Source of the DNA: Herbidospora galbida
GTDB lineage: Bacteria; Actinomycetota; Actinomycetes; Streptosporangiales; Streptosporangiaceae
NCBI RefSeq assembly: GCF_005233835.1
Contig: NZ_SZQA01000004.1
Coordinates: 124,001-188,000, forward strand
Reading direction: 5' to 3'
Length of the DNA stretch: 64,000 nt
Shown: positions 1 through 64,000 of the stretch, piece by piece
Layout of the letters: every line of letters starts with the position of its first letter
Numbering within the stretch: the stretch's first letter is position 1
Made by a program: the position numbers and the translations under genes
The notes under the pieces: generated by a model
What the model was told of the DNA's origin: nothing
The model's input: the letters and a program-made list of their open reading frames with translations, nothing else
Databases searched by the model: none

Positions 1-2
1 TC

Positions 3-341
3 TCGGTCAGCGGCTCCACCAAGGCCGCCAAGGCCAAGTCGAAGATCACGATCGCCGTCTCGCCCGCGAAGGTGAAGAAGGGCAAGACCGTGAAGATCTA
101 CGGCAAGGTCTACCGTGGCACCAGCAAGTGGGGCGCGTGGTCGAAGAAGATCCTCAAGCTCTACTTCAAGAAGAAGGGCACCTCGACCTGGAAGTTCGTC
201 GGCTACGTGGGCGCCAACTCGACCGGCAAGTACAGCAAGACCGTCAAGCCCAAGTACGACGGCTACTGGCGTCTCTCGGCGACCAGCACCAGCGCGACCA
301 ACTCGTCGCTGTCGCCGTACAAGCTGGTCGACGTCCGCTGA
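3..341 (+). CDS. C-terminal part of a secreted Lys/Ser/Thr/Tyr-rich protein (5' end outside window)
   Basis: The frame is open from the first bases of the window to a TGA, so only the last 112 residues are visible. They are rich in Lys, Ser, Thr and aromatic residues (for example SPAKVKKGKTVKIYGKV and the ending YKLVDVR) and resemble the Ig-like beta-sandwich modules at the ends of secreted actinobacterial proteins (family impression, not a domain hit). No lipobox, LPXTG or membrane segment is present in this part. A GTG at 72 is in frame but is internal. A strong hairpin follows 33 bp after the stop, so the transcript probably ends here. Function unknown. Confidence 0.7.
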   Translation, partial: SVSGSTKAAKAKSKITIAVSPAKVKKGKTVKIYGKVYRGTSKWGAWSKKILKLYFKKKGTSTWKFVGYVGANSTGKYSKTVKPKYDGYWRLSATSTSATNSSLSPYKLVDVR

Positions 342-374
342 CGTCGTTCTAGCCGAACCCCTGCTCGCATACGG

Positions 375-404
375 AAAGGGGCGTCCCGGAAGGGGCGCCC
401 CTTT
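375..404 (+). terminator. Intrinsic terminator after the secreted-protein gene
   Basis: Inverted repeat AAAGGGGCG (375-383) and CGCCCCTTT (396-404) with a 12-nt loop, ending in TTTC. It lies 33 bp downstream of the stop codon and is well placed to end that transcript. Confidence 0.75.
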
Positions 405-1110
405 CTCGTGCCTGCCCTCTCTTCAAGCGGGGGCGCGAACGGCGTCAGCGGGTGTCTGCGACCTTGTCGCCGGCTGGCTCAACAGGTGCCGAGCGGTTAT
501 CCACAGGGCCTGGATGAGCCGGGCGGGAACGTCGGTCGCGGGGGCGAAGCTGGTCCGGCTCCCGGGTGGGCGGGCTCGGGCGGTTCCGCTCGGTCCGGGA
601 ATTGCCCGACCCAGCCGACCAGCCCCTCGCCGACCTTGGTGGACAGGCCCGCTGCAGACTTTCCACAGTGGTCGGCCACACCTGGCAGATCGTCAGTCGC
701 AGCGGCGAAACTGACTCGAACCCGGGTGGACGGGCCCGCGAGCTGCGCCCGCCCCACAAGCAGCACCGCCCTCGGGTAGGAGGGGCGGCGAGGGCCAGCA
801 GCTCAAGGCTCGTCATCTCGGCAACCCCGCACCGCCATCTCAGCCCACAGGATCCAGGCGAATCGCCTTGGTGACCGCACTCAACCGCGTCAGCCGCAGA
901 GACCCAGGCGAGTCGGCTCAGCATCCACACCTGACCATGCCCGCCACATAGGCTCCCAGCGATCTTCCCAGTGGCCGCACCTCACCGCGTCGGCCGTGGA
1001 TGCCTGGGCCAACGCCTCCATGACCACACGTGTCCCGTCTGCCCCGGAGGCCCGACCCTGGGCCTTGTCCTCCACGACAGTCCCTATTGCCGTTTCGCGC
1101 CAAACTTCTC
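405..1110. other. Gene-poor stretch with faint internal repeats
   Basis: I see no gene with credible codon use here; the open frames are GC-driven and overlap in several phases. Two stretches resemble each other at about 100-bp spacing: around 873-900 (accgcactcaaccgcgtcag) and around 975-1000 (ccgcacctcaccgcgtcggc), each followed by a related ccaggcgagtcggc / cctgggccaacgcc segment. This looks like a decayed tandem repeat or a gene remnant. It could also be the 3' region of the NarL-type operon. Confidence 0.4.
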
Positions 1111-1207
1111 CGTCGTTTCGGGGAGCGCCATGCGGGGCCGGGTTGCGCCGGATGCGAAGGCGAGCCGCCGACGGCGGGCGGTGCCTGGGTGGGCGGAGCC
1201 GTAACGG
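1111..1207. repeat. Imperfect direct repeat, copy A (flanks the two-component genes)
   Basis: This segment aligns by eye with 3471-3566. The best part runs from ggttgcgccgg through gcgggcgg to gggtgggcg-gagccgtaacgga, about three quarters identical with a few one-base gaps. The two copies lie on either side of the response regulator/kinase pair in the same orientation, so the pair may have moved with, or into, a duplicated element. Confidence 0.45.
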
Positions 1208-1218
1208 AAAATGAACTT

Positions 1219-1875
1219 TCAGGGCCGGTGCCCGAGATAGGCCAAGACGGCGAGAACGCGCCGGTGGTCGTCGGGCGCGGGGTCGAGGGCCAGTTTCAGG
1301 AAGATGCTGGAGATGTGCTTCTCGACGGCGCCCTCCGAGACGACCAGGCGGGCCGCGATGGCGCTGTTGGAGCGGCCTTCGGCCATCAGGGCCAGGACTT
1401 CGGTCTCGCGGGCGGTCAGGCGTTCGCGTGGGAGCCGGCGGCGGCCCAGGAGCTGGACGACCACGTCGGGGTCGATCACCGCGCCGCCCGAGGCGACGCG
1501 ACGCACGGCGTCGAGGAACTCGGCCACTTCGGCCACGCGCTCCTTCAGCAGGTAGCCCACGGCCTGGGCGCCGGCGCCGAGCAGGTCGGTGGCGTAGCGC
1601 TCCTCCACGTACTGCGACAGGACCAGGATCGGGAAGCCCGGACGCCGGGACCTGACCTCCAGGGCGGCGCGCAGGCCCTCGTCGGTGTGGGAGGGGGGCA
1701 TGCGCACGTCGACGACGGCCAGGTCGGGGTTGTGTACGTCGACCGCCTCCACCAGCGAAGGGCCGTCGCCCACCGCGGCGACGGTCTCGATTCCGCCGTC
1801 GGCCAGGAGCCGGGACAGGCCCTCGCGCAGCAAAACCGAGTCTTCGGCGATCACGACACGCATGCCCGTCACCAT
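1219..1875 (-). CDS. NarL/LuxR-type response regulator
   Basis: A 218-residue two-domain regulator. The receiver domain (about 5-125) has the acidic pair E11-D12 and the phosphoacceptor D56 in DLAVVDVRMPP. A LuxR-type helix-turn-helix follows at about 153-195 (LTARETEVLALMAEG, then AIAARLVVSEGAVEKHI). It should be phosphorylated by the kinase encoded immediately upstream: its ATG (1873-1875) overlaps the kinase stop by 7 bp, which suggests translational coupling. A second in-frame ATG at 1861-1863 (MRVVIAEDS) is an equally good start. The target genes cannot be read from the sequence. Confidence 0.93.
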   Translation of the reverse strand: MVTGMRVVIAEDSVLLREGLSRLLADGGIETVAAVGDGPSLVEAVDVHNPDLAVVDVRMPPSHTDEGLRAALEVRSRRPGFPILVLSQYVEERYATDLLGAGAQAVGYLLKERVAEVAEFLDAVRRVASGGAVIDPDVVVQLLGRRRLPRERLTARETEVLALMAEGRSNSAIAARLVVSEGAVEKHISSIFLKLALDPAPDDHRRVLAVLAYLGHRP

Positions 1876-3152
1876 ACGCAGGGCAGCTCGGCCCTGATGC
1901 GGGTGGGACCGCCGGGCGGGCTGTCGACGGTGAGGTTGCCGTCGATGGTGGCCGCCCGGTCGGCCAGGCCGTTGAGGCCGCCGCCTGGGCGGATGACGGC
2001 TCCCCCGATCCCGTTGTCGGCGATCTCGACGACGACCCGGCCAACCGCTCTGCTCACTTTGACGCTCGCCTCGGTGGCTTCGGAGTATTTGGCCATGTTG
2101 GTGAGGGCCTCCGCCACGACGAAGTAGGCGATGCTCTCGACGGCCGCCGGGGGGCGTTCGGTGATCTCGACGGTCACCTCGACCCGCACGGGGGCGCGGG
2201 CGGCCAGGGACGAGAGGGCGGCGTCGAGGCCCCGGTCGGTGAGGATCGCCGGGTAGATGCCTCTGGCCAGGTCTCTGAGCTCGGCTATCGCCGCCTTCGC
2301 ACCTGCGGCGGCGCTTTCGACCAGGATTCTGGCCTGCTGGGGGTCGTCGTCGAATTTGGCCTGGGCGCGGCCCAGATCGAGGGCCACCGACAGGAGGCGC
2401 TGCTGGGCGCCGTCGTGGAGATCGCGTTCGATGCGGCGGCGTTCGGCCTCGGCGGCGTTGACGCCCCTGGCGCGGCTGGCCCTCAGATCCTCGTTGCGGG
2501 CCAGGAGCAGCTTGCGGTCGTCAGTGCCCAGGAGCGCCCGCGCCACCCAGCCGTGGGCCAGCGCGGCGCCTCTGAGGGCGTACAGGGACGCCACCAGGGA
2601 GACCACGCCGACCAGCATGACCAGCACGGCCTCCGGCACCGTCGAGACCTCGACGAACCAGGCCGACATGGTGCGGTCGGTCAGGACGAGCGGCAACGGG
2701 ATCGCCAGGAGTTCCAGGCCCAGCGACCACAGTCCGAAGACGACGACGAACTCCAGCAGGCCCAGGGGGCACAGCAGGAGGACGTAGCCGAGATCCTTCC
2801 AGGTGGCCGGGTCGACGAAGAGCCACCTCAAGTGGGCGTAGAGGCCGCCTTCCGGGCGGGGGCGGTAAGGGTCGGGGATGTCGACGCCGAGCGTCCAGCG
2901 GACGAACCGGCGCTCCGCGAAGGCGACGCCCCGCCAGAGCAGGATCAGCACCGCCAGCATGGGCAGCCCGACCCAGACCAGGACCAACACCAGCGACAAC
3001 GGCAGCGCCAGGCCCAGGCCGACGAAACAGGCGGTGCCGACGACGGGGGCGACGATGAAATAGGGGGCCGCCTTCCACGTGACCGGGTCGACGGCGATGC
3101 CCAGTGGCCCCCACGGGCCGAAGGGGACCCGGTCCCGCATCCTTCGCTCCAT
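1869..3152 (-). CDS. Sensor histidine kinase, HisKA_3 type with membrane sensor domain
   Basis: A 427-residue kinase. The N-terminal half is hydrophobic, with about four membrane segments (about 32-72 and 122-190) and a twice-repeated VDPxTWK motif, as in the actinobacterial putative-sensor domain. The dimerisation/phosphotransfer helix carries ERDLHDGAQQRL with H246 as the phosphorylated His. The HATPase domain follows with NMAKYSEA and DNGIGG. It pairs with the overlapping NarL-type regulator. The start at 3152 has no clear Shine-Dalgarno sequence; an ATG at 3140 is preceded by GGAG at good spacing and may be the true start. The signal is unknown; related pairs often sense envelope stress (family knowledge). 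Confidence 0.92.
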   Translation of the reverse strand: MERRMRDRVPFGPWGPLGIAVDPVTWKAAPYFIVAPVVGTACFVGLGLALPLSLVLVLVWVGLPMLAVLILLWRGVAFAERRFVRWTLGVDIPDPYRPRPEGGLYAHLRWLFVDPATWKDLGYVLLLCPLGLLEFVVVFGLWSLGLELLAIPLPLVLTDRTMSAWFVEVSTVPEAVLVMLVGVVSLVASLYALRGAALAHGWVARALLGTDDRKLLLARNEDLRASRARGVNAAEAERRRIERDLHDGAQQRLLSVALDLGRAQAKFDDDPQQARILVESAAAGAKAAIAELRDLARGIYPAILTDRGLDAALSSLAARAPVRVEVTVEITERPPAAVESIAYFVVAEALTNMAKYSEATEASVKVSRAVGRVVVEIADNGIGGAVIRPGGGLNGLADRAATIDGNLTVDSPPGGPTRIRAELPCVW

Positions 3153-3358
3153 GCGTCGAGGATGCCAAAGGGCAGGCTGCCCAGGGTATGGAGCGACCGG
3201 GGTGGGGGTAACCCCCCGATTTGCCCCTTGATGTCAGACATGACCGCGACGGATCCGTTTGCTCCTGAGTCTGGAAACGGGCCGCTCCCGTAGCGGCTGA
3301 GATGTCCAGGTGGGTGAACCCAGCGGGATCGCCGATCTCCGCGGATGACAATCGATCC

Positions 3359-3562
3359 ATGAGCGATCGTTCCGGCCTGTTACTCGGGCTGCCGATGTGG
3401 GCGATGGCCGTGGCCGCGTGTGTGCCCGTTCTCGGCGACCCGAGGCCGCGGCCCCGCGGGGCTCGGCCTAGCCGTCGCGGTGCGGGCCGGGCGCGGCCGG
3501 TTGGCGCCGGTTACGGCGGGATTCGGCGGCGGCGGGCGGGGCAGGGTGGGCGAGAGCCGTAA
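3359..3562 (+). pseudogene. Possible remnant or small membrane-peptide frame
   Basis: An ATG at 3359 opens a 67-residue frame starting MSDRSGLLLGLPMWAMAVAACV, a plausible single membrane segment, with a GACAAT hexamer 6 nt upstream that could be a -10 box. After about residue 27 the composition turns Arg/Pro-rich. A neighbouring frame gives a more natural Gly/Ala/Val sequence, as if a frameshift had occurred. Its 3' part coincides with repeat copy B. It contains a TTA codon. It could also be chance coding in the 3' region of rho. Confidence 0.22.
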
Positions 3563-3566
3563 CGGA
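3471..3566. repeat. Imperfect direct repeat, copy B
   Basis: Partner of 1111-1207 (see there). The shared end is agggtgggcgagagccgtaacgga here against gggtgggcggagccgtaacgga in copy A. It ends about 10 bp before the rho terminator hairpin. Confidence 0.45.
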
Positions 3567-3573
3567 GGCGAAG

Positions 3574-3604
3574 AAAAAGACCCCGGGCGGCGCCCGGGGT
3601 CTTT
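3574..3604 (-). terminator. Intrinsic terminator of rho
   Basis: Read on the minus strand, AAAGACCCCGGGC pairs with GCCCGGGGTCTTT around a 3-nt loop (13-bp stem, 3576-3604), followed by a T-rich tract. It sits 12 bp after the rho stop codon. Confidence 0.9.
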
Positions 3605-3615
3605 CGCTCGGAGAG

Positions 3616-5595
3616 CTAGTCGCGGTCGTTGCTGACGGTGGTCTTCTGGACCTGCATCAGGAACTCGACGTTGCTCTTGGTCTCCTTCATCTTCTCCAGG
3701 AGGAGCTCCAGGGCCTGCTGCATGTCGAGCGCGTGCAGCACGCGGCGCAGCTTCCAGATGACCTGGAGCTCGTCCTTGCCCATGAGGATCTCTTCCTTAC
3801 GGGTGCCGGACGCGTCGACGTCGACAGCCGGGAAGATGCGCTTGTCGGCCAGGGAGCGGTTGAGCTTGAGCTCCATGTTGCCGGTGCCCTTGAACTCCTC
3901 GAAGATGACCTCGTCCATCTTCGAGCCGGTCTCGACCAGGGCCGTCGCGAGGATCGTCAGCGAGCCGCCGTTCTCGATGTTGCGGGCGGCGCCGAAGAAG
4001 CGCTTGGGCGGGTAGAGGGCCGTGGAGTCGACACCACCCGACAGGATGCGGCCCGACGCGGGGGCGGCCAGGTTGTAGGCGCGGCCCAGGCGGGTGATCG
4101 AGTCGAGCAGGACGACCACGTCGTGGCCCAGCTCCACGAGGCGCTTGGCGCGCTCGATGGCCAGCTCGGCGACGGTGGTGTGGTCTTCGGCCGGACGGTC
4201 GAAGGTCGAGTGGATGACCTCGCCCTTGACCGACCGCTGCATGTCGGTGACCTCTTCCGGACGCTCGTCGACCAGGACGACCATCAGGTGGCACTCGGGG
4301 TTGTTGCGGGTGATCGCGTTGGCGATGGCCTGGAGGACCATCGTCTTGCCGGCCTTGGGCGGCGACACGATCAGGCCACGCTGGCCCTTGCCGATCGGGC
4401 TGACCAGGTCGATGATCCGCGTGGTCATGATGTTCGGCTCGGTCTCCAGCCGCAGGCGCTCCTGCGGGTAGAGGGGCGTGAGCTTGTTGAAGTCGGGGCG
4501 CTGGCGGGCCTGCTCGGGCTCCATGCCGTTGACCGTGTCGAGGCGGACCAGCGCGTTGAACTTCTCGCGGCGCTCGCCGTCGCGCGGCTGGCGGACGGCG
4601 CCGGTGATGACGTCGCCCTTGCGCAGGCCGTTGCGGCGGATCTGGGCCAGCGAGACGTAGACGTCGTTGGCGCCGGGCAGGTAGCCGCTGGTGCGGACGA
4701 ACGCGTAGTTGTCGAGGATGTCGAGGATGCCGGCGATCGGGATCAGGACGTCGTCGTCGCTGACCACGGGCTCGTTGGCGTCGCCGAAACGGTCGCGGCC
4801 GCGGCGGTTGCGCTCGCGGAAGCGGCCACGACGGCCGCGCGGGTCGTCGTCCTGCGGGCCGCCCTGGCCGGGTCCGCCCTGGTTCTGGCCCTGGCCGTCC
4901 TGGCGGGTGTCCTGCTGGCGTTCCTGGCGGTTGTCCTGCCGGTCGTTGCGGCCCCCACGGTCGCCACGGTCGCCACGGTCGCTGCGCTCGCCGCGGTCCT
5001 GACGGTCGGGGCGGTCGCCGCGGTCGGCGCGGTCCTGACGGTCGCCGCGGTCCTGGCGGTCGCCACGGTCACCGCGGTCGGGGCGCTCACGGCGCTCGCC
5101 GCGCTCCCCGCGGCCACGGCGCTCGCGGCGGTCGCCGCGCTGCTCACGGCCTTCGGACGGGGCCTCGGACTGCTCCACGACGGTCGGGGTCGTCTGCACC
5201 GTAGGCTCGAGGGATGCCGGCGGGGCGGACTCGACACGCTCTGCGGGAGCCTCGGCCGGGGCCTCGGCGGGCGCCGCGACGGCGGCGCGGGAGGAACGTT
5301 CCCGACGGGCTCTGGTGGGCCGCTCAGCCGGGGCGGCTTCCGCCTTCGGCTCGCTCTTGGGCTCGGGCTTGCTCTCCGCGGCGGGCTGCGCCGCCGCCCC
5401 CTGCTTCTCCTGGATGGCCGCGATGAGCTGGCTCTTCCGCATCCGGCCGGTGCCGCTGATGCCGAGACCGGAGGCCATCGCCTGCAGTTCGGGGAGCACC
5501 ATGGCCGACAGGCCGGTGCCGGAGCGGCGACGGCGCGCGGTCGTGGGGGCGTCACCGACGGGTGCGTCGGCGAGGAGTTCGGTGGTGTCGCTCAA
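3616..5595 (-). CDS. rho: Transcription termination factor Rho with long Arg/Asp-rich N-terminal extension
   Basis: A 659-residue Rho (E. coli Rho is 419). It has an N-terminal Rho/SAP-like fold (about 30-65), a low-complexity insertion (about 150-275) dominated by RGD/DR repeats and a Gln/Gly patch, then the RNA-binding OB fold ([13 protein letters not shown], about 296-308) and the RecA-type ATPase. The Walker A is SPPKAGKT (411-418). [17 protein letters not shown] Walker B and a [20 protein letters not shown] segment follow. It acts as a hexameric RNA-dependent ATPase that releases RNA polymerase. The start is TTG (5593-5595), preceded by AAGGA about 9 nt upstream. It is the last gene of the thrC-thrB-rho group, with a long structured leader. 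rpmE and prfA, its usual downstream neighbours in actinobacteria, are absent. Confidence 0.97.
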
Positions 5596-5993
5596 CTAAG
5601 GGTCCTTCCCAGGGGTCGGGCGCCGGACTGTCTGATTCCGCCGTCCCGGTTATGCGACCCGGCGGGACAGACCGGGTCGGGCTTCGTGGATCTCGTGCGG
5701 TCGAGCCGGGTGCCGAGAATCACGAGCGGCAGGCTTCCAGGGGAGACCCCCTGGGATGCCACGACCGACCAGATGTCGAGGTGGCTCGAACGCGCATGTC
5801 TCCGAACACGCCGCCCCCTGCCGCGTCGGCGGATGGAGGAGGTGGGTTCAGGGAAATCGCCACGGCGGCTTCGGCTGTGCGAGGAACCGCGATGTACGAA
5901 TGACAAGCACGCACCCAACACGGGGGCACCTGGTGCGGCTATCAGCCTAACATCACCGGCGCACACAGCTATTCCCTGAAGGTCGAAGAGGCA
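5596..5993 (-). promoter_or_regulatory. Long untranslated leader of rho
   Basis: Almost 400 bp separate thrB from rho with no convincing gene. Besides the possible pseudoknot at 5643-5679 there is a strong hairpin with arms CCAGGGG (5737-5743) and CCCCTGG (5748-5754). Rho genes are often autoregulated through their leaders in other bacteria (known), so this leader is a plausible control region. The promoter itself was not identified. Confidence 0.5.
5643..5679 (-). promoter_or_regulatory. Possible H-type RNA pseudoknot in the rho leader
   Basis: In the transcript (minus strand) the order is: CGACCCGG (5679-5672), 3-nt spacer, GTCCCG (5668-5663), then directly CCGGGTCG (5662-5655), 6-nt spacer, CGGGAC (5648-5643). 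Stem 1 is 8 bp and stem 2 is 6 bp, both perfect, with loop lengths of 3, 0 and 6 nt that fit a classical H-type pseudoknot. The 3' end lies 47 nt before the TTG start. It could also be two alternative hairpins. Confidence 0.45.
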
Positions 5994-6890
5994 TCAGCGT
6001 GTCTCGGGAAACTGAACGGTCGCACCGGAAGGGTCGACGTTCAGTGGCTGGATTTGCCAGTCGATACCCACTTCGGGCTCGATCAAATCCTGCGTATCCG
6101 GCGTGGAAAACGCAAGAACCGTGGGGCCCGCTCCCGAAACGACCGCGGGAACCCCTTTCGACCGCAGACGTTCTACCAGATCGGCGGTCTGCGGCATGGC
6201 GGGCGCGCGGTATCTCTGGTGGAGACGATCTTCGGTCGCGGCCAGCAGCACCGAGTTCTCCGGCGTTCCGGTGAGCGCGGCGACGAGCAGCGCGGCCCGG
6301 CCGGCGTTCACGGCGGCGTCGGAATGCGGGACTTTCTCCGGTAGCAGCCCACGTGCCTCTTCTGTGGACAACCGGAACGGGGGTATCAGGACCACCGGCC
6401 GGATGTCGCCGTGGGGCAGAAGTCTGCACACCCCGGAGTCCCAGGAGATGGTGAGCCCGCCGCGCAGGCAGGGCGCGACGTTGTCGGGGTGGCCCTCGAT
6501 GGCCGTGGCGAGCGCGAGGACCTTGTCGTCGTCGAAGACGGCGCCCGACAGTCTCTCGGCCAGCGCCCTGGCGGCCAGGATGCCGGCCACGATCGCGGCC
6601 GACGACGAGCCCAGGCCGCGCGCGTGGGGGATCCGGTTGACGCAGGTCAGCCGGATCCCTTCGGGCTGCGCGACGCCGATCTCGTCGAAGGCGCGGCGCA
6701 TCGTCCGCACGATCAGGTGCCCCTCGCCGGTGTCGACCTCGCCGGCTCCCGCCCCTTCGACCTCGACGACCGTCGGGTGACCGCCGATCGAGGCCGTCAC
6801 CTCGTCGTGGAGGTCGAGGGCCAGGCCGAGGGTGTCGAATCCGGGGCCGAGGTTGGCGCTGGTCGCCGGTGTGCGCACCAGAACGGTCAA
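5994..6890 (-). CDS. thrB: Homoserine kinase
   Basis: A 298-residue GHMP-family kinase that phosphorylates homoserine at the expense of ATP, the step before threonine synthase. It shows PATSANLGPGFDTLGLAL at 8-25, the ATP-binding loop RGLGSSSA (91-98), and the C-terminal GHMP motif around VPAVVSGAGPTVLAF. Length is normal. The start is TTG (6888-6890) with GGGAG at 6-nt spacing. It lies 129 bp downstream of thrC, unusually far for this pair; the gap holds a duplicated thrC tail. Confidence 0.96.
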   Translation of the reverse strand: MTVLVRTPATSANLGPGFDTLGLALDLHDEVTASIGGHPTVVEVEGAGAGEVDTGEGHLIVRTMRRAFDEIGVAQPEGIRLTCVNRIPHARGLGSSSAAIVAGILAARALAERLSGAVFDDDKVLALATAIEGHPDNVAPCLRGGLTISWDSGVCRLLPHGDIRPVVLIPPFRLSTEEARGLLPEKVPHSDAAVNAGRAALLVAALTGTPENSVLLAATEDRLHQRYRAPAMPQTADLVERLRSKGVPAVVSGAGPTVLAFSTPDTQDLIEPEVGIDWQIQPLNVDPSGATVQFPETR

Positions 6891-6906
6891 AGGGTGCTCC
6901 CGCAGG

Positions 6907-7006
6907 TCAGGCGAGTTCGAGTGCGGCCGCCGCCGCGTAGGCGTCGATCGGGATGGTGACGGGCGCGGAATCCCCGAGATGTGCCATCACGACAGGTGGG
7001 GTCTTT
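6907..7006 (-). repeat. Duplicated 3' end of thrC between thrC and thrB
   Basis: About 100 bp repeats the end of thrC (7020-7120) at an offset of 113 bp. The copy is nearly exact over the last 60 bp and then decays. In frame it gives a 26-residue peptide from an ATG at 6985-6987: MAHLGDS, then the 19 residues that also end ThrC ([12 protein letters not shown] and onward), with the same stop position. The protein-level match is perfect although several codons differ. It may be a slippage or recombination scar, or a translated mini-gene. Confidence 0.8.
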
Positions 7007-7019
7007 CGCGTTCCGCGCG

Positions 7020-8063
7020 TCATGCGAGTTCGAGCGCGGCCGCCGCCGCGTAGGCGTCGATCGGGATCGTCACGGGCGCGGGAGCGCCCGAGATGGCCCA
7101 GTCAGGGTCTTTGAGGCCGTTGCCGGTGACCGTGCAGACCACGCGCTGGCCGGGCTGGAGCAGGCCCTGCTCGTGGGCCTGGAGCAGGCCGGCGACGCTG
7201 GCGGCGGAGGCGAGTTCGACGAACACGCCCTCGCCCTGGGCCAGCAGCTTGTAGGCGGCGGCGATCTGGCGGTCGGTGACCGCCTGGATCACGCCGCCCG
7301 ACTCGTCGCGGGCCGCCTCGGCGAGCTTCCACGACGCCGGGTTGCCGATGCGGATCGCGGTGGCGATGGTGTGGGGGTGGGTGACCGGGGCGCCGTTGAC
7401 GATCGGCGCCGAGCCGCTGGCCTGGAAGCCGAACATCTTCGGCGGCTTCGCGGCGTATTCCTGGTAGCCCATCCAGTAGGCGGAGATGTTGCCCGCGTTG
7501 CCGACCGGGATGCAGTGGACGTCGGGCGCGGAGCCCAGGGCGTCGACGATCTCGAAGGCGGCCGTCTTCTGGCCCTGGAGGCGGTGCGGGTTGACCGAGT
7601 TGACCAGCGCGATCGGGTAATTCTCAGCGAGCTTCTTGGTCATCTCGAGACAGTCGTCGAAGGACCCCTCGACCTGCAGCAGCTTCGCGCCGTGGACGAG
7701 CGCCTGGGCCAGCTTGCCCATCGCGATCTTGCCGCGCGGCACGAGGACGGCGCAGGTCAGCCCGGCGCGCACGGCGTAGGCCGCCGCCGAGGCCGAGGTG
7801 TTGCCGGTCGAGGCGCAGATGACGGCCTGGGCGCCCTCTTCGACGGCCTTGCTGATGGCCACGGTCATGCCGCGGTCTTTGAAGCTGCCCGTCGGATTGA
7901 GGCCCTCGACCTTGAGGAACACGTCGCAGCCGACCAGCGCGGAGACCTTCGGCGCCGGAACCAGCGGGGTGCCACCCTCGAGGAGGGTGACCACGGGCGT
8001 CGTCGCGCTCACGGGAAGCCGGTCGCGGTATTCCTCGATGAGTCCACGCCAAACCCTGGACAT
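7020..8063 (-). CDS. thrC: Threonine synthase (PLP-dependent)
   Basis: A 347-residue fold-type II PLP enzyme that converts O-phosphohomoserine to threonine. The PLP lysine is K62 in [12 protein letters not shown] Ser/Thr/Gly loop [13 protein letters not shown] and the phosphate-binding GNAGN loop are visible. The start is ATG 8061-8063, with GGAGG 6 nt upstream; a start six codons earlier lacks such a site. It is transcribed toward thrB and rho. The gene normally upstream of it in actinobacteria, hom, lies 16 kb away at 24.1 kb. The 215-bp gap to the divergent glycosyltransferase operon must hold both promoters. Confidence 0.96.
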
Positions 8064-8278
8064 GCGGATCCTCCATGTCACCTGCGTTATCGGTGACCGA
8101 GTCTACGGGCAAACGTTCGAGATCCGGGATTCGGCGTCCGCCAGGTGGGACGACTCCCCGGATGCGGGGTAGGGCGCCCTTTTTGTCCGCCTAATACGCT
8201 CTCAGGAATCTGCCAGAGAGGTTGACTATTGTCGATCAACGTTCCGCAGAAGACCGGCGATCGTGTGAAGGAGAAGGC

Positions 8279-9739
8279 ATGGTGACGGGCACCGCCACCC
8301 GGCCCCGGATCCGCCACAACGACTATTCGCCGCTGTCGCCGCCGGAGGCCGGTCACTGGACGCCGAGCCTGCCGGTCAGCGTGGTCATCCCCGCCCACGG
8401 CAACCAGCCGCTCGTCGACCTCACCCTGGCCGCCCTGTCGGCGCAGACCTATCCCGCCCATCTGACCGAGGTCGTCGTGGTCGACGACGGCAGCCTGCCG
8501 CCGCTGCGGTTGCCGAAGATCCGGCCGGAGAACACCCGGATCATCCGCTCGGGGCCCGGCGGCTGGGGGCCCGCGTTCGCGCTGAACGCCGGGATCGCCG
8601 CCAGCGAGGGCACGGTCGTCCAGCGGCTCGACGCCGACATGGTCGTCTACCGCGACCATCTCGAACGGCTGCTGCGCTGGCATCACCTGACCGACTATCT
8701 GGTCACGATCGGCGCCAAGGTCTTCGTCGAGCCGCCCGCGCTCACCCCCGAGCAGATCGTCGAGGCGGTGGCCCGCGACCGGCTCGGCGAGCTGATCGAC
8801 CTGTCGCAGGCGACGCCGAGCAGCACCGAGCGCACCATTCTGCGGCTCGACGGCATGAAGAAGAGCCGCAACCCCTACCACGTGGTGACCGGCCCGACCC
8901 TGTCGCTGCACCGGACCCTGCTCAAGGCGGTCGGCGGTCTCGACGCCGAGGTGCACCGGGGCGAGGACACCGAGTTCGCCTACCGGCTGGCCCAGGGCGG
9001 CGCGGTGTTCGTGCCCGACCTGTCGGCGCGGGCCGTCCACATGGGGGTGCCGGCCCAGAAGCGCAACCGGGCGGCCACCGTGAAGGCCGTGGAGCCCTAC
9101 CACGCGCAGCGCATCCCGCTCCGCCGCGACCTGCGCAAACAGCGCGGGCGTACGTGGCACACACCGTACATAGAGGTGGTGTTCGACGTGTCGAAGGCGA
9201 GTGAGCGGGAGGTCCGCGACGCCGTCGAGTCGGCGCTGACCGGCTCGATCACCGACGTGCGGGTGCTGCTGACCGCCCCGTGGTCGTCGGTGAAGACGGG
9301 GCGCGGCGAGGCCATGGCGGGTCAGGAGTTCGAGCTGCGCCTGATCAGCGAGAGCATGCGCGGCGACCCCCGGGTCCACCTGGCCGAACGGGCGCCGGCG
9401 ACGGCCTTCCCGGTCCCGTTCCGCTACCGGGGATCGGTGCACGCGCCGCCGGCCCCCGAGACCCTCGAGCGCATGACACGGACGATGACAGACGGGCGGC
9501 TGGGGGTCCTGGTGACCGAATCGCCGGCCGGGACCGAGGCCGTCATGGAACGCACCGAGGCGGTTTCGCGCGCTTTGTTGCTGGCGCGTCCAGGCGAAAC
9601 TCCACACGATGTCATCCGCCAGACACACGGGGTCAGGCGGACCTCCCCCGCGAACTTCTGGCCCCGCCCGGATCCCGGCTCCGACGTGCCTCAGGAGAAG
9701 CGGCGCGGGCTAGGGTTGTTTCGCCGCCGCACGTCATGA
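8279..9739 (+). CDS. GT2-family glycosyltransferase, paralogue 1
   Basis: A 486-residue cytosolic protein with a GT-A fold: VSVVIPAHGN at 33-42, the nucleotide-binding VVVDDGS (67-72), the metal-binding RLDADM (116-121) and a later GEDTEFAYRL acidic pair typical of the catalytic base region. A second domain of about 200 residues follows (VEVVFDVSKASEREVRDAVESAL). An N-terminal IRHNDYS motif recurs in the genes at 10306 and 13652 (ARIRHNDWS, ARVPRNDYG), so the three are paralogues. The ATG at 8279 has GAAGGAG at good spacing; an upstream in-frame TTG at 8222 does not. Donor and acceptor sugars are unknown. First gene of the plus-strand glycan operon. Confidence 0.88.
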   Translation: MVTGTATRPRIRHNDYSPLSPPEAGHWTPSLPVSVVIPAHGNQPLVDLTLAALSAQTYPAHLTEVVVVDDGSLPPLRLPKIRPENTRIIRSGPGGWGPAFALNAGIAASEGTVVQRLDADMVVYRDHLERLLRWHHLTDYLVTIGAKVFVEPPALTPEQIVEAVARDRLGELIDLSQATPSSTERTILRLDGMKKSRNPYHVVTGPTLSLHRTLLKAVGGLDAEVHRGEDTEFAYRLAQGGAVFVPDLSARAVHMGVPAQKRNRAATVKAVEPYHAQRIPLRRDLRKQRGRTWHTPYIEVVFDVSKASEREVRDAVESALTGSITDVRVLLTAPWSSVKTGRGEAMAGQEFELRLISESMRGDPRVHLAERAPATAFPVPFRYRGSVHAPPAPETLERMTRTMTDGRLGVLVTESPAGTEAVMERTEAVSRALLLARPGETPHDVIRQTHGVRRTSPANFWPRPDPGSDVPQEKRRGLGLFRRRTS

Positions 9740-9844
9740 CATGTCGATTCGACGGCAAAATCTCCGTATTCCTGCTAACGAATCATGAGAGATCTTCCAA
9801 TAGAATCCCGATCCATTCCTTGTTGACACGGAGGCTGACAAAAG

Positions 9845-10309
9845 ATGCCCACGCTACGCCGTCTGGCGATGCTCGGCGCAGCAGCCGGAACGGTCGTGCT
9901 GGCCGCCCTCGCCGCCCTCGTCCTGATGGGCGCGCTTCCCGTGGTCGACGCCCTGGTGCTGGTGTTGCTGGGCGGGTGCCTGGCCGCGCTCGCGCTGCTG
10001 CTGTTCAGCGTGCGGCGGCTCGACGGCAAGACCCAGCGGATCGACACCCGCGTGAAGAAGCTCGAGACCAACCTCGCCCGGGTCACCGACACGCTGGGCA
10101 CGGTCTCCGATGAGCTGGCGGGCGCCTCCCGGCTGCTGGCCGAGGGCGCGGCCCGCCGCGACGACGACCTGCGCGCGGTGCTGGCCGCCCTCGGCGAAGA
10201 CCGCGTCAACGCGATGTTCCTGCGCAACGAGGTCGAGGCCGAGATCAAGGAGATCCGCCGCATCACCGGGGCGCCGCCCCGGGTGAGGACCGATGTGGGC
10301 GAGCGTTGA
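9845..10309 (+). CDS. Small membrane-anchored coiled-coil protein
   Basis: A 154-residue protein. Two adjacent hydrophobic segments (about 7-30 and 34-56) are followed by a charged, heptad-like region (about 60-140; RRLDGKTQRIDTRVKKLETNL) predicted to be a cytosolic coiled coil. I recognise no family. Its last 4 bp overlap the TTG start of the next glycosyltransferase, so the two are probably made in step. GGAGG precedes its ATG. Because the glycosyltransferases of this operon also have coiled-coil tails, it may be a membrane scaffold for them (inference). Confidence 0.8.
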   Translation: MPTLRRLAMLGAAAGTVVLAALAALVLMGALPVVDALVLVLLGGCLAALALLLFSVRRLDGKTQRIDTRVKKLETNLARVTDTLGTVSDELAGASRLLAEGAARRDDDLRAVLAALGEDRVNAMFLRNEVEAEIKEIRRITGAPPRVRTDVGER

Positions 10310-11832
10310 CGGCGCGGATCAGGCACAACGACTGGAGCTCCCTGCGCCCGGCACCGCTGGGCGCCTGGACCCCGCGCCTGTCCGTCAGCGTCGTCATCCC
10401 GGCCTACCAGTGTCAGGACGCACTTGACCGCACGCTCGCCGCGCTCGCCGCGCAGAGCTACCCGGCCGACCTGACCGAGGTCGTCGTCGCCGACGACGGC
10501 AGCACGCCCGCGCTGACGCTCCCGCCGCTGGCGCCCCACCAGACCAGGATCGTCCGGGTGCCCGCCGGTTCGTGGGGGCGCGGCGCCGCGCGGCAGGCCG
10601 GGGCCTCGGCCGCCTCCGGCGACGTGATCCACTGGCTCGACGCCGACATGCTGCTCGACCGCGAGCACATCGAGGCCCACATGCGCTGGCACCACCTGGC
10701 CGCATACGTGGTCGTGCACGGCACGATCAGGTTCGTCTCCGCCGAGCAGCCCTCCCCCGCCCACGTCTACGCCGAGGTCGCCGCCGGGCGGTCGGCCAAC
10801 CTGTTCCCGGGGGCGGACGTCCACCCTCATGTGTGGCTGGAGAAGACCCTCGCCGAGACGCGGCACCTGCGCGACGCGCGGTCGAACCCGTCGCGGCTCC
10901 ACTCGGGCGCGACCACCTCGGTGCGGGCGGCCATGCTGGCGCGGGCGGGCGGCGTCGACGTGACCATGAACATGGGCGAGGACACCGAGCTCGGCTACCG
11001 GCTGACCCAGGCCGGGGCCGTGTTCATCCCCGACGCCGAAGCGCTGAGCTGGCACGTCGGCAAGTCGACGGTGATGCTCCGGGAGAAGGAGGTGCACCGG
11101 CACAACTGGACCCTGTTCGCCGACCGCATCCCCGATCTCCGCTGGCTGCGCGCCCATCCGCGGCGGGTCTACTCGGTCCCGTACGTCGAGGTGGTCGTCG
11201 CCGCCACCACCTACGAGGAGACCAGGGGAACCGTCGACAGCGCCCTGGCCCAGACGATCCACGACCTCTCGGTCACGATCGAGGGCCCGTGGGACGAGCT
11301 GCCCACCGGCCGCCGGGCCTCGCTCGACGAGCCGATGCTCGACCTGCGGCTGCTCGGCAACCTCTACGCCGGCGAACCCCGCGTCAACCGGGCGGTGCAG
11401 GCCCCTTACCGGCTGACCCTCCCGGCGGGCTGGTCGCTCGGCGCCGACAGCGTCGCCCGGCTGGTCAAGCTGGCCGAGAGCCAGGGGTACGGGCTGGTCT
11501 GCGCCGCCCTCGCCGAGACCCACGACGGCGTGGCGACGGCCCGGCTGGAGAAGACGGCCGCCTACAACCGGGCCCGGCTGTTCCCCGGGGAAGCCCCCGA
11601 CGACGTGGTCGACGAGCTGTTCGGCGCGCACTGGGTCGACGGGGCCGAGTTCGGCGTCGTCCCGCTGGAAGAGGCCGAGCCGCTCAAGGGCGACGCCCAG
11701 ACCTGGCGGGCGCTGGCCGAGAAGCACAAGGCCGAGGCGCGCAAGCACAGGGCCGAGGCCGAACGGTGGAAGGCGGAGGCCGAGAAGCTGGCCGCCCAGC
11801 CGCCGGCCAAGCGCCGATGGAGGGGCCGATGA
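10306..11832 (+). CDS. GT2-family glycosyltransferase, paralogue 2, with C-terminal coiled coil
   Basis: A 508-residue paralogue of the proteins at 8279 and 13652: IRHNDWS at the N-terminus, VSVVIPAYQC, VVADDGS, HWLDADML and NMGEDTELGYRL in the GT-A domain, then the shared second domain (VEVVVAATTYEETRGTVDSAL). It ends in about 50 residues of Ala/Glu/Lys/Arg heptads (RALAEKHKAEARKHRAEAER), a strong coiled coil absent from paralogue 1. The start is TTG inside the TTGA overlap with the preceding gene. Its stop overlaps the next ATG by 4 bp. Substrates unknown. Confidence 0.87.
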   Translation: MTARIRHNDWSSLRPAPLGAWTPRLSVSVVIPAYQCQDALDRTLAALAAQSYPADLTEVVVADDGSTPALTLPPLAPHQTRIVRVPAGSWGRGAARQAGASAASGDVIHWLDADMLLDREHIEAHMRWHHLAAYVVVHGTIRFVSAEQPSPAHVYAEVAAGRSANLFPGADVHPHVWLEKTLAETRHLRDARSNPSRLHSGATTSVRAAMLARAGGVDVTMNMGEDTELGYRLTQAGAVFIPDAEALSWHVGKSTVMLREKEVHRHNWTLFADRIPDLRWLRAHPRRVYSVPYVEVVVAATTYEETRGTVDSALAQTIHDLSVTIEGPWDELPTGRRASLDEPMLDLRLLGNLYAGEPRVNRAVQAPYRLTLPAGWSLGADSVARLVKLAESQGYGLVCAALAETHDGVATARLEKTAAYNRARLFPGEAPDDVVDELFGAHWVDGAEFGVVPLEEAEPLKGDAQTWRALAEKHKAEARKHRAEAERWKAEAEKLAAQPPAKRRWRGR

Positions 11833-13655
11833 CGACGTACACGATCGGCTTCGACGAGGGCGAGGGCGACCTCGACAGCGGACCGCACCTCGATCCCGAG
11901 TCCGAGGTCGCCGAGCTGACGGTGCTCGCCAAGACCCCCACCGACCTGCGCCGGGCGATGACTCTGCAGTCGACGCTGCCCAAGGCGTCGAAGGTGTCGG
12001 TGGTGGTCGCCGAGGCGCCCTACTGGTTCACCGCGCCGAACCCGTCGCTCACCCCGGCCCACCGGTGGCGGGCGCTGACCGAGGTCCGCACATATAAGAA
12101 GGGCGCCGGCTGGCAGGTCGACGTCACCTTCAGCGCCCCGACGCCCTCGGGCCGGGTGGTCACGGCCGTGGCCCGCGCGTTCTCCGGGAACCGGCTGGAG
12201 GCCATCGCCTCGCCGGTGCCGGTGGTGGCCGGTCCGGGCGCGGCCCACTGGCGGCCCGGCGACCCCAACGCCGCCGTCGCCGATCCGAAGGGCCCGATGC
12301 CGATCCGCATCGGGGCGCCCGCGGGCGACCTCGTGGTCCGCACCGACGCGTCGGCCCCCTGGGCCGGCGACGCCGTGACCGTCGACCGGCCGGCCTCGCC
12401 GAGCTGGGAGGAGATCGGGCGTCCCGGCGGCGAGAGGCTGCTGGCGGCCGGGCTGAGCGACCCCGCGCTGGTGCCGCCGGTCGACGACCGGTCGGTCAAC
12501 CCGATCGGGTTCGTCAGCGTGCCGACGCAGGGGGTCGGAGAGCTCACCGTCGTCGACGACGCCTGGGTGATCCGGTACGACGGCGCGGTGCTGACCCGGA
12601 TCGCGACGTCGGGCGCGGTGACCGTCATGGACGTCAACCGGGTCCGCAAGCTGCGCGGCGTCACGATCGACTGGCGGCGCGGCAGCACCCTCGGCACCAT
12701 GGGCCCGCTGACCGCCGTCAGGGTCGTGGCCGGGCTGGCCGCCGCCGGGGTGCCGCTGGTCTGCGACCACGTCCCGGTGTGGGCGGGGGCGCTCGGCCCC
12801 GGCCTGGTCGCCCTGCTCGGCGCCGCCCCCGAGGGCGTGCTCGACGACGACCTGACCCGCGAGGAGCACAGCATCCGGCTGCGGCGGCGCGCGCTGCGCG
12901 ACCACGGGGTGAAGGAGCGCTGGGCGCGGCTCGGCGCGGTCGGATCGTACCTGCCGACCACCTCGATCCTGCTGGCCACCCGGCGGCCCGACCAGGTCGC
13001 GTTCGCGCTCGAACAGGCCGGACGGCAGCGCGAGGCCGACCTCGAAGTGGTGCTGGCGCTGCACGGCGTGCCCCGCGAGCATCCCGGCGTCGCGGCGGCC
13101 ATCGAGAAGTTCGACCGGCCGCTGACCGTCTACCAGGCGCCGCACGCCCAGGCCTTCGGGTCGGTGCTGAACGCCGCCGCCGAACGCGCCTCCGGGTCGA
13201 TGCTGCTGAAGATGGACGACGACGACTGGTACGGCCCCGACTTCCTGGCCGACCTGCTGCTCGCCCACTCCTACAGCGGCGCCGACGTGATGGGCACCTC
13301 GCCGGAGTTCGTCTATCTCGCGGCCATCGACGTGACCGTCCACCACCAGCAGATCACCGAGCAGGTCACCAACTTCATCGCCGGCGGGACGATCCTGGCC
13401 ACCCGCTCGGCCTTCGACGCGGTGGGCGGCTTCCGCCCGCTGCCCCGATCGGTCGACACCCAGTTCCAGCACGCGGTCCAGGCCGCGGGGGGAACCATCT
13501 ACCGAGGTCACGGCCTCGGCTACATCCTGCGGCGGGGCAAGGCCACCGAGCACACCTGGCGGGAGCCGATCGGCACCTTCCTCAAACGCAACAAGCGGCA
13601 GTGGCGCGGGTTCCGGCCCAACGCCCTGATGGAGCTCACGGGAGGCAGGTCATGA
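11829..13655 (+). CDS. Two-domain protein: unknown N-terminal domain plus GT2-like C-terminal domain
   Basis: A 608-residue protein. Residues 1 to about 370 match no family I recognise; they contain beta-rich stretches (YTIGFDEGEGDLDSG, PTPSGRVVTAVARAF) and a segment with a hydrophobic helix (AVRVVAGLAAAGVPLVCD). The C-terminal part is a GT-A glycosyltransferase: SILLATRRPDQVAFALEQAG, DLEVVLALHG, and the metal site LLKMDDDDWYGPDF. It sits in the operon with 4-bp ATGA overlaps on both sides. The cellular role is probably building the same glycan as the neighbouring enzymes. Confidence 0.82.
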   Translation: MTTYTIGFDEGEGDLDSGPHLDPESEVAELTVLAKTPTDLRRAMTLQSTLPKASKVSVVVAEAPYWFTAPNPSLTPAHRWRALTEVRTYKKGAGWQVDVTFSAPTPSGRVVTAVARAFSGNRLEAIASPVPVVAGPGAAHWRPGDPNAAVADPKGPMPIRIGAPAGDLVVRTDASAPWAGDAVTVDRPASPSWEEIGRPGGERLLAAGLSDPALVPPVDDRSVNPIGFVSVPTQGVGELTVVDDAWVIRYDGAVLTRIATSGAVTVMDVNRVRKLRGVTIDWRRGSTLGTMGPLTAVRVVAGLAAAGVPLVCDHVPVWAGALGPGLVALLGAAPEGVLDDDLTREEHSIRLRRRALRDHGVKERWARLGAVGSYLPTTSILLATRRPDQVAFALEQAGRQREADLEVVLALHGVPREHPGVAAAIEKFDRPLTVYQAPHAQAFGSVLNAAAERASGSMLLKMDDDDWYGPDFLADLLLAHSYSGADVMGTSPEFVYLAAIDVTVHHQQITEQVTNFIAGGTILATRSAFDAVGGFRPLPRSVDTQFQHAVQAAGGTIYRGHGLGYILRRGKATEHTWREPIGTFLKRNKRQWRGFRPNALMELTGGRS

Positions 13656-15313
13656 CGGCTCGCGTACCCCGCAACGACTACGGCGTGCTGGTGCCGCCGT
13701 GTCCCGATTCCTGGCAACCCGGCAAGACCGTGTCGATCGTCATCCCGGCCCGCGACTGCCAGCGGAAACTCGACCTGACGCTGGCCGCGCTGGCCGTGCA
13801 GGACTACCCGGCCCACCTCATGGAGGTGATCGTCGTCGACGACGGCGGGCCGCTCACGGTGCCGCCGGGGGTGCGCCTGGTGCCCAACGAGGGCTGGGGC
13901 ATCGCGTGGGCGATCCGCACCGGGTTCGGCTACGCCACCGGCGAGGTCGTGCTGCGGCTCGACGCCGACGTGGTGCCCTCGCGCGGCCACGTCAGCGCCC
14001 ACATGCGGTGGCACCACGCGGCCGACTACCTGGTGGTCCTGGGGTCGCTCCGGTTCACCGCGTCCGAGACCGGCCTGCCGCCGGTGTGGGCGCTGCGCGA
14101 GGCCGTCCGTGACGGGCGGGAGGCCGCGCTGTTCGAGGAGTGCGAGGGCCACACCTGGTGGCACCAGCTCGTCGACGAGCACGACGGCCTCCGGCGGGCC
14201 CCCAGCCCGCTGCTGCACCGCGTCCACGTCGGGGCGAGCGTCTCCCAGCACCACGACCTGTGGACGCAGGCCGGCGGCATCGACACCTCGCTCGTGCTGG
14301 CCGAGGACACCGACCTCGGCTACCGGCTCACCCAGGCGGGCGCGGTGTTCGTGCCCGAACTCGAGGCGCCGGCCTGGCATCTCGGCCGGTCGACTTTAAT
14401 GCGGCGCCAGACCGAGGTGAAGCGCTACAACGCGCCGTTCGTCGCCGACCGCATCCCCTACCGGCGGTTCCTGCGCACCGAGGGCGGACGCCAGTGGCTG
14501 GTGCCCTACGTCGACGTGGTCATCGACACCCGGGGCGCGAGCTATGAGCACGTCCGCGGCGGCGCCGACGCGGCGCTGGTCAGCACGCTGCCCGACGTAC
14601 GGGTGACGTTGGTGGGCGAATGGTCGCAGCTGCACGACGGCCGGCGCTCCGCCTTCGACGACCCCCGGCTCGACGCCCGGCTGATCAAGGGCGGTTACGA
14701 GCACGACGGCCGGGTGAGGCTCGTCGAAGACCCCGGTCCGACGTCGGCGCCGGCCCCGTTCCGGCTGGTCTGCCCGCCCGGCTGGACGATCGCCGCCCAG
14801 ACCCTGGCCACCCTCATCGAGAAGGCCGACGCGACCGACCTCGGGCTGCTGCACATCGCGCTGACCGAGACCCACGAGGGCATCGTCACCGCCCGGCTCG
14901 AACGCACCGCCGCCATCGCCCGCGCCCGCCACGTCATCAAGGACGGCGAGGAGTTCGACGACGTCGTCCACGAGCTCTACGGCTCCGAATGGCTCGACGG
15001 CGAGGAGCTCGGGTTCGCCCCGGTCGACACCGGCGTCAAGCCGCCCATCGTGAGCCGGAACACCGAGGCCGCCCACTGGCGGGCCCTGGCCATCGACCGT
15101 AAGATCGCCGCCGGACGGCTGGAGAAGCAGGTCCACGCACTGGAGCGGCAGGTCGCCGCCCTGGAGAAGAAGGCCGCCAAGGGCACCGCCGACACGGCGC
15201 GCTGGCAGGCGAAAGCGGAGAACTGGCGGGTGCAGACGGTGCGGTTGCAACGGCGCGGTGAGCGCACGGTGTTCAAGCGGGCGTTGCGCAAGGCCCGGCG
15301 GCTGCTGGGCTGA
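13652..15313 (+). CDS. GT2-family glycosyltransferase, paralogue 3, with C-terminal coiled coil
   Basis: A 553-residue third paralogue: ARVPRNDYGVL, VSIVIPARDC, VIVVDDGG, LRLDADVV, AEDTDLGYRL, the shared second domain (VDVVIDTRGASYEHVRGGADAAL), then about 90 residues of heptad-rich coiled coil (LEKQVHALERQVAALEKKA) and a basic tail. The ATG overlaps the preceding stop by 4 bp, with GGAGG upstream. It contains a TTA leucine codon at 14396-14398, rare at this GC content and, in Streptomyces, a target of bldA control. Its TGA shares one base with the next ATG. Confidence 0.87.
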   Translation: MTARVPRNDYGVLVPPCPDSWQPGKTVSIVIPARDCQRKLDLTLAALAVQDYPAHLMEVIVVDDGGPLTVPPGVRLVPNEGWGIAWAIRTGFGYATGEVVLRLDADVVPSRGHVSAHMRWHHAADYLVVLGSLRFTASETGLPPVWALREAVRDGREAALFEECEGHTWWHQLVDEHDGLRRAPSPLLHRVHVGASVSQHHDLWTQAGGIDTSLVLAEDTDLGYRLTQAGAVFVPELEAPAWHLGRSTLMRRQTEVKRYNAPFVADRIPYRRFLRTEGGRQWLVPYVDVVIDTRGASYEHVRGGADAALVSTLPDVRVTLVGEWSQLHDGRRSAFDDPRLDARLIKGGYEHDGRVRLVEDPGPTSAPAPFRLVCPPGWTIAAQTLATLIEKADATDLGLLHIALTETHEGIVTARLERTAAIARARHVIKDGEEFDDVVHELYGSEWLDGEELGFAPVDTGVKPPIVSRNTEAAHWRALAIDRKIAAGRLEKQVHALERQVAALEKKAAKGTADTARWQAKAENWRVQTVRLQRRGERTVFKRALRKARRLLG

Positions 15314-16767
15314 TGACCCTCACGGTGAGTCGCGGCCTCCCGGTGCGGGAGGCCGCTCGCGGTCATGGCCCATGGGTGGGCCTGATCACCGTGGTCGCGG
15401 CCGTCGGCTACACCCTCGTCGGCTACCTCGAACTGCGCGGCATACGGGCCGGGGTGCTCGACCTGGCCATCTTCGACCAGGGCGTGCGGAGCTACTCGGA
15501 GTTCCGGCTGCCCGAGTCGGTGACCAAGGAGTACCTCGACGGCTTCCACGACGAGGGGTTCTCGCTGCTCGGCGACCACTGGTCGCCGATCCTGGCGCTG
15601 CTCGCGCCGCTCTACTGGCTCAACGACGGCCCGTTATCGCTGCTCTTCGCGCAGGGGGTGCTGTTCGCGCTGGCGGCGCCGCCGCTGTGGCTGTTCACCC
15701 GCCGCCGCCTCGGCGCCGCGTCGGCCTACCTGGTCTCGGTCGCGTACGTCGTCTGCTGGCCGGTCGCCCAGGCCGTCGAGTTCGACTTCCACGAGGTGGC
15801 GTTCGCGCCGCCGCTGATCGCGTGGATGGTCGAGCGGTACGACGCCGGCCGGGTCCGCACCGCGCTGCTCATGGGCGGCCTGCTGCTGCTCACCAAAGAG
15901 GACATGGGCCTGGTGATCGCGGGGTTCGGCCTCTACCTGGCGGCCCGGGGCCGCTGGCGGAGCGGGCTCCTGCTGGTCGGCGGCGGGGTCGCGGCCGTGC
16001 TGGTGGCGACCAAGGTGCTCATCCCGTTCTTCGGCGGCCGCGACGGCTTCTACTGGCGCTACGAGGACCTCGGCGACGGCCCGTTCTCCGCGCTCGTCCA
16101 CGTGCTGACCCATCCGGTGCGGACGCTGGCCCTGCTCGGCACCCCACCCGACAAGCTGGTCACGGGCTGGCTGCTGCTGATGGTGCTCGGGGCGTGCCTG
16201 CTGTCACCGCTGGCCCTGCTGTCGCTGCCGCTGCTCGCCGAGCGCATGCTGTCGTCGTATCCCCACTGGTGGGGGGTGCCGTTCCACTACAACGCGTTCC
16301 TGGCGATCCCGCTGTTCCTGGCGGCCGTCGACGGGATCGCCCGGTTCGGGCCCCGGACACGGGTGACGTGGGCGGCCGGGGTGCTGGCGACCGGGCTGGT
16401 CACGGCGCCGCTGTTCGCGTACGGGACGATCGCGCGGACCGAACTCGGGCCCGAGCCGGCCTATGTGGCCGTCGCGCGCAGGGCGGTCGCGGCGGTCCCG
16501 CCGGGCCCGATGGTCGCGGCGGCGCTGCCGGTCGGGGCGAGCCTGACGGCCCGCAACCCGGTGATCCTCTGGGAGCCGGCGCCTGCCTACGAGAACCCGC
16601 CGTGGATCGTGGCCTTCACCCGCTGGAAGACGACCCCGTTCGACCGCGTCGAAGACCAGGTGGCCGAGGTGGAGCGGCTCCGCTCCACCGGATACCGGAC
16701 GGTCTTCGACGAGGGCGGCTTCGTCGTCCTCCACCGGCCCCAGGAAGCACCCACGCCCGTTTCATAA
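15313..16767 (+). CDS. DUF2079-family integral membrane protein
   Basis: A 484-residue polytopic membrane protein with about ten hydrophobic segments. It has DUF2079 hallmarks: the early DLAIFDQGVRSYSE segment, HDEGFSLLGDHWSPIL in the first loop, TKEDMGL in mid protein and SSYPHWWGVPFHYNA. The family resembles GT-C glycosyltransferases, with Asp/Glu in the first extracytoplasmic loop (family knowledge). It is the last gene of the tight operon, overlapping the previous stop by one base. It has a TTA codon at 15634-15636. It could transfer lipid-linked sugars outside the membrane to the glycan built by the cytosolic enzymes (inference). Confidence 0.88.
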   Translation: MTLTVSRGLPVREAARGHGPWVGLITVVAAVGYTLVGYLELRGIRAGVLDLAIFDQGVRSYSEFRLPESVTKEYLDGFHDEGFSLLGDHWSPILALLAPLYWLNDGPLSLLFAQGVLFALAAPPLWLFTRRRLGAASAYLVSVAYVVCWPVAQAVEFDFHEVAFAPPLIAWMVERYDAGRVRTALLMGGLLLLTKEDMGLVIAGFGLYLAARGRWRSGLLLVGGGVAAVLVATKVLIPFFGGRDGFYWRYEDLGDGPFSALVHVLTHPVRTLALLGTPPDKLVTGWLLLMVLGACLLSPLALLSLPLLAERMLSSYPHWWGVPFHYNAFLAIPLFLAAVDGIARFGPRTRVTWAAGVLATGLVTAPLFAYGTIARTELGPEPAYVAVARRAVAAVPPGPMVAAALPVGASLTARNPVILWEPAPAYENPPWIVAFTRWKTTPFDRVEDQVAEVERLRSTGYRTVFDEGGFVVLHRPQEAPTPVS

Positions 16768-16843
16768 CTCTCTGACCAGGGAAAACGTCATTCGTCGGGT
16801 TTCATCCCGTTTGTGCGTTAATTCCGGTTAGAGGGTTCACATC

Positions 16844-19246
16844 ATGCTGGTCGAGAACAGGACGGACCGTACGGTCTGGCTCGGGCTGTACACCCTGCAG
16901 GACAGGGCCTACCTCGCCACCACCTTTCCGTGGGGCGCCCGCCAGAAGCTTCTGCCCCACCAGCGGAAGGAGTTCTCACCGGCGGCCGAGCGGCAGCAGG
17001 TGGTCTTCTGGAACACCGGCGCCCTCGGCGACATGCTGCACGTCCCGCGTTCGATGCGGACGACCCAGGTCTCGATCGACCAGGACGCCGACGGCTGCTT
17101 CATCTACAACCATCTCGGCGATCCCGCCCCGATGGACCGGATCGAGCACTTCGTCGTGCTGATGCTGGAGAACCGGTCGTTCGACAACCTGCTCGGCTGG
17201 CTCTACGACGACACCGACAACGTGCCGCCGCGCAACGTCCCGGCGCCGCCGGACGGCAAGCCCTACTTCCTGGGACTCAAGGAGAAGGCGTACTGGAACA
17301 CCGTCGCCGCCGGCGCACACGACACCGCTCCGGAGGAAGGCCGCACCTACGCGCGGAAGGGGGCGCGGACCGACACCACACCCGACCCGAACCCCAGCGA
17401 GATCTGCTGGTCGTTCGTGGAACAGATGTACGGCACCCCGATGCCCAGGGCGGGGCAGCAGCCCAACATGTGGGGTTTCCTGGCCAACTACGAAGCGCAC
17501 ACCCGGCCGCGGGACCGGTCGGTCGTCATGGACTGCTTCACGCCCGACCAGGTGCCGAACATGAGCACCCTCGCCAAGCAGTTCGCCGTCTGCGACCGCT
17601 GGTTCGGCTCGGCGCCCTGCGAGACCTGGCCCAACCGCTCGTTCCTGCACGCCGGTACGTCGTTCGGCCGGCTCAACAACTGTGACGCCCCCGACCAGGA
17701 GGACTGCGTACCGAACTTCTTCCCCTACGCCGGGAAGCGCACCGTCTTCGACGCTCTGGACGAACTGGGCATCCGCTGGCGTCTCTACCAGGACGCCGCC
17801 GTGCTCGGCACCCTGCTGAGCGCCCAGTTCTGGACGGTGCCGCAGAAGCTGAAACGGCAGGCCCACCACGCGATGTACATCGGGCCGGACCTCAAGCCGG
17901 GGTTCCGGATCCAGTTCCCGCCGGAGTACATCTTCGTCGAGCCGTCGTACTGGCTGGAGAACAACGACCAGCATCCGCCACACAAGGTCTCCAGCGGCGA
18001 CGCGCTGGTGGGCACGATCTACCGGGCGCTGTCGACCAGCCCCCGCTGGAACAGGATCCTGTTCGTCATCACCCACGACGAACACGGCGGCTGCTACGAC
18101 CACGTGCCCCCGCCCGCGGCCATGCCGCCCGACGGCTACGTGCCCCAGTTCTGCGTCGGGGAGATCAACCCCTTCCGGGTGTACGGGCCGAGGGTGCCGG
18201 CCATCCTGGTGTCGCCCTACATCGAGGCGGGCACCGTGTTCCGGGCGCCGGCCGAGGCGTGGCTCCGCAACGACGACGACAACAGCAAGCGGTTCCCGGC
18301 GAGCGGCGGCCTCACCGAGTTCTACGCCGACACCAACGAGCTGGTCTGCCCGCCCGGCCGCGTCGTCACCGGCATGGCCCTGCGCCGGAAGGCGCCTCCC
18401 GGATCGGAGGGCAACCGCGTCGCGCTGTCGCTGCAGCACTCCCGCCCCGACGGCTCCGATCCGCAGTGGCTGGAGAACGCCGACTGGAACGGCGAGTACG
18501 TACCCCAGCGGGGCGGCCTGGGCAGCTTCGTCGCCGACACCAACCCGCTGATCTGCCCGCCCGGCCGCGTCGTCACCGGTCTCGCCTTCCGCCAGAAGGC
18601 TCCTCCCGGCCACGACCCGTCGACCGGGAACCGCATCGCGCTGGCCCTGCGGCACTCCAAGCCCGACGGCTCCGACCCGCAGTGGCTGGAGAACCCCGAC
18701 TGGAACGGCAACCACGTGCCGGCGAACGGCGGCCTGGCCACCTTCGACGTGGACACCAACCCGCTGACCTGGCCGCCGGGGGCGATGCTCGGCGTGGCGC
18801 TGGGGCAGAAGGGCGCCAACCACCTGGCGCCCCAGGCGTTGACCGTGGGTGCCGAGTTCGACCACACGTCCATCCTCGCGTCGATCCGCGACTGGGTCGG
18901 CGCGCGGTCGGACCTGCTGGGCCCGAACGAACGCATCAGGCGGGCCCCGACGGTCTGGCCGGTGCTAACCCGGACCAAGCCCCGGACCGACACGCCGGTG
19001 CTGCCCGAACCGGTCGCCGCTCCGGCCGAGTTGAACGGCCACAAGCCCACTCCGCGCCAGATCGACCTCATGGCGCTGGCCGAGGGAGAGCGGACGGCCG
19101 TGGCCGAGGCCGCTCAGGCCAACGGCCGGGCTCCGGAGTGGTGGGAGCGGCGCATCGCGGAGGCCGCCCAGGAGACGGCCGCCGAACTCGGGGGCGCGGC
19201 CGACTCAGGCGACCTGCCCGATGAACTGACCGAAGGGATCGCTTAG
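16844..19246 (+). CDS. Phosphoesterase of the phospholipase C / acid phosphatase family with repeats inserted in the catalytic core
   Basis: An 800-residue protein. After an N-terminal beta-type domain (1-95) comes the alkaline-phosphatase-fold phosphoesterase domain: HFVVLMLENRSFDNLLG (102-118), PNMSTLAKQFAVCDRWFGS, and the metal site THDEHGGCYDHVPPP (410-424). After ILVSPYIEAGTVFRAP the domain is interrupted by two full and one partial copy of a 70-residue repeat (486-657) before resuming with GAEFDHTSILASI (669-681). No signal peptide or Tat motif is visible, unusual for this mostly exported family. The C-terminal 110 residues are Ala/Glu-rich. The start has GAGGG upstream. It follows the glycan operon by 76 bp and may be co-transcribed. 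Substrate unknown. Confidence 0.85.
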   Translation: MLVENRTDRTVWLGLYTLQDRAYLATTFPWGARQKLLPHQRKEFSPAAERQQVVFWNTGALGDMLHVPRSMRTTQVSIDQDADGCFIYNHLGDPAPMDRIEHFVVLMLENRSFDNLLGWLYDDTDNVPPRNVPAPPDGKPYFLGLKEKAYWNTVAAGAHDTAPEEGRTYARKGARTDTTPDPNPSEICWSFVEQMYGTPMPRAGQQPNMWGFLANYEAHTRPRDRSVVMDCFTPDQVPNMSTLAKQFAVCDRWFGSAPCETWPNRSFLHAGTSFGRLNNCDAPDQEDCVPNFFPYAGKRTVFDALDELGIRWRLYQDAAVLGTLLSAQFWTVPQKLKRQAHHAMYIGPDLKPGFRIQFPPEYIFVEPSYWLENNDQHPPHKVSSGDALVGTIYRALSTSPRWNRILFVITHDEHGGCYDHVPPPAAMPPDGYVPQFCVGEINPFRVYGPRVPAILVSPYIEAGTVFRAPAEAWLRNDDDNSKRFPASGGLTEFYADTNELVCPPGRVVTGMALRRKAPPGSEGNRVALSLQHSRPDGSDPQWLENADWNGEYVPQRGGLGSFVADTNPLICPPGRVVTGLAFRQKAPPGHDPSTGNRIALALRHSKPDGSDPQWLENPDWNGNHVPANGGLATFDVDTNPLTWPPGAMLGVALGQKGANHLAPQALTVGAEFDHTSILASIRDWVGARSDLLGPNERIRRAPTVWPVLTRTKPRTDTPVLPEPVAAPAELNGHKPTPRQIDLMALAEGERTAVAEAAQANGRAPEWWERRIAEAAQETAAELGGAADSGDLPDELTEGIA
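18299..18814 (+). repeat. Internal 70-residue repeats within the phosphoesterase gene
   Basis: Repeat 1 covers residues 486-556, repeat 2 557-628 and a truncated repeat 3 629-657. Each starts GGL.xFxxDTN, continues CPPGRVVTGxAxRxKAPPG (changed to WPPGAMLGVALGQKG in copy 3), and ends DGSDPQWLENxDWNGxxVP. Copies 1 and 2 are clearly homologous at both protein and DNA level. Such a unit could bind a ligand or glycan. Confidence 0.88.
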
Positions 19247-20076
19247 AACTCTTCCCAGGTCGACTTGTCGGGGACCGGGCGCGACTTGCCGCCGATGACG
19301 TCTTCCAGCGGACGCACCACCGTGCCGTGCTTCTTGCGCGAGTCGAGCCAGGTCAGGAACTCGTCGAGCAGCTTCTCGGTGGTGGAGTAGTCGCCGCACA
19401 CCCGGGCGCAGACCTTGTGGATCACCACCGGGAGCAGCCCCCCGCCGGCCCGTTCGGCCGCCGTGACCTGCTTCTTGAGGTCGTTCAGGGTGGTGTCGTG
19501 GTTGACCGAGCCGTAGGTCCGGACCGAGTAGAGCTGGGCGGGCCGCATCGACTCGACCGGGGCGCAGTAGTCGCACGAGCCGAGGGCCAGGCCGCCGACG
19601 GTGCGGGCGGCGTTGTAGCCGCAGAAGCGGGCGGCGTGCTGGGAGTCGCCGTTGTTGGCGCCGAAGGGGTAGGCGAACGTGGTGACCGGGAGCTTCAGCT
19701 TGAGGAGGGCGGCCCGGTCGGCGCAGATGTCGACCCGCTGGTCGATGGCGGTCAGGTCGGGCAGCCGCACGTGGTGGAGGGTGTGGCCGCCGATCTTGTG
19801 GCCCTGCCGGGCGAGGGCGCGGACCTGGCCGACGCTGAGTTTTCCCTTGGTGTTCAGGTCGCCGCTGTTGATGTAGAACGTTCCGCGAACACCGTGTGAA
19901 TTCAGGATTTTCGCGGCGGTGAGGTGGGTGGCGTCGCCGTCGTCGAAACCGAGCGCGACCACCGTCTTGACCTTGGCTTTCGGGCGAGCGGCCTGCGCGG
20001 GCGTGGTGACCAGCAGCATCGGAAGGAGCGTTCCCAACAGGACGCCCACTGCTCCTAACCGGAGCGAAGACCGCAT
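19243..20076 (-). CDS. Secreted polysaccharide deacetylase (NodB domain)
   Basis: A 277-residue protein with a Sec signal peptide (hydrophobic 8-25, cleavage after AQA near 29). The NodB core starts with the metal/catalytic motif ALGFDDGDATH (D45, D46) and has the second motif HTLHH (98-102), then FAYPFGANN. It should remove N-acetyl groups from an extracellular glycan or peptidoglycan. Four Cys residues in the second half (CGYNAAR, CDYC, KVCARVCGDY) may form disulfides. Its stop overlaps the phosphoesterase stop by 4 bp (convergent). It is the distal gene of a minus-strand run with the two GT-C proteins. Confidence 0.9.
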   Translation of the reverse strand: MRSSLRLGAVGVLLGTLLPMLLVTTPAQAARPKAKVKTVVALGFDDGDATHLTAAKILNSHGVRGTFYINSGDLNTKGKLSVGQVRALARQGHKIGGHTLHHVRLPDLTAIDQRVDICADRAALLKLKLPVTTFAYPFGANNGDSQHAARFCGYNAARTVGGLALGSCDYCAPVESMRPAQLYSVRTYGSVNHDTTLNDLKKQVTAAERAGGGLLPVVIHKVCARVCGDYSTTEKLLDEFLTWLDSRKKHGTVVRPLEDVIGGKSRPVPDKSTWEEF

Positions 20077-20172
20077 GACCGACTCCCGTCTTCAAGTGTG
20101 GTGGGGGAAGGTGACCAGGCTAGCGGCTATTGCCCCGGAAACCGGCTGCTAGACCCAATCGGTACACATGGA

Positions 20173-21576
20173 TCACTTGCGGCCGAACAGCACCAGAACG
20201 AGGCCCGGGGACCGGTCCGGTTCCCACGTCCGGAGCGGTTCGAAGCCGAGCACCCGGAGCGACCTGAGCTTGGCCGGGGCCACCCGGCCGAGGTCCTCGA
20301 CGCCCAGGGCGGGGTTGCCGCGCCAGACCGCCCACACCCGCGTGGCCTGGCTCAGCACGTGGTTGAGGTCGCCGCGTTCGACGAAGCCGAAGGTGCCGGG
20401 GACTCGGCTGGTGCCGCGCCGCAGCACGTCGGACGGGAAGCCGTCGGTCGTGCGGCGGTAGTAGAGGATGCCTTCACGCTGTGGGGCGGAGCCGTAGATC
20501 AGCACGTCGCCCGGCTGATAGGCGCGTTCGATGGTCTCGACGACGAACGGGTAGTCCTCGCGGCGGCCGTCCTGCGCGCGGTTGAGGGCGAGGTCGGGCA
20601 GCGCGACGATCCCGCCCACGAGCAGCAGCGCCAGCGCGGCGGGCGGCCGGACCCGCGCCAGGGCGAGCCCGGCCAGCAGGGCCAGGGCGGGCGCGGCGGC
20701 GAAGAAGTAGCGGTCGACGTACAGGGGGATGGTCACCCACGAGACGGCGAACAGCAGCAGCGGGGGCAGCAGCAGCCACGTCCAGAGCCCGCTCAGCCAC
20801 GGCTTGAGCGGCGTGCCCGACCCGGCCACGGCCGCGCCGATCAGCAGCAGCGCCAGCCCGCCCGACCCCGTCAGCGCGCCGGGCAGGCTCGTGACGGTCT
20901 TCCAGTCGGGCCGCTCGATCCAGCCCACCGCCTCGCTCTGGAGCGCGCCCAGCACGACCAGGCCCGCCCACGGCACCAGGCCGATCGCGGCGGGGATCAG
21001 GAACCTGCGCAGATCCCCGCTGCGCCAGGCCACCAGCAGCTGCGCCGGAAGCACGAGCACCGCCATCAGGTGGGTGCAGCCGAGAAAGAGCACGCTCAGC
21101 GTGTACGCCACCCACGGCCGCCGCCCGGTCTGGCCGATCGCCCGGTGCAGGGCCCAGAAGGAGAGCACGGCCGCCAGGGCGGCGAAGGCGTAGGGGCGGG
21201 CGTTCTGCCCGTGGTAGGAGGTGAACGGCAGCAGCAGGAACGCGACCGCGGCCCAGATCCCGGCCGTCCGGGAGCACAAGCGGCGGCCCAGGTCGGCCAG
21301 CAGCCCGGCGGTCACCCCGACGGCGAGGGCGGTCGGCAGCCGCAGCCACCACAGGTCGTCGCCGAACTCGGCCCAGAAGTGCATGACCGTGTAGTAGGGC
21401 AGGAAGTGGGCGTCGATGTTCTGGGCGAGCTGCCACAGGCCGCCGAGCGACCGGGTGATCGCGCTGTAGGTGGCCAGTTCGTCGTTCCACAGCGAGGGCG
21501 TGGAGATGCCCACGACCATCGCCGCCGTACCGACGGCGCCCGCCGAGAGGGGTATCGCGACGTCGGTCCGGTTCAT
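20173..21576 (-). CDS. GT-C-type membrane glycosyltransferase (mannosyltransferase-like)
   Basis: A 467-residue polytopic membrane protein with about eleven hydrophobic segments. The first extracytoplasmic loop has SLWNDELATY, the Asp-Glu motif of GT-C enzymes that use polyprenyl-phosphate sugars, followed by HFLPYYTVMHFW and YHGQNARPYA, as in the ArnT/PMT-like superfamily. The C-terminal 110 residues form a soluble domain. It starts 9 bp after the stop of the related gene at 21586-22929, so both are in one operon. Sugar and acceptor are unknown. Confidence 0.85.
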   Translation of the reverse strand: MNRTDVAIPLSAGAVGTAAMVVGISTPSLWNDELATYSAITRSLGGLWQLAQNIDAHFLPYYTVMHFWAEFGDDLWWLRLPTALAVGVTAGLLADLGRRLCSRTAGIWAAVAFLLLPFTSYHGQNARPYAFAALAAVLSFWALHRAIGQTGRRPWVAYTLSVLFLGCTHLMAVLVLPAQLLVAWRSGDLRRFLIPAAIGLVPWAGLVVLGALQSEAVGWIERPDWKTVTSLPGALTGSGGLALLLIGAAVAGSGTPLKPWLSGLWTWLLLPPLLLFAVSWVTIPLYVDRYFFAAAPALALLAGLALARVRPPAALALLLVGGIVALPDLALNRAQDGRREDYPFVVETIERAYQPGDVLIYGSAPQREGILYYRRTTDGFPSDVLRRGTSRVPGTFGFVERGDLNHVLSQATRVWAVWRGNPALGVEDLGRVAPAKLRSLRVLGFEPLRTWEPDRSPGLVLVLFGRK

Positions 21577-21585
21577 CGCAGCATC

Positions 21586-22929
21586 TTAGGGGTTCGGGCG
21601 GATCATGGTGATCCAGGTCGGTTTGCCGTTGCTACTGGCCAGGACGTGCCGGTCCCACTCTTCGGCGCCCTTCGGCGGCGTCTTCTGGCTGAGGGTGGCG
21701 ACGACGCCGGGAAGCCCTTGAGCCGCCTCGGCGACCGACTCCCCGCGCCGCACGATCCGGACGTCACACCCGGTCAGGAACTGGTGGGCCGGGTTGACGG
21801 AGGTCCCCACGAGGGTGCACGGCCGCGTGACCCCGGCGTCGATCATCTTCTGCACGAACGCGGCCTGGAACTGCCGGAGCGGATAGTCCTGCCCCTTCAC
21901 CCCCTGGAACGCCGTGAACTGGACGACCAGATAGGCGGCCAGCAGGACCGCGAACGGCGGCCGGAACCGCGACATCGTCGCGGCGGCCGGGATCATCAGC
22001 AGGGCGTAGGCCGGGAGCAGGAACCGGGGGGCGGCGTAGTCGACCAGGAACAGATAGGGCGCGGCCATCGCCAGCCCCGCCAGCAGCGGGACGGGATGCC
22101 GCCGGGCCGACACCAGCGCCAGCGCCGGGAGAGCGAGCCACCAGATCAGCAGGTAGGGCCTCTCCAGCGGGATGTCGCACGGGCGGCAGAAGGCGGGCCC
22201 GTTGGCGGCCTTGAACTCGTACCAGAACCCGGGCGCGGGCGCGATCCCGCCCTGCACCTCCCCCGCCGCCGCCCACCGCTGGAGCAGCGACCCGAAGCTC
22301 GTGTACGCCTCCACCACCCACGGCACCGACCCCACCACGGCCGCGACGAGGATGGTCGCGGCGGCGGCCCACCTCCGCCAGAGCAGCGCGGCCGGCCCGG
22401 CGACCACCCCCAGCCACAGGACGTCGCTCGGCCGCAGCATCGCCACCGAGGCGAACCCGGCCGCCAGGCCCGCATAGGCCCACCCGGACGGCGACTCCCT
22501 GACGACCAGCAGCGACCCGATCGCCAGCACCGCGCCGAAGGCGACGTAGAGGTTGGGCATGACCTGCGGGCCGTACCAGAGGGCCACCCAGAGCGTGGCG
22601 AACAGCCCGGCGGCCAGCACGAGCGCGGTCGGCTTGAGCAGCCTCGTCCACGGCAGGAACGCCAGGAACAGTCCCCCGGCCGCGAGGATCATCATCCACC
22701 AGCGGATCGCCACCGGATCGGTGGTGACCTGCACGATCGGCGCCACCAGCCAGGTCACGCCCCTCGCGCGGGGGGCCGAGAACATGGCGTCGGGCACCCC
22801 TGGTGCGACCTGGCTCGTGTAGACGACCTCGTCCCATTCGAGCGTCATGTCCGCCGGGACCAGCAGGGCCTGCAGCGCGAGATATCCCAGCGCGACCAGG
22901 CCGAGCAGGGGGACGGGACGGGCAAGCAT
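21586..22929 (-). CDS. GT-C-type membrane glycosyltransferase-like protein
   Basis: A 447-residue polytopic membrane protein. The first loop has ADMTLEWDEVVYTSQ (the Asp-Glu pair again), then repeated hydrophobic segments and a C-terminal soluble domain with two Cys (RPCTLVG, TGCDVRI). I chose the ATG at 22927-22929, with AAGG upstream, over a TTG twelve codons earlier. It is the first gene of the minus-strand glycan operon. The 52-bp gap to the divergent APH-like gene must hold both promoters. Probably adds sugars from a lipid carrier on the outer face (family inference). Confidence 0.8.
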   Translation of the reverse strand: MLARPVPLLGLVALGYLALQALLVPADMTLEWDEVVYTSQVAPGVPDAMFSAPRARGVTWLVAPIVQVTTDPVAIRWWMMILAAGGLFLAFLPWTRLLKPTALVLAAGLFATLWVALWYGPQVMPNLYVAFGAVLAIGSLLVVRESPSGWAYAGLAAGFASVAMLRPSDVLWLGVVAGPAALLWRRWAAAATILVAAVVGSVPWVVEAYTSFGSLLQRWAAAGEVQGGIAPAPGFWYEFKAANGPAFCRPCDIPLERPYLLIWWLALPALALVSARRHPVPLLAGLAMAAPYLFLVDYAAPRFLLPAYALLMIPAAATMSRFRPPFAVLLAAYLVVQFTAFQGVKGQDYPLRQFQAAFVQKMIDAGVTRPCTLVGTSVNPAHQFLTGCDVRIVRRGESVAEAAQGLPGVVATLSQKTPPKGAEEWDRHVLASSNGKPTWITMIRPNP

Positions 22930-22981
22930 CGTCTTACCTTGGCGTAAGCGCCGCAAGCTGCGCAAATGGCAAACTGTCCGG

Positions 22982-24160
22982 ATGCGTCAGGTGAGCGCCG
23001 TGGTGACCTGCGGCGATACTTTCCATGGCCGATTCGGCCCCGTAGAGATGCCCTCCCCATGGTGGAACGACGTCGCCCCCGTGGTGACCTGGCTCTCCGG
23101 GCTGCTCGGGGTGCCTGTTGTGGTCCTGCGCCTGCTCGACGTCGATGGCGGCGCCCTCATGCGCGACGGCCACGTGACCTACCATGCGGAAGCCTTGGAA
23201 CAGCCGGCCGGTCTTCCGGCCAACGTGCCGATTCACCTCGGGGACGAAGAACCGCTTCGTGCCTCTTGGGCGACCCGCGAAGGACTGCGCGCGGCCCTCG
23301 ACTGGGCGCTGGCCATCACCGGGCCGAGCGAGATCCGCCAGGTCAAGACGTGGAACCTGGCCGGGCTCTTCCACCTGCCGGGCGGGAACGCCTGGCTGAA
23401 GACCACTCCCCCGTTCGCCGCCCCCGAGGCGTCGATCATCGCCGCGCTGGCGGAGGTGGATCCGACGCTGGTCCCGAAGGTGCTGGCGGCCGATCCCGCT
23501 CGCGGCCGGATGCTGCTGGAGCACATCCCAGGCGAGGACTGCTGGAAGGCGGGCCCGGATCTGGTGCCGGAAACGGTCCGGCGTTTCGCTCGGGCACAGC
23601 AGCGGCTAAGCCTCGGGCTCCAGGGCATCGACGACAGGCCTGCCCCGCACGAGGCGATCGGCGAAGAGCGTGGTCTCCCGCCCGGGCTGATCGATCGGCG
23701 GAGCGTTCTCGCCGCCACCCGCCGGCTCCCCCGGATCCCCGGGTCGGACGAGCTGCTGGCCGAGGTTCCCGCCCTGGAAGAGGAGCTGGCGGCCTGCGGG
23801 ATTCCGTACACGCTGGTTCACGGGGACTTCCACCCCGGCAACTGGCGGGCGGTCCCCGGCGGGGCGGCCGTGGTTCTCGACTTCGCCGACGCGCACGTCG
23901 GGCATCCGGCCGCCGACGGGCTGCGGCTGCGGGAGTGGACCGGCGACGCCGAGGCGTGGGTCGAAGCCTGGTCCCTGCCGGGGGCCGACCCGCGCAGGGC
24001 GCTGGAGGTCGCCGCGCCGTTGGCGGCGCTCGGGCAGGCCGTGCGGTACCAGGAGTTCCTGGACGGCATCGAGCCCTCCGAACGCCGCTATCACGCCGGC
24101 GACCCCGAAGACGCGCTGGGTGAGGCCGTTAAGGCGCTTCGTCGCCTTCGACGCGCATGA
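22982..24160 (+). CDS. APH-family phosphotransferase (small-molecule kinase)
   Basis: A 392-residue protein. The second half is an aminoglycoside-phosphotransferase/choline-kinase fold: an ATP-binding region NAWLKTTPPFAAPEASII, the catalytic loop VHGDFHPGNW and the metal-binding LDFADAHVGHPAADG. The first 110 residues (SPWWNDVAPVVTWLSGLLGVPVVVLRLL) form a separate small domain seen with some actinobacterial members. Nothing indicates antibiotic resistance; the real substrate could be a sugar or polyol. The ATG at 22982 was chosen by position. Its last 32 bp overlap the end of hom on the other strand. Confidence 0.85.
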   Translation: MRQVSAVVTCGDTFHGRFGPVEMPSPWWNDVAPVVTWLSGLLGVPVVVLRLLDVDGGALMRDGHVTYHAEALEQPAGLPANVPIHLGDEEPLRASWATREGLRAALDWALAITGPSEIRQVKTWNLAGLFHLPGGNAWLKTTPPFAAPEASIIAALAEVDPTLVPKVLAADPARGRMLLEHIPGEDCWKAGPDLVPETVRRFARAQQRLSLGLQGIDDRPAPHEAIGEERGLPPGLIDRRSVLAATRRLPRIPGSDELLAEVPALEEELAACGIPYTLVHGDFHPGNWRAVPGGAAVVLDFADAHVGHPAADGLRLREWTGDAEAWVEAWSLPGADPRRALEVAAPLAALGQAVRYQEFLDGIEPSERRYHAGDPEDALGEAVKALRRLRRA

Positions 24161-25418
24161 CGCTGGCCACCGCGCGCACGATGTCGAGCTCGCGCAGGCC
24201 CTCGACCGTCGACGACAGCGCCGCGTCGGAGGCCCGGTGGGTGACCAGGACGAGCTGGGCGTCGTCGCCCCGGCCCTCCTGGCGGACGGTCTGGATCGAC
24301 ACGTCGTGGCGGGAGAACATCTCGGCCACGGTCGCGAGCACGCCGGGCTTGTCGGCCACGTCGAGCGACACGTGGTAGCGCGTCACCGTCTCGCCCATGG
24401 GGTGGACCGACAGATCGGCGTACACGGACTCGGACGGACCGCGGGTGCCGGCGATGCGGTTGCGCGCGACCGCGACGATGTCGCCCAGGACGGCGGAGGC
24501 GGTGGGGGCGCCACCGGCGCCGGCGCCGTAGAACATGAGGCGGCCCGCCGACTCGGCCTCGACGAACACGGCGTTGTAGGCCTCGCGGACCCCGGCCAGC
24601 GGGTGGGTGCGCGGGATCATCGCGGGGTGCACCCGGACGCCGATCGACCGGCCGTCGTCGGAGCGGGCGCAGATGGCCAGCAGCTTGATGACGTAGCCCA
24701 TGGCCTTGGCCGAGGCGACGTCGGAGGCGGAGACCTCGGTGATGCCCTCGCGGTGGACGTCGGCGGCGGTGACCCGGCTGTGGAAGGCGATCCCGGCCAG
24801 GATCGCGGCCTTGGCGGCGGCGTCGAAGCCCTCGATGTCGGCGGTCGGGTCGGCCTCGGCGTAGCCGAGCGACTGGGCCTCCTCCAGCGCGTCGGTGAAC
24901 GAGGCGCCGGTGGAGTCCATCTTGTCGAGGATGTAGTTGGTCGTGCCGTTGACGATGCCGAGCACCCGGTGGACCCGGTCGCCGGCCAGCGACTCGCGTA
25001 GCGGGCGGATCAGCGGGATCGCCCCGGCGACGGCGGCCTCGAAGTAGAGGTCGGCCCGGTTGGCGGCGTGGAGGGTCGCGCCGTCTTCGGCGAGCAGGGC
25101 CTTGTTGGCCGAGACGATCGACTTGCCCTCGGCCATGGCGGCCAGGATCAGCGCGCGGGCGGGCTCGATGCCGCCGATCACCTCGACGACGATGTCGACG
25201 TCGGGGCGGGTGACCAGGGCGTGGGCGTCGGTGGTGAGCAGCGCGGGGTCGAGGTCGACGTCGCGCTTGCGGCTCATCTTGCGGACGGCCACCCCGGCGA
25301 GCTCCAGCGGGGCGCCCACCCGGGCGGCCAGGTCGTCGGCCTGCTCGTGAAGCAGGCGGGCGACCTGGGAGCCGACGACACCGCAGCCCAGGAGCGCCAC
25401 TTTGACGGGTTTACTCAC
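24129..25418 (-). CDS. hom: Homoserine dehydrogenase
   Basis: A 429-residue NAD(P)H-dependent enzyme that reduces aspartate semialdehyde to homoserine. The Rossmann motif [16 protein letters not shown] is at the N-terminus, the catalytic core has [11 protein letters not shown] and [19 protein letters not shown], and the C-terminus is an ACT domain ([20 protein letters not shown]), the usual site for threonine feedback. GTG start at 25416-25418, inside a GTGA overlap with lysA, behind a GGGGG. Its usual downstream partner thrC is at 8.06 kb; the gap is filled by the glycan locus. Confidence 0.97.
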
Positions 25419-26797
25419 AGCTGCCCCCTGAGCAAATCTTCTTCGGTCTCGCGCGCCACGATGACTCGTGCCTTGCCGCCGGCGACCGCCACGACCGCGG
25501 GCTTGGGCAGGTAGTTGTAGTTGCTGGCCAGCGACCGGCAGTAGGCGCCGGTGGCGGCCACCGCGATCAGGTCGCCGGGCACCAGGTCGGCGGGCAGGTA
25601 GAGGTCGCGGACCACGATGTCGCCGCTCTCGCAGTGCTTGCCGACCAGCCGCGACAGCATCGGCGCTGCGGTGCTCTCGCGGGAGGCCAGGCGGGCGGTG
25701 TAGTCGGCGCCGTAGAGGGCGGTGCGGACGTTGTCGCTCATGCCGCCGTCGACCGAGACGTAGGTGCGCAGACCTTCGACGTCCTTGACCGTGCCGACCT
25801 CGTAGAGCGTCACCCCGGCGGTGCCGACGATCGAGCGGCCGGGCTCGACGGTGAGGCGCGGGACCGGCAGGCCCTTGCTCTGGCAGACGGTGGTGACGAT
25901 CTCGCGCAGCGCGTCGGCGATGACCTTCATGTCGGGCGACTCGTCGCCGTCGACGTAGGGGATGCCGTAGCCGCCGCCGAGGTCGAGCTCGGGCAGCACG
26001 ACGCCGTGCTCGTCGCGGATCTGCACCAGCAGGGTGGCCAGCCGTCGGGCGGCGACCTCGAATCCGGCGGTGTCGGTGATCTGGGAGCCGATGTGGCTGT
26101 GGAGGCCGACGAGCTCCAGCGACGGCATCGCGAGGATGCGGCGGGCCGCCTCGGCGGCGGCGCCGCTGCTCAGCGACAGGCCGAACTTCTGGTCGTCGTG
26201 GGCGGTGGCGATGAACTCGTGGGTGTGGGCCTCGACGCCGACCGTGACGCGGATCAGCACCTTGGGCCGCGCGCCGTGCTTCTCGGCCAGGTAGCCGAGG
26301 CGGGCGATCTCCTCGAAGGAGTCGACGACGACGTGGCCGACCCCGACCGTGACGGCCTTCTCGAGCTCGGCGATCGACTTGTTGTTGCCGTGCATGGTGA
26401 TCCGGTCGGGCGGAAAGCCGACACTCAGCGCGACGGCGAGCTCGCCGGCGCTGCACACGTCGAGGCCGAGGCCCTCCTGCATGATCCACCGGGCGACCTC
26501 GCGGCACAGGAACGCCTTGCCCGCGTAGTGGACGTCGCCGTCGTGGAAGGCCTGCCGGAAGTCGATGGCGTGGGCCCGGAAGTCGTGCTCGTCGAGGACG
26601 TAGAGCGGCGTTCCGAACTCTTTGGCCAGGTCACGGACGTCGAGCCCGCCGATCGTGAGCGATCCCGCGATCCGCTCGGACGTTCGCGGCCAGATGGCCG
26701 GATCGATGGAGTTCAGGTCGGCGGGCGCATGGGGAGGACGGTCCTCCGGGAGCACCTCGGCATGCCGGTCACCGGCGGGATGGGCGAATCGACTCAC
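25415..26797 (-). CDS. lysA: Diaminopimelate decarboxylase
   Basis: A 460-residue fold-type III PLP enzyme that makes L-lysine from meso-diaminopimelate. The PLP lysine is in HYAGKAFLC, the glycine-rich phosphate loop in [11 protein letters not shown], followed by VEPGRSIVG and, near the end, [20 protein letters not shown] with the tyrosine that closes the active site. The start at GTG 26797 ([12 protein letters not shown]) gives the usual family length; a start at 26845 would add 16 residues. It overlaps hom by 4 bp, so lysine and homoserine branches are expressed together. No lysine riboswitch or T-box is seen upstream. Confidence 0.95.
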
Positions 26798-26908
26798 CCG
26801 AAGCAGGCTATCCGACTCGGGGTGTCTCCCGAGACAGGTGCTCACGTAGCGAGACGTGACGAAAAGTGGAAATTCGGTCGCGAGAGACCATCTCGCCCGG
26901 AAGATCTC

Positions 26909-27397
26909 CTAGATCCTTTCCGGCAGCCGCTCCGCGCTGATCGCCGCGAGCACGGCGGCGACCGCGTCGCCGGTCGCCACCCGCGCCGCCGACGCGCCCG
27001 TGAAATCCGCGTCCCCCCTTGGCAGGGGGTTCGCGGCCTCGAACGCGTCGTGATAGCGCGCGGCGAGGTGCTCGGCGAAGGTCTTCCACTTTCCTTTACG
27101 GCTCCGCCCACGACTGGGCAGTTCCGCGAGCAGCCGCACCACGCCCCTCCACTCGGCGGGCAGCGACTCCCACTCGGGGTCGGCGGCCCCCGCCCACCGG
27201 CGGGCCCAGCGGGCGCGGGCATGCGCGTAGCGGACCACGAAGCCGGGGTTGGCCCAGGTGCGGGGGAAGTCGGGCCAGGTCTCGGCGGCCAGATTTTCCG
27301 GAACCTTGGCGAGTTGGTCCCAGGGATACTCTCCGATGACCAGCTCGCCCCGGACGAGGTAGGTCGCCTCGCTCGCCCAGTCGCCGACCGGGATCAT
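26909..27397 (-). CDS. Hypothetical protein coupled to a Ser/Thr kinase
   Basis: A 162-residue soluble protein I do not recognise. It is Trp- and Ala-rich (GDWASEATYLVRGELVIGEYPW, RYAHARARWARRWAG) and ends in an Ala-rich helix. Its ATG overlaps the kinase stop by 4 bp (ATGA), strongly suggesting co-translation with the kinase, so it may be a substrate or modifier. No membrane segment or Cys pair. Confidence 0.7.
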   Translation of the reverse strand: MIPVGDWASEATYLVRGELVIGEYPWDQLAKVPENLAAETWPDFPRTWANPGFVVRYAHARARWARRWAGAADPEWESLPAEWRGVVRLLAELPSRGRSRKGKWKTFAEHLAARYHDAFEAANPLPRGDADFTGASAARVATGDAVAAVLAAISAERLPERI

Positions 27398-28281
27398 CCG
27401 GGGATCCGGCCGACCACGCGGGCGTACATCCGGGTCGGCGCCACCACGGCCGTCAGGAAGCCCGGCAGGGCCGGGAGGTCGACGGCGAAGCGCTGGAGTT
27501 CGGTGTAGAGGGCGTCGGCGGTCGGCGGGCGCTGGTCGGGCGACTTCTCCAGCAGCGCCCCGACCAGGTCGGCCAGCCCGGCCGGGATGTCGCGGACCCT
27601 CGGCGGGCGCTCCTTGACCTGGCGTTCGTAGACGGCGTAGTCGGTGGGCCCGGTGAAGAGCTGGCGGCCGGTGAGCATCTCGTGCAGCACGCAGCCGAGG
27701 GCGTAGAGGTCGCTGCGCGGGTCGGCCACGCCGCGCTTGATCTGCTCGGGGGCCATGTAGGCGGGGGTGCCGAGGATCTGGCCGGTCCGGGTGAACTGGC
27801 CGGCGTCGGCCTCGCGCAGGATGGCCAGGCCGAAGTCGAGGACCTTGACCGTGCCGTCGGGGCACAGCATCAGGTTGGTCGGCTTGAGGTCGCGGTGGCA
27901 GATCGACAGCGCGTGGGCGGCCGACAGCACGGCGCAGGCCTGCGCGGCGATCGCGGCGGCCCACGGCACGGGCAGCGGCCCGTGCTCGCTGACCACGTCG
28001 GCCACGGTGACGCCCTCGATGAACTGCATCACCTGGAAGAGCCGCTGCTCGTGGGTGCCGAAGTCGTAGAGGACCGGGGCGCCCGGGTGGTCGAGCCGGG
28101 CCAGGATGCGGGCCTCGCGGATGAACCGGCGTTCCAGCTCCCGATCGGGGCCGCCGGGGGGCCGGAGGAACTTGACCGCCACCTTGCGGTCGAGATGTCT
28201 GTCGTGGCCGCCGTAGACGGCGCCCATCCCGCCCTGGCCGAGCGGGAGGTCGTCCAGTTCATAGCGGTCACCGATGACCAT
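27394..28281 (-). CDS. Soluble Ser/Thr protein kinase
   Basis: A 295-residue kinase domain with almost nothing beyond it: Gly loop LGQGGMGAVYGG (14-25), VAVKFL with K37, catalytic HRDLKPTN (129-136), DFG (149-151), and GTPAYMAPEQ (171-180). Unlike most actinobacterial Ser/Thr kinases it lacks a juxtamembrane and sensor region. It overlaps the 162-residue hypothetical gene downstream. Upstream lie the 89-bp tandem repeats and the methylase gene, same strand; a PP2C phosphatase is encoded just beyond on the other strand. No strong Shine-Dalgarno is visible before the ATG. Confidence 0.93.
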   Translation of the reverse strand: MVIGDRYELDDLPLGQGGMGAVYGGHDRHLDRKVAVKFLRPPGGPDRELERRFIREARILARLDHPGAPVLYDFGTHEQRLFQVMQFIEGVTVADVVSEHGPLPVPWAAAIAAQACAVLSAAHALSICHRDLKPTNLMLCPDGTVKVLDFGLAILREADAGQFTRTGQILGTPAYMAPEQIKRGVADPRSDLYALGCVLHEMLTGRQLFTGPTDYAVYERQVKERPPRVRDIPAGLADLVGALLEKSPDQRPPTADALYTELQRFAVDLPALPGFLTAVVAPTRMYARVVGRIPG

Positions 28282-28292
28282 GCGGCAACTTT

Positions 28293-28489
28293 ATTGCAGA
28301 TGTCCGGCCGCTCGACCCGTCTTCCACGCGGCGCTCGTTGAGACGTGAATGTCCCGCTCGCCCCCATGCCGCACCCGTTTCATTGCAGATGTCCGGCCGC
28401 TCGACCCGTCTTCCACGCGGCGCTCGTCGAGACGTGAATGTCCCGCTCGCCCCCATGCCGCACCCGTTTCATTGCAGATGTCCGGCCGC
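28293..28489 (-). repeat. 89-bp tandem duplication covering the 3' end of the methylase gene
   Basis: Two complete 89-bp units (28293-28381 and 28382-28470) differ at only one or two positions, and a 19-bp third start (28471-28489) lies inside the methylase gene. Each unit begins attgcagatgtccggccgc, which on the minus strand is the last codons and stop of the methylase, so the stop-codon context is present three times. The period is not a multiple of three. It separates the methylase from the kinase and probably forms the kinase leader. Confidence 0.95.
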
Positions 28490-30187
28490 CAGACCGTCGA
28501 GCGCGAGGCGGATCAGTTCCTGGCCTCTTCTCCCGGCCTCGTGGAGGGCGGTGTCGAGGTCGGCGAGGCGGCGGAAGGAGCGGCCGTATTCGCGCTGCTC
28601 GGCCAGGGGCAGCCGGGGGACCTTGGTGCGGCGGGCGTCGAGGCGGCTGGCGCCGCGGGACAGGCTCGAACCCGCACGCAGGAAGCCGGCCAGGAAGTCG
28701 GCGTCCAGCCGGGCGGGGTCGACGCGGTAGAGGGTGAGCTGGGGCCCCAGGGCCCAGCCGGACTCCTCGACGACGCGGACCGCGCCGGTCGGGGTGGCGA
28801 CCACGTCGCCTGGCTCGATCATGACCAGGCCGGCGCCGGGCTCGGTCCAGCCGGTCGGGGGGCCGCCGGCGACGAGGTCGTCGGCGGTCAGCACGGGCTG
28901 GTCGCCCGATCCGAGGCGGGCCGCGGAGTGGTGGATCGCCACCGAACCGCCCCGCGCCAGCTCGGCGATGGTCGTCATGGGCGGCTCACGGGGCGGGTCG
29001 ACCGGGGCGAGGGCGGGCAGCGTGCCGGTCAGGCCGTCGAGGGCGGCGGTGAAGCGGGCGCGGGCGCCCGCGTAGTCGGGCGGCCCGGCGGTGGCGCCGA
29101 AGCGCAGCGGGCTGACGTCGACCTCGTCGTCGAGCAGGTCGAGGACGCTCGTGCCGCCCCGGCCGGTCCGCTGGAACTCGCGCCAGGCCGGTTCGACCGA
29201 GCCGAGGTCGCCGGCGGCGTCAAAAAGCAGCACCCGCGACGGCGCGCGCTCACCGGGCTCGGGGCGGCGCAGCAGCCAGACGTCGCTGGTCCCGGCCGCG
29301 ATCACGGCCCGCAGGGCGCCCGCGCGGAGCAGGTTCGACCGGATGCGGCGGCCCGGACGGCGCGCGGCGGCGGCCGGGGGCATCAGGACGGTGACGGTGC
29401 CGCCGGGACGGACCCGCGACAGGCAGTGCTGCACCCAGGCCAGTTCCGACTCGCCGCGCGGCGGCAGGCCGAACTCCCAGCGCGGGTCGGCGGTGAGCTC
29501 CTCGTAGCCCCAGGTGCGTTCGTTGAAGGGCGGGTCGCAGACGACCGCGTCGGCGCCGCCGGGCAGGCCGTCGGCGCGCAGCGAGTCGCCGGTCAGGACG
29601 GTGGCGGCGATCCCGCGCATCCGCAGCCGGGTGGCGGCGATGCGGGCCGCCGACCCCGAGACGTCCTGCCCGCGCGCGGCCTTGGCGGTGAGCAGCAGGG
29701 TGCCCAGGCCGCAGGCGGGGTCGAGCAGCACCCCGCCGCCAGACAGGCGCACCATGAGGTCGGCCAGGTCGGGCGGGGTGATCGCGAGCTGGCGCGAGTG
29801 GGCCTCGACGTAGCGCTCGCAGAGGAACTCGAAGGCCTCCAGCCGCCCGCGCTCCTCGGCCAGCCCGGCGACCAGCTGGGTGACCTCGCGGGGCAACGCC
29901 GAGGGACGCCCTTCGAGGAAATCGCCCGCGGCCGCCACCAGCTCCCCTAGCCTCAGGTCATCGCCGCTGGCCCGGAGGCGCTGCCAGGCCAGATCGGCGG
30001 CCGACAGCGAGAACGGCTTGCCGTTGCGGCGCAGCCATTCTTCGACCTCGGTCAGCGAGAACAGCGGGCTGGCGGCGGTGCCGCCGACCGGCTGGGGGAA
30101 GTCGTCGTGACGGCGACGCCAGTTGGACACCGCGGCCCGGCCGACGTCGGCGAGGCGGGCGATGTCACCGGCGTTCACGTAAGTCAC
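28469..30187 (-). CDS. Orphan N6-adenine DNA methylase with HTH and specificity-like C-terminus
   Basis: A 572-residue protein. Residues 1-55 form a helix-turn-helix (VNAGDIARLADVGRAAVSNWRRRH). The methyltransferase follows with SAM motif I LLDPACGLGTLL (154-165) and catalytic motif IV VCDPPFN (216-222), DPPF rather than the NPPY/F usual in type I HsdM. The last 170 residues (LTADDLVAGGPPTGWTEPG, GDVVATPTGAVRVVEESG) resemble a target-recognition half of HsdS. No restriction subunit is nearby, so it may be an epigenetic regulator or part of a dispersed system. Its last 19 bp are repeated in the downstream 89-bp units. Confidence 0.88.
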   Translation of the reverse strand: MTYVNAGDIARLADVGRAAVSNWRRRHDDFPQPVGGTAASPLFSLTEVEEWLRRNGKPFSLSAADLAWQRLRASGDDLRLGELVAAAGDFLEGRPSALPREVTQLVAGLAEERGRLEAFEFLCERYVEAHSRQLAITPPDLADLMVRLSGGGVLLDPACGLGTLLLTAKAARGQDVSGSAARIAATRLRMRGIAATVLTGDSLRADGLPGGADAVVCDPPFNERTWGYEELTADPRWEFGLPPRGESELAWVQHCLSRVRPGGTVTVLMPPAAAARRPGRRIRSNLLRAGALRAVIAAGTSDVWLLRRPEPGERAPSRVLLFDAAGDLGSVEPAWREFQRTGRGGTSVLDLLDDEVDVSPLRFGATAGPPDYAGARARFTAALDGLTGTLPALAPVDPPREPPMTTIAELARGGSVAIHHSAARLGSGDQPVLTADDLVAGGPPTGWTEPGAGLVMIEPGDVVATPTGAVRVVEESGWALGPQLTLYRVDPARLDADFLAGFLRAGSSLSRGASRLDARRTKVPRLPLAEQREYGRSFRRLADLDTALHEAGRRGQELIRLALDGLAAGHLQ

Positions 30188-30248
30188 GTGGTTACTCTAC
30201 ACGAAGCGTCCACTTGTGAAGTGCTTCAACCAATGTTTTACTGTGGAC

Positions 30249-31073
30249 ATGAACCACAGCACGCTGGGCCTCCGGTACGCCGCCCGATCCGACGTCGGCC
30301 AGCGCCGCCCGGAGAACGAGGACGCGGCCTACGCCAGCCCCCGCCTGCTCGTCGTCGCCGACGGCATGGGCGGCCACAACTACGGCCAGGTGGCCAGCGC
30401 GACCGCGATCCGCGTGCTGTCCGGCGCGCACCTGGAAGGCGACCCCGTGGTCGCGCTCGAAGGCGCCATCCAGCAGGCGGCGCAGACCCTGAAGGGCATG
30501 GCCGACGCCAACCCGGCGCTCAACGGCATGGGCACCACCCTGACCGCGATGCTGTGGGACGGCAGCGGCTTCGCCCTGGCCCATGTGGGCGACTCGCGCG
30601 GCTACATGCTGCGCGACGGCGTGCTCTACCAGATCACCCACGACCACACGCTGGTGCAGTCGCTCGTCGACGACGGCCGGATGACCCCCGAGCAGGCGGC
30701 CGAGCACCCGCGCCGGTCGATGCTGATGCGGGCGCTGGAGAGCACCGGCAACGTGAGCCCGGACGTGTCGCACCGCGCCGCCTTCGCGGGCGACCGCTAC
30801 CTGCTGTGCTCCGACGGCCTGGCGGGCGTGGTCTCGCCCGAGACGCTGCACGAGTTGCTCACCTCCGTCGCCGACCTCGACCAGCTGGTCACGACCCTCG
30901 TCGACCTGGCCAACCGGGGCGGCGGCCCCGACAACATCACCTGTGTCGTGGCCGACGTCGTGGCGGGCGGGCACGGCGACGGTCACCCCATCATGGTCGG
31001 GTCGGCGTCGGCCGATCAAGAGCTAGATCAGGGCGAGGGGACCGGCGGGGACGTACCCCTCCAGACGAGCTGA
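30249..31073 (+). CDS. PP2C-family protein Ser/Thr phosphatase
   Basis: A 274-residue metal-dependent phosphatase: RSDVGQRRPENEDA (13-26), ADGMGGH (37-43), AHVGDSRGY, LLCSDGL and GGPDNIT, with all metal-binding Asp residues present. It has no membrane segment. I use the ATG at 30249; an in-frame start at 30216 is possible. It is divergent from the methylase across about 60 bp and is the natural partner of the nearby Ser/Thr kinase. The end overlaps the convergent glycosyltransferase gene by 51 bp. Confidence 0.93.
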   Translation: MNHSTLGLRYAARSDVGQRRPENEDAAYASPRLLVVADGMGGHNYGQVASATAIRVLSGAHLEGDPVVALEGAIQQAAQTLKGMADANPALNGMGTTLTAMLWDGSGFALAHVGDSRGYMLRDGVLYQITHDHTLVQSLVDDGRMTPEQAAEHPRRSMLMRALESTGNVSPDVSHRAAFAGDRYLLCSDGLAGVVSPETLHELLTSVADLDQLVTTLVDLANRGGGPDNITCVVADVVAGGHGDGHPIMVGSASADQELDQGEGTGGDVPLQTS

Positions 31074-32999
31074 GCCGAACAGGCGGCCCTCCGCGCGGGC
31101 GCGCACGCACACGTAGGAGAAGCGGTCGCCCGAGTAGACCCGGATCCCGCCGGAACGGCACTGCCGCATCAGCGTCTCGTCCCACTCCTCGCTGAGGTCG
31201 GCGATGCCCAGGTCGACCAGCACCGACCGGCGGGACACGATGGTGCCGCCGCCGAGTTCGGGCAGGAAGCGGTATTCGGCGTCGGGCTGGCGCAGCAGGG
31301 TCGCCCCGGCCGCGTGGGCGTAGAACGCGGCCTTGCCGACGATCTCGGTCTCGACCTCGGCGAACCGGCGCAGCGAGTCGGCCAGGTAGTGCTCGCCGTA
31401 GAGGTCGCGCGGGTCGACGACGGCCACGTAGTCGCCGTCGGCCAGCAGCAGCGCGTGGGCCAGCGCGGCCCCCCGCGTCGACGTCGACGTCGACCGGACC
31501 ACCAGCTCGGGCAGCACGCCCTTGTTGTAGCCCTCCTCGCGCGCGCCGATCGCCTGCCTAGCCGTCTTCTCGACCACCCCGGCGTCGAGGTTCTCGGCCA
31601 CCACGACGATCTGGTCGGGCCGCCGGCGCTGGCCAATGATCTGCGTCACCGCCTGGTCGAGCTCCATCTGGTCGCGTACGGCCACCAGCGCCGTCACCAC
31701 CTGGGTGTTGCGCACGTCGGGCAGGCCGACGGCGGAGAACACCGGCTCCAGGCGGGCGGTGACCGGGACGGTGGCCCGCCAGGCCAGGTGGGCGCGGCGG
31801 TCGCGCTCCTGCGGGTCGGCGGCCAGTTCGGCCGCGCCTGTCGCGACGACCGGGGTGCCGCACGCCTCGATCTCGGCGATCTCGCGGTCGCTCGCGTCGG
31901 GCCCGGCGACGACCACCTCGATCTTGCGCACGGCGGTCAGGAAGTCGTCGTAGCTCGTCTTGTCGTCGCCCTGGGCGGGCAGCGGGTCGCCGCCCTCGGC
32001 GGTGCCGAGCGTGGCCACGCCGCCGGTCCGGCCGCCCTCGGCGCGGAAGGTGTTGTGCACCCGGGGCTGCACGCTGTGCGGCAGCACCAGCACGCGGTCG
32101 TGCCGCAGCGCCGCCCGCCACTCGCGGGCCCGCTGCTCGGTGGTGGCCAGCACCAGGTCGAACAGCTCGGCGACCGGGACGGCCTTGCCGAGCGAGCCGC
32201 CCGAGTGCCAGAAGACGGTCTTGATCCCGCGCTTCTTGCACGCCTCCACCAGGTCGCGCAGCGCCCGGTCCTGCCCGGCCATCGAGTCGAGCCAGCGCCC
32301 GCCGTTGCCCTGGCGCGGCCCGGCGTGCAGCGACTCGACGAACAGCATCGAGGGCCGGTAGGTGTCCAGCATCTTGGCCCAGTTGTCGGGGCCGAAGTTG
32401 GTGACCTGACGCCATTCGTACCGGAGCAGGGCCTCGGTGCGCCGGTCGACGATCGCCGCGACCGTCATGTACGGCCGGGTCAGCGGCCCCTTCGGCACGG
32501 CGAAGTACTCGGTGAGCGGGGTGGAGAACAGGGGCGCGCGGGGGTCGGGGTCGACCGGCGGGGCCTTGGTCTCGGCCGCCGCGGGCTGGATCGAGGGCTT
32601 CTCGACCGGGAAGTCGGTGCGCTTGGGGGCTTTGGCGCTCGGGGCGGAGGCCCGCAGGGAGCGGGCGACCGAGCCGGGCTTCTTGGCCTGGACGGCCTCG
32701 CCTATCTTGATCCAGCGGTTGCCCTGCAGCTTGGCGAGCTTCCACTCGGCCACGGCCGTCTGGTACTTCTGCTCGGCCAGTTGCTTGGCGAGCTGGGCGA
32801 GCTGGCGTTCGGCCTGTTTCTCGACCGCCTTGCGGGCCGTCTCGGCGTCGCGGGCCCTCGTGAGGGCCTCGGCCTCGGTGCGGGCGGCCTCGTCCAGGCG
32901 GGCCTGGTAGTCGGCGAGCAGACGGGCCAGTTCGGCGGCGCCCTCGGCCTTCTCGACCGCCTGTGCCAGCGCCCGCCGCAGGCTCTCCAGCTCACTCAT
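31023..32999 (-). CDS. Coiled-coil glycosyltransferase with CgeB-like and GT2-like domains
   Basis: A 658-residue protein. Residues 1-95 are a coiled coil (LARLLADYQARLDEAARTEA, VEKQAERQLAQLAKQLAEQ), followed by a Pro/Ala linker. The middle resembles CgeB/DUF3880-type glycosyltransferases (RPYMTVAAIVDRRTEALLRYEW, KRGIKTVFWHSGG, EACGTPVVATGAAEL). The C-terminal 230 residues are GT2-like (ARRRPDQIVVV-type start, GDYVAVVDPRDLYGEHY), with VDPRD in place of a DxD. Divergent, with 144 bp between, from an asparagine-synthetase-like gene. Probably decorates a surface glycan; substrates unknown. Confidence 0.78.
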   Translation of the reverse strand: MSELESLRRALAQAVEKAEGAAELARLLADYQARLDEAARTEAEALTRARDAETARKAVEKQAERQLAQLAKQLAEQKYQTAVAEWKLAKLQGNRWIKIGEAVQAKKPGSVARSLRASAPSAKAPKRTDFPVEKPSIQPAAAETKAPPVDPDPRAPLFSTPLTEYFAVPKGPLTRPYMTVAAIVDRRTEALLRYEWRQVTNFGPDNWAKMLDTYRPSMLFVESLHAGPRQGNGGRWLDSMAGQDRALRDLVEACKKRGIKTVFWHSGGSLGKAVPVAELFDLVLATTEQRAREWRAALRHDRVLVLPHSVQPRVHNTFRAEGGRTGGVATLGTAEGGDPLPAQGDDKTSYDDFLTAVRKIEVVVAGPDASDREIAEIEACGTPVVATGAAELAADPQERDRRAHLAWRATVPVTARLEPVFSAVGLPDVRNTQVVTALVAVRDQMELDQAVTQIIGQRRRPDQIVVVAENLDAGVVEKTARQAIGAREEGYNKGVLPELVVRSTSTSTRGAALAHALLLADGDYVAVVDPRDLYGEHYLADSLRRFAEVETEIVGKAAFYAHAAGATLLRQPDAEYRFLPELGGGTIVSRRSVLVDLGIADLSEEWDETLMRQCRSGGIRVYSGDRFSYVCVRARAEGRLFGSARLEGYVPAGPLALI

Positions 33000-33143
33000 A
33001 AACGCCCACTCCTCCAGGTAACGGCGACAGTCACCATATTCTCAGATCATGGTCTACCTGCATCGAAACCGTCATTAAGGCACCAAGAGTCCACCTGACG
33101 TCCGTAAACTCGACGCACACCACCGATCGGGGAGGGACCTGAG

Positions 33144-34802
33144 GTGCGCAAGGGAGAGTGGCCGTCGTTCCGGGCCAGGCCGTACGTCTGTGGCGCCTTC
33201 GGGCCGTTCTCCCAGGAGCGGCTCGACCTGCTCGCCCGGTCGGGGCCCCACGTCGAGACGGCCTACGTCACCCGCGACGCCGCCGTGCTGTCATCGGGCC
33301 CGCTCACCATGTACGACTCCTCGCCCACCATGGCCGCCTTCTCGTGGGGCGACCGCACCCCGATCGCGGGCGGCGACTGGCTGCACGTGGCCGAGCACTA
33401 CGAGGCGCCCGGCTTCATCGACGAGCCGTCGTCGGTCACGCTGCACACCGGCGCGTTCGGGCTGATCGACGTCTACTACCTGACCGACGGCGACGCGGTC
33501 TACTTCTCGGGCCTGATCGAGCCGCTGCTCGCCCTGGCGCGCAAGCCCTACGTGGTGAACTGGAACGCCTGGGCGGCGATCCTCAAGCTGACGTACCCGC
33601 TGCTCGAAGACACCCCCTACGCCGAGGTCAAGCGCCTCCCCGGGGCGACCGCCCTGTCGTGGTCGCGCGACCGGCGGCGGCTGTCGGTCGACAAGCGGGC
33701 CCCCCGCTGGGTGCGCGAGGAGCCGTTCGACCACGGGGTGACCGCCCACGACATCGTCAGCCTGCTGCACGAGTCGCTGAAGCCGTACGAGAAGGTCCTG
33801 GTGCCCGTCAGCGGCGGCTACGACTCGCGGCTGCTGGCGAGCGTGGCCGTGGCGCAGGGCAAGGACGTCGTCTCGTGGACGACCAGCCCCGACGACGGCC
33901 TCGACAACGACATCGACTTCGCCATCGCGGTCACCCGCGAGCTCGGCATCCCCCACCGGGTCATCGAGCAGAACGCGGCCGACTTCCCGGCCGAGGCCCT
34001 GTGGGCCGCCCGCAGGCTGGAGTTCCTGACCAGCCACCACGCCTGGTACTCGCCGTTCGCCCGCGAGGTCCACGAGGGCGGCCGTCCCGTGGTCGACGGC
34101 CTGGCCGGCGGCCCGCTGATGAAGAACTTCCTGATGTCGGCCGCCGCGGCCGCCACCACCCCGCTGGAGCGCCGCCAGGCGCTGCTGAAGTCGATGACCA
34201 CCGGCGACGCCCACATCCCGGTGCTCGGCGAGGGCGCGCTGGCCTGGATGGACGACGTCGTCGAGACCACGTTCGCGCAGGCCACCTCGATGCTGAACGG
34301 CCACCGCAGCGAACTCGCCCTGAGCGTGCTGCACACCCGCACCGCCCGGGGCATCGCCCGCTCCCCCGTCAACCTCGTCGGCCCCGAGGCCACCCCGGTC
34401 TTCCCGTTCCTGCACCCCGGCTTCTTCGACGCCGCCCTGTCGGTCCCGGTCGGCCGCAAGGAGGGCGGGAAGTTCTACCGGGAGATCCTGTGGGCCGCCA
34501 ACCCCCGGGTCGCATCGCTGCCGTCGACCAACGGCGGCCTGCCGCACCGCCGCGTGCCGCTGCGCTCGGGCTCGGTCTGGGCCCGCGAGTGGAACCACGC
34601 CATGCTCCGCCGGGTGGCCCGGGTTCCCGGACTGCTGTCGCCCCAGATGGCCGACGTGGTCGAGGGCGGCCCCGACGCGCTGGCCGCGTTCGGGTCGTGG
34701 AACTCCCGCTTCTGGCTGCGCGGGCTGGCGCTCTTCGGCGCCTGGCTCACCGACTACGACGAGGTCCTCGGAGATCTCACCCCTCCGTGGAGCTCTCGTT
34801 AG
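33144..34802 (+). CDS. Asparagine-synthetase-like protein (AsnB family)
   Basis: A 552-residue protein. The second half has the ATP-pyrophosphatase loop LVPVSGGYDSRLLA (219-232) and further AsnB-type motifs (GLDNDIDFAIAVTRELGIPHRV, FPFLHPGFFDAAL). The first 190 residues resemble the glutaminase domain but lack the N-terminal nucleophile Cys2 (the protein starts MRKGEW), so it probably uses ammonia, another amine, or only adenylates a carboxylate. GTG start with GGAGGG upstream. Such proteins often accompany glycosyltransferases, where they amidate sugar acids (family pattern, inference here). Confidence 0.85.
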   Translation: MRKGEWPSFRARPYVCGAFGPFSQERLDLLARSGPHVETAYVTRDAAVLSSGPLTMYDSSPTMAAFSWGDRTPIAGGDWLHVAEHYEAPGFIDEPSSVTLHTGAFGLIDVYYLTDGDAVYFSGLIEPLLALARKPYVVNWNAWAAILKLTYPLLEDTPYAEVKRLPGATALSWSRDRRRLSVDKRAPRWVREEPFDHGVTAHDIVSLLHESLKPYEKVLVPVSGGYDSRLLASVAVAQGKDVVSWTTSPDDGLDNDIDFAIAVTRELGIPHRVIEQNAADFPAEALWAARRLEFLTSHHAWYSPFAREVHEGGRPVVDGLAGGPLMKNFLMSAAAAATTPLERRQALLKSMTTGDAHIPVLGEGALAWMDDVVETTFAQATSMLNGHRSELALSVLHTRTARGIARSPVNLVGPEATPVFPFLHPGFFDAALSVPVGRKEGGKFYREILWAANPRVASLPSTNGGLPHRRVPLRSGSVWAREWNHAMLRRVARVPGLLSPQMADVVEGGPDALAAFGSWNSRFWLRGLALFGAWLTDYDEVLGDLTPPWSSR

Positions 34803-34956
34803 AACACGGGGAGTAGTCGATCGACAACCGACGGAAAGCCCGAAGTAAGGGCTACGTAACCGTTCTTTGTCAGGGGCTACCGGGTGGTACCTTCTCCGGA
34901 AGGCCGCGCTGAGCTGCGGACATTCCCTATTTTCATTTTCCGTGGAGCGAGGTCTG

Positions 34957-36663
<1,707 letters not shown>

Positions 36664-36674
36664 GCTTTCGCGGC

Positions 36675-37352
36675 ATGGCAGGCCGTCCCTTAAACGAGCT
36701 AGTGGAACCGGGGTGGGCGAAGGCCCTCGAACCGGTCGCGGACAAGATCGCCGAGATGGGCGACTTCCTCCGGAATGAGATCGCGGAAGGCAGGCAGTAC
36801 CTGCCCGCGGGCGAGAACGTCCTGCGGGCCTTCAAGCAGCCCTTCGCCGACGTGCGGGTGCTCATCATGGGTCAGGACCCCTACCCGACCCCCGGGCACC
36901 CCATCGGGCTCAGCTTCTCGGTGGCCGAAGACGTCAGGCCGATCCCGGGAAGCCTCCGCAACATCTACACCGAGCTGATGGAGGACCTGGGCCTGCCCAA
37001 GCCCTCCAACGGCGACCTGACCCCGTGGACCGAGAACGGGGTCCTGCTCCTCAACCGCGTCCTGACGGTGATGCCGGGCAAGCCGGCCTCCCACCGGGGC
37101 AAGGGCTGGGAGGAGGTCACCGAACAGGCCATCAAGGCGCTCGTCGAGCGCGGCGGCCCGCTGGTGGCGATCCTGTGGGGCCGCGACGCGCGCAACCTGC
37201 GCCCGATGCTGGGCCAGGTCCCGTGCATCGAGTCGGCCCACCCGAGCCCGCTGTCGGCCCGGAGCGGCTTCTTCGGCTCCAAGCCGTTCAGCAAGGCCAA
37301 CGAGATGCTGGAGCGGCAGGGCGCGACCCCTGTCGACTGGAAACTCCCTTAG
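36675..37352 (+). CDS. ung: Uracil-DNA glycosylase
   Basis: A 225-residue family 1 UDG that removes uracil from DNA. The water-activating loop [17 protein letters not shown], the Pro/Ser-rich [19 protein letters not shown] for uracil recognition, and the Leu-insertion loop [13 protein letters not shown] are all intact. It follows treS by 11 bp but probably has its own leaderless promoter. Confidence 0.97.
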
Positions 37353-37355
37353 GAT
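37350..37355 (+). promoter_or_regulatory. Putative -10 box of the acidic protein gene (leaderless start)
   Basis: TAGGAT ends exactly 8 nt before the ATG at 37364, with no Shine-Dalgarno, the same spacing as at ung, mscL and the Pro-rich protein gene. Confidence 0.4.
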
Positions 37356-37363
37356 CTGCGACC

Positions 37364-37705
37364 ATGAGCGATGTTACGGATACCGCACGCTATCTCCGTC
37401 TCACGGTGGATCTCGTGGTTGAAGTCACCGATGTCGGCGCCCTTCAGGCCGCCGCGCTGAAGGAGATCCGCAGCCCGGAGTCCGACCTCGAGGAGTCCGA
37501 GCGCCAGGAGCAGATCGACCTGGTGAACGCGGACGAGACGGGCGCCGCCGCCCTGCAGTGGCTGATCGAGCCCGATCACGTGCTCAGCCTCGTCGAGCAC
37601 ATCGACGAGGTCGAGCCGCGTGAGGCGATGCTGGGTGTCGAGCCGTCAGACGGCTCCCTTGAAGACGAAGAAGACGAGCACGACCACGATCACGACCACG
37701 TGTGA
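37364..37705 (+). CDS. Small acidic protein with His/Asp tail
   Basis: A 113-residue protein, strongly acidic, mostly helical and without membrane segments. It ends EDEEDEHDHDHDHV, a probable metal-binding tail. I recognise no family with confidence. It follows ung by 11 bp and faces the MOSC gene with only 11 bp between the stop codons. Metal storage, buffering or delivery is a guess based on the tail. Confidence 0.72.
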   Translation: MSDVTDTARYLRLTVDLVVEVTDVGALQAAALKEIRSPESDLEESERQEQIDLVNADETGAAALQWLIEPDHVLSLVEHIDEVEPREAMLGVEPSDGSLEDEEDEHDHDHDHV

Positions 37706-37716
37706 GCCACCACCTG

Positions 37717-38256
37717 TCAGACGGGCTCCAGCTTCCGGTGGGGCCCGTCGGGCAGGGTCACCCTGATCTCGTCTCCCGGGCGGATCTCGCCGCCCGTCAC
37801 CACGACGCTCATGATCCCCGCCTTGCGCACGATCCCGCCGTCGTCGTCGCGGTCGAGCACCGCCTTCATCAGGCCCTGCTGGAACCCGTCGATCTGGACG
37901 CACGGGTTGCGCAGCCCCGTCACCTCCACGACCGCCTCCGGGCCGAGGTGCAGCAGCGTGCCGGTGGGCAGGCCGAGCAGGTCGACGCCCCGCGTGGTGA
38001 CGTTCTCGCCGATCTGGCCGGGCGCCACGGTGAAGCCCCGGCCCGCGAGCTCCTCGAAGAGTTCGGCGTGGATGAGGTGCACCTGGCGCAGGTTGGGGGC
38101 GTCGGGGGTGCGGGCCACCCGGCTGCGGTGGCGGACCTTCTCGCCGTAGTGGGCGTCGCCTTCGACGCCGAGCCCGGCGATCAGCCTGATCACGCCCTCG
38201 TTGGGCTTGCTGAAGGTGTACTGCGCCGATCTGCTGACCGCTTCGATGGAACCCAC
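37717..38256 (-). CDS. MOSC-domain protein
   Basis: A 179-residue single-domain MOSC protein (molybdenum cofactor sulfurase C-terminal fold). GLGVEGDAHYG, IGENVTTRGVDLLGLPTG and the conserved Cys in GLRNPCVQIDGF are present; that Cys coordinates molybdenum in characterised relatives such as YiiM and mARC. It may reduce N-hydroxylated compounds or carry sulfur. No other molybdenum genes are in the window. Confidence 0.92.
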   Translation of the reverse strand: MGSIEAVSRSAQYTFSKPNEGVIRLIAGLGVEGDAHYGEKVRHRSRVARTPDAPNLRQVHLIHAELFEELAGRGFTVAPGQIGENVTTRGVDLLGLPTGTLLHLGPEAVVEVTGLRNPCVQIDGFQQGLMKAVLDRDDDGGIVRKAGIMSVVVTGGEIRPGDEIRVTLPDGPHRKLEPV

Positions 38257-38304
38257 CCGGAATCCTCCCCGTGAAGACCGTTACGGGATGATTGTCCCAT
38301 TCTC

Positions 38305-38505
38305 TTACTTGTCGAGCATGACGTACACGCCGAGCAGGACGCCGGCGACCACGAGCAGGAAGCAGACGCCGCCCGCGACGCGGCCCACCACCCTGCCGGA
38401 GGAGACGCCGATCAGGCCGACCGAGAACAGCGCCGCGATGCCGACGCCGCCGATGAGCGAGGCCACCATGACCCGCCACAGAGCGTCGACGTCGATGTAG
38501 CTCAT
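38305..38505 (-). CDS. Small two-helix membrane protein coupled to the phosphate transporter
   Basis: A 66-residue protein (MSYIDVDALWRVMVASLIGG at the start) with two membrane segments at about 12-32 and 40-62. Its ATG overlaps the PiT stop by 4 bp, so it is probably made together with the transporter. I know of similar small partners in actinobacterial pit operons but no assigned function. Confidence 0.8.
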   Translation of the reverse strand: MSYIDVDALWRVMVASLIGGVGIAALFSVGLIGVSSGRVVGRVAGGVCFLLVVAGVLLGVYVMLDK

Positions 38506-39656
38506 ACCGGTGTCCTCACCTGGGTGGGCGTACCCCGTCCGACCCATTCGTCGTTGACGTTCCCGGCGTGCACGGCCGTCTTCCTGGACGCCAGGTAGAG
38601 CAGGGCGGCGAAGACCACGGCCGCCACGAAGACCACGATCACGCCCAGCGTGCCGCCGATGAGCTGGGCCGCGCCGAAGGCGAGGGCGCCGACCAGGGCG
38701 GCCGCCGGGAGGGTGATCAGCCAGGCGACGCCCATGCGGGCCGCGACGCCCCAGCGCACTTCGGCCAGGCGCTTGCCGAGGCCGGCGCCGATCACCGAGC
38801 CGGTGCACACCTGCGTGGTGGAGAGCGGGAAGCCGAAGTGGGTGGAGGTCAGGATGACGGTCGCCGACGACGTCTCGGCCGCGAAGCCCTGCGGGGTCTC
38901 GATCTCGGTCAGGCCCTTGCCGAGGGTGCGGATGACCCGCCATCCGCCGACGTAGGTGCCGGCGGCGATGGCGGTGGCGCTGCACACGATCACCCAGAAG
39001 GGGGTGCCGGAGTTCTGGGTGATGGTGCCGTTGGCGATCAGGGCGAGGGTGATGATGCCCATCGTCTTCTGGGCGTCGTTGGTGCCGTGGGCGAGCGACA
39101 CCAGCGAGGCCGAGCCGATCTGACCGATCTTGAAGCCTTTGGTCCGGGTCCTCTCGCCGACCTTCCGGGTCAGGACGTACACGAGATAGGTGCCGACGGT
39201 GGCGACGACGATGGCGGCGATCGGGGCGAGCAGGGCCGGGACGATGACGTGGGAGACCAGTCCCTCTCCTTTGACGGCCTTGATGCCCGAGGCGAGCAGG
39301 GTGGCGCCGACGACGCCGCCGATCAGCGCGTGCGAGGAGCTCGACGGGATGCCGTAGTACCAGGTGACCAGATTCCAGGCGAGGCCGCCGACGAGGCCGG
39401 CGAAGACGACGGTGAGCGTGATCGCCCCGCTGTCGACGATGCCGTTGGCGATCGTGGCCGCCACCTTCAGCGACAGGAACGCGCCGACGAAGTTCAGCAC
39501 TGCGGAGAGCGCCACCGCGATCTTGGGTTTCAACGCTCCGGTGGCGATCGAGGTGGCCATCGCGTTCGCCGTGTCGTGGAAGCCGTTGGTGAAGTCGAAC
39601 GAAAGTGCCGTGATGACGACCACGATCAGGAGAACCAGGTCACCGTTCATATTCAC
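38502..39656 (-). CDS. pit: PiT-family inorganic phosphate transporter
   Basis: A 384-residue membrane protein with about ten membrane segments and both PiT signatures: FDFTNGFHDTANAMATSIATGAL near the N-terminus and its second-half counterpart SLAHGTNDAQKTMGIITL, plus GIPSSSSHALIGG and FPLSTTQVCTGS. It imports phosphate, as metal-phosphate with protons in characterised PitA. The start is GTG 39656 or ATG 39650. The phr gene ends 66 bp upstream on the same strand. Confidence 0.95.
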   Translation of the reverse strand: MNMNGDLVLLIVVVITALSFDFTNGFHDTANAMATSIATGALKPKIAVALSAVLNFVGAFLSLKVAATIANGIVDSGAITLTVVFAGLVGGLAWNLVTWYYGIPSSSSHALIGGVVGATLLASGIKAVKGEGLVSHVIVPALLAPIAAIVVATVGTYLVYVLTRKVGERTRTKGFKIGQIGSASLVSLAHGTNDAQKTMGIITLALIANGTITQNSGTPFWVIVCSATAIAAGTYVGGWRVIRTLGKGLTEIETPQGFAAETSSATVILTSTHFGFPLSTTQVCTGSVIGAGLGKRLAEVRWGVAARMGVAWLITLPAAALVGALAFGAAQLIGGTLGVIVVFVAAVVFAALLYLASRKTAVHAGNVNDEWVGRGTPTQVRTPV

Positions 39657-39721
39657 TGAGATTAGGGTGCCATGCCCGATCTATGCCTCTGAATAGGTCA
39701 ATGCCCGATATTTATTTGGGG

Positions 39722-40975
39722 TCAACCTCGCCAGATCGGTGAGGTGTACCCGAGGACCGGCGAGGGCGCCCGCCACGGCTCGTGCAGGGTGGCCGTCGGG
39801 ACGTTCGCCAGCTCGGGCACGTAGCGGCGGATGTACTCGCCGTCCTGGTCGAACTTCTTGGCTTGGCGGACCGGGTTGAGCATCCGGTAGGGCCGGGTGT
39901 CGTTGCCGGTGCCGGCCACCCACTGCCAGTTGCCGTAGTTGTTGGCCACGTCTCCGTCGAGCAGCAGTTCCTCGAAGTGATCGGCCCCCACACGCCAGTC
40001 GATCCGCAGGGTCTTGGTCAGGAACGAGGCGACGATCAGGCGGGCCCGGTTGTGCATCCATCCTTCGGCGATGAGCTGGCGCATCCCGGCGTCGACGATG
40101 GGCACGCCGGTCATGCCCTCGCGCCAGGCGTCCTCGACCTCCTTGTCGTGGCGCCATTCACCCCGGCCGGGCCGGTAGTCGTCGTGGTTCATGCGCGGGA
40201 AGGCGAAGGTGACCTGGGCGTAGAAGTCGCGCCAGCAGAGTTGGCGGACGAACTCCTCCGAGCCCCCCGACCGGGTGGCCAGCTCCAGCGGCGAGACGCA
40301 GCCGAACCGCAGGTAGGGGCTGAGCCGGGAGGTGTGGTCGCCGGCCAGGTCGTCGTGGCCGGCGGCGTAGTCGCCCAGGCAGTGGCGGAGCCAGAGGTCG
40401 AGGCGGCGGCGCACCTCGTGTTCGCCGCCGGGCAGGTGGGGCTTGCGCCGGGCCGTGGGGATGTCGCCGGGCCGCACCTCGGGCATGGAGATCGTCTCGG
40501 GGGTCTCCACGAGCGGCCGCCAGCGGATCTCCGACCAGGCGCGGTAGAAGGGCGTGAAGACCCGGTAGTGGTCGCCCGTGGCGGGCTTGAGCTTCGCGGG
40601 CGGCACGATCGTGACGCCGGGGAAGGTCTGGAAGTCGATGTTCTCCCCCGCGAACCGGCTCTCCCGCCTTCTGGCGCGTGCGGTGACGTCGCCGCTGGCG
40701 TAGATCGCGGTGGCGCCGGTCTCCGCCGCGACCCTCATCGTCTCCTCGACCACGTCGCCGCGCCTGACCACGAGGTCGGCGCCCTTCTCCCGGAGGGAAC
40801 GGCGCAGGTCTTCGAGGCACTCGATGAGGAATCCGGCCCGGCCGCGTGGGGGGATGGCCGGGTCGATCACGAACAGCGGGACCACCTGCCGCGCGTCCTG
40901 GCACGCCTGGTGCAGCGCGGGGTGATCGGTGATCCGCAGATCGCGGTTGAAGAGGACAATGATGACTTCCGGCAC
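39722..40975 (-). CDS. phr: Deoxyribodipyrimidine photolyase (class I CPD type)
   Basis: A 417-residue flavoprotein that splits UV-induced pyrimidine dimers with light. The N-terminal alpha/beta domain starts VIIVLFNRDLRITDHPAL. The FAD domain has LSPYLRFGCVSP, WRDFYAQVTF, GMTGVPIVDAGMRQL, GWMHNRARLIVASFLTK and DGDVANNYGNWQWVAGTG, all hallmarks of the photolyase/cryptochrome family. A GTG six codons upstream (40993) is an alternative start. Divergent from the LitR-like regulator, with 84 bp between, so its transcription is probably light-controlled. Confidence 0.95.
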   Translation of the reverse strand: MPEVIIVLFNRDLRITDHPALHQACQDARQVVPLFVIDPAIPPRGRAGFLIECLEDLRRSLREKGADLVVRRGDVVEETMRVAAETGATAIYASGDVTARARRRESRFAGENIDFQTFPGVTIVPPAKLKPATGDHYRVFTPFYRAWSEIRWRPLVETPETISMPEVRPGDIPTARRKPHLPGGEHEVRRRLDLWLRHCLGDYAAGHDDLAGDHTSRLSPYLRFGCVSPLELATRSGGSEEFVRQLCWRDFYAQVTFAFPRMNHDDYRPGRGEWRHDKEVEDAWREGMTGVPIVDAGMRQLIAEGWMHNRARLIVASFLTKTLRIDWRVGADHFEELLLDGDVANNYGNWQWVAGTGNDTRPYRMLNPVRQAKKFDQDGEYIRRYVPELANVPTATLHEPWRAPSPVLGYTSPIWRG

Positions 40976-41059
40976 GACCGTGCTTTCGTGCACGCCACGT
41001 GACCGGTTGCATCCAATCGTCGACCACCTTCGAAAGCACGGGTGAGGAGGTAGGGGACT

Positions 41060-41989
41060 GTGCCGGAACGGGAACCGACGGCCCCGAGCTACGGCATAGG
41101 CGCGGTAGCCCGGCGATTCGGCCTGCCCGCCCCCACCCTGCGCACGTGGGACCAGCGCTACGGCCTGGGGCCCAGCCTGCGCACGGCGGGCGGCCACCGG
41201 CGCTACACCGAGCTCGACGTGCGCCGGATCGAGGAGATGCACCGCCTGGTGCGGGCGGGCGCGCCGGCGGCCGAGGCGGCGGAGACGGCGCTCAAGATCC
41301 TGCGGCTCACGACTCCGGCACGACGCCCGGCCGCCCGGGATCCGCGCGCGGAGCCGGGCCGATCGCCCGCCGGTTGGGACGAGCCCGTCTACTCCGTCAC
41401 CCAGGTCGCGCGGGCCGCGCTCTCCCTCGACTCCTGGTTCGTCACGGCCGCACTGGAGAACTGGCTGCGCGAACGGGGAGTCGCCGGCACCTGGGACCAC
41501 CTCGTCATCCCGGTCTTCGCCGCGATCTCGCGCCGCCAGGACGACACCGGCGCAGGGATCGACCTGGAGCACCTGTTCTCCGAACGGGTGCTGGCCGCCC
41601 TCGCCCCGCTGGTCGAGCGTCCCGCCGCGCCGGTCCACCCACGCCCGGTCCTGCTGGCCTGCGCCGAGGAGGAGCAGCACAGCCTCCCGCTGTTCGCGCT
41701 GGCCGCCGCGCTGACGGTGGAGCACGACGTGGAGTGCCGGGTCATGGGGGCCCGGATGCCCTACGACGCCCTCGCCGACGCCATCCGGCGGCTCGCCCCG
41801 GTGGCGGTGTTCCTGTGGTCCCAGCAGGCCGGCACCGGCGACCCGGCGCCGCTGGCCGGGCTGCCCCGGCTCCGTCCCGCGTCCGCCCTCTTCGTGGGCG
41901 GGCCCGGGTGGGGTGATCTCCCCGCAGGTGTCGTCCACCTGCGATCTCTTGACGAGGCCATCACGTCGATCTGCGCTGTCCTGCGCTGA
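41060..41989 (+). CDS. MerR-family regulator of the LitR/CarH type
   Basis: A 309-residue regulator. The MerR helix-turn-helix is at the N-terminus (YGIGAVARRFGLPAPTLRTWDQRYGL, GGHRRYTELDVRRIEEM). A helical bundle (SWFVTAALENWLRERG, DLEHLFSERVLAAL) and a Rossmann-like B12-type domain follow (PVLLACAEEEQHSLPLFALAAAL). The cobalamin-binding ExHxxG of CarH appears as EQHSLP, so binding of adenosylcobalamin, and thus light sensing, is uncertain. Its place between phr and an ECF sigma gene matches LitR-LitS light-response clusters of Streptomyces. GTG start. Confidence 0.85.
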   Translation: MPEREPTAPSYGIGAVARRFGLPAPTLRTWDQRYGLGPSLRTAGGHRRYTELDVRRIEEMHRLVRAGAPAAEAAETALKILRLTTPARRPAARDPRAEPGRSPAGWDEPVYSVTQVARAALSLDSWFVTAALENWLRERGVAGTWDHLVIPVFAAISRRQDDTGAGIDLEHLFSERVLAALAPLVERPAAPVHPRPVLLACAEEEQHSLPLFALAAALTVEHDVECRVMGARMPYDALADAIRRLAPVAVFLWSQQAGTGDPAPLAGLPRLRPASALFVGGPGWGDLPAGVVHLRSLDEAITSICAVLR

Positions 41990-42074
41990 GCAGGGCATAT
42001 TCCCGTCGAACCACTTGCGCCTCACGCCCGAGTGTGAATAGGTTTTGAGTAGGTTCTCGAATCGGGGAGGTCGC

Positions 42075-42560
42075 ATGGACGGCGAGGAGATCGCGGTGAC
42101 GGAGTGCTACCGGAGCCACGCGCCGTTGGTCCGCGGCTATCTCCGGCATTTCATCCCGAAGCAGGACGTCGAGGATGTGCTCCAGGTCGTGTTCGGCGAG
42201 GTCTGGCGCTCGCGCCGGCGCTACGACCCGAGCCGCAGCCTCGAAGGGTGGGTGCTGGGCATCGCCCGCAACCGGGCCATCGACTACCTGCGGGCCCGCC
42301 ACCCGGCGACGGTGCCGCTCGACGGGGTGCCCGAGCCGAGCGACCACGTCGACCCGGCCCGCCGGCTCGACGACCTCGACCAGGTGCGCCGCGCCCTGCG
42401 GCACCTGCCCGAGGTGCAGCGCGAGGCGATCACGCTGGCCTACTACGGCGACCTGACGCAGCGCGAGATCGCCGAACGCCTCGACGTGCCGCTGGGCACC
42501 GTCAAGGCCCGCACCGCGCGGGCGCTGCACAAGCTCTCCACCGTGCTCGAGGCCGCATGA
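42075..42560 (+). CDS. ECF RNA polymerase sigma factor
   Basis: A 161-residue sigma-70-family protein with region 2 (RHFIPKQDVEDVLQVVFGEVWRS, GWVLGIARNRAIDYLRAR) and region 4 (LRHLPEVQREAITLAYYGDLTQREIAERLDVPLGTVKAR). No anti-sigma gene is adjacent; the LitR-like gene upstream may control it instead, as LitR controls LitS. GGGGAGG precedes the ATG. Its ATGA overlap with the DUF523 gene makes the two one unit. Confidence 0.94.
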   Translation: MDGEEIAVTECYRSHAPLVRGYLRHFIPKQDVEDVLQVVFGEVWRSRRRYDPSRSLEGWVLGIARNRAIDYLRARHPATVPLDGVPEPSDHVDPARRLDDLDQVRRALRHLPEVQREAITLAYYGDLTQREIAERLDVPLGTVKARTARALHKLSTVLEAA

Positions 42561-43498
42561 GACCCCGGGTCGGCGTGTCGAGCTGTCTCCTCGGGGAGCC
42601 GGTCCGGTTCAACGGCGGGCACAGCCGCGACCGCTTCCTGGCCGGCGACCTCACCGACCACGTCGACTGGGTGCCGTTCTGCCCCGAGGTCGAGGCGGGC
42701 CTGGGCACCCCGCGCGAGACGCTGCGCCTGGAGCCGGGCCCGGAGGAGGGCGAGCGGCTGATGCTGCGCAAGAGCCGCGTCGACCTGACCGCGACCATGC
42801 ACGAGGTCGCCGGCCGCCGGATCGCCACCCTTGAGGTCGACGGTTACGTCTTCAAGTCGAAGAGCCCCTCGTGCGGCATCCACGGCATCCCCGTGTACGA
42901 GAACGACGCTCCCGTCCGCCGGACCAGGGGCGTCTTCGCGCAGCGCATCATCGACGCCTACCCGCTGCTGCCCGTGGAGGACGAGGGCCGCCTCAACGAC
43001 GCCGTGCTCCGCGAGCAGTTCGTCGAGCGGATCTTCGCCCACGCCCGGCTGCGTGAGCTGTTCGAGTCCGACTGGAAGCCGCGCGACCTGGTCGCCTTCC
43101 ACTCCTGCCACAAGATGCAGCTGCTCGCCCACGACCCCGAGGGCTACCGGGTCGCCGGGCGGGTGGTCTCCCGGGCGGGCAGCGCCCCGCGCGAGGAATT
43201 GGAGCGCGACTACACGGTCGCCTTCCAGAGCACCCTGGCGCGCAAGGCCTCGATCGGCCGCAACGTCAACGCGCTGCACCACTGCCTGGGCATGGTCGGC
43301 CACGCGCTCGACGACGCCCGGCGGGCCGACCTGCGCGAGGTCATCGCGGCCTACCAGGAGCACCAGGTGGCGATCACCGTGCCGATGACGCTGCTGCTGC
43401 ACCACGCCAAGGGCGAGGCCGCCGACTACGTCCGCGACCAGACCTTCTTCGCGCCGTTCCCGGCGGATCTGCGGCTCCGCAACCACGTACCTAATTGA
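42557..43498 (+). CDS. DUF523-DUF1722 protein (TudS/YbgA-like)
   Basis: A 313-residue fusion. The N-terminal DUF523 part has the three conserved Cys expected to hold a [4Fe-4S] cluster: SSCLLG (C10), FCPEVEAGLGTPRE (C42) and SKSPSCGIHG (C106), as in TudS thiouracil desulfidase. The C-terminal DUF1722 part (VAFHSCHKMQLLAHDP, GRNVNALHHCLGMVGHAL) is the YbgA family. In E. coli ybgA lies next to phr, and here the protein is again in a photolyase cluster, which supports a role in handling damaged or thiolated nucleobases. Confidence 0.9.
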   Translation: MRPRVGVSSCLLGEPVRFNGGHSRDRFLAGDLTDHVDWVPFCPEVEAGLGTPRETLRLEPGPEEGERLMLRKSRVDLTATMHEVAGRRIATLEVDGYVFKSKSPSCGIHGIPVYENDAPVRRTRGVFAQRIIDAYPLLPVEDEGRLNDAVLREQFVERIFAHARLRELFESDWKPRDLVAFHSCHKMQLLAHDPEGYRVAGRVVSRAGSAPREELERDYTVAFQSTLARKASIGRNVNALHHCLGMVGHALDDARRADLREVIAAYQEHQVAITVPMTLLLHHAKGEAADYVRDQTFFAPFPADLRLRNHVPN

Positions 43499-43524
43499 AC
43501 CTCTAGCGTTACTTTTGTCGGGGA

Positions 43525-45330
43525 ATGCCCGGTTTCATGGCCGACCTTCCCTTCCACGACCAGACCGACTTCGCCGACGCCGACCGGGGCTTCGCCGCCC
43601 GCCTCGATCCGGCCCTGATCAGGTCGGCCGACGGCCGGATCGTCTGGAACGCCGACGCCTACCGGTTCCTCGACCACGACACCCCCGGCTCCGCCGACCC
43701 GAGCCTGTGGCGGCAGAGCCGCCTGTGCGCCCGGCAGGGCCTCTACGAGGTGACCGACGGCGTCTGGCAGGTCCGCGGCCTCGACCTGTCGAACATGACC
43801 CTGATCGAGGGCGAGCGCGGCGTGATCGTCGTCGACCCGCTGCTCTCGACCGAGTGCGCCGAGGCGGCCCTCGGGCTCTACCGGCGGCACCGGGGCGAGC
43901 GCCCGGTCACCGGCGTGATCTACACCCACTCCCACGCCGACCACTACGGCGGCGTGCGCGGCGTCACCGACGGCGCCGGCGTCCCGATCATCGCCCCGGC
44001 CGGCTTCCTGGAGCACGCCGTCGCCGAGAACGTCTACGCCGGCACCGCCATGGTCCGCCGCGGCGTCTACATGTACGGCCTGGCCCTCCCCGTCTCACCC
44101 GAAGGCCAGATCGGCTGCGGCCTGGGCCTGACCGCCTCGCAGGGCACGGTCAGCCTGCTCCCGCCGACGGTCGACGTCACCACGACGGGCCAGCTCGAAA
44201 CGGTCGACGGGGTCCGGATCGTCTTCCAGCTCACCCCCGGCACCGAAGCCCCGGCGGAGATGAACTTCCTGCTCCCCGAGCGGCACGCCCTGTGCCTGGC
44301 CGAGAACGCCACCCACACCCAGCACAACCTCGGCACGCTGCGCGGCGCCCCGGTCAGGGACGCCCGCCTGTGGTCGCGCTACCTCAACCAGGTCCTCGAC
44401 CTGTTCGTCCCGCACGCCGAGGTCGCCTTCGCCTCCCACCACTGGCCGACCTGGGGACGCGAGCGGATCGCCAGATTCGTCCAGGACCAGCGGGACCTGT
44501 ACGCCTACCTCCACGACCAGACCCTGCGAATGATCAACCAGGGCCTCACCGGCGCGGAGATCGCCGAGCGGATCGAGCTGCCGCCCGGCCTGGAGACGGC
44601 CTGGAACACCCGCGGCTACTACGGCTCGGCCAGCCACAACGTGAAGGCGATCTACCAGCGCTACCTCGGCTGGTTCGACGGCAACCCCGCCCACCTGTGG
44701 GAGCACCCGCCGGTCGAGCAGTCGCGCCGCTACGTCGAGTGCCTCGGCGGCCCCTCGGCCACCGTCGCGATGGCCACCCGCTACATCCAGGACGGCGACC
44801 TCCGGTTCGCCGCCACCCTGCTCAACCACGCCGTCTTCGCCGCCCCCGGCCACGGCGAGGCCCGCCGGAAGCTGACCGAGGTCTACACCCGCCTGGGCCA
44901 GAGCGCCGAGAACGGGGTCTGGCGCAACTTCTACCTGACCGCCGCCCTCGAACTCACCGCCCGGCGCACCTTCCCGTCGGGCGCCGACACCGCCGCCCCC
45001 GACGTGCTGACCGCGCTCACCCTCGACCAGCTCCTCGACGCGGTGGCGATCAGGGTCAACGGCCCGAAGGCGTGGAACGAGACCCTGTCGATCGACTGGA
45101 ACCTCACCGACACCGGCGAACTGCGCCGCACCACGCTGTCGAACGGCGCGTTGATCATCGGCCCCGGCGGCCCGGCCGACCTCAGCCTCCGCCTGACCAA
45201 GCCCGAGTTCCTCGCGGTGCTGAACGGGCAGGAGCCGGGCGACCACGAAGGCGACCTGGGCGTGCTCACCCGGCTGCTGTCCCTGCTCGACGACCCCGAC
45301 CCGGGGTTCGCCGTAGTCACGTCTGAATGA
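43525..45330 (+). CDS. Alkylsulfatase-like metallo-beta-lactamase-fold hydrolase
   Basis: A 601-residue enzyme of the SdsA1/BDS1 type III alkylsulfatase family. The binuclear zinc motif is THSHADHYGG (134-143), followed by AENATHTQHNLGTLRG and ASHHWPTWG. The helical dimerisation domain (QDQRDLYAYLHDQTLRMINQG, SRRYVECLGGPSATVAMA) and the C-terminal SCP2-like domain (IRVNGPKAW) complete the usual architecture. It has no signal peptide, unlike periplasmic SdsA1, so it acts in the cytosol on sulfate esters that enter the cell. ATG at 43525; 43537 is an alternative. Its end overlaps treZ by 14 bp (convergent). Confidence 0.9.
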   Translation: MPGFMADLPFHDQTDFADADRGFAARLDPALIRSADGRIVWNADAYRFLDHDTPGSADPSLWRQSRLCARQGLYEVTDGVWQVRGLDLSNMTLIEGERGVIVVDPLLSTECAEAALGLYRRHRGERPVTGVIYTHSHADHYGGVRGVTDGAGVPIIAPAGFLEHAVAENVYAGTAMVRRGVYMYGLALPVSPEGQIGCGLGLTASQGTVSLLPPTVDVTTTGQLETVDGVRIVFQLTPGTEAPAEMNFLLPERHALCLAENATHTQHNLGTLRGAPVRDARLWSRYLNQVLDLFVPHAEVAFASHHWPTWGRERIARFVQDQRDLYAYLHDQTLRMINQGLTGAEIAERIELPPGLETAWNTRGYYGSASHNVKAIYQRYLGWFDGNPAHLWEHPPVEQSRRYVECLGGPSATVAMATRYIQDGDLRFAATLLNHAVFAAPGHGEARRKLTEVYTRLGQSAENGVWRNFYLTAALELTARRTFPSGADTAAPDVLTALTLDQLLDAVAIRVNGPKAWNETLSIDWNLTDTGELRRTTLSNGALIIGPGGPADLSLRLTKPEFLAVLNGQEPGDHEGDLGVLTRLLSLLDDPDPGFAVVTSE

Positions 45331-46996
45331 CCGCCAGCGACAGCGGCGGCAGGTAGAGGTCCTGACCGGTCAGCATGATCGCCTCGTCGGAGGCCAGCAG
45401 GATCCGGCCCGGCGGCACCCGGACCGGCACCGAGGTCTCCCCCAGGTTGGCCGCGACGCGGATCGAGCCGCGCTCGATCACCACCCAGTGGCGGTCGGCG
45501 TCGTAGTCGACCTTGACCAGCTCGAACCGGGGGTCGGCCAGATCGGGGTGCGACTTGCGCAGCGCGATCAGGTCGCGGTACCAGCCGAGCAGGGCGGCGT
45601 GCTCCTCCTCGGTGTTCTCGGCCCAGTCGAGTTTCGAGCGCAGGAAGGTCAGTTCGTCCTGCGGATCGGGGGCCTTCCAGTCGTATCCGAAATCGACGAA
45701 CTCCTTTTCCCTGCGCTCTCCCTCGGTCGAGGAAAGCGCCGGGTCGAAATGGTCGGTGAAGAAATAGAACGGCGTCGAGGCGCCCCATTCCTCGCCCATG
45801 AAGAGCATCGGAGTAAAGGGCGAGGTCAGCACGAGCCCCGACGCCACCCACAGCTGGTCGACCGTCATCCGGTCGCCGGCCGGGCGGTTGCCGATCTGGT
45901 CGTGGTTCTGCGCGCACACCACGAACCGCCACCCGGGCAGCCCGGTCGCCGGGCGGCCGTGCGAGCGGCCGCGGAACGACGAGAACGACCCGTCGTGGAA
46001 GTAGGCCGAGGTCAGCACCTTGGCCAGCGAGGCCGGGCCGCCGAAGTCGGCGTAGTAGGCGTGCGTCTCGCCGGTCACGTTGGAGTGGACGGCGTGGTGG
46101 ACGTCGTCGTTCCAGGTCGCGTGCAGGCCGTAGCGGGTGATCAGCCCGGGGTCGTTGAGGTCGGACTCGGCGATCAGCGTCAGCGGGCGGCCCTGGATGG
46201 CCGACAGCAGCTCGACCTCCCCGGCCAGCTCCTCCAGGAAGTGGACGGCCCGCTTGTCGTGCAGCGCGTGCACGGCGTCGAGTCGCAGGCCGTCGACGTG
46301 GTAGTCGCGCAGCCACTGGAGGGCGTTGCCGATGAGGTAACGCCGCACCTCGTCGGAGCGGGGCCCGTCGAGGTTGACCGCGTCGCCCCAGTAGGAGCCC
46401 TTGTAGTCGTGTAAATAGGGCCCGAACTTGCCGAGGTAGTTGCCCGAGGGGCCGAGGTGGTTGTAGACGACGTCGAGGATGACCCCGATGCCGTTCCGGT
46501 GGCAGGCGTCGACGAGGGTCTTCAGCCCGTCGGGGCCGCCGTAGTCCTCCCGCACCGCCCACAGGTCGACGCCGTCGTACCCCCAGTTCCGCTTTCCCGG
46601 TACGGGCGCCACCGGCATGATCTCGATGAAGTCGACGCCCAGGTCGAGCAGGTGGTCGAGCTTGGCGACGGCCGCCTCGAAGGTGCCCGCCGGGGTGAAC
46701 GTGCCGATGTGCAGCTCGTAGACGACCGCGCCGCGCAGGTCGCGCCCGCGCCAGTTCTGGTCGCCCCACAGGAAGTGGTCGTGGTCGTAGGCCCGGCTCG
46801 GTCCTTCGACGCCGAAGGGCTGGCGGAGGGTGCGCGGGTCGGGGAAGGGGCCGTCTCCGTCGACGAACAGGGTGTAGTCGGTGCCGTGGGGCAGGTCGGG
46901 GCCGCGCCACCACTCGCCGTCGGCCGTCAGGTCGCGGCGGTCGCCGTCGATCTCGATCTCGACCCGTTCTGCCGTGGGGGCCCACACCTCGAACAT
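45317..46996 (-). CDS. treZ: Maltooligosyltrehalose trehalohydrolase
   Basis: A 559-residue GH13 enzyme that releases trehalose from maltooligosyltrehalose. An N-terminal CBM48-like beta domain (MFEVWAPTAERVEIEIDG) precedes the barrel, with NWGYDGVDLWAVREDYGGPDGLK, DVVYNHLGPSGNYL, nucleophile Asp in GLRLDAVHAL, acid/base Glu in LIAESDLNDP, and CAQNHDQIGNR. It lies 3 bp downstream of treY and is the last gene of the operon. Confidence 0.96.
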   Translation of the reverse strand: MFEVWAPTAERVEIEIDGDRRDLTADGEWWRGPDLPHGTDYTLFVDGDGPFPDPRTLRQPFGVEGPSRAYDHDHFLWGDQNWRGRDLRGAVVYELHIGTFTPAGTFEAAVAKLDHLLDLGVDFIEIMPVAPVPGKRNWGYDGVDLWAVREDYGGPDGLKTLVDACHRNGIGVILDVVYNHLGPSGNYLGKFGPYLHDYKGSYWGDAVNLDGPRSDEVRRYLIGNALQWLRDYHVDGLRLDAVHALHDKRAVHFLEELAGEVELLSAIQGRPLTLIAESDLNDPGLITRYGLHATWNDDVHHAVHSNVTGETHAYYADFGGPASLAKVLTSAYFHDGSFSSFRGRSHGRPATGLPGWRFVVCAQNHDQIGNRPAGDRMTVDQLWVASGLVLTSPFTPMLFMGEEWGASTPFYFFTDHFDPALSSTEGERREKEFVDFGYDWKAPDPQDELTFLRSKLDWAENTEEEHAALLGWYRDLIALRKSHPDLADPRFELVKVDYDADRHWVVIERGSIRVAANLGETSVPVRVPPGRILLASDEAIMLTGQDLYLPPLSLAVIQT

Positions 46997-46999
46997 GTT

Positions 47000-49183
<2,184 letters not shown>

Positions 49184-49221
49184 GATTGGCCCCTTACCCC
49201 GCTCCTCAGCGGGCAGAAACG

Positions 49222-51333
<2,112 letters not shown>

Positions 51334-51381
51334 CGCGGGAACTCTCTTTGCCCGCATATCGCGAGTTAGTCCCACGGTCCG

Positions 51382-51398
51382 GGAAAACCTCGGTTTCC
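51382..51398. promoter_or_regulatory. Imperfect inverted repeat between glgX and the hydrolase gene
   Basis: GGAAAACC (51382-51389) and GGTTTCC (51392-51398) face each other across TC, and a further GGGAAACGG follows. It is central in a 117-bp divergent promoter region, so it could be an operator. No known binding-site family recognised. Confidence 0.3.
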
Positions 51399-51450
51399 TC
51401 GGGAAACGGACGCGTTACAAACCGGCAACAACCTGGCAGAACAATCTTGT

Positions 51451-52380
51451 ATGGACAGTAGCGAGGTGCGCTTCCTTGAAGTCCACGGGTACAGGCGGGC
51501 CTACCGGATAGCCGGGGCGGGGCCGCCCCTGCTGCTGATCCACGGCATCGCCGACAGCTCCGAGACGTGGAAGCCGGTCATCGACATGCTGGCCGAGCAC
51601 CACACCGTGATCGCCCCCGATCTCCTCGGCCACGGCGAATCCGACCGCCCCCGCGCCGACTACTCGGTGGCCGCCTACGCCTGCGGGATGCGCGACCTGC
51701 TGGGCGTCCTGGGGGTCGACGAGGTGACCGTGGTCGGCCACTCCCTCGGCGGCGGCATCGCGATGCAGTTCGCCTACCAGTTCCCCGAGCGCTGCGAGCG
51801 GATGGTGTTGGTGAGCAGCGGCGGCGTCGGCCGCGAGGTCCACCCCCTGCTCCGCCTGGCCACCGGCCCCCTCGCCGCCGAGACCGGCCTCGCCGTCGCC
51901 ACCTCCGCCCCCGTCCAGCGGCTCGTACGCCTGGCCGCCCCCCTCCTGAAGCGGGGCCTGCGGATGGGCCCCGACTTCGACCACGTGCTCGCCCGCTACC
52001 AGGGGCTGACCAGCATGACCGCCCGCCAGGCGTTCCTGCGCACCCTGCGGGCGGGCGTCGACATGCGCGGCCAGGTGATCACCATGCTCGACCGCTGCTA
52101 TCTGACGGCCGGCATGCCCACCCTGATCGTCTGGGGCGCCAACGACACGGTGATCCCGGCGACCCACGCGACGGTCGCCCACCAGGCCATGCCCGGCAGC
52201 CGGCTGGCCGTCTTCCCCCAGACCGGCCACTTCCCCCACCACGACCAGCCCGAGCGCTTCGTCGAGACGGTCGTCGACTTCGTCAAGACGACCCACCCCC
52301 AGCGATACGACCAGGAGAAGTGGCGCGAGTTCCTCCGCAGCGGCCACACCTTCCCCCCGGAGACGTCGAGCGGCAGCTAG
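51451..52380 (+). CDS. Alpha/beta-hydrolase
   Basis: A 309-residue alpha/beta-hydrolase-fold enzyme. The oxyanion segment is LLLIHGIADSSETW, the nucleophile elbow is VVGHSLGGG, the acid is probably the Asp in VWGANDTVIP, and the catalytic His is in QTGHFPHHDQP. No signal peptide or lid typical of lipases. The substrate cannot be inferred; relatives include esterases and C-C bond hydrolases. It ends convergently with the MBL-fold gene, overlapping by 4 bp. Confidence 0.92.
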   Translation: MDSSEVRFLEVHGYRRAYRIAGAGPPLLLIHGIADSSETWKPVIDMLAEHHTVIAPDLLGHGESDRPRADYSVAAYACGMRDLLGVLGVDEVTVVGHSLGGGIAMQFAYQFPERCERMVLVSSGGVGREVHPLLRLATGPLAAETGLAVATSAPVQRLVRLAAPLLKRGLRMGPDFDHVLARYQGLTSMTARQAFLRTLRAGVDMRGQVITMLDRCYLTAGMPTLIVWGANDTVIPATHATVAHQAMPGSRLAVFPQTGHFPHHDQPERFVETVVDFVKTTHPQRYDQEKWREFLRSGHTFPPETSSGS

Positions 52381-53075
52381 CGCAGCGCGTCGAAGGCGAG
52401 CCTGATCCGCCGTCCGGTGATCGTCGGGCCGTGGGCCGTCGCGAGGGCGGTCAGCTCCATGGCGGCGAGCTGGTCGACGTACCCGCCGAAGACCACCGGG
52501 TCGAGCCACGCCCGCCAGGGGCTCAGGCCCGTCGCGAAGCGGTCGACCGCCTCAAGGTGCTCGTCGGCGGGCAGGTCGCCGGCGTCGGCCGTGGGGTGCG
52601 GCACCACCGCGCCGAAGCAGTCGGCCGACCAGTAGACGCCCGTGCGGCCGTCGTAGAGGCCCAGCGTCGCGGAGGCGTCGAAGAGCGGCGGGCGGACGGC
52701 CGTCAGGGTGCGGCCGGCCACCGTCCAGGCCTCGCCGTCGCGGATGTGGCGGATCCGGCGGCGCGGGTCGAGCGGCGGGTGGCGCAGGCGGCCGGTCACC
52801 AGGGTGGCGCGCGGGCAGGTCTCCAGGGCTGCGGTCAGGTTCCCCACGTGGTCGGCGTCGTCGTGGCTGACGAAGATCCAGCGGACGTCTCCCGGATCGA
52901 CCACGGAGAACACGTCCTCGCGCCACTGGTCACGGTGGACGGCCGAGCCGGTGTCCACCAGCACCGGCTCCCGGCCCGTGATCACCATGGTGTTGACGAA
53001 GCCGAACCCGTCGGCGGCCGGGACGAGGCGTGGGACCAGCACGGTGTCGGGAGCGATGCGATGCGGTTCGAGCAT
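52377..53075 (-). CDS. MBL-fold metalloprotein of the diiron (ODP-like) type
   Basis: A 232-residue metallo-beta-lactamase-fold protein. The metal motif reads VSHDDADHVGN, with Asp where most family members have the second His, as in flavodiiron/ODP-type proteins that bind two irons. WSADCFGAVVP and the terminal TAHGPTITG supply further ligands. It lies 62 bp downstream of the SARP-AAA regulator on the same strand, so it may be co-transcribed with it. A redox or oxygen-sensing role is possible. Confidence 0.85.
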   Translation of the reverse strand: MLEPHRIAPDTVLVPRLVPAADGFGFVNTMVITGREPVLVDTGSAVHRDQWREDVFSVVDPGDVRWIFVSHDDADHVGNLTAALETCPRATLVTGRLRHPPLDPRRRIRHIRDGEAWTVAGRTLTAVRPPLFDASATLGLYDGRTGVYWSADCFGAVVPHPTADAGDLPADEHLEAVDRFATGLSPWRAWLDPVVFGGYVDQLAAMELTALATAHGPTITGRRIRLAFDALR

Positions 53076-53137
53076 GCGGTCCAGCCTCGCGGCTCCGGCT
53101 TGGCCGTTTCTTGCCGGGCACTTGGCCGTCGGACCGC

Positions 53138-56100
53138 TCAGTGGGGCATGCCGGCCCTCCGGGCGAACTCGTCGGCCGATTTACGCAGCGCGGAGGAGTC
53201 ACGGCCCAGCACGTCGGCCAGGCGGGCCAGGCAGCGGTCGGCCACCGCCCAGCCGAGGACGCGCCCGGCGCAGACCTCCAGGTGGGGATAGAGGGCCCGC
53301 GCCGCCTCCCGGTCGTCGAAGGCCACGATGAGCTCGGTGAGCAGGTCGGGGACGATCCGGTAGGCGAGGTCGCCGACCATCACGGCGAAGCCGTCGTGCG
53401 ACAGGGCGGCGAAGATCTCCCTCGACTCCTCCTCCCTGCCGACGTCGAGCAGGAGGGCGCAGCGCAGGATCGTCCACATCTGCTCCGGGTGGTCGATCTC
53501 CAGGGCCGCCGCCGAGTCGCCCTCGGCGCGCAGCCGCAGGGCGCGCATCAGGTCGGCGCGTGACCTCGGGCCCCGGCCGCCCTCCGGGTGGGCGCGGGCG
53601 GCCTCCGCCGCCTCGGCCTCGGCCAAGGCCAGGTCTCCGAGCATGTAGGCCCTGATCGCGGCCTGCCAGGCCGCCAGGCCCACGAGAGCGGGGCGGCGCA
53701 GTTCGGCGGCGGTCCGGCGCAGCCAGTCGAGGATCGGCCGGCCCTCGTCGAAGCGTCCCTGGGTGGACAGCTCGACGTACCAGGCCTCCTGGACCAGCCA
53801 CTCGTCGACCAGGTCGACGCCGACGCCGCGCATGCGGGCCAGCAGGGCCGCGCGCTCCTCGACGGGGGCGACGCCCCGCGAGAGGAGTTCGGCCGCGCTC
53901 AGCGCCCGCAGCAGCGAGCGGTCGTCGGTGGCCTCCTCGATGGCCTGGGCGGCCAGGGCGCGGCTGTCGTCCATCGGGCGGGTGAAGGCGCCGATGATCG
54001 CTGAGGCCGACAGGAGCATGGAGCGCCAGCGCGCGCCAGCCCCGCTCAGGGCCCGGTCGATCCGCTCGACCAGGACGGCGGTGGCGTTCAGCTCCTCGTA
54101 CATGGCCCAGACCAGGGGGTCGGAGAAGCCCAGCGCCGCGCGGGCGAGGCGTTCGCCGTCGCCCAGCTCGTCGGCGACCGCGACGGCCTCGTCCAGGACC
54201 GGGTGGACGCGGGAGTTGAGCCCCGCCACGGTCAGCGCCTCGGCCAGCTCGATCAGCAGGTCGCACCGGAGCGCCAGGTCGGTGACGGGCAGCTGGCCCG
54301 TGAGGGCCACGGCGTGCTCCAAGTGGACGGCGGCGTCCTCGTGGGCGAACTGGCCGGTGGCATGCCGGGCGGCGGCGCGGGCGTAGGTGATGGCCTTGGC
54401 CGCCATGCCCGAGATGACCAGGCCCTCGCGGTAGTGGTAGGCCAGCTCCCCCGGCTGGGTGCCCCGGCCTTCGAGCACGGCCGCGACCCGGGCGTGCATC
54501 CGGCGGCGGCGCAGCGGGGCCAGCCCCTCGCGCAGCACGTCGCGCACGATGTCGTGGCTGAAGGTGTAGCCCAAGCGAGTCGCGGACGGCCGGAGGCCGG
54601 CCGTGCCTCGCGTCGTGAACGTCTCCGGGAGAAACTGCCGCTCGGTCAGCAGCCGGGCCTGCACCGCGGCGTCCAGCACGTCGAGCACCTGGTCCTGCGG
54701 CAGGTCGAGCACGTCGAGCAGCACGCCCAGCTCGGTCTCCCGGCCGATCAGCGCGGCGGCGCTCAGCACGTCGTGGGCGCCCGGCGGGAGCGCGGCCAGC
54801 CGTCCGCGCAGCACCTCGGCCATCGCGCCCGGGGTGTCGCCCAGGCCGAGGAAGAACGGGTTGCCGCCGGTACGCCGCAGCTCCACCCCGGCCCGCAGCG
54901 GGTCGCCGCCCGAGCGGGCCAGGTATTCGGCCACCGCGTCCTCGGGCAGCCCGCCCAGGGTCACGCCCTCGACATGGGACAGGCGGCGCAGCGCCGCGAG
55001 CGCGCGGGCCAGCGGCTCGCCGACCTCGGTGTCGCGGTAGGTCGCCAGCACGGTCAGCCCGGGGCACGACCGGGTGGTGGCGAGGAAGTCGAGCAGGCGC
55101 AGCGAGGCGGCGTCGGCCCACTGGAGGTCGTCGAGCACGATCACCGTGGGGCCGGCCGCGTTGACCAGGCGGGCGATGGCCTCGTACATGGGGAACTCGC
55201 CGGTGGCGGCGGTGATCTCGGCGAGTTCGCCGTCGCGGCCGGTCAGTTCGCGCAGCGCCAGCACCCACGGCCAGAACGGCGGCGCGCCGCCGCCGTCCCA
55301 GCACCGCCCGACGACGGCCCGCGCGCCGGGCGCACCTGTCGCCCGGTGGGCGGCGGCCTCCACCAGGCTCGTCTTGCCGATGCCGGGCTCCCCGGCGACC
55401 AGCACGATCCGGTGCCCCGGCGCCTCGACGGCGGCGGCCAGCCGGGCCAGCTCGGCCGAGCGGCCCAGGATCTCCGCCGCCGGGGGCGGCGCGGCCACCC
55501 GCACCGGAACCGACGGGGAGAGGGCGGCGTCCTGGGCGAGGATGCGCGCCTCCAGCTCACGGGTGCGCGGCTCGGGATCGAGGCCGAGCTCGTCGACGAG
55601 CAGCCGCCGCCCCTCGGCGAGCAGGGCGAGCGCGTCGGCCTGGCGTCCCGCCTGGTAGAGGGCGTGCGCGGCGTGTCTCCTGACGCGCTCTCTCGTCGGG
55701 TACGCCGCCACCAGCCGCACCAGCTCAGGCACCAGCTCGGAGCCACGGCCGAGGGCGAGATCGGCCTCGTTGGCCTCCTCGACCACGGTCAGCCGCAGCT
55801 CGTCGAGCGCGACGCGTTCCTCGCGCGCCCAGGGGAGGTTCTCGAACCCGGTCAGCGCGTCGCCGCGCCACTCGCTGAGGGCCAGCCGGAACTCCCGGGC
55901 CGCCTTCCCCGCGTCGCCCGCCGCGAGCAGCCGCCGCCCCTCGTCGACCCGCCCGGTCACCCGGCGCAGGTCGACGTCGCCGTCGGGGATGTCGAGGGCG
56001 TAGCCGCCGGCCCGCCCGACCAGCACGGCCGCGGCCCCCCGCCGCGACCGGCTCGGTTCGAGCACCCGCCGCAGCTTCGAGATGTACGCCTGGACAGTGT

Positions 56101-56281
56101 TGACCGCACTGGCCGGCGGGCCCTCGTCCCACAGGGCGTCGATGATCCGCGTCACGGTCACCGGCCGGGGGGAGGCCAGCAGGCAGAGCGCCAGCACCGA
56201 CCGCTGTTGGAGCGGTCCGATGTCAAGGGCGACGCCGTCGGCGCCGATCACCGTGATGGGCCCGAGCACCCGGAATTCCAT
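53138..56281 (-). CDS. AfsR/SARP-type transcriptional regulator with BTAD and AAA ATPase domains
   Basis: A 1047-residue regulator. An OmpR-like winged helix (1-95; VTRIIDALWDEGPPASAVNTVQAYISKLRRVL) precedes a BTAD helical domain (about 100-250) and an ATPase with Walker A GEPGIGKTS (297-305) and Walker B TVIVLDDLQWADAASL. The remaining 500 residues are TPR-like helices. Such proteins activate antibiotic or developmental genes in actinomycetes, but no biosynthetic cluster is in the window. The stop precedes the MBL gene by 62 bp. Confidence 0.93.
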   Translation of the reverse strand: MEFRVLGPITVIGADGVALDIGPLQQRSVLALCLLASPRPVTVTRIIDALWDEGPPASAVNTVQAYISKLRRVLEPSRSRRGAAAVLVGRAGGYALDIPDGDVDLRRVTGRVDEGRRLLAAGDAGKAAREFRLALSEWRGDALTGFENLPWAREERVALDELRLTVVEEANEADLALGRGSELVPELVRLVAAYPTRERVRRHAAHALYQAGRQADALALLAEGRRLLVDELGLDPEPRTRELEARILAQDAALSPSVPVRVAAPPPAAEILGRSAELARLAAAVEAPGHRIVLVAGEPGIGKTSLVEAAAHRATGAPGARAVVGRCWDGGGAPPFWPWVLALRELTGRDGELAEITAATGEFPMYEAIARLVNAAGPTVIVLDDLQWADAASLRLLDFLATTRSCPGLTVLATYRDTEVGEPLARALAALRRLSHVEGVTLGGLPEDAVAEYLARSGGDPLRAGVELRRTGGNPFFLGLGDTPGAMAEVLRGRLAALPPGAHDVLSAAALIGRETELGVLLDVLDLPQDQVLDVLDAAVQARLLTERQFLPETFTTRGTAGLRPSATRLGYTFSHDIVRDVLREGLAPLRRRRMHARVAAVLEGRGTQPGELAYHYREGLVISGMAAKAITYARAAARHATGQFAHEDAAVHLEHAVALTGQLPVTDLALRCDLLIELAEALTVAGLNSRVHPVLDEAVAVADELGDGERLARAALGFSDPLVWAMYEELNATAVLVERIDRALSGAGARWRSMLLSASAIIGAFTRPMDDSRALAAQAIEEATDDRSLLRALSAAELLSRGVAPVEERAALLARMRGVGVDLVDEWLVQEAWYVELSTQGRFDEGRPILDWLRRTAAELRRPALVGLAAWQAAIRAYMLGDLALAEAEAAEAARAHPEGGRGPRSRADLMRALRLRAEGDSAAALEIDHPEQMWTILRCALLLDVGREEESREIFAALSHDGFAVMVGDLAYRIVPDLLTELIVAFDDREAARALYPHLEVCAGRVLGWAVADRCLARLADVLGRDSSALRKSADEFARRAGMPH

Positions 56282-56304
56282 TGGGGGATGCTACCGAAAA
56301 AGGG

Positions 56305-57588
56305 CTAATGTCCGGCTCTGCGCAGCAACCGGCGCGCCGGTCGCGGACCGGTCGTACGGAGCCAGATCTGGACGGCCGCGCCGCCGAGCGGCGACCGGTC
56401 GACCGTGAGGTGGCCGCCCGTCGACTCGGCCAGCCGGCGGGCGATGTCGAGCCCGAGACCGGTCGACCCCGCGCCGCTGTGGCCGCGCTTCAGCGCGCCC
56501 GCCGGATCGTCGATGCCCGGCCCGGCGTCGGCGATCAGGATGCCCACCGTGCCGGACCCCTGGTGGAGGGTGACGGTGAAGGCGGTCCGTTCGGGGGTGT
56601 GCCGGAACACGTTGCCCAGGGTGGCGTCGATGACGGCGCTGAGGTCGGCCGCCGCGACGGGGACCTTGGCGGGCTCCTCGGCGCCGTACAGATCCCACGG
56701 CCTGGCCTGGTCTTCGGCCAGCGCCGACCAGAAGGCGAGCCGCTCCCTCAGCACCGCGGCGGCGTCGCAGCCCTGCACCGGGCGGGAGGGCCGGCGCGCG
56801 GTCTCGATGATGGCGTCGACCTCGCGTTCGAGCCGGTCGACCTGCTCGGCGGCCGGGCCGTGGGTGCCGACGTTCAGGCGGAGGGCGGTGAGCGGGGTGC
56901 GCAGCCGGTGCGACAGGTCGGCGGCGAGTTCCCGCTCGGCCGCGAGCAGCCCGGCGACCTGGTCGGCCATGGTGTTGAAGGCCTGGCCGGCGGCGACCAG
57001 CTCCGGCGGCCCCGCCGGGGCGATGCGCACCGACAGGTCGCCGGCGCCCAGGGCGCTCGCGGCCTCGCCCAGGGAGCGGGTCGCCTTCACCATCCGCGAC
57101 CCGAGCCGGTCGGCCACGACCACCGAGCCCGCGACCAGCGCGACGGCCACCCCGGTGAGGACCGCCCATGAGGCGGCGACCCCCTCGCTGAGGGCGGCGT
57201 CGGGGACGTACACCTCGATGACCGCCCTGTTCCCCCGGTCGAGCGCGACCGGGCGCAGCAGCGCGAACCCGCCCGCGACCCTGATCGTCTGGGCCCGCGC
57301 GGTGGCGGGGTCGAGCCCGCTGACCCTGCTCACCCCGACCGACCCGCCGTCGAGGTGGACGGCCAGCCGGCTCGCGCCCCCGGCGGCGGTGCTGGCCAGC
57401 GCCGGTTCGAGACGGTCGGGGTCGGTGGTGACGACCAGCGCCGGGACGATCATGCTGGCCTGGCGTTCGGCGTCGTTCAGCGCCCGGCTCTCGGCGGCCT
57501 GCTTGACGGCGGCGGCCAGCGGGATCAGGAACGCGAGCGCCACCATGGCCGTCACGGCGACGGCGACCAGCGCCAGGCTCCTGCGCAC
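56305..57588 (-). CDS. Sensor histidine kinase, HAMP-containing
   Basis: A 427-residue kinase with two membrane segments (about 7-28 and 138-160) around an extracytoplasmic sensor of about 110 residues, a HAMP linker, the phosphoacceptor H227 in AADLSHRLRTPLTALRL, and an HATPase domain with NVFRHTPER and ADAGPGID and GLGLDIARRLAE. GTG start shares its G with the TAG stop of the regulator gene (TAGTG), so the two are translationally coupled. Signal unknown. Confidence 0.94.
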   Translation of the reverse strand: MRRSLALVAVAVTAMVALAFLIPLAAAVKQAAESRALNDAERQASMIVPALVVTTDPDRLEPALASTAAGGASRLAVHLDGGSVGVSRVSGLDPATARAQTIRVAGGFALLRPVALDRGNRAVIEVYVPDAALSEGVAASWAVLTGVAVALVAGSVVVADRLGSRMVKATRSLGEAASALGAGDLSVRIAPAGPPELVAAGQAFNTMADQVAGLLAAERELAADLSHRLRTPLTALRLNVGTHGPAAEQVDRLEREVDAIIETARRPSRPVQGCDAAAVLRERLAFWSALAEDQARPWDLYGAEEPAKVPVAAADLSAVIDATLGNVFRHTPERTAFTVTLHQGSGTVGILIADAGPGIDDPAGALKRGHSGAGSTGLGLDIARRLAESTGGHLTVDRSPLGGAAVQIWLRTTGPRPARRLLRRAGH

Positions 57589-58268
57589 TAGACGCCCGGG
57601 GCGCTGAGCCGGACGCCGACGCCCCGCACCGTGTGCAGGTAACGGGGACTCGACGCGCTCTCCCCGAGCTTGCGCCGCAGCCACGACAGATGGACGTCGA
57701 TCGTCTGGTCGTCGCCGTAGGACTGCCGCCAGACCTCGGTCAGCAGTTCCTTCCGCGAGACGACCCGGTCGGGCCGCGCCCCCAGGTAGGCCAGCAGGTC
57801 GAACTCCCGGCGGGTCAGCTCCAGCGGCCTCCCGTCGAGCGCCGCCTCGCGCCGGGCGGGGTCGACGGTCAGCCCGCCGATCCGGATCGGCGCCGTCGCC
57901 GGGACGGTCCGGGCCCGCCGCAGCACCGCCTCGATGCGGGCGTTGAGGTGGTCGCCGGAGAACGGCTTGACGAGATAGTCGTCGGCGCCGTCCTGCAGCA
58001 GCCGCACGATCTCGGCCTCGTCGTCCCGCGCCGTGGCGATGATGACCGGCACGTCGGAGATGGCCCGCAGCATCTTCAGCGCCTCGGCCCCGTCGAGGTC
58101 GGGTAACCCCAGGTCGAGCACGACCACGTCGGGCGGGAAGTGCGCGATGTCGCGCAGCGCGTCGAGGGCTCCGCCCGCACTGCGCACGGCGTGGCTGCGG
58201 CCCCCCAGATCGCGGATGATCGCCGACCGGACGAACTCGTCGTCCTCCACCACCAGAACCGTCGCCAT
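57588..58268 (-). CDS. OmpR/PhoB-type response regulator
   Basis: A 226-residue regulator: receiver domain with E8, D9, D10 and phosphoacceptor D52 (VVVLDLGLPDLDG), K in DDYLVKPF, then a winged helix (LTRREFDLLAYLGARPDRVVSRKELL, TIDVHLSWLRRKLGE, HTVRGVGVRL). I chose the ATG at 58266-58268 (MATVLVVEDDE); the open frame extends upstream but only as shadow sequence. It probably controls itself and the divergent Pro-rich protein gene, 53 bp away. Confidence 0.95.
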   Translation of the reverse strand: MATVLVVEDDEFVRSAIIRDLGGRSHAVRSAGGALDALRDIAHFPPDVVVLDLGLPDLDGAEALKMLRAISDVPVIIATARDDEAEIVRLLQDGADDYLVKPFSGDHLNARIEAVLRRARTVPATAPIRIGGLTVDPARREAALDGRPLELTRREFDLLAYLGARPDRVVSRKELLTEVWRQSYGDDQTIDVHLSWLRRKLGESASSPRYLHTVRGVGVRLSAPGV

Positions 58269-58307
58269 GGCCCCACACGTTACGTCACGTATCAATGGTC
58301 TTTCGGG

Positions 58308-58313
58308 GATAAT
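58308..58313 (+). promoter_or_regulatory. Putative -10 box of the Pro-rich protein gene (leaderless start)
   Basis: GATAAT, close to the TATAAT consensus, ends 8 nt before the ATG at 58322, and no Shine-Dalgarno is present. Confidence 0.5.
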
Positions 58314-58321
58314 GCCGCCAT

Positions 58322-58984
58322 ATGCGTGCGATCGGGTACACCGTGGCGTGGTGCGGAGCCACCGCCCTCGCCGTCGGAGTGGCCTGGTTCGGCGTGAGCG
58401 GCGTCCTGCGGACCGCCCTCGGCGACGGGGAACCGCTGACCCCACTGGTGGTCGCGGCCCCGGACCTGGTGCCGGAAGAACCTCCCCCCGCACCGGAGGA
58501 GCCCACCTCGGCCCTGGTCTCTTCGACTCCCGGAAAACCGACTCCCGGGTCGACTTCCGAGCCGACTCCTGGGCCGACTCCTGGGCCGGCTCCTGGGGCG
58601 ACTCCGGGGTCGGCTGCCAGACCGGCTCAGGAGCCGAGTCAGGGGCCGCGGCAGAAGCCGACGGCGAGCAGCCGCCCGACGGCGACGCGAACCCCGAGCA
58701 CCCCGGAACGCCCTCCGGCCCCTCAACGATCTCCCGCCCCTTCCCCCTCCCCGACTCCGGAGGAGAAGCTGCACACCTTCACTCTGAAGGGCGGCCGGGC
58801 GACGGTCGCCGTGGGCGAGACCGACTGCCGGATCGTGTCGGCCACACCGGCGGAGGGCTGGGAACTCAAGACGTGGACCGAGCCCCACTGGCTGCGCATC
58901 ACGTTTCTGAAGGATGGGAAGGAGTCCTCGGCCTTCTGCACGTGGAACGCACTGCCCCCGAGGCTCGACACCTACGAGACGTGA
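58322..58984 (+). CDS. Membrane-anchored Pro/Thr-rich protein
   Basis: A 220-residue protein: an N-terminal membrane anchor or uncleaved signal (about 4-32), a spacer of about 110 residues of Pro, Thr, Ser and Gly with TPGPTPGPAPG-type repeats, then a compact C-terminal domain (FTLKGGRATVAVGETDCRIVSATP to FCTWNALPPRL) with two Cys that may pair. It probably spans the peptidoglycan and displays the C-terminal domain outside. Divergent from the OmpR-type pair, so it may be a target or signal partner of that system. Domain not recognised. Confidence 0.8.
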   Translation: MRAIGYTVAWCGATALAVGVAWFGVSGVLRTALGDGEPLTPLVVAAPDLVPEEPPPAPEEPTSALVSSTPGKPTPGSTSEPTPGPTPGPAPGATPGSAARPAQEPSQGPRQKPTASSRPTATRTPSTPERPPAPQRSPAPSPSPTPEEKLHTFTLKGGRATVAVGETDCRIVSATPAEGWELKTWTEPHWLRITFLKDGKESSAFCTWNALPPRLDTYET

Positions 58985-59236
58985 CACCGGCCGCCCGTCG
59001 AGGTCGCACCTCCCGCAGAGCCTTCCGGTCCACTGCATGAGCAACGCCCCGCCCCTGGAGTCGTCCACAGCCCGCAGAAGCCGCCGGGAAATTGTCCGCC
59101 GCGGCCGAGACGATGGATCCCCGGGCTGGTGGGGCCCTCTCCGTCTGCCTGCTCTTGGCCCGCCTCGCCACCCCCAGACAAAAGGCCTGCCCACCTGCCA
59201 TAAGAACGCTTGCCGGCGGCGTATTGAACAAAGCAT
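58985..59236. other. Gap between convergent genes
   Basis: About 250 bp between the stops of the Pro-rich protein gene and the DUF305 gene. Apart from the DUF305 terminator at its right end I see no gene or RNA. Confidence 0.5.
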
Positions 59237-59262
59237 AAAAAAAGGGGCGGCTCGGCCGCCCC
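59237..59262 (-). terminator. Intrinsic terminator of the DUF305 lipoprotein gene
   Basis: On the minus strand GGGGCGGC pairs with GCCGCCCC around a 3-nt loop, followed by seven T residues. It lies 16 bp after the DUF305 stop. Confidence 0.92.
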
Positions 59263-59277
59263 TTCCCATGTGAAGTG

Positions 59278-59943
59278 CTACTTCAGCGACTTCTGGTACT
59301 TCTGCAGTTCCTTCAGGTGCTTCTGACCCGACTCGATGATCGCGTTGGCCATCTGCACCCCCGGCCCGTACTCACCGCCGGCCGTCTCCTCCTCGGCCAG
59401 GGCCAGGGCCCCCTTCTGGTGCTGGATCATCAACGCCACGAACCGCTCGTCGAAGGCCGCCCCCGCCGAGCCGGCCAGGTCGGCCATGTCCTTGTCCGAG
59501 ATCAGCCCCGGCATCGGCTTCCCGCGCTCAAGGGGTTCCACCCCCCACTCCGCCAGCCACCCCTTCAACGTCTCCACCTCGGGCTCGCGCGCCGCCCGGA
59601 TCTCGGCGGCGAAGTCGCGTACCCACTGGTCTCCGGCGGCGGTCCCGGCCAGGCCGGTCAGGTCGTAGGCCTGCAGGTTGTGGGTGATCAACGTGGCGGC
59701 GAAGGTCTTGTCGGTCTCGTTGGGCCCGGCGTCGGCGACGACCTCGGGTGCCTCGGTGGCCGTCGGCTCCTCGACCGCCTCGGTCGCCTGGGGCTCCTGC
59801 GACGCCGTCACGGTGGGGATGGCGGGAGCGGAGGAAGAGGCGGCCGGGGGCGGCGTGGCGGCAGTGCCGCTCTCGGAGGAGCACCCGGAGATCAAGGCCA
59901 TGGCCGCGAGGGCGGGCACGGCGATCCGGCGGAAGGTCGTCAT
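59278..59943 (-). CDS. DUF305-domain lipoprotein
   Basis: A 221-residue lipoprotein: signal peptide with lipobox LISGC (C21), a Thr/Pro/Ala-rich linker (about 22-75), and a DUF305 domain (DKTFAATLITHNLQAYDL, FVALMIQHQKGALALAEEE) with the His/Met pattern typical of the family, which is often linked to copper handling. No copper genes are nearby. A strong terminator follows. Confidence 0.92.
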   Translation of the reverse strand: MTTFRRIAVPALAAMALISGCSSESGTAATPPPAASSSAPAIPTVTASQEPQATEAVEEPTATEAPEVVADAGPNETDKTFAATLITHNLQAYDLTGLAGTAAGDQWVRDFAAEIRAAREPEVETLKGWLAEWGVEPLERGKPMPGLISDKDMADLAGSAGAAFDERFVALMIQHQKGALALAEEETAGGEYGPGVQMANAIIESGQKHLKELQKYQKSLK

Positions 59944-60148
59944 GGGGCGAGACCCTACCGAAACCCCCATAAGGGAGTGTTCAACTAAAGGGTGGAGGGC
60001 CACACATCGCCCGTATCGTGCCACCCGCAGAACTCTCCTAACTCTTTCGGTCAAACCATGATGCGCTTCCGGAGCACGTGTTCTAGCCTGCGATCATGCG
60101 CAAGTGGACCGAAAATCGATGAAAGGTTTCATCCACTCGAAACCTCTG

Positions 60149-60175
60149 TTGACACGCACGAAACAGTGATACGTT
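60149..60175 (+). promoter_or_regulatory. Putative promoter of the LacI-family regulator gene
   Basis: TTGACA at 60149-60154 matches the -35 consensus; a TACGTT at 60170-60175, after 15 bp, is a possible -10. The palindromic operator begins immediately after, so a bound repressor would cover the transcription start. Confidence 0.5.
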
Positions 60176-60193
60176 CTTGGGAGCGCTCCCAAG
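60176..60193. promoter_or_regulatory. CebR/CelR-type operator upstream of the LacI-family gene
   Basis: A perfect 18-bp palindrome, CTTGGGAGCGCTCCCAAG, containing TGGGAGCGCTCCCA, the box bound by the cellobiose-responsive LacI repressors CebR (Streptomyces) and CelR (Thermobifida). It lies 36 bp before the regulator start, so autoregulation is likely. Two more core copies are at 62948-62978. Confidence 0.9.
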
Positions 60194-60229
60194 CCGCCGC
60201 GTGACACAATTCGGGCCTGAGGAGACCGG

Positions 60230-61234
60230 ATGGCCGATCTTCCCACCCTCGCAGAGGTAGCCGCCGCTGCTGGCGTCTCCCCGGCAACCGCTTCCCGAGT
60301 CCTGACGGGCTCGGTCAGAGTGACAACAAGCACCAGGCGACAGGTCCACGACGCCATGTCGCGCCTGGGGTACGTCCGCCGGAGAGCCCCTCGGGGTTCC
60401 ACCGCGCGCCGTACGGACCAGATCGTCGCCGCAGTGGTCTGCGAACAGACGCCTCGGTTGTTCACCGAGCCGTACTACGCACGACTGCTGTCGGCCGCCG
60501 AAGAGGTCTTCGCCGGCCACGGGGTTCCCCTCGTGGTCATGACGGCCACTCCGGCGACCGCCGCGATCGCCGCTCCGCCGCTGGTGGCGGGGGCAGTCGA
60601 CGGGGTGCTCCTGATCGGGGCGCGGGCCCGCCACCCGCTCGCCGTGACGCTCGCCGCCTCGGGGATCCCGGTCCGCAGTGCCGGGCGTCCACCGGACGGC
60701 GTGGACCTCCCGTACGTCGACATGGACAACCGCGACGGTGGCCGCCAGGCCGCCGAGCACCTACTGCTGGGCAACCGGAGGGTGATCGCCACGATCGCCG
60801 GACCGCCGACTCTCCCGGCGGCCAGGGATCGGCTCGACGGGTTCAGGGAGACCCTCCGCGACGCGGGGGTCACCGACATGCCCGTCGCGTACGGCGACTT
60901 CACCCACGCCTCGGGCGCGCACGCCATGCAATGGCTGCTGCAACGCGCGCCCAGGCTGGACGCGGTGTTCGCCGCGTCCGACGTGATGGCGGCCGGCGCG
61001 ATCCAGGCGCTGCGGCGGGCCGGGCGCAAGGTGCCCGACGACGTCGCGGTGGTCGGGTTCGACGACGCCCCCATAGCCCGGCACACGTCGCCGACGCTCA
61101 CCACGGTCCGCCAGCCCGTAGAGGAACAGGCGGCCCTGGCCGCCCGGATGCTCCTCATGGCCCTCGCCGAAGGCGAGGCGCCCAAGGGGAACCCCGTCCT
61201 GCCCACGGAACTGATCGTCCGTGAATCGACCTGA
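60230..61234 (+). CDS. LacI-family transcriptional regulator (CebR/CelR-like)
   Basis: A 334-residue repressor: DNA-binding helix-turn-helix and hinge helix at the N-terminus (TLAEVAAAAGVSPATASRVLTG), then the periplasmic-binding-protein-like sugar domain (VDMDNRDGGRQAAEHLL, DAVFAASDVMAAGAIQALR, VVGFDDAPIARHTSPTLTTVRQP). GAGGAGA precedes the ATG. The 18-bp palindrome upstream fits autoregulation. The sugar ligand is probably cello-oligosaccharide or another beta-glucoside, but no sugar transporter or glycosidase is nearby. The 3' end overlaps the Ser/Thr kinase start by 14 bp. Confidence 0.94.
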   Translation: MADLPTLAEVAAAAGVSPATASRVLTGSVRVTTSTRRQVHDAMSRLGYVRRRAPRGSTARRTDQIVAAVVCEQTPRLFTEPYYARLLSAAEEVFAGHGVPLVVMTATPATAAIAAPPLVAGAVDGVLLIGARARHPLAVTLAASGIPVRSAGRPPDGVDLPYVDMDNRDGGRQAAEHLLLGNRRVIATIAGPPTLPAARDRLDGFRETLRDAGVTDMPVAYGDFTHASGAHAMQWLLQRAPRLDAVFAASDVMAAGAIQALRRAGRKVPDDVAVVGFDDAPIARHTSPTLTTVRQPVEEQAALAARMLLMALAEGEAPKGNPVLPTELIVREST

Positions 61235-62660
61235 GCTGGCCGAAGGCGATGTCCTCACCCGTCGCTATCTGCTCCAGGAGCGGATAGCGACGGGCGGCAT
61301 GTCGGTCATCTGGAAGGCGTTCGACCAGTCTCTCCAGCGGACCGTCGCCATCAAGCTGCTCGACTCCTCCCTCGACGGCGACAACCCCGGCCGGGAACTC
61401 ATCCGGCGGGAGGCCAGGGCGACGGCCCGGCTGATCCACCCCGACGCCATCGAGGTCTACGACTACGGCGAGACGGTCACCCCCCGGGGACGCCTGGCCG
61501 CCTACGTCGTCATGCGCCTGCTCGAGGGCCGCTCTCTGGCCGACCGCCTGGCCGAGGGCCCGCTCCCCTGGGAGGAGGCCGCCGCCACGGCGGCCCGCCT
61601 GGCCCTGGTGCTCGCCGCCGCCCACGAACGCGGCATCGTGCACCGTGACGTGACGCCGGAGAACGTCCTGCTCACGCCGGAGGGCGCCAAACTGCTCGAC
61701 TTCGGCATCGCCGCGTTCGCCGGCGAGGCCGACGACGAGCTGGTCAAGGACTTCGGCACGCCGCCCTACGTGGCCCCCGAACGCCTGAAGGAGTTACCCG
61801 CCGCACCGGCGGTCGACGTCTACTCCCTGGGCGTCCTCCTGTACGAGATGCTCAAGGGCCGCCCGCCCTATCCCGAGACGACCTGGGAGGGCATCGAACA
61901 GGCCCGCCGCGACGGCCCGCCCCCGGGCCCCGACGGCGTGCCCGGCCTCCCCCACGAGATCGCCGCCCTCTGCCGCCGCTGTCTGTCGCCTGACCCGACA
62001 GAACGCCCCAGCGCCCGCGAGGTCGCCGCCGCCCTGATGCCCGGCGAGGCCGAACGCGAGCCCGGCTGGGTCAAGTGGGGGGCGGCGGTGGCCGGCGTGC
62101 TGGCGCTGGGCGTCCTGCTCGTCCAGCAGCCGGGCACCCCGGCGGGCCTGGCCGCGGACATCACCCTGACCGTGACCCCCACCAGCCAGGCCACCGCCCG
62201 CACCCCGGCCGACCGCAGCGTCGCCGTCCTGGACCCGGCCCCCGAAACGGCCCAGCCCGAAGCGACCGACGCGGGCTCACCCTCCGTCGCGGAAGACGAG
62301 CCGAAACCCCCGCCGAAGAGCCGGCCACCCCGGCCCGTCCCGCGCCCCGGGTCGACGCTGGGCCCCATCCCGCTGGCCAGCCCCGCCCCCGGCGTCCCGT
62401 CGGTGAAGTCGGCGGCGGCGGAGTTCGACCGCCTGGTGGCCGAAGGCGACAAAGCGGGCCACATCGGCCGCGTGGCAGCCGAGGACCTGCGGCTGGAACT
62501 GCGCAACATGATCGCCAACAACGACGCGAACGCGATCGCCAACCTCCGCAGAAAACTCGACGACCGCCTGAGGGAACAGGTCCTCACCCCCGCCTTCAAA
62601 TCCCGCCTCGAAGGGGCCCTCGACCGCCTGTCCGCAGCCTTCGCCGCGAAGGGCACCTGA
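61221..62660 (+). CDS. Membrane Ser/Thr protein kinase
   Basis: A 479-residue protein: kinase domain (about 15-275) with IATGGMSVIWKAF, VAIKLL (K45), HRDVTPEN (141-148), DFG (160-162) and GTPPYVAPERL (179-189); one membrane segment (284-301); a Pro/Thr-rich extracellular spacer; and a C-terminal helical domain (VKSAAAEFDRLVAEGDKAGHIG). HRDVTPEN replaces the usual HRDLKPEN. GTG start, 14 bp inside the LacI gene, so it is in the same CebR-type regulon. TTA codon at 61794-61796. No PASTA repeats. Confidence 0.92.
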   Translation: MNRPELAEGDVLTRRYLLQERIATGGMSVIWKAFDQSLQRTVAIKLLDSSLDGDNPGRELIRREARATARLIHPDAIEVYDYGETVTPRGRLAAYVVMRLLEGRSLADRLAEGPLPWEEAAATAARLALVLAAAHERGIVHRDVTPENVLLTPEGAKLLDFGIAAFAGEADDELVKDFGTPPYVAPERLKELPAAPAVDVYSLGVLLYEMLKGRPPYPETTWEGIEQARRDGPPPGPDGVPGLPHEIAALCRRCLSPDPTERPSAREVAAALMPGEAEREPGWVKWGAAVAGVLALGVLLVQQPGTPAGLAADITLTVTPTSQATARTPADRSVAVLDPAPETAQPEATDAGSPSVAEDEPKPPPKSRPPRPVPRPGSTLGPIPLASPAPGVPSVKSAAAEFDRLVAEGDKAGHIGRVAAEDLRLELRNMIANNDANAIANLRRKLDDRLREQVLTPAFKSRLEGALDRLSAAFAAKGT

Positions 62661-62877
62661 CGGGCCACGCTTGACCGATCCGACCAGCCACCATGGTCTG
62701 CTCCGGGCGCGCCAGGTGGCGTCCATGGGCCGGGCGGTAGTAGCGCGAGGGCATTCATCCGGCCCTTGCGAGGAGCCTGCTCCAAAAAGCTTCAGAATGC
62801 GCGTGCAAGCCCTTCAGGGTCCACTCTGTGGAACGCCCGCTGGCGAACTTCCGACCTGACCCTGCAGAGTAAAGCCA
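62661..62877. other. Gap after the kinase gene
   Basis: About 220 bp with no gene I can support and no clear terminator after the kinase. Confidence 0.4.
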
Positions 62878-62911
62878 GATCGTGCGGGCCCCCGCACGTG
62901 TCCGCACGATC
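62878..62911. promoter_or_regulatory. Perfect 10-bp inverted repeat with an alternative inner stem
   Basis: GATCGTGCGG (62878-62887) is mirrored by CCGCACGATC (62902-62911). The left arm can instead pair with CCCGCACG (62891-62898) around a CC loop. It is either an operator with several CCGCACG half-sites or an RNA switch. It lies 36 bp upstream of the twin CebR-type boxes and about 190 bp before mscL. Confidence 0.5.
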
Positions 62912-62947
62912 CGCGATTATCTCCCCGCAAAACTCGCGATATCCCGT

Positions 62948-62978
62948 GGGAGCGCTCCCGTCAATGGGAGCGCTCCCA
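62948..62978. promoter_or_regulatory. Tandem CebR/CelR-type operators upstream of mscL
   Basis: Two perfect copies of GGGAGCGCTCCC (62948-62959 and 62966-62977), the second within the full 14-bp TGGGAGCGCTCCCA box. Their centres are 18 bp apart, close to two helical turns, which would place two dimers on nearly the same face. The only gene downstream is mscL, 123 bp away. Confidence 0.88.
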
Positions 62979-63086
62979 GAATAAGCACGTGTTTCATGCC
63001 CGTATCGCCTCGGTTGCCGCACCCACCCTTCACCTTCCCGCAAGCCTGCCGAATCTTTCGTCCGGATTCTGCGCCCTCCCATTGGG

Positions 63087-63092
63087 TAGCCT
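63087..63092 (+). promoter_or_regulatory. Putative -10 box of mscL (leaderless start)
   Basis: TAGCCT ends 8 nt before the mscL ATG with no Shine-Dalgarno in between, consistent with a leaderless transcript starting at or next to the ATG. If so, the CebR-type boxes lie about 125 bp upstream of the transcription start, far for simple repression. Confidence 0.4.
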
Positions 63093-63100
63093 GCGGGCCC

Positions 63101-63526
63101 ATGAGCGGATTCAAAAAATTCCTCCTCCGCGGCAACATCGTGGAGCTGGCGGTCGCCGTGGTCATCGGCGCCGCCTTCGGCGGTCTCGTCCAGGCCGTGG
63201 TCGCCGACTTCATCACTCCCCTGGTCAAGGCCATCACGGGCGGCGCCGAGGAGAGCTTCGGCGAGCTCAAGTTCACGATCAACGACAGCGAGTTCGCCTA
63301 CGGCCACTTCCTCAACACCCTGCTGAGCTTCCTGATCATCGCGGGGGTCGTCTACTGGCTGGTGGTCACCCCCATGACCCGGCTGGTCGCCATGTTCGAG
63401 AAGGACAAGGTCGCCACAGAGAAGAAGTGCCCGGAGTGTCTGAGCGACGTACCGATCGAGGCGCGCAGGTGCGCCTTCTGCACAAGTGACCTGACCCCGG
63501 CGGCGGCCGAGCGCCCGCCCGCGTAA
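63101..63526 (+). CDS. mscL: Large-conductance mechanosensitive channel with C-terminal zinc ribbon
   Basis: A 141-residue MscL. First membrane helix NIVELAVAVVIGAAFGGLVQAVV (12-34) with the gate region, a periplasmic loop (45-68), second helix NTLLSFLIIAGVVYWLVV (72-89) and a cytosolic helix. After this come two CxxC pairs (C110-C113, C124-C127), a small zinc-ribbon appended to the channel, which E. coli MscL lacks. It opens on membrane tension to release osmolytes such as trehalose. Preceded by two CebR-type boxes. Confidence 0.95.
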   Translation: MSGFKKFLLRGNIVELAVAVVIGAAFGGLVQAVVADFITPLVKAITGGAEESFGELKFTINDSEFAYGHFLNTLLSFLIIAGVVYWLVVTPMTRLVAMFEKDKVATEKKCPECLSDVPIEARRCAFCTSDLTPAAAERPPA

Positions 63527-63637
63527 GGATTGAGGCATAAGGCGGGCGTAAAAGTTGTAAGCGGCGTGAAAGGCCGCCGCAAGCGGGCTTCCCTAGTGTT
63601 CCGTCTCGTCAAAGACAACTAGGAAGGCACTCTCCCA

Positions 63638-64000
63638 ATGAAGACCGCTCGCCTCATCCTCGTCGCCGGTGCGACCTCCCTTCTGCTGGGTGTCGCCGCG
63701 TGTGGCGCCGGCGCGAACACGACCGAGGTCTGCAACGAGGCCATGAAGGCGTTCACCGACTACAGCACCAAGGTCGGTCAGGCCGCCGGGAACCTCGAAG
63801 GGATCAACTCCGAGACCCAGGCCCTCGCCACCCAGCTGAAGGGTCTGGCCGGCAAGGCCGACGGCGACCTCAAGTCGTCGCTCACCAAGATGGCCGACAC
63901 GTGGGCCACCCTCAAGATCGACCCGGCGAACCCGTCGGCGATCACGGAGTTCGCGACCAAGACCTCCGAGGCGACCCAGGAGCTCGGCCTCGCCTGCGCC
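63638..64000 (+). CDS. Putative lipoprotein (3' end outside window)
   Basis: The ATG at 63638 has AGGAAGG upstream. The visible 121 residues begin with a lipoprotein signal (KTARLILVAGATSLLLGVAAC, lipid Cys at 22), followed by an Ala/Thr/Lys-rich helical domain with Cys at about 32 and near the window edge. No family recognised; the stop codon is beyond the window. The region before it (63540-63600) has a weak GC hairpin. Confidence 0.8.
   Translation, partial: MKTARLILVAGATSLLLGVAACGAGANTTEVCNEAMKAFTDYSTKVGQAAGNLEGINSETQALATQLKGLAGKADGDLKSSLTKMADTWATLKIDPANPSAITEFATKTSEATQELGLACA

Follow-up and report, generated by a model that had tools for sequence, protein, structure and literature searches.

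A candidate WbdD-like membrane coiled-coil hub, without its methyltransferase, in a glycosyltransferase cluster of Herbidospora galbida

The gene cluster and its glycosyltransferases

The window analysed here is a stretch of 64,000 nucleotides from Herbidospora galbida, a member of a soil genus. At positions 8279-16767 it carries six genes on one (+) strand, P1 to P6, and four of their five junctions overlap by 1-4 bp (P2-P3, P3-P4 and P4-P5 by 4 bp each, P5-P6 by 1 bp), as had been predicted from the sequence; the sole junction with a gap is P1-P2 (105 bp). A promoter scan of the cluster found nothing above chance. The genes and the features within them are as follows:

8279..9739, + strand: P1, GT2 glycosyltransferase of 486 residues with DAD at 118 and EDT at 229, without a coiled coil and with a basic C-terminal tip
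9845..10309, + strand: P2, membrane protein of 154 residues with two membrane helices (read by eye), then a coiled coil; by sequence comparison, a methyltransferase-less member of the TM-coil-Methyltransf_24 family
10016..10306, + strand: P2 residues 58-154, coiled coil in which RR.DGK and LGEDR motifs are conserved, dN/dS 0.14
10306..11832, + strand: P3, with a TTG start; GT2 protein of 508 residues, tandem GT-A, with DAD at 112 and EDT at 225 in the first domain, and a helical tail
11692..11796, + strand: P3 residues 463-497, tail helix (AlphaFold2 model; orthologue tails)
11829..13655, + strand: P4, large GT2 protein with an N-terminal region and a C-terminal GT-A domain with a DDDD motif
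12984..13448, + strand: P4 residues 384-538 (P0004), Pfam match to Glycos_transf_2
13652..15313, + strand: P5, GT2 protein, paralogue of P3 and P1, with a long helical tail and a basic tip
15050..15310, + strand: P5 residues 466-552 (P0005), coiled-coil tail, dN/dS 0.16 against 0.31 for the remainder
15313..16767, + strand: P6, DUF2079 multi-pass membrane protein, at this site only in Herbidospora

P1, P3 and P5 had been predicted to be three related GT2 enzymes, and this was confirmed: all three match PF00535 in a Pfam profile search, as does the C-terminus of P4, and within their own genome P3 is 46% identical to P5 and 40% identical to P1. Their N-termini, read by eye from the sequence, are IRHNDYS, IRHNDWS and VPRNDYG, and each of the three carries both DAD and EDT, in keeping with GT2 membership. 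A GT-A fold was modelled for P3 and P4 only. The AlphaFold2 model of P3 (pLDDT 92.5) finds its best PDB match in the E. coli K4 chondroitin polymerase (2z87; TM 0.66 by query), a match that spans both domains, and this polymerase (KfoC; 2z86/2z87) is also the best match by sequence profile. The K4 polymerase has two successive GT-A domains. P3 differs from it in its identity of only about 20%, in its extra helical tail and in a second domain without a D-x-D triplet, and chondroitin is unsupported here as a product. Both P1 and P3 have a single D-x-D, in the first domain, while the second D-x-D of P5 is part of its EDTD motif. The second GT-A domain of P3 looks degenerate, and two catalytically complete GT-A domains, as in a dual polymerase of the KfoC kind, were not found in P1, P3 or P5. 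The three are apparently polymerase-type tandem GT-A proteins with one domain intact and one degenerate, judged from the predicted structure for P3 and from homology for P1 and P5. Their GT2 domains also resemble the mycofactocin glycosyltransferase MftF (TIGR03965) and EpsD (NF041875), at scores of 58.8-77.9 bits, far under the curated cut-off of 280 bits, and of 89-110 bits, far under that of 370 bits, respectively.

The C-terminal GT-A domain of P4 has DDD and VDT motifs. A fold for its N-terminal region was sought and set aside: among the 50 PDB matches listed, none exceeded about 250 columns, a GT-A-sized stretch. Also discarded was the idea of a broken P4 gene in Acrocarpospora, where the in-frame stops at two loci (L018 and L058) came from tblastn alignments overrunning the natural stop. 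The cluster ends, as predicted, with a DUF2079 protein, P6 matching PF09852 at 5e-55 (187.8 bits against a cut-off of 28.2).

P2 and its methyltransferase-bearing relatives

The earlier description of P2 as a 154-residue protein with membrane helices and a coiled coil held: the heptad score of residues 58-154 was reached by none of 300 shuffles on a home-made scale, and the membrane helices, read by eye, are conserved in relatives. The larger of these relatives consist of membrane helices, then a coiled coil, then a Methyltransf_24 domain (PF13578 at residues 224-338 of L066, E 8e-14, and 237-355 of L045, E 2e-11). P2 aligns with the N-terminal ~150 residues of these relatives, RR.DGK and LGEDR motifs included. 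Judged by this alignment, P2 corresponds to the N-terminal part (anchor plus coil) of membrane-bound coiled-coil methyltransferases that make up a larger family, here named TM-coil-Methyltransf_24, whose homologous anchor and coil often lie beside a P4-type glycosyltransferase. Microtetraspora fusca and Microbispora oryzae are among the species with the long form. Anchor and coil, with the same motifs, are kept in about 50 loci across several genera. The methyltransferase is missing, with anchor and coil beside the same enzymes, at the P2 loci of Herbidospora, Acrocarpospora, Nonomuraea and Planobispora; six of the seven Streptosporangium P2 loci are likewise short (L020, L027, L028, L029, L031 and L032), and one is long (L067). 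No match elsewhere to the P2-family methyltransferase was found at E 1e-5 in 24 of 25 sampled short-form genomes. Among nine partly scanned loci from other genera or families, sugar or glycosyltransferase genes lie beside the methyltransferase in six (L109, L112-L115, L117), and none was present among the scanned neighbours of the other three (L104, L107, L108).

Madurose, or 3-O-methylgalactose, is the diagnostic sugar of the Streptosporangiaceae. The idea that the methyltransferase serves its synthesis was dropped because madurose is present in Streptosporangium roseum (PMC3035251), whereas six of seven Streptosporangium P2 loci are short. Among the titles and abstract openings of the open-licence literature, no study of madurose biosynthesis was found.

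The history of the short form was followed through P4. Of 80 P2 loci, the first P4 tree left out 18 (by hand, because of stops, or for want of a nearby P4); the second, of 64 rows, regained L018, L058, L070, L075 and L079 after trimming at the stop, and lost L110 and, apparently through a stricter start filter, L044 and L046. L068, classed as short by motif search despite a match to the methyltransferase part, is in neither tree. The P4 tree calls for three changes between long and short forms, at least two of them forced by starred branches, and a single origin of the short form was rejected (p-AU 0.002). Either the short form originated repeatedly or a reversal took place.

WbdD is described as a membrane-associated scaffold with a coiled coil and a methyltransferase at its distal end, which works with polymerising glycosyltransferases, and for Gram-negative O antigens there are accounts of coiled-coil terminators with a second role in recruiting polymerases (PMC11231755, PMC3482155). 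The full-length P2 relatives resemble the WbdD-WbdA pair of E. coli O9a and Klebsiella O3 in having a membrane-tied coil and a distal methyltransferase beside glycosyltransferases, and P2 itself shares the coil tied to the membrane. The likeness drawn here is one of architecture. Polarity is reversed, with N-terminal membrane helices and a C-terminal methyltransferase in the P2 family; WbdD has an amphipathic helix where P2 has two membrane helices (by eye); and Pfam finds no kinase domain in L066 or L045. The catalytic methyltransferase domain is absent from P2 of the window and present in its full-length relatives, and Wzt_C (PF14524), the carbohydrate-binding part of the Wzt exporter subunit and the partner in WbdD systems, has no match in the genome of the window.

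Tails of the enzymes and co-inheritance with P2

Two of the enzymes had been predicted to end in coiled coils. On the home-made scale this stood for P5, whose tail score was reached by 9 of 300 shuffles, and was less clear for P3 of the window, where the coil is weak (its score was equalled by 86 of 300 shuffles) and the tail is modelled as a single helix at residues 463-497; in P1, where 170 of 300 shuffles did as well, there is no coil. Among the tails listed, heptads can be made out by eye in P3 orthologues from other genera. The prediction had hinged on the tails being conserved among orthologues, and, again among the tails listed, other genera retain those of both P3 and P5. Among seven Herbidospora, dN/dS was 0.14 for the P2 coil and 0.16 for the P5 tail, both lower than in the catalytic parts of P3 (residues 1-455, 0.26) and P5 (residues 1-465, 0.31), while the P3 tail (0.27) was no more constrained than the rest of P3. 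The P5 tail co-diverged with P2 (partial r 0.31, 0 of 2000), and the P3 tail showed no excess (partial r 0.03, p 0.32); the test was judged non-specific because non-coil controls were positive too (P3 catalytic part 0.34, P5 catalytic part 0.19).

It had also been predicted that P2 is inherited with the glycosyltransferase genes, and in loci fetched by likeness to P3 or P2 it accompanies P3 orthologues in 49 of 49 cases and P5 orthologues in 50 of 50. This does not extend to all six genes, since P6 is found with the cluster in Herbidospora only. In 150 genomes of the family, P4 lies within 8 kb of 43 of 45 P2-like places. The association is looser in the other direction: 16 of 79 P4-bearing genomes (80 tallied, 79 placed) have no P2 match, P4 is absent within 8 kb at 18 of 56 methyltransferase-bearing places, and P2 or its long form occurs in 12 genomes that lack P4.

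A possible hub and its alternatives

P2 retains the anchor and coil of a methyltransferase of the membrane-bound coiled-coil type, and it may act at the cytoplasmic face as a hub, bringing the peripheral GT2 enzymes of the operon (P3, P4 and P5 above all) together round a lipid-linked glycan. In the full-length relatives, the methyltransferase would be placed at the distal tip of the coil, where it would cap the lengthening chain or decorate it, in the way that WbdD acts on the O9a antigen. In Herbidospora, methyltransferase activity would have been lost from P2, so that an assembly hub stays, minus its built-in terminator. Possible partners for the tails of P3 and P5 are the P2 coil, the other tail and, by way of their basic tips, the membrane, singly or in combination. 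P2 could plausibly act as a dock, and the fact that its coil outlived the methyltransferase beside the same enzymes suggests that this rod-like segment persisted for its help in holding them together. We put forward a WbdD-like hub, here lacking the methyltransferase, for the recruitment of glycosyltransferases, as a tentative reading whose chances fall just short of even.

A serious rival, although a rather doubtful one, is that the tails oligomerise their own enzyme or pair glycosyltransferases with one another, that the basic tips bind the acidic membrane directly, and that P2 acts in the same pathway as an oligomeric membrane protein in its own right. It owes its standing to the 19 fetched loci without P2, every one of which has a diverged P3-class glycosyltransferase with a long coiled tail, 15 of these tails carrying a net charge of at least +3 in the last 20 residues. 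Such tips are also found in 49 of 50 P5 proteins, 42 of 70 P1, 21 of 75 P4 and 94 of 127 P3-like proteins, against 9-12% of other 20-mers, and P1 tends to a basic tip in spite of having no coil (among the P1 rows listed). The P3-like total, however, is made up of 25 of 49 P3 orthologues and 69 of 78 others, so that only half of the orthologues have the tip, and self-pairing and membrane contact alone leave unexplained both the survival of the P2 coil beside the same enzymes without its methyltransferase and why P3 and P5 orthologues were not seen without P2 in the fetched loci.

It is improbable that P2 still serves a methyltransferase acting in trans, with termination by methylation persisting: six Methyltransf_24 matches above the family cut-off do lie elsewhere in the genome, one of them (C84) adjoining other GT2 matches, but none is on the contig of the cluster and none matches the P2-family methyltransferase at 1e-5. 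A vestigial P2, surviving from a lost chain-terminating methyltransferase and having hardly any function if any, would fit the disappearance of the catalytic domain and the lack of a genome match to the P2-family methyltransferase at E 1e-5, but the retention of anchor and coil with the same motifs in some 50 loci of several genera, and the low dN/dS of the coil, make it very unlikely. Equally remote is the originally predicted assembly line, in which a chain built in order on P2 is handed to P6: P6 is on the same strand and overlaps P5 by 1 bp, but it lies within 15 kb of P4 at only 5 of 59 P6-like places and occurs in 6 of 99 fetched loci, all in Herbidospora (one P6, of G149, being on another contig because the cluster there reaches the contig end), while the other genes of the cluster are conserved over a much broader range.

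The recruiting hub is retained as the preferred reading. A broader form, an actinobacterial architecture of the WbdD kind, reversed in polarity and anchored by two membrane helices, from which several Streptosporangiaceae lineages repeatedly lost the terminating methyltransferase while keeping the hub and the polymerising enzymes, is possible but on the doubtful side. The titles and abstract openings of the open-licence literature searched, including PMC12419801 and PMC11127046, held no description of such a system in actinobacteria. If true, the functions of scaffold and terminator would have come apart in nature, and the glycan would be predicted to have no methyl cap and a different control of length. 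Such a system would also provide a family-wide Gram-positive counterpart in which the catalytic end is kept or lost at the same locus, so that the roles of organiser and chain-stopper could be tested directly.

Gene set and enzymes

The established gene set comprises six genes on the forward strand, four of them with a PF00535 match:

8279-9739 (+): P1, GT2 enzyme, PF00535 match
9845-10309 (+): P2, 154-residue protein with membrane helices and a coil
10306-11832 (+): P3, GT2 enzyme paralogous to P1, PF00535 match
11829-13655 (+): P4, large GT2 protein, PF00535 match in its C-terminal part
13652-15313 (+): P5, GT2 enzyme paralogous to P1 and P3, PF00535 match
15313-16767 (+): P6, DUF2079 membrane protein

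The junctions from P2-P3 to P5-P6 overlap by 4, 4, 4 and 1 bp, respectively, while a gap of 105 bp separates P1 from P2; the protein records for P4 (P0004) and P5 (P0005) begin 2 and 1 residues after the real starts. The cluster adjoins rho, a GHMP-kinase gene and a PALP-family gene, from the last of which it diverges (the names thrB and thrC are given to the latter two by gene setting, the families by Pfam). The nearest named loci are those of six Herbidospora species, with P3 identities of 88-96%.

The predicted model of P3 (pLDDT 92.5, pTM 0.87) best matched the K4 chondroitin polymerase (2z87; E 1.9e-30, TM 0.66 by query), which was also the best match in a profile search (9.6e-35, P3 residues 26-362). 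K4 polymerase has two GT-A domains. The first domain of P3 carries DAD at 112 and EDT at 225; the second looks degenerate, since it contains no D-x-D triplet. Among the matches listed for the P4 model (pLDDT 83.8), known folds covered a GT-A-sized stretch only.

Just after P6 lies a phospholipase C-like phosphoesterase gene (PF04185; 16844-19246, +), whose product shows, by eye, three similar repeats, each about 70 residues long, downstream of its catalytic part (TN.L.CPPGRVVTG.A...KAPPG...PDGSDPQWLEN.DWN); among 78 relatives it is held by only three loci, all Herbidospora (L013, L014, L016). Immediately beyond the cluster, on the opposite strand, 19243-22965 (-) comprises three genes. One encodes a polysaccharide deacetylase (PF01522); of the other two, one has a PMT_2 match barely over the cut-off and a mannosyltransferase match far below it. 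A large protein at 31023-32999 (-) has PF13641 below the cut-off and belongs to a gene group present at 27 loci, the window among them; most proteins of the group are distantly P4-like.

The P2 family and its methyltransferase

Relatives of P2 in Microtetraspora, Microbispora oryzae, Sphaerisporangium, Thermocatellispora and others have the coil followed by a methyltransferase domain (Methyltransf_24, PF13578), at residues 224-338 in the L066 protein and 237-355 in that of L045. P2 is an established member of this family and lacks the domain; the part common to its short form and the long form contains the membrane helices along with two motifs, RR.DGK and LGEDR. Classing 80 rows by motif gave 53 short and 27 long forms, one of the short ones (L068) in fact matching the methyltransferase. 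With the full-length L066 protein as query, matches were found in 76/150 family genomes and 80/296 class-sampled genomes, some covering the anchor and coil alone and some the methyltransferase alone. Small genomes of 1.3-1.5 Mb in one family (f25: G173, G208, G222, G235, G246, G284, G319, G327) have relatives of this methyltransferase whose frames, some 250-290 codons long, match the catalytic half only.

The loss of METHYLTRANSFERASE from the short forms is read as repeated. A tree was built from 64 P4 proteins adjoining P2 (50 short, 14 long). On it the trait requires three changes, of which starred branches force at least two, and grouping all short forms in one clade was rejected (p-AU 0.00234); the tree is a quick one with SH-aLRT support only, and the tool gave a long-branch warning for L123, L105, L106, L121, L122 and L089. 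One 12-row clade (support 99) unites short forms of Herbidospora and Acrocarpospora with long forms of Microtetraspora and M. oryzae. These counts are direction-neutral and fit loss or regain alike; repeated loss is preferred on two grounds: other families have the long form too, and the anchor and coil of Microtetraspora and M. oryzae match the type of their locus neighbours. A match to this methyltransferase elsewhere in the genome was absent from 24 of 25 sampled short-form genomes, G095 being the one with such a match. Methylation could still conceivably be supplied in trans in this species, since six further matches to Methyltransf_24 in its 8.3-Mb genome exceed the cut-off. One region of that genome (contig C84, about 47900-56300) combines a Methyltransf_24 match, in a 661-codon frame, with several matches to GT2.

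Of nine loci of other genera and families, for each of which some neighbours were scanned, six have sugar or glycosyltransferase genes nearby, which hints at a possible role in surface polysaccharides. These encode UDP-GlcNAc 2-epimerase (L109, L114), a PF13524 protein (L109), UDP-sugar dehydrogenase (L112, L115), dTDP-sugar isomerase (L113) and a GT2 (L117); L104, L107 and L108 had no such genes among the neighbours scanned.

Co-inheritance, coils and constraint

Among 99 loci retrieved for their similarity to P3 or P2, P2 was present in all 50 with a P5 orthologue and all 49 with a P3 orthologue. Each of the 19 loci without P2 has a coiled-tail glycosyltransferase of a diverged P3 class. Across 150 family genomes, a P4 match lay within 8 kb of 43/45 P2-like places and 38/56 methyltransferase-bearing places; P2 matches were absent from 16 of 79 P4-bearing genomes, and 12 genomes lacked P4 but had P2 or its long form. 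By these counts the glycosyltransferase family is wider than P2, whereas the types of P3 and P5 occur together with P2. In many relatives (L019-L044, L046-L057, others) the interval between P1 and P2 contains a second, divergent pair of genes resembling P3 and P4; this pair is missing in Herbidospora, Acrocarpospora and M. oryzae. A second module site, ordered full-length P2, P4, P3, was seen at L059, L066, L067, L070, L075 and L079, in L066 near the genes for fructose-bisphosphate aldolase and adenylosuccinate synthetase.

A home-made heptad score, compared with shuffled sequences, was equalled by 0/300 shuffles for P2 58-154, 9/300 for the P5 tail, 86/300 for the P3 tail and 170/300 for the P1 end, so that in this species the coil is firm in P2, moderate in P5 and weak in P3. 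In relatives, at most 5/100 shuffles did as well for 21/49 P3 tails, 63/76 diverged-P3-class tails and 17/47 P5 tails. The P3 and P5 relatives listed keep, by eye, a charged helical tail. A basic tip (net charge of at least +3 in the last 20 residues) was found in 49/50 P5, 94/127 P3-like (25/49 orthologues, 69/78 others), 42/70 P1, 21/75 P4 and 0/6 P6 proteins; among other 20-mers the share was 9-12%.

Pairwise counting across seven Herbidospora (six for P6) gave dN/dS values, stated without a significance test, of 0.14 for the coil of P2 and 0.37 for the membrane part of that protein. In P5 the tail had 0.16 versus 0.31 for the rest, and in P3 the tail had 0.27 versus 0.26 for the rest; the GT2 part of P4 had 0.07, P6 0.28 and thrC 0.04. 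The coil of P2 and the tail of P5 are shown to be constrained. Partial co-divergence (42 loci, 2000 permutations) of the P2 coil was 0.31 with the P5 tail (0/2000) and 0.03 with the P3 tail (p 0.32). The former signal is unspecific, because the catalytic parts of P3 (0.34, 0/2000) and P5 (0.19, p 0.003) also co-diverge with the coil; the two tails together gave -0.18.

A putative recruiting role for P2

The arrangement noted in the original prediction is real, conserved and under selection. The docking of the enzymes on P2 through coiled coils, also proposed there, has gained indirect support, but coiled tails in loci without P2 run contrary to it. The suggested hand-off of a sugar chain to the DUF2079 protein loses ground, as P6 belongs to the cluster solely in Herbidospora; DUF2079 relatives occur in 80/150 family genomes. 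The enzymes would act on a lipid-linked glycan at the cytoplasmic face, with P2 putatively gathering them and the tails perhaps assisting through coil pairing or membrane contact.

The nearest model for P2 is WbdD, described as capping the chain and as using its C-terminal region to bring WbdA to the membrane (PMC3482155). Proteins of the WbdD class are described as scaffolds associated with the membrane, in which the terminator sits at the distal end of the coil (PMC11231755). Unlike that class, P2 has no catalytic domain, and a Wzt_C partner was not found in its own genome, so P2 is not classed as a WbdD. It may instead work, by analogy, like the recruiting half of one, and the arrangement would be new as a variant, with a putative mechanism.
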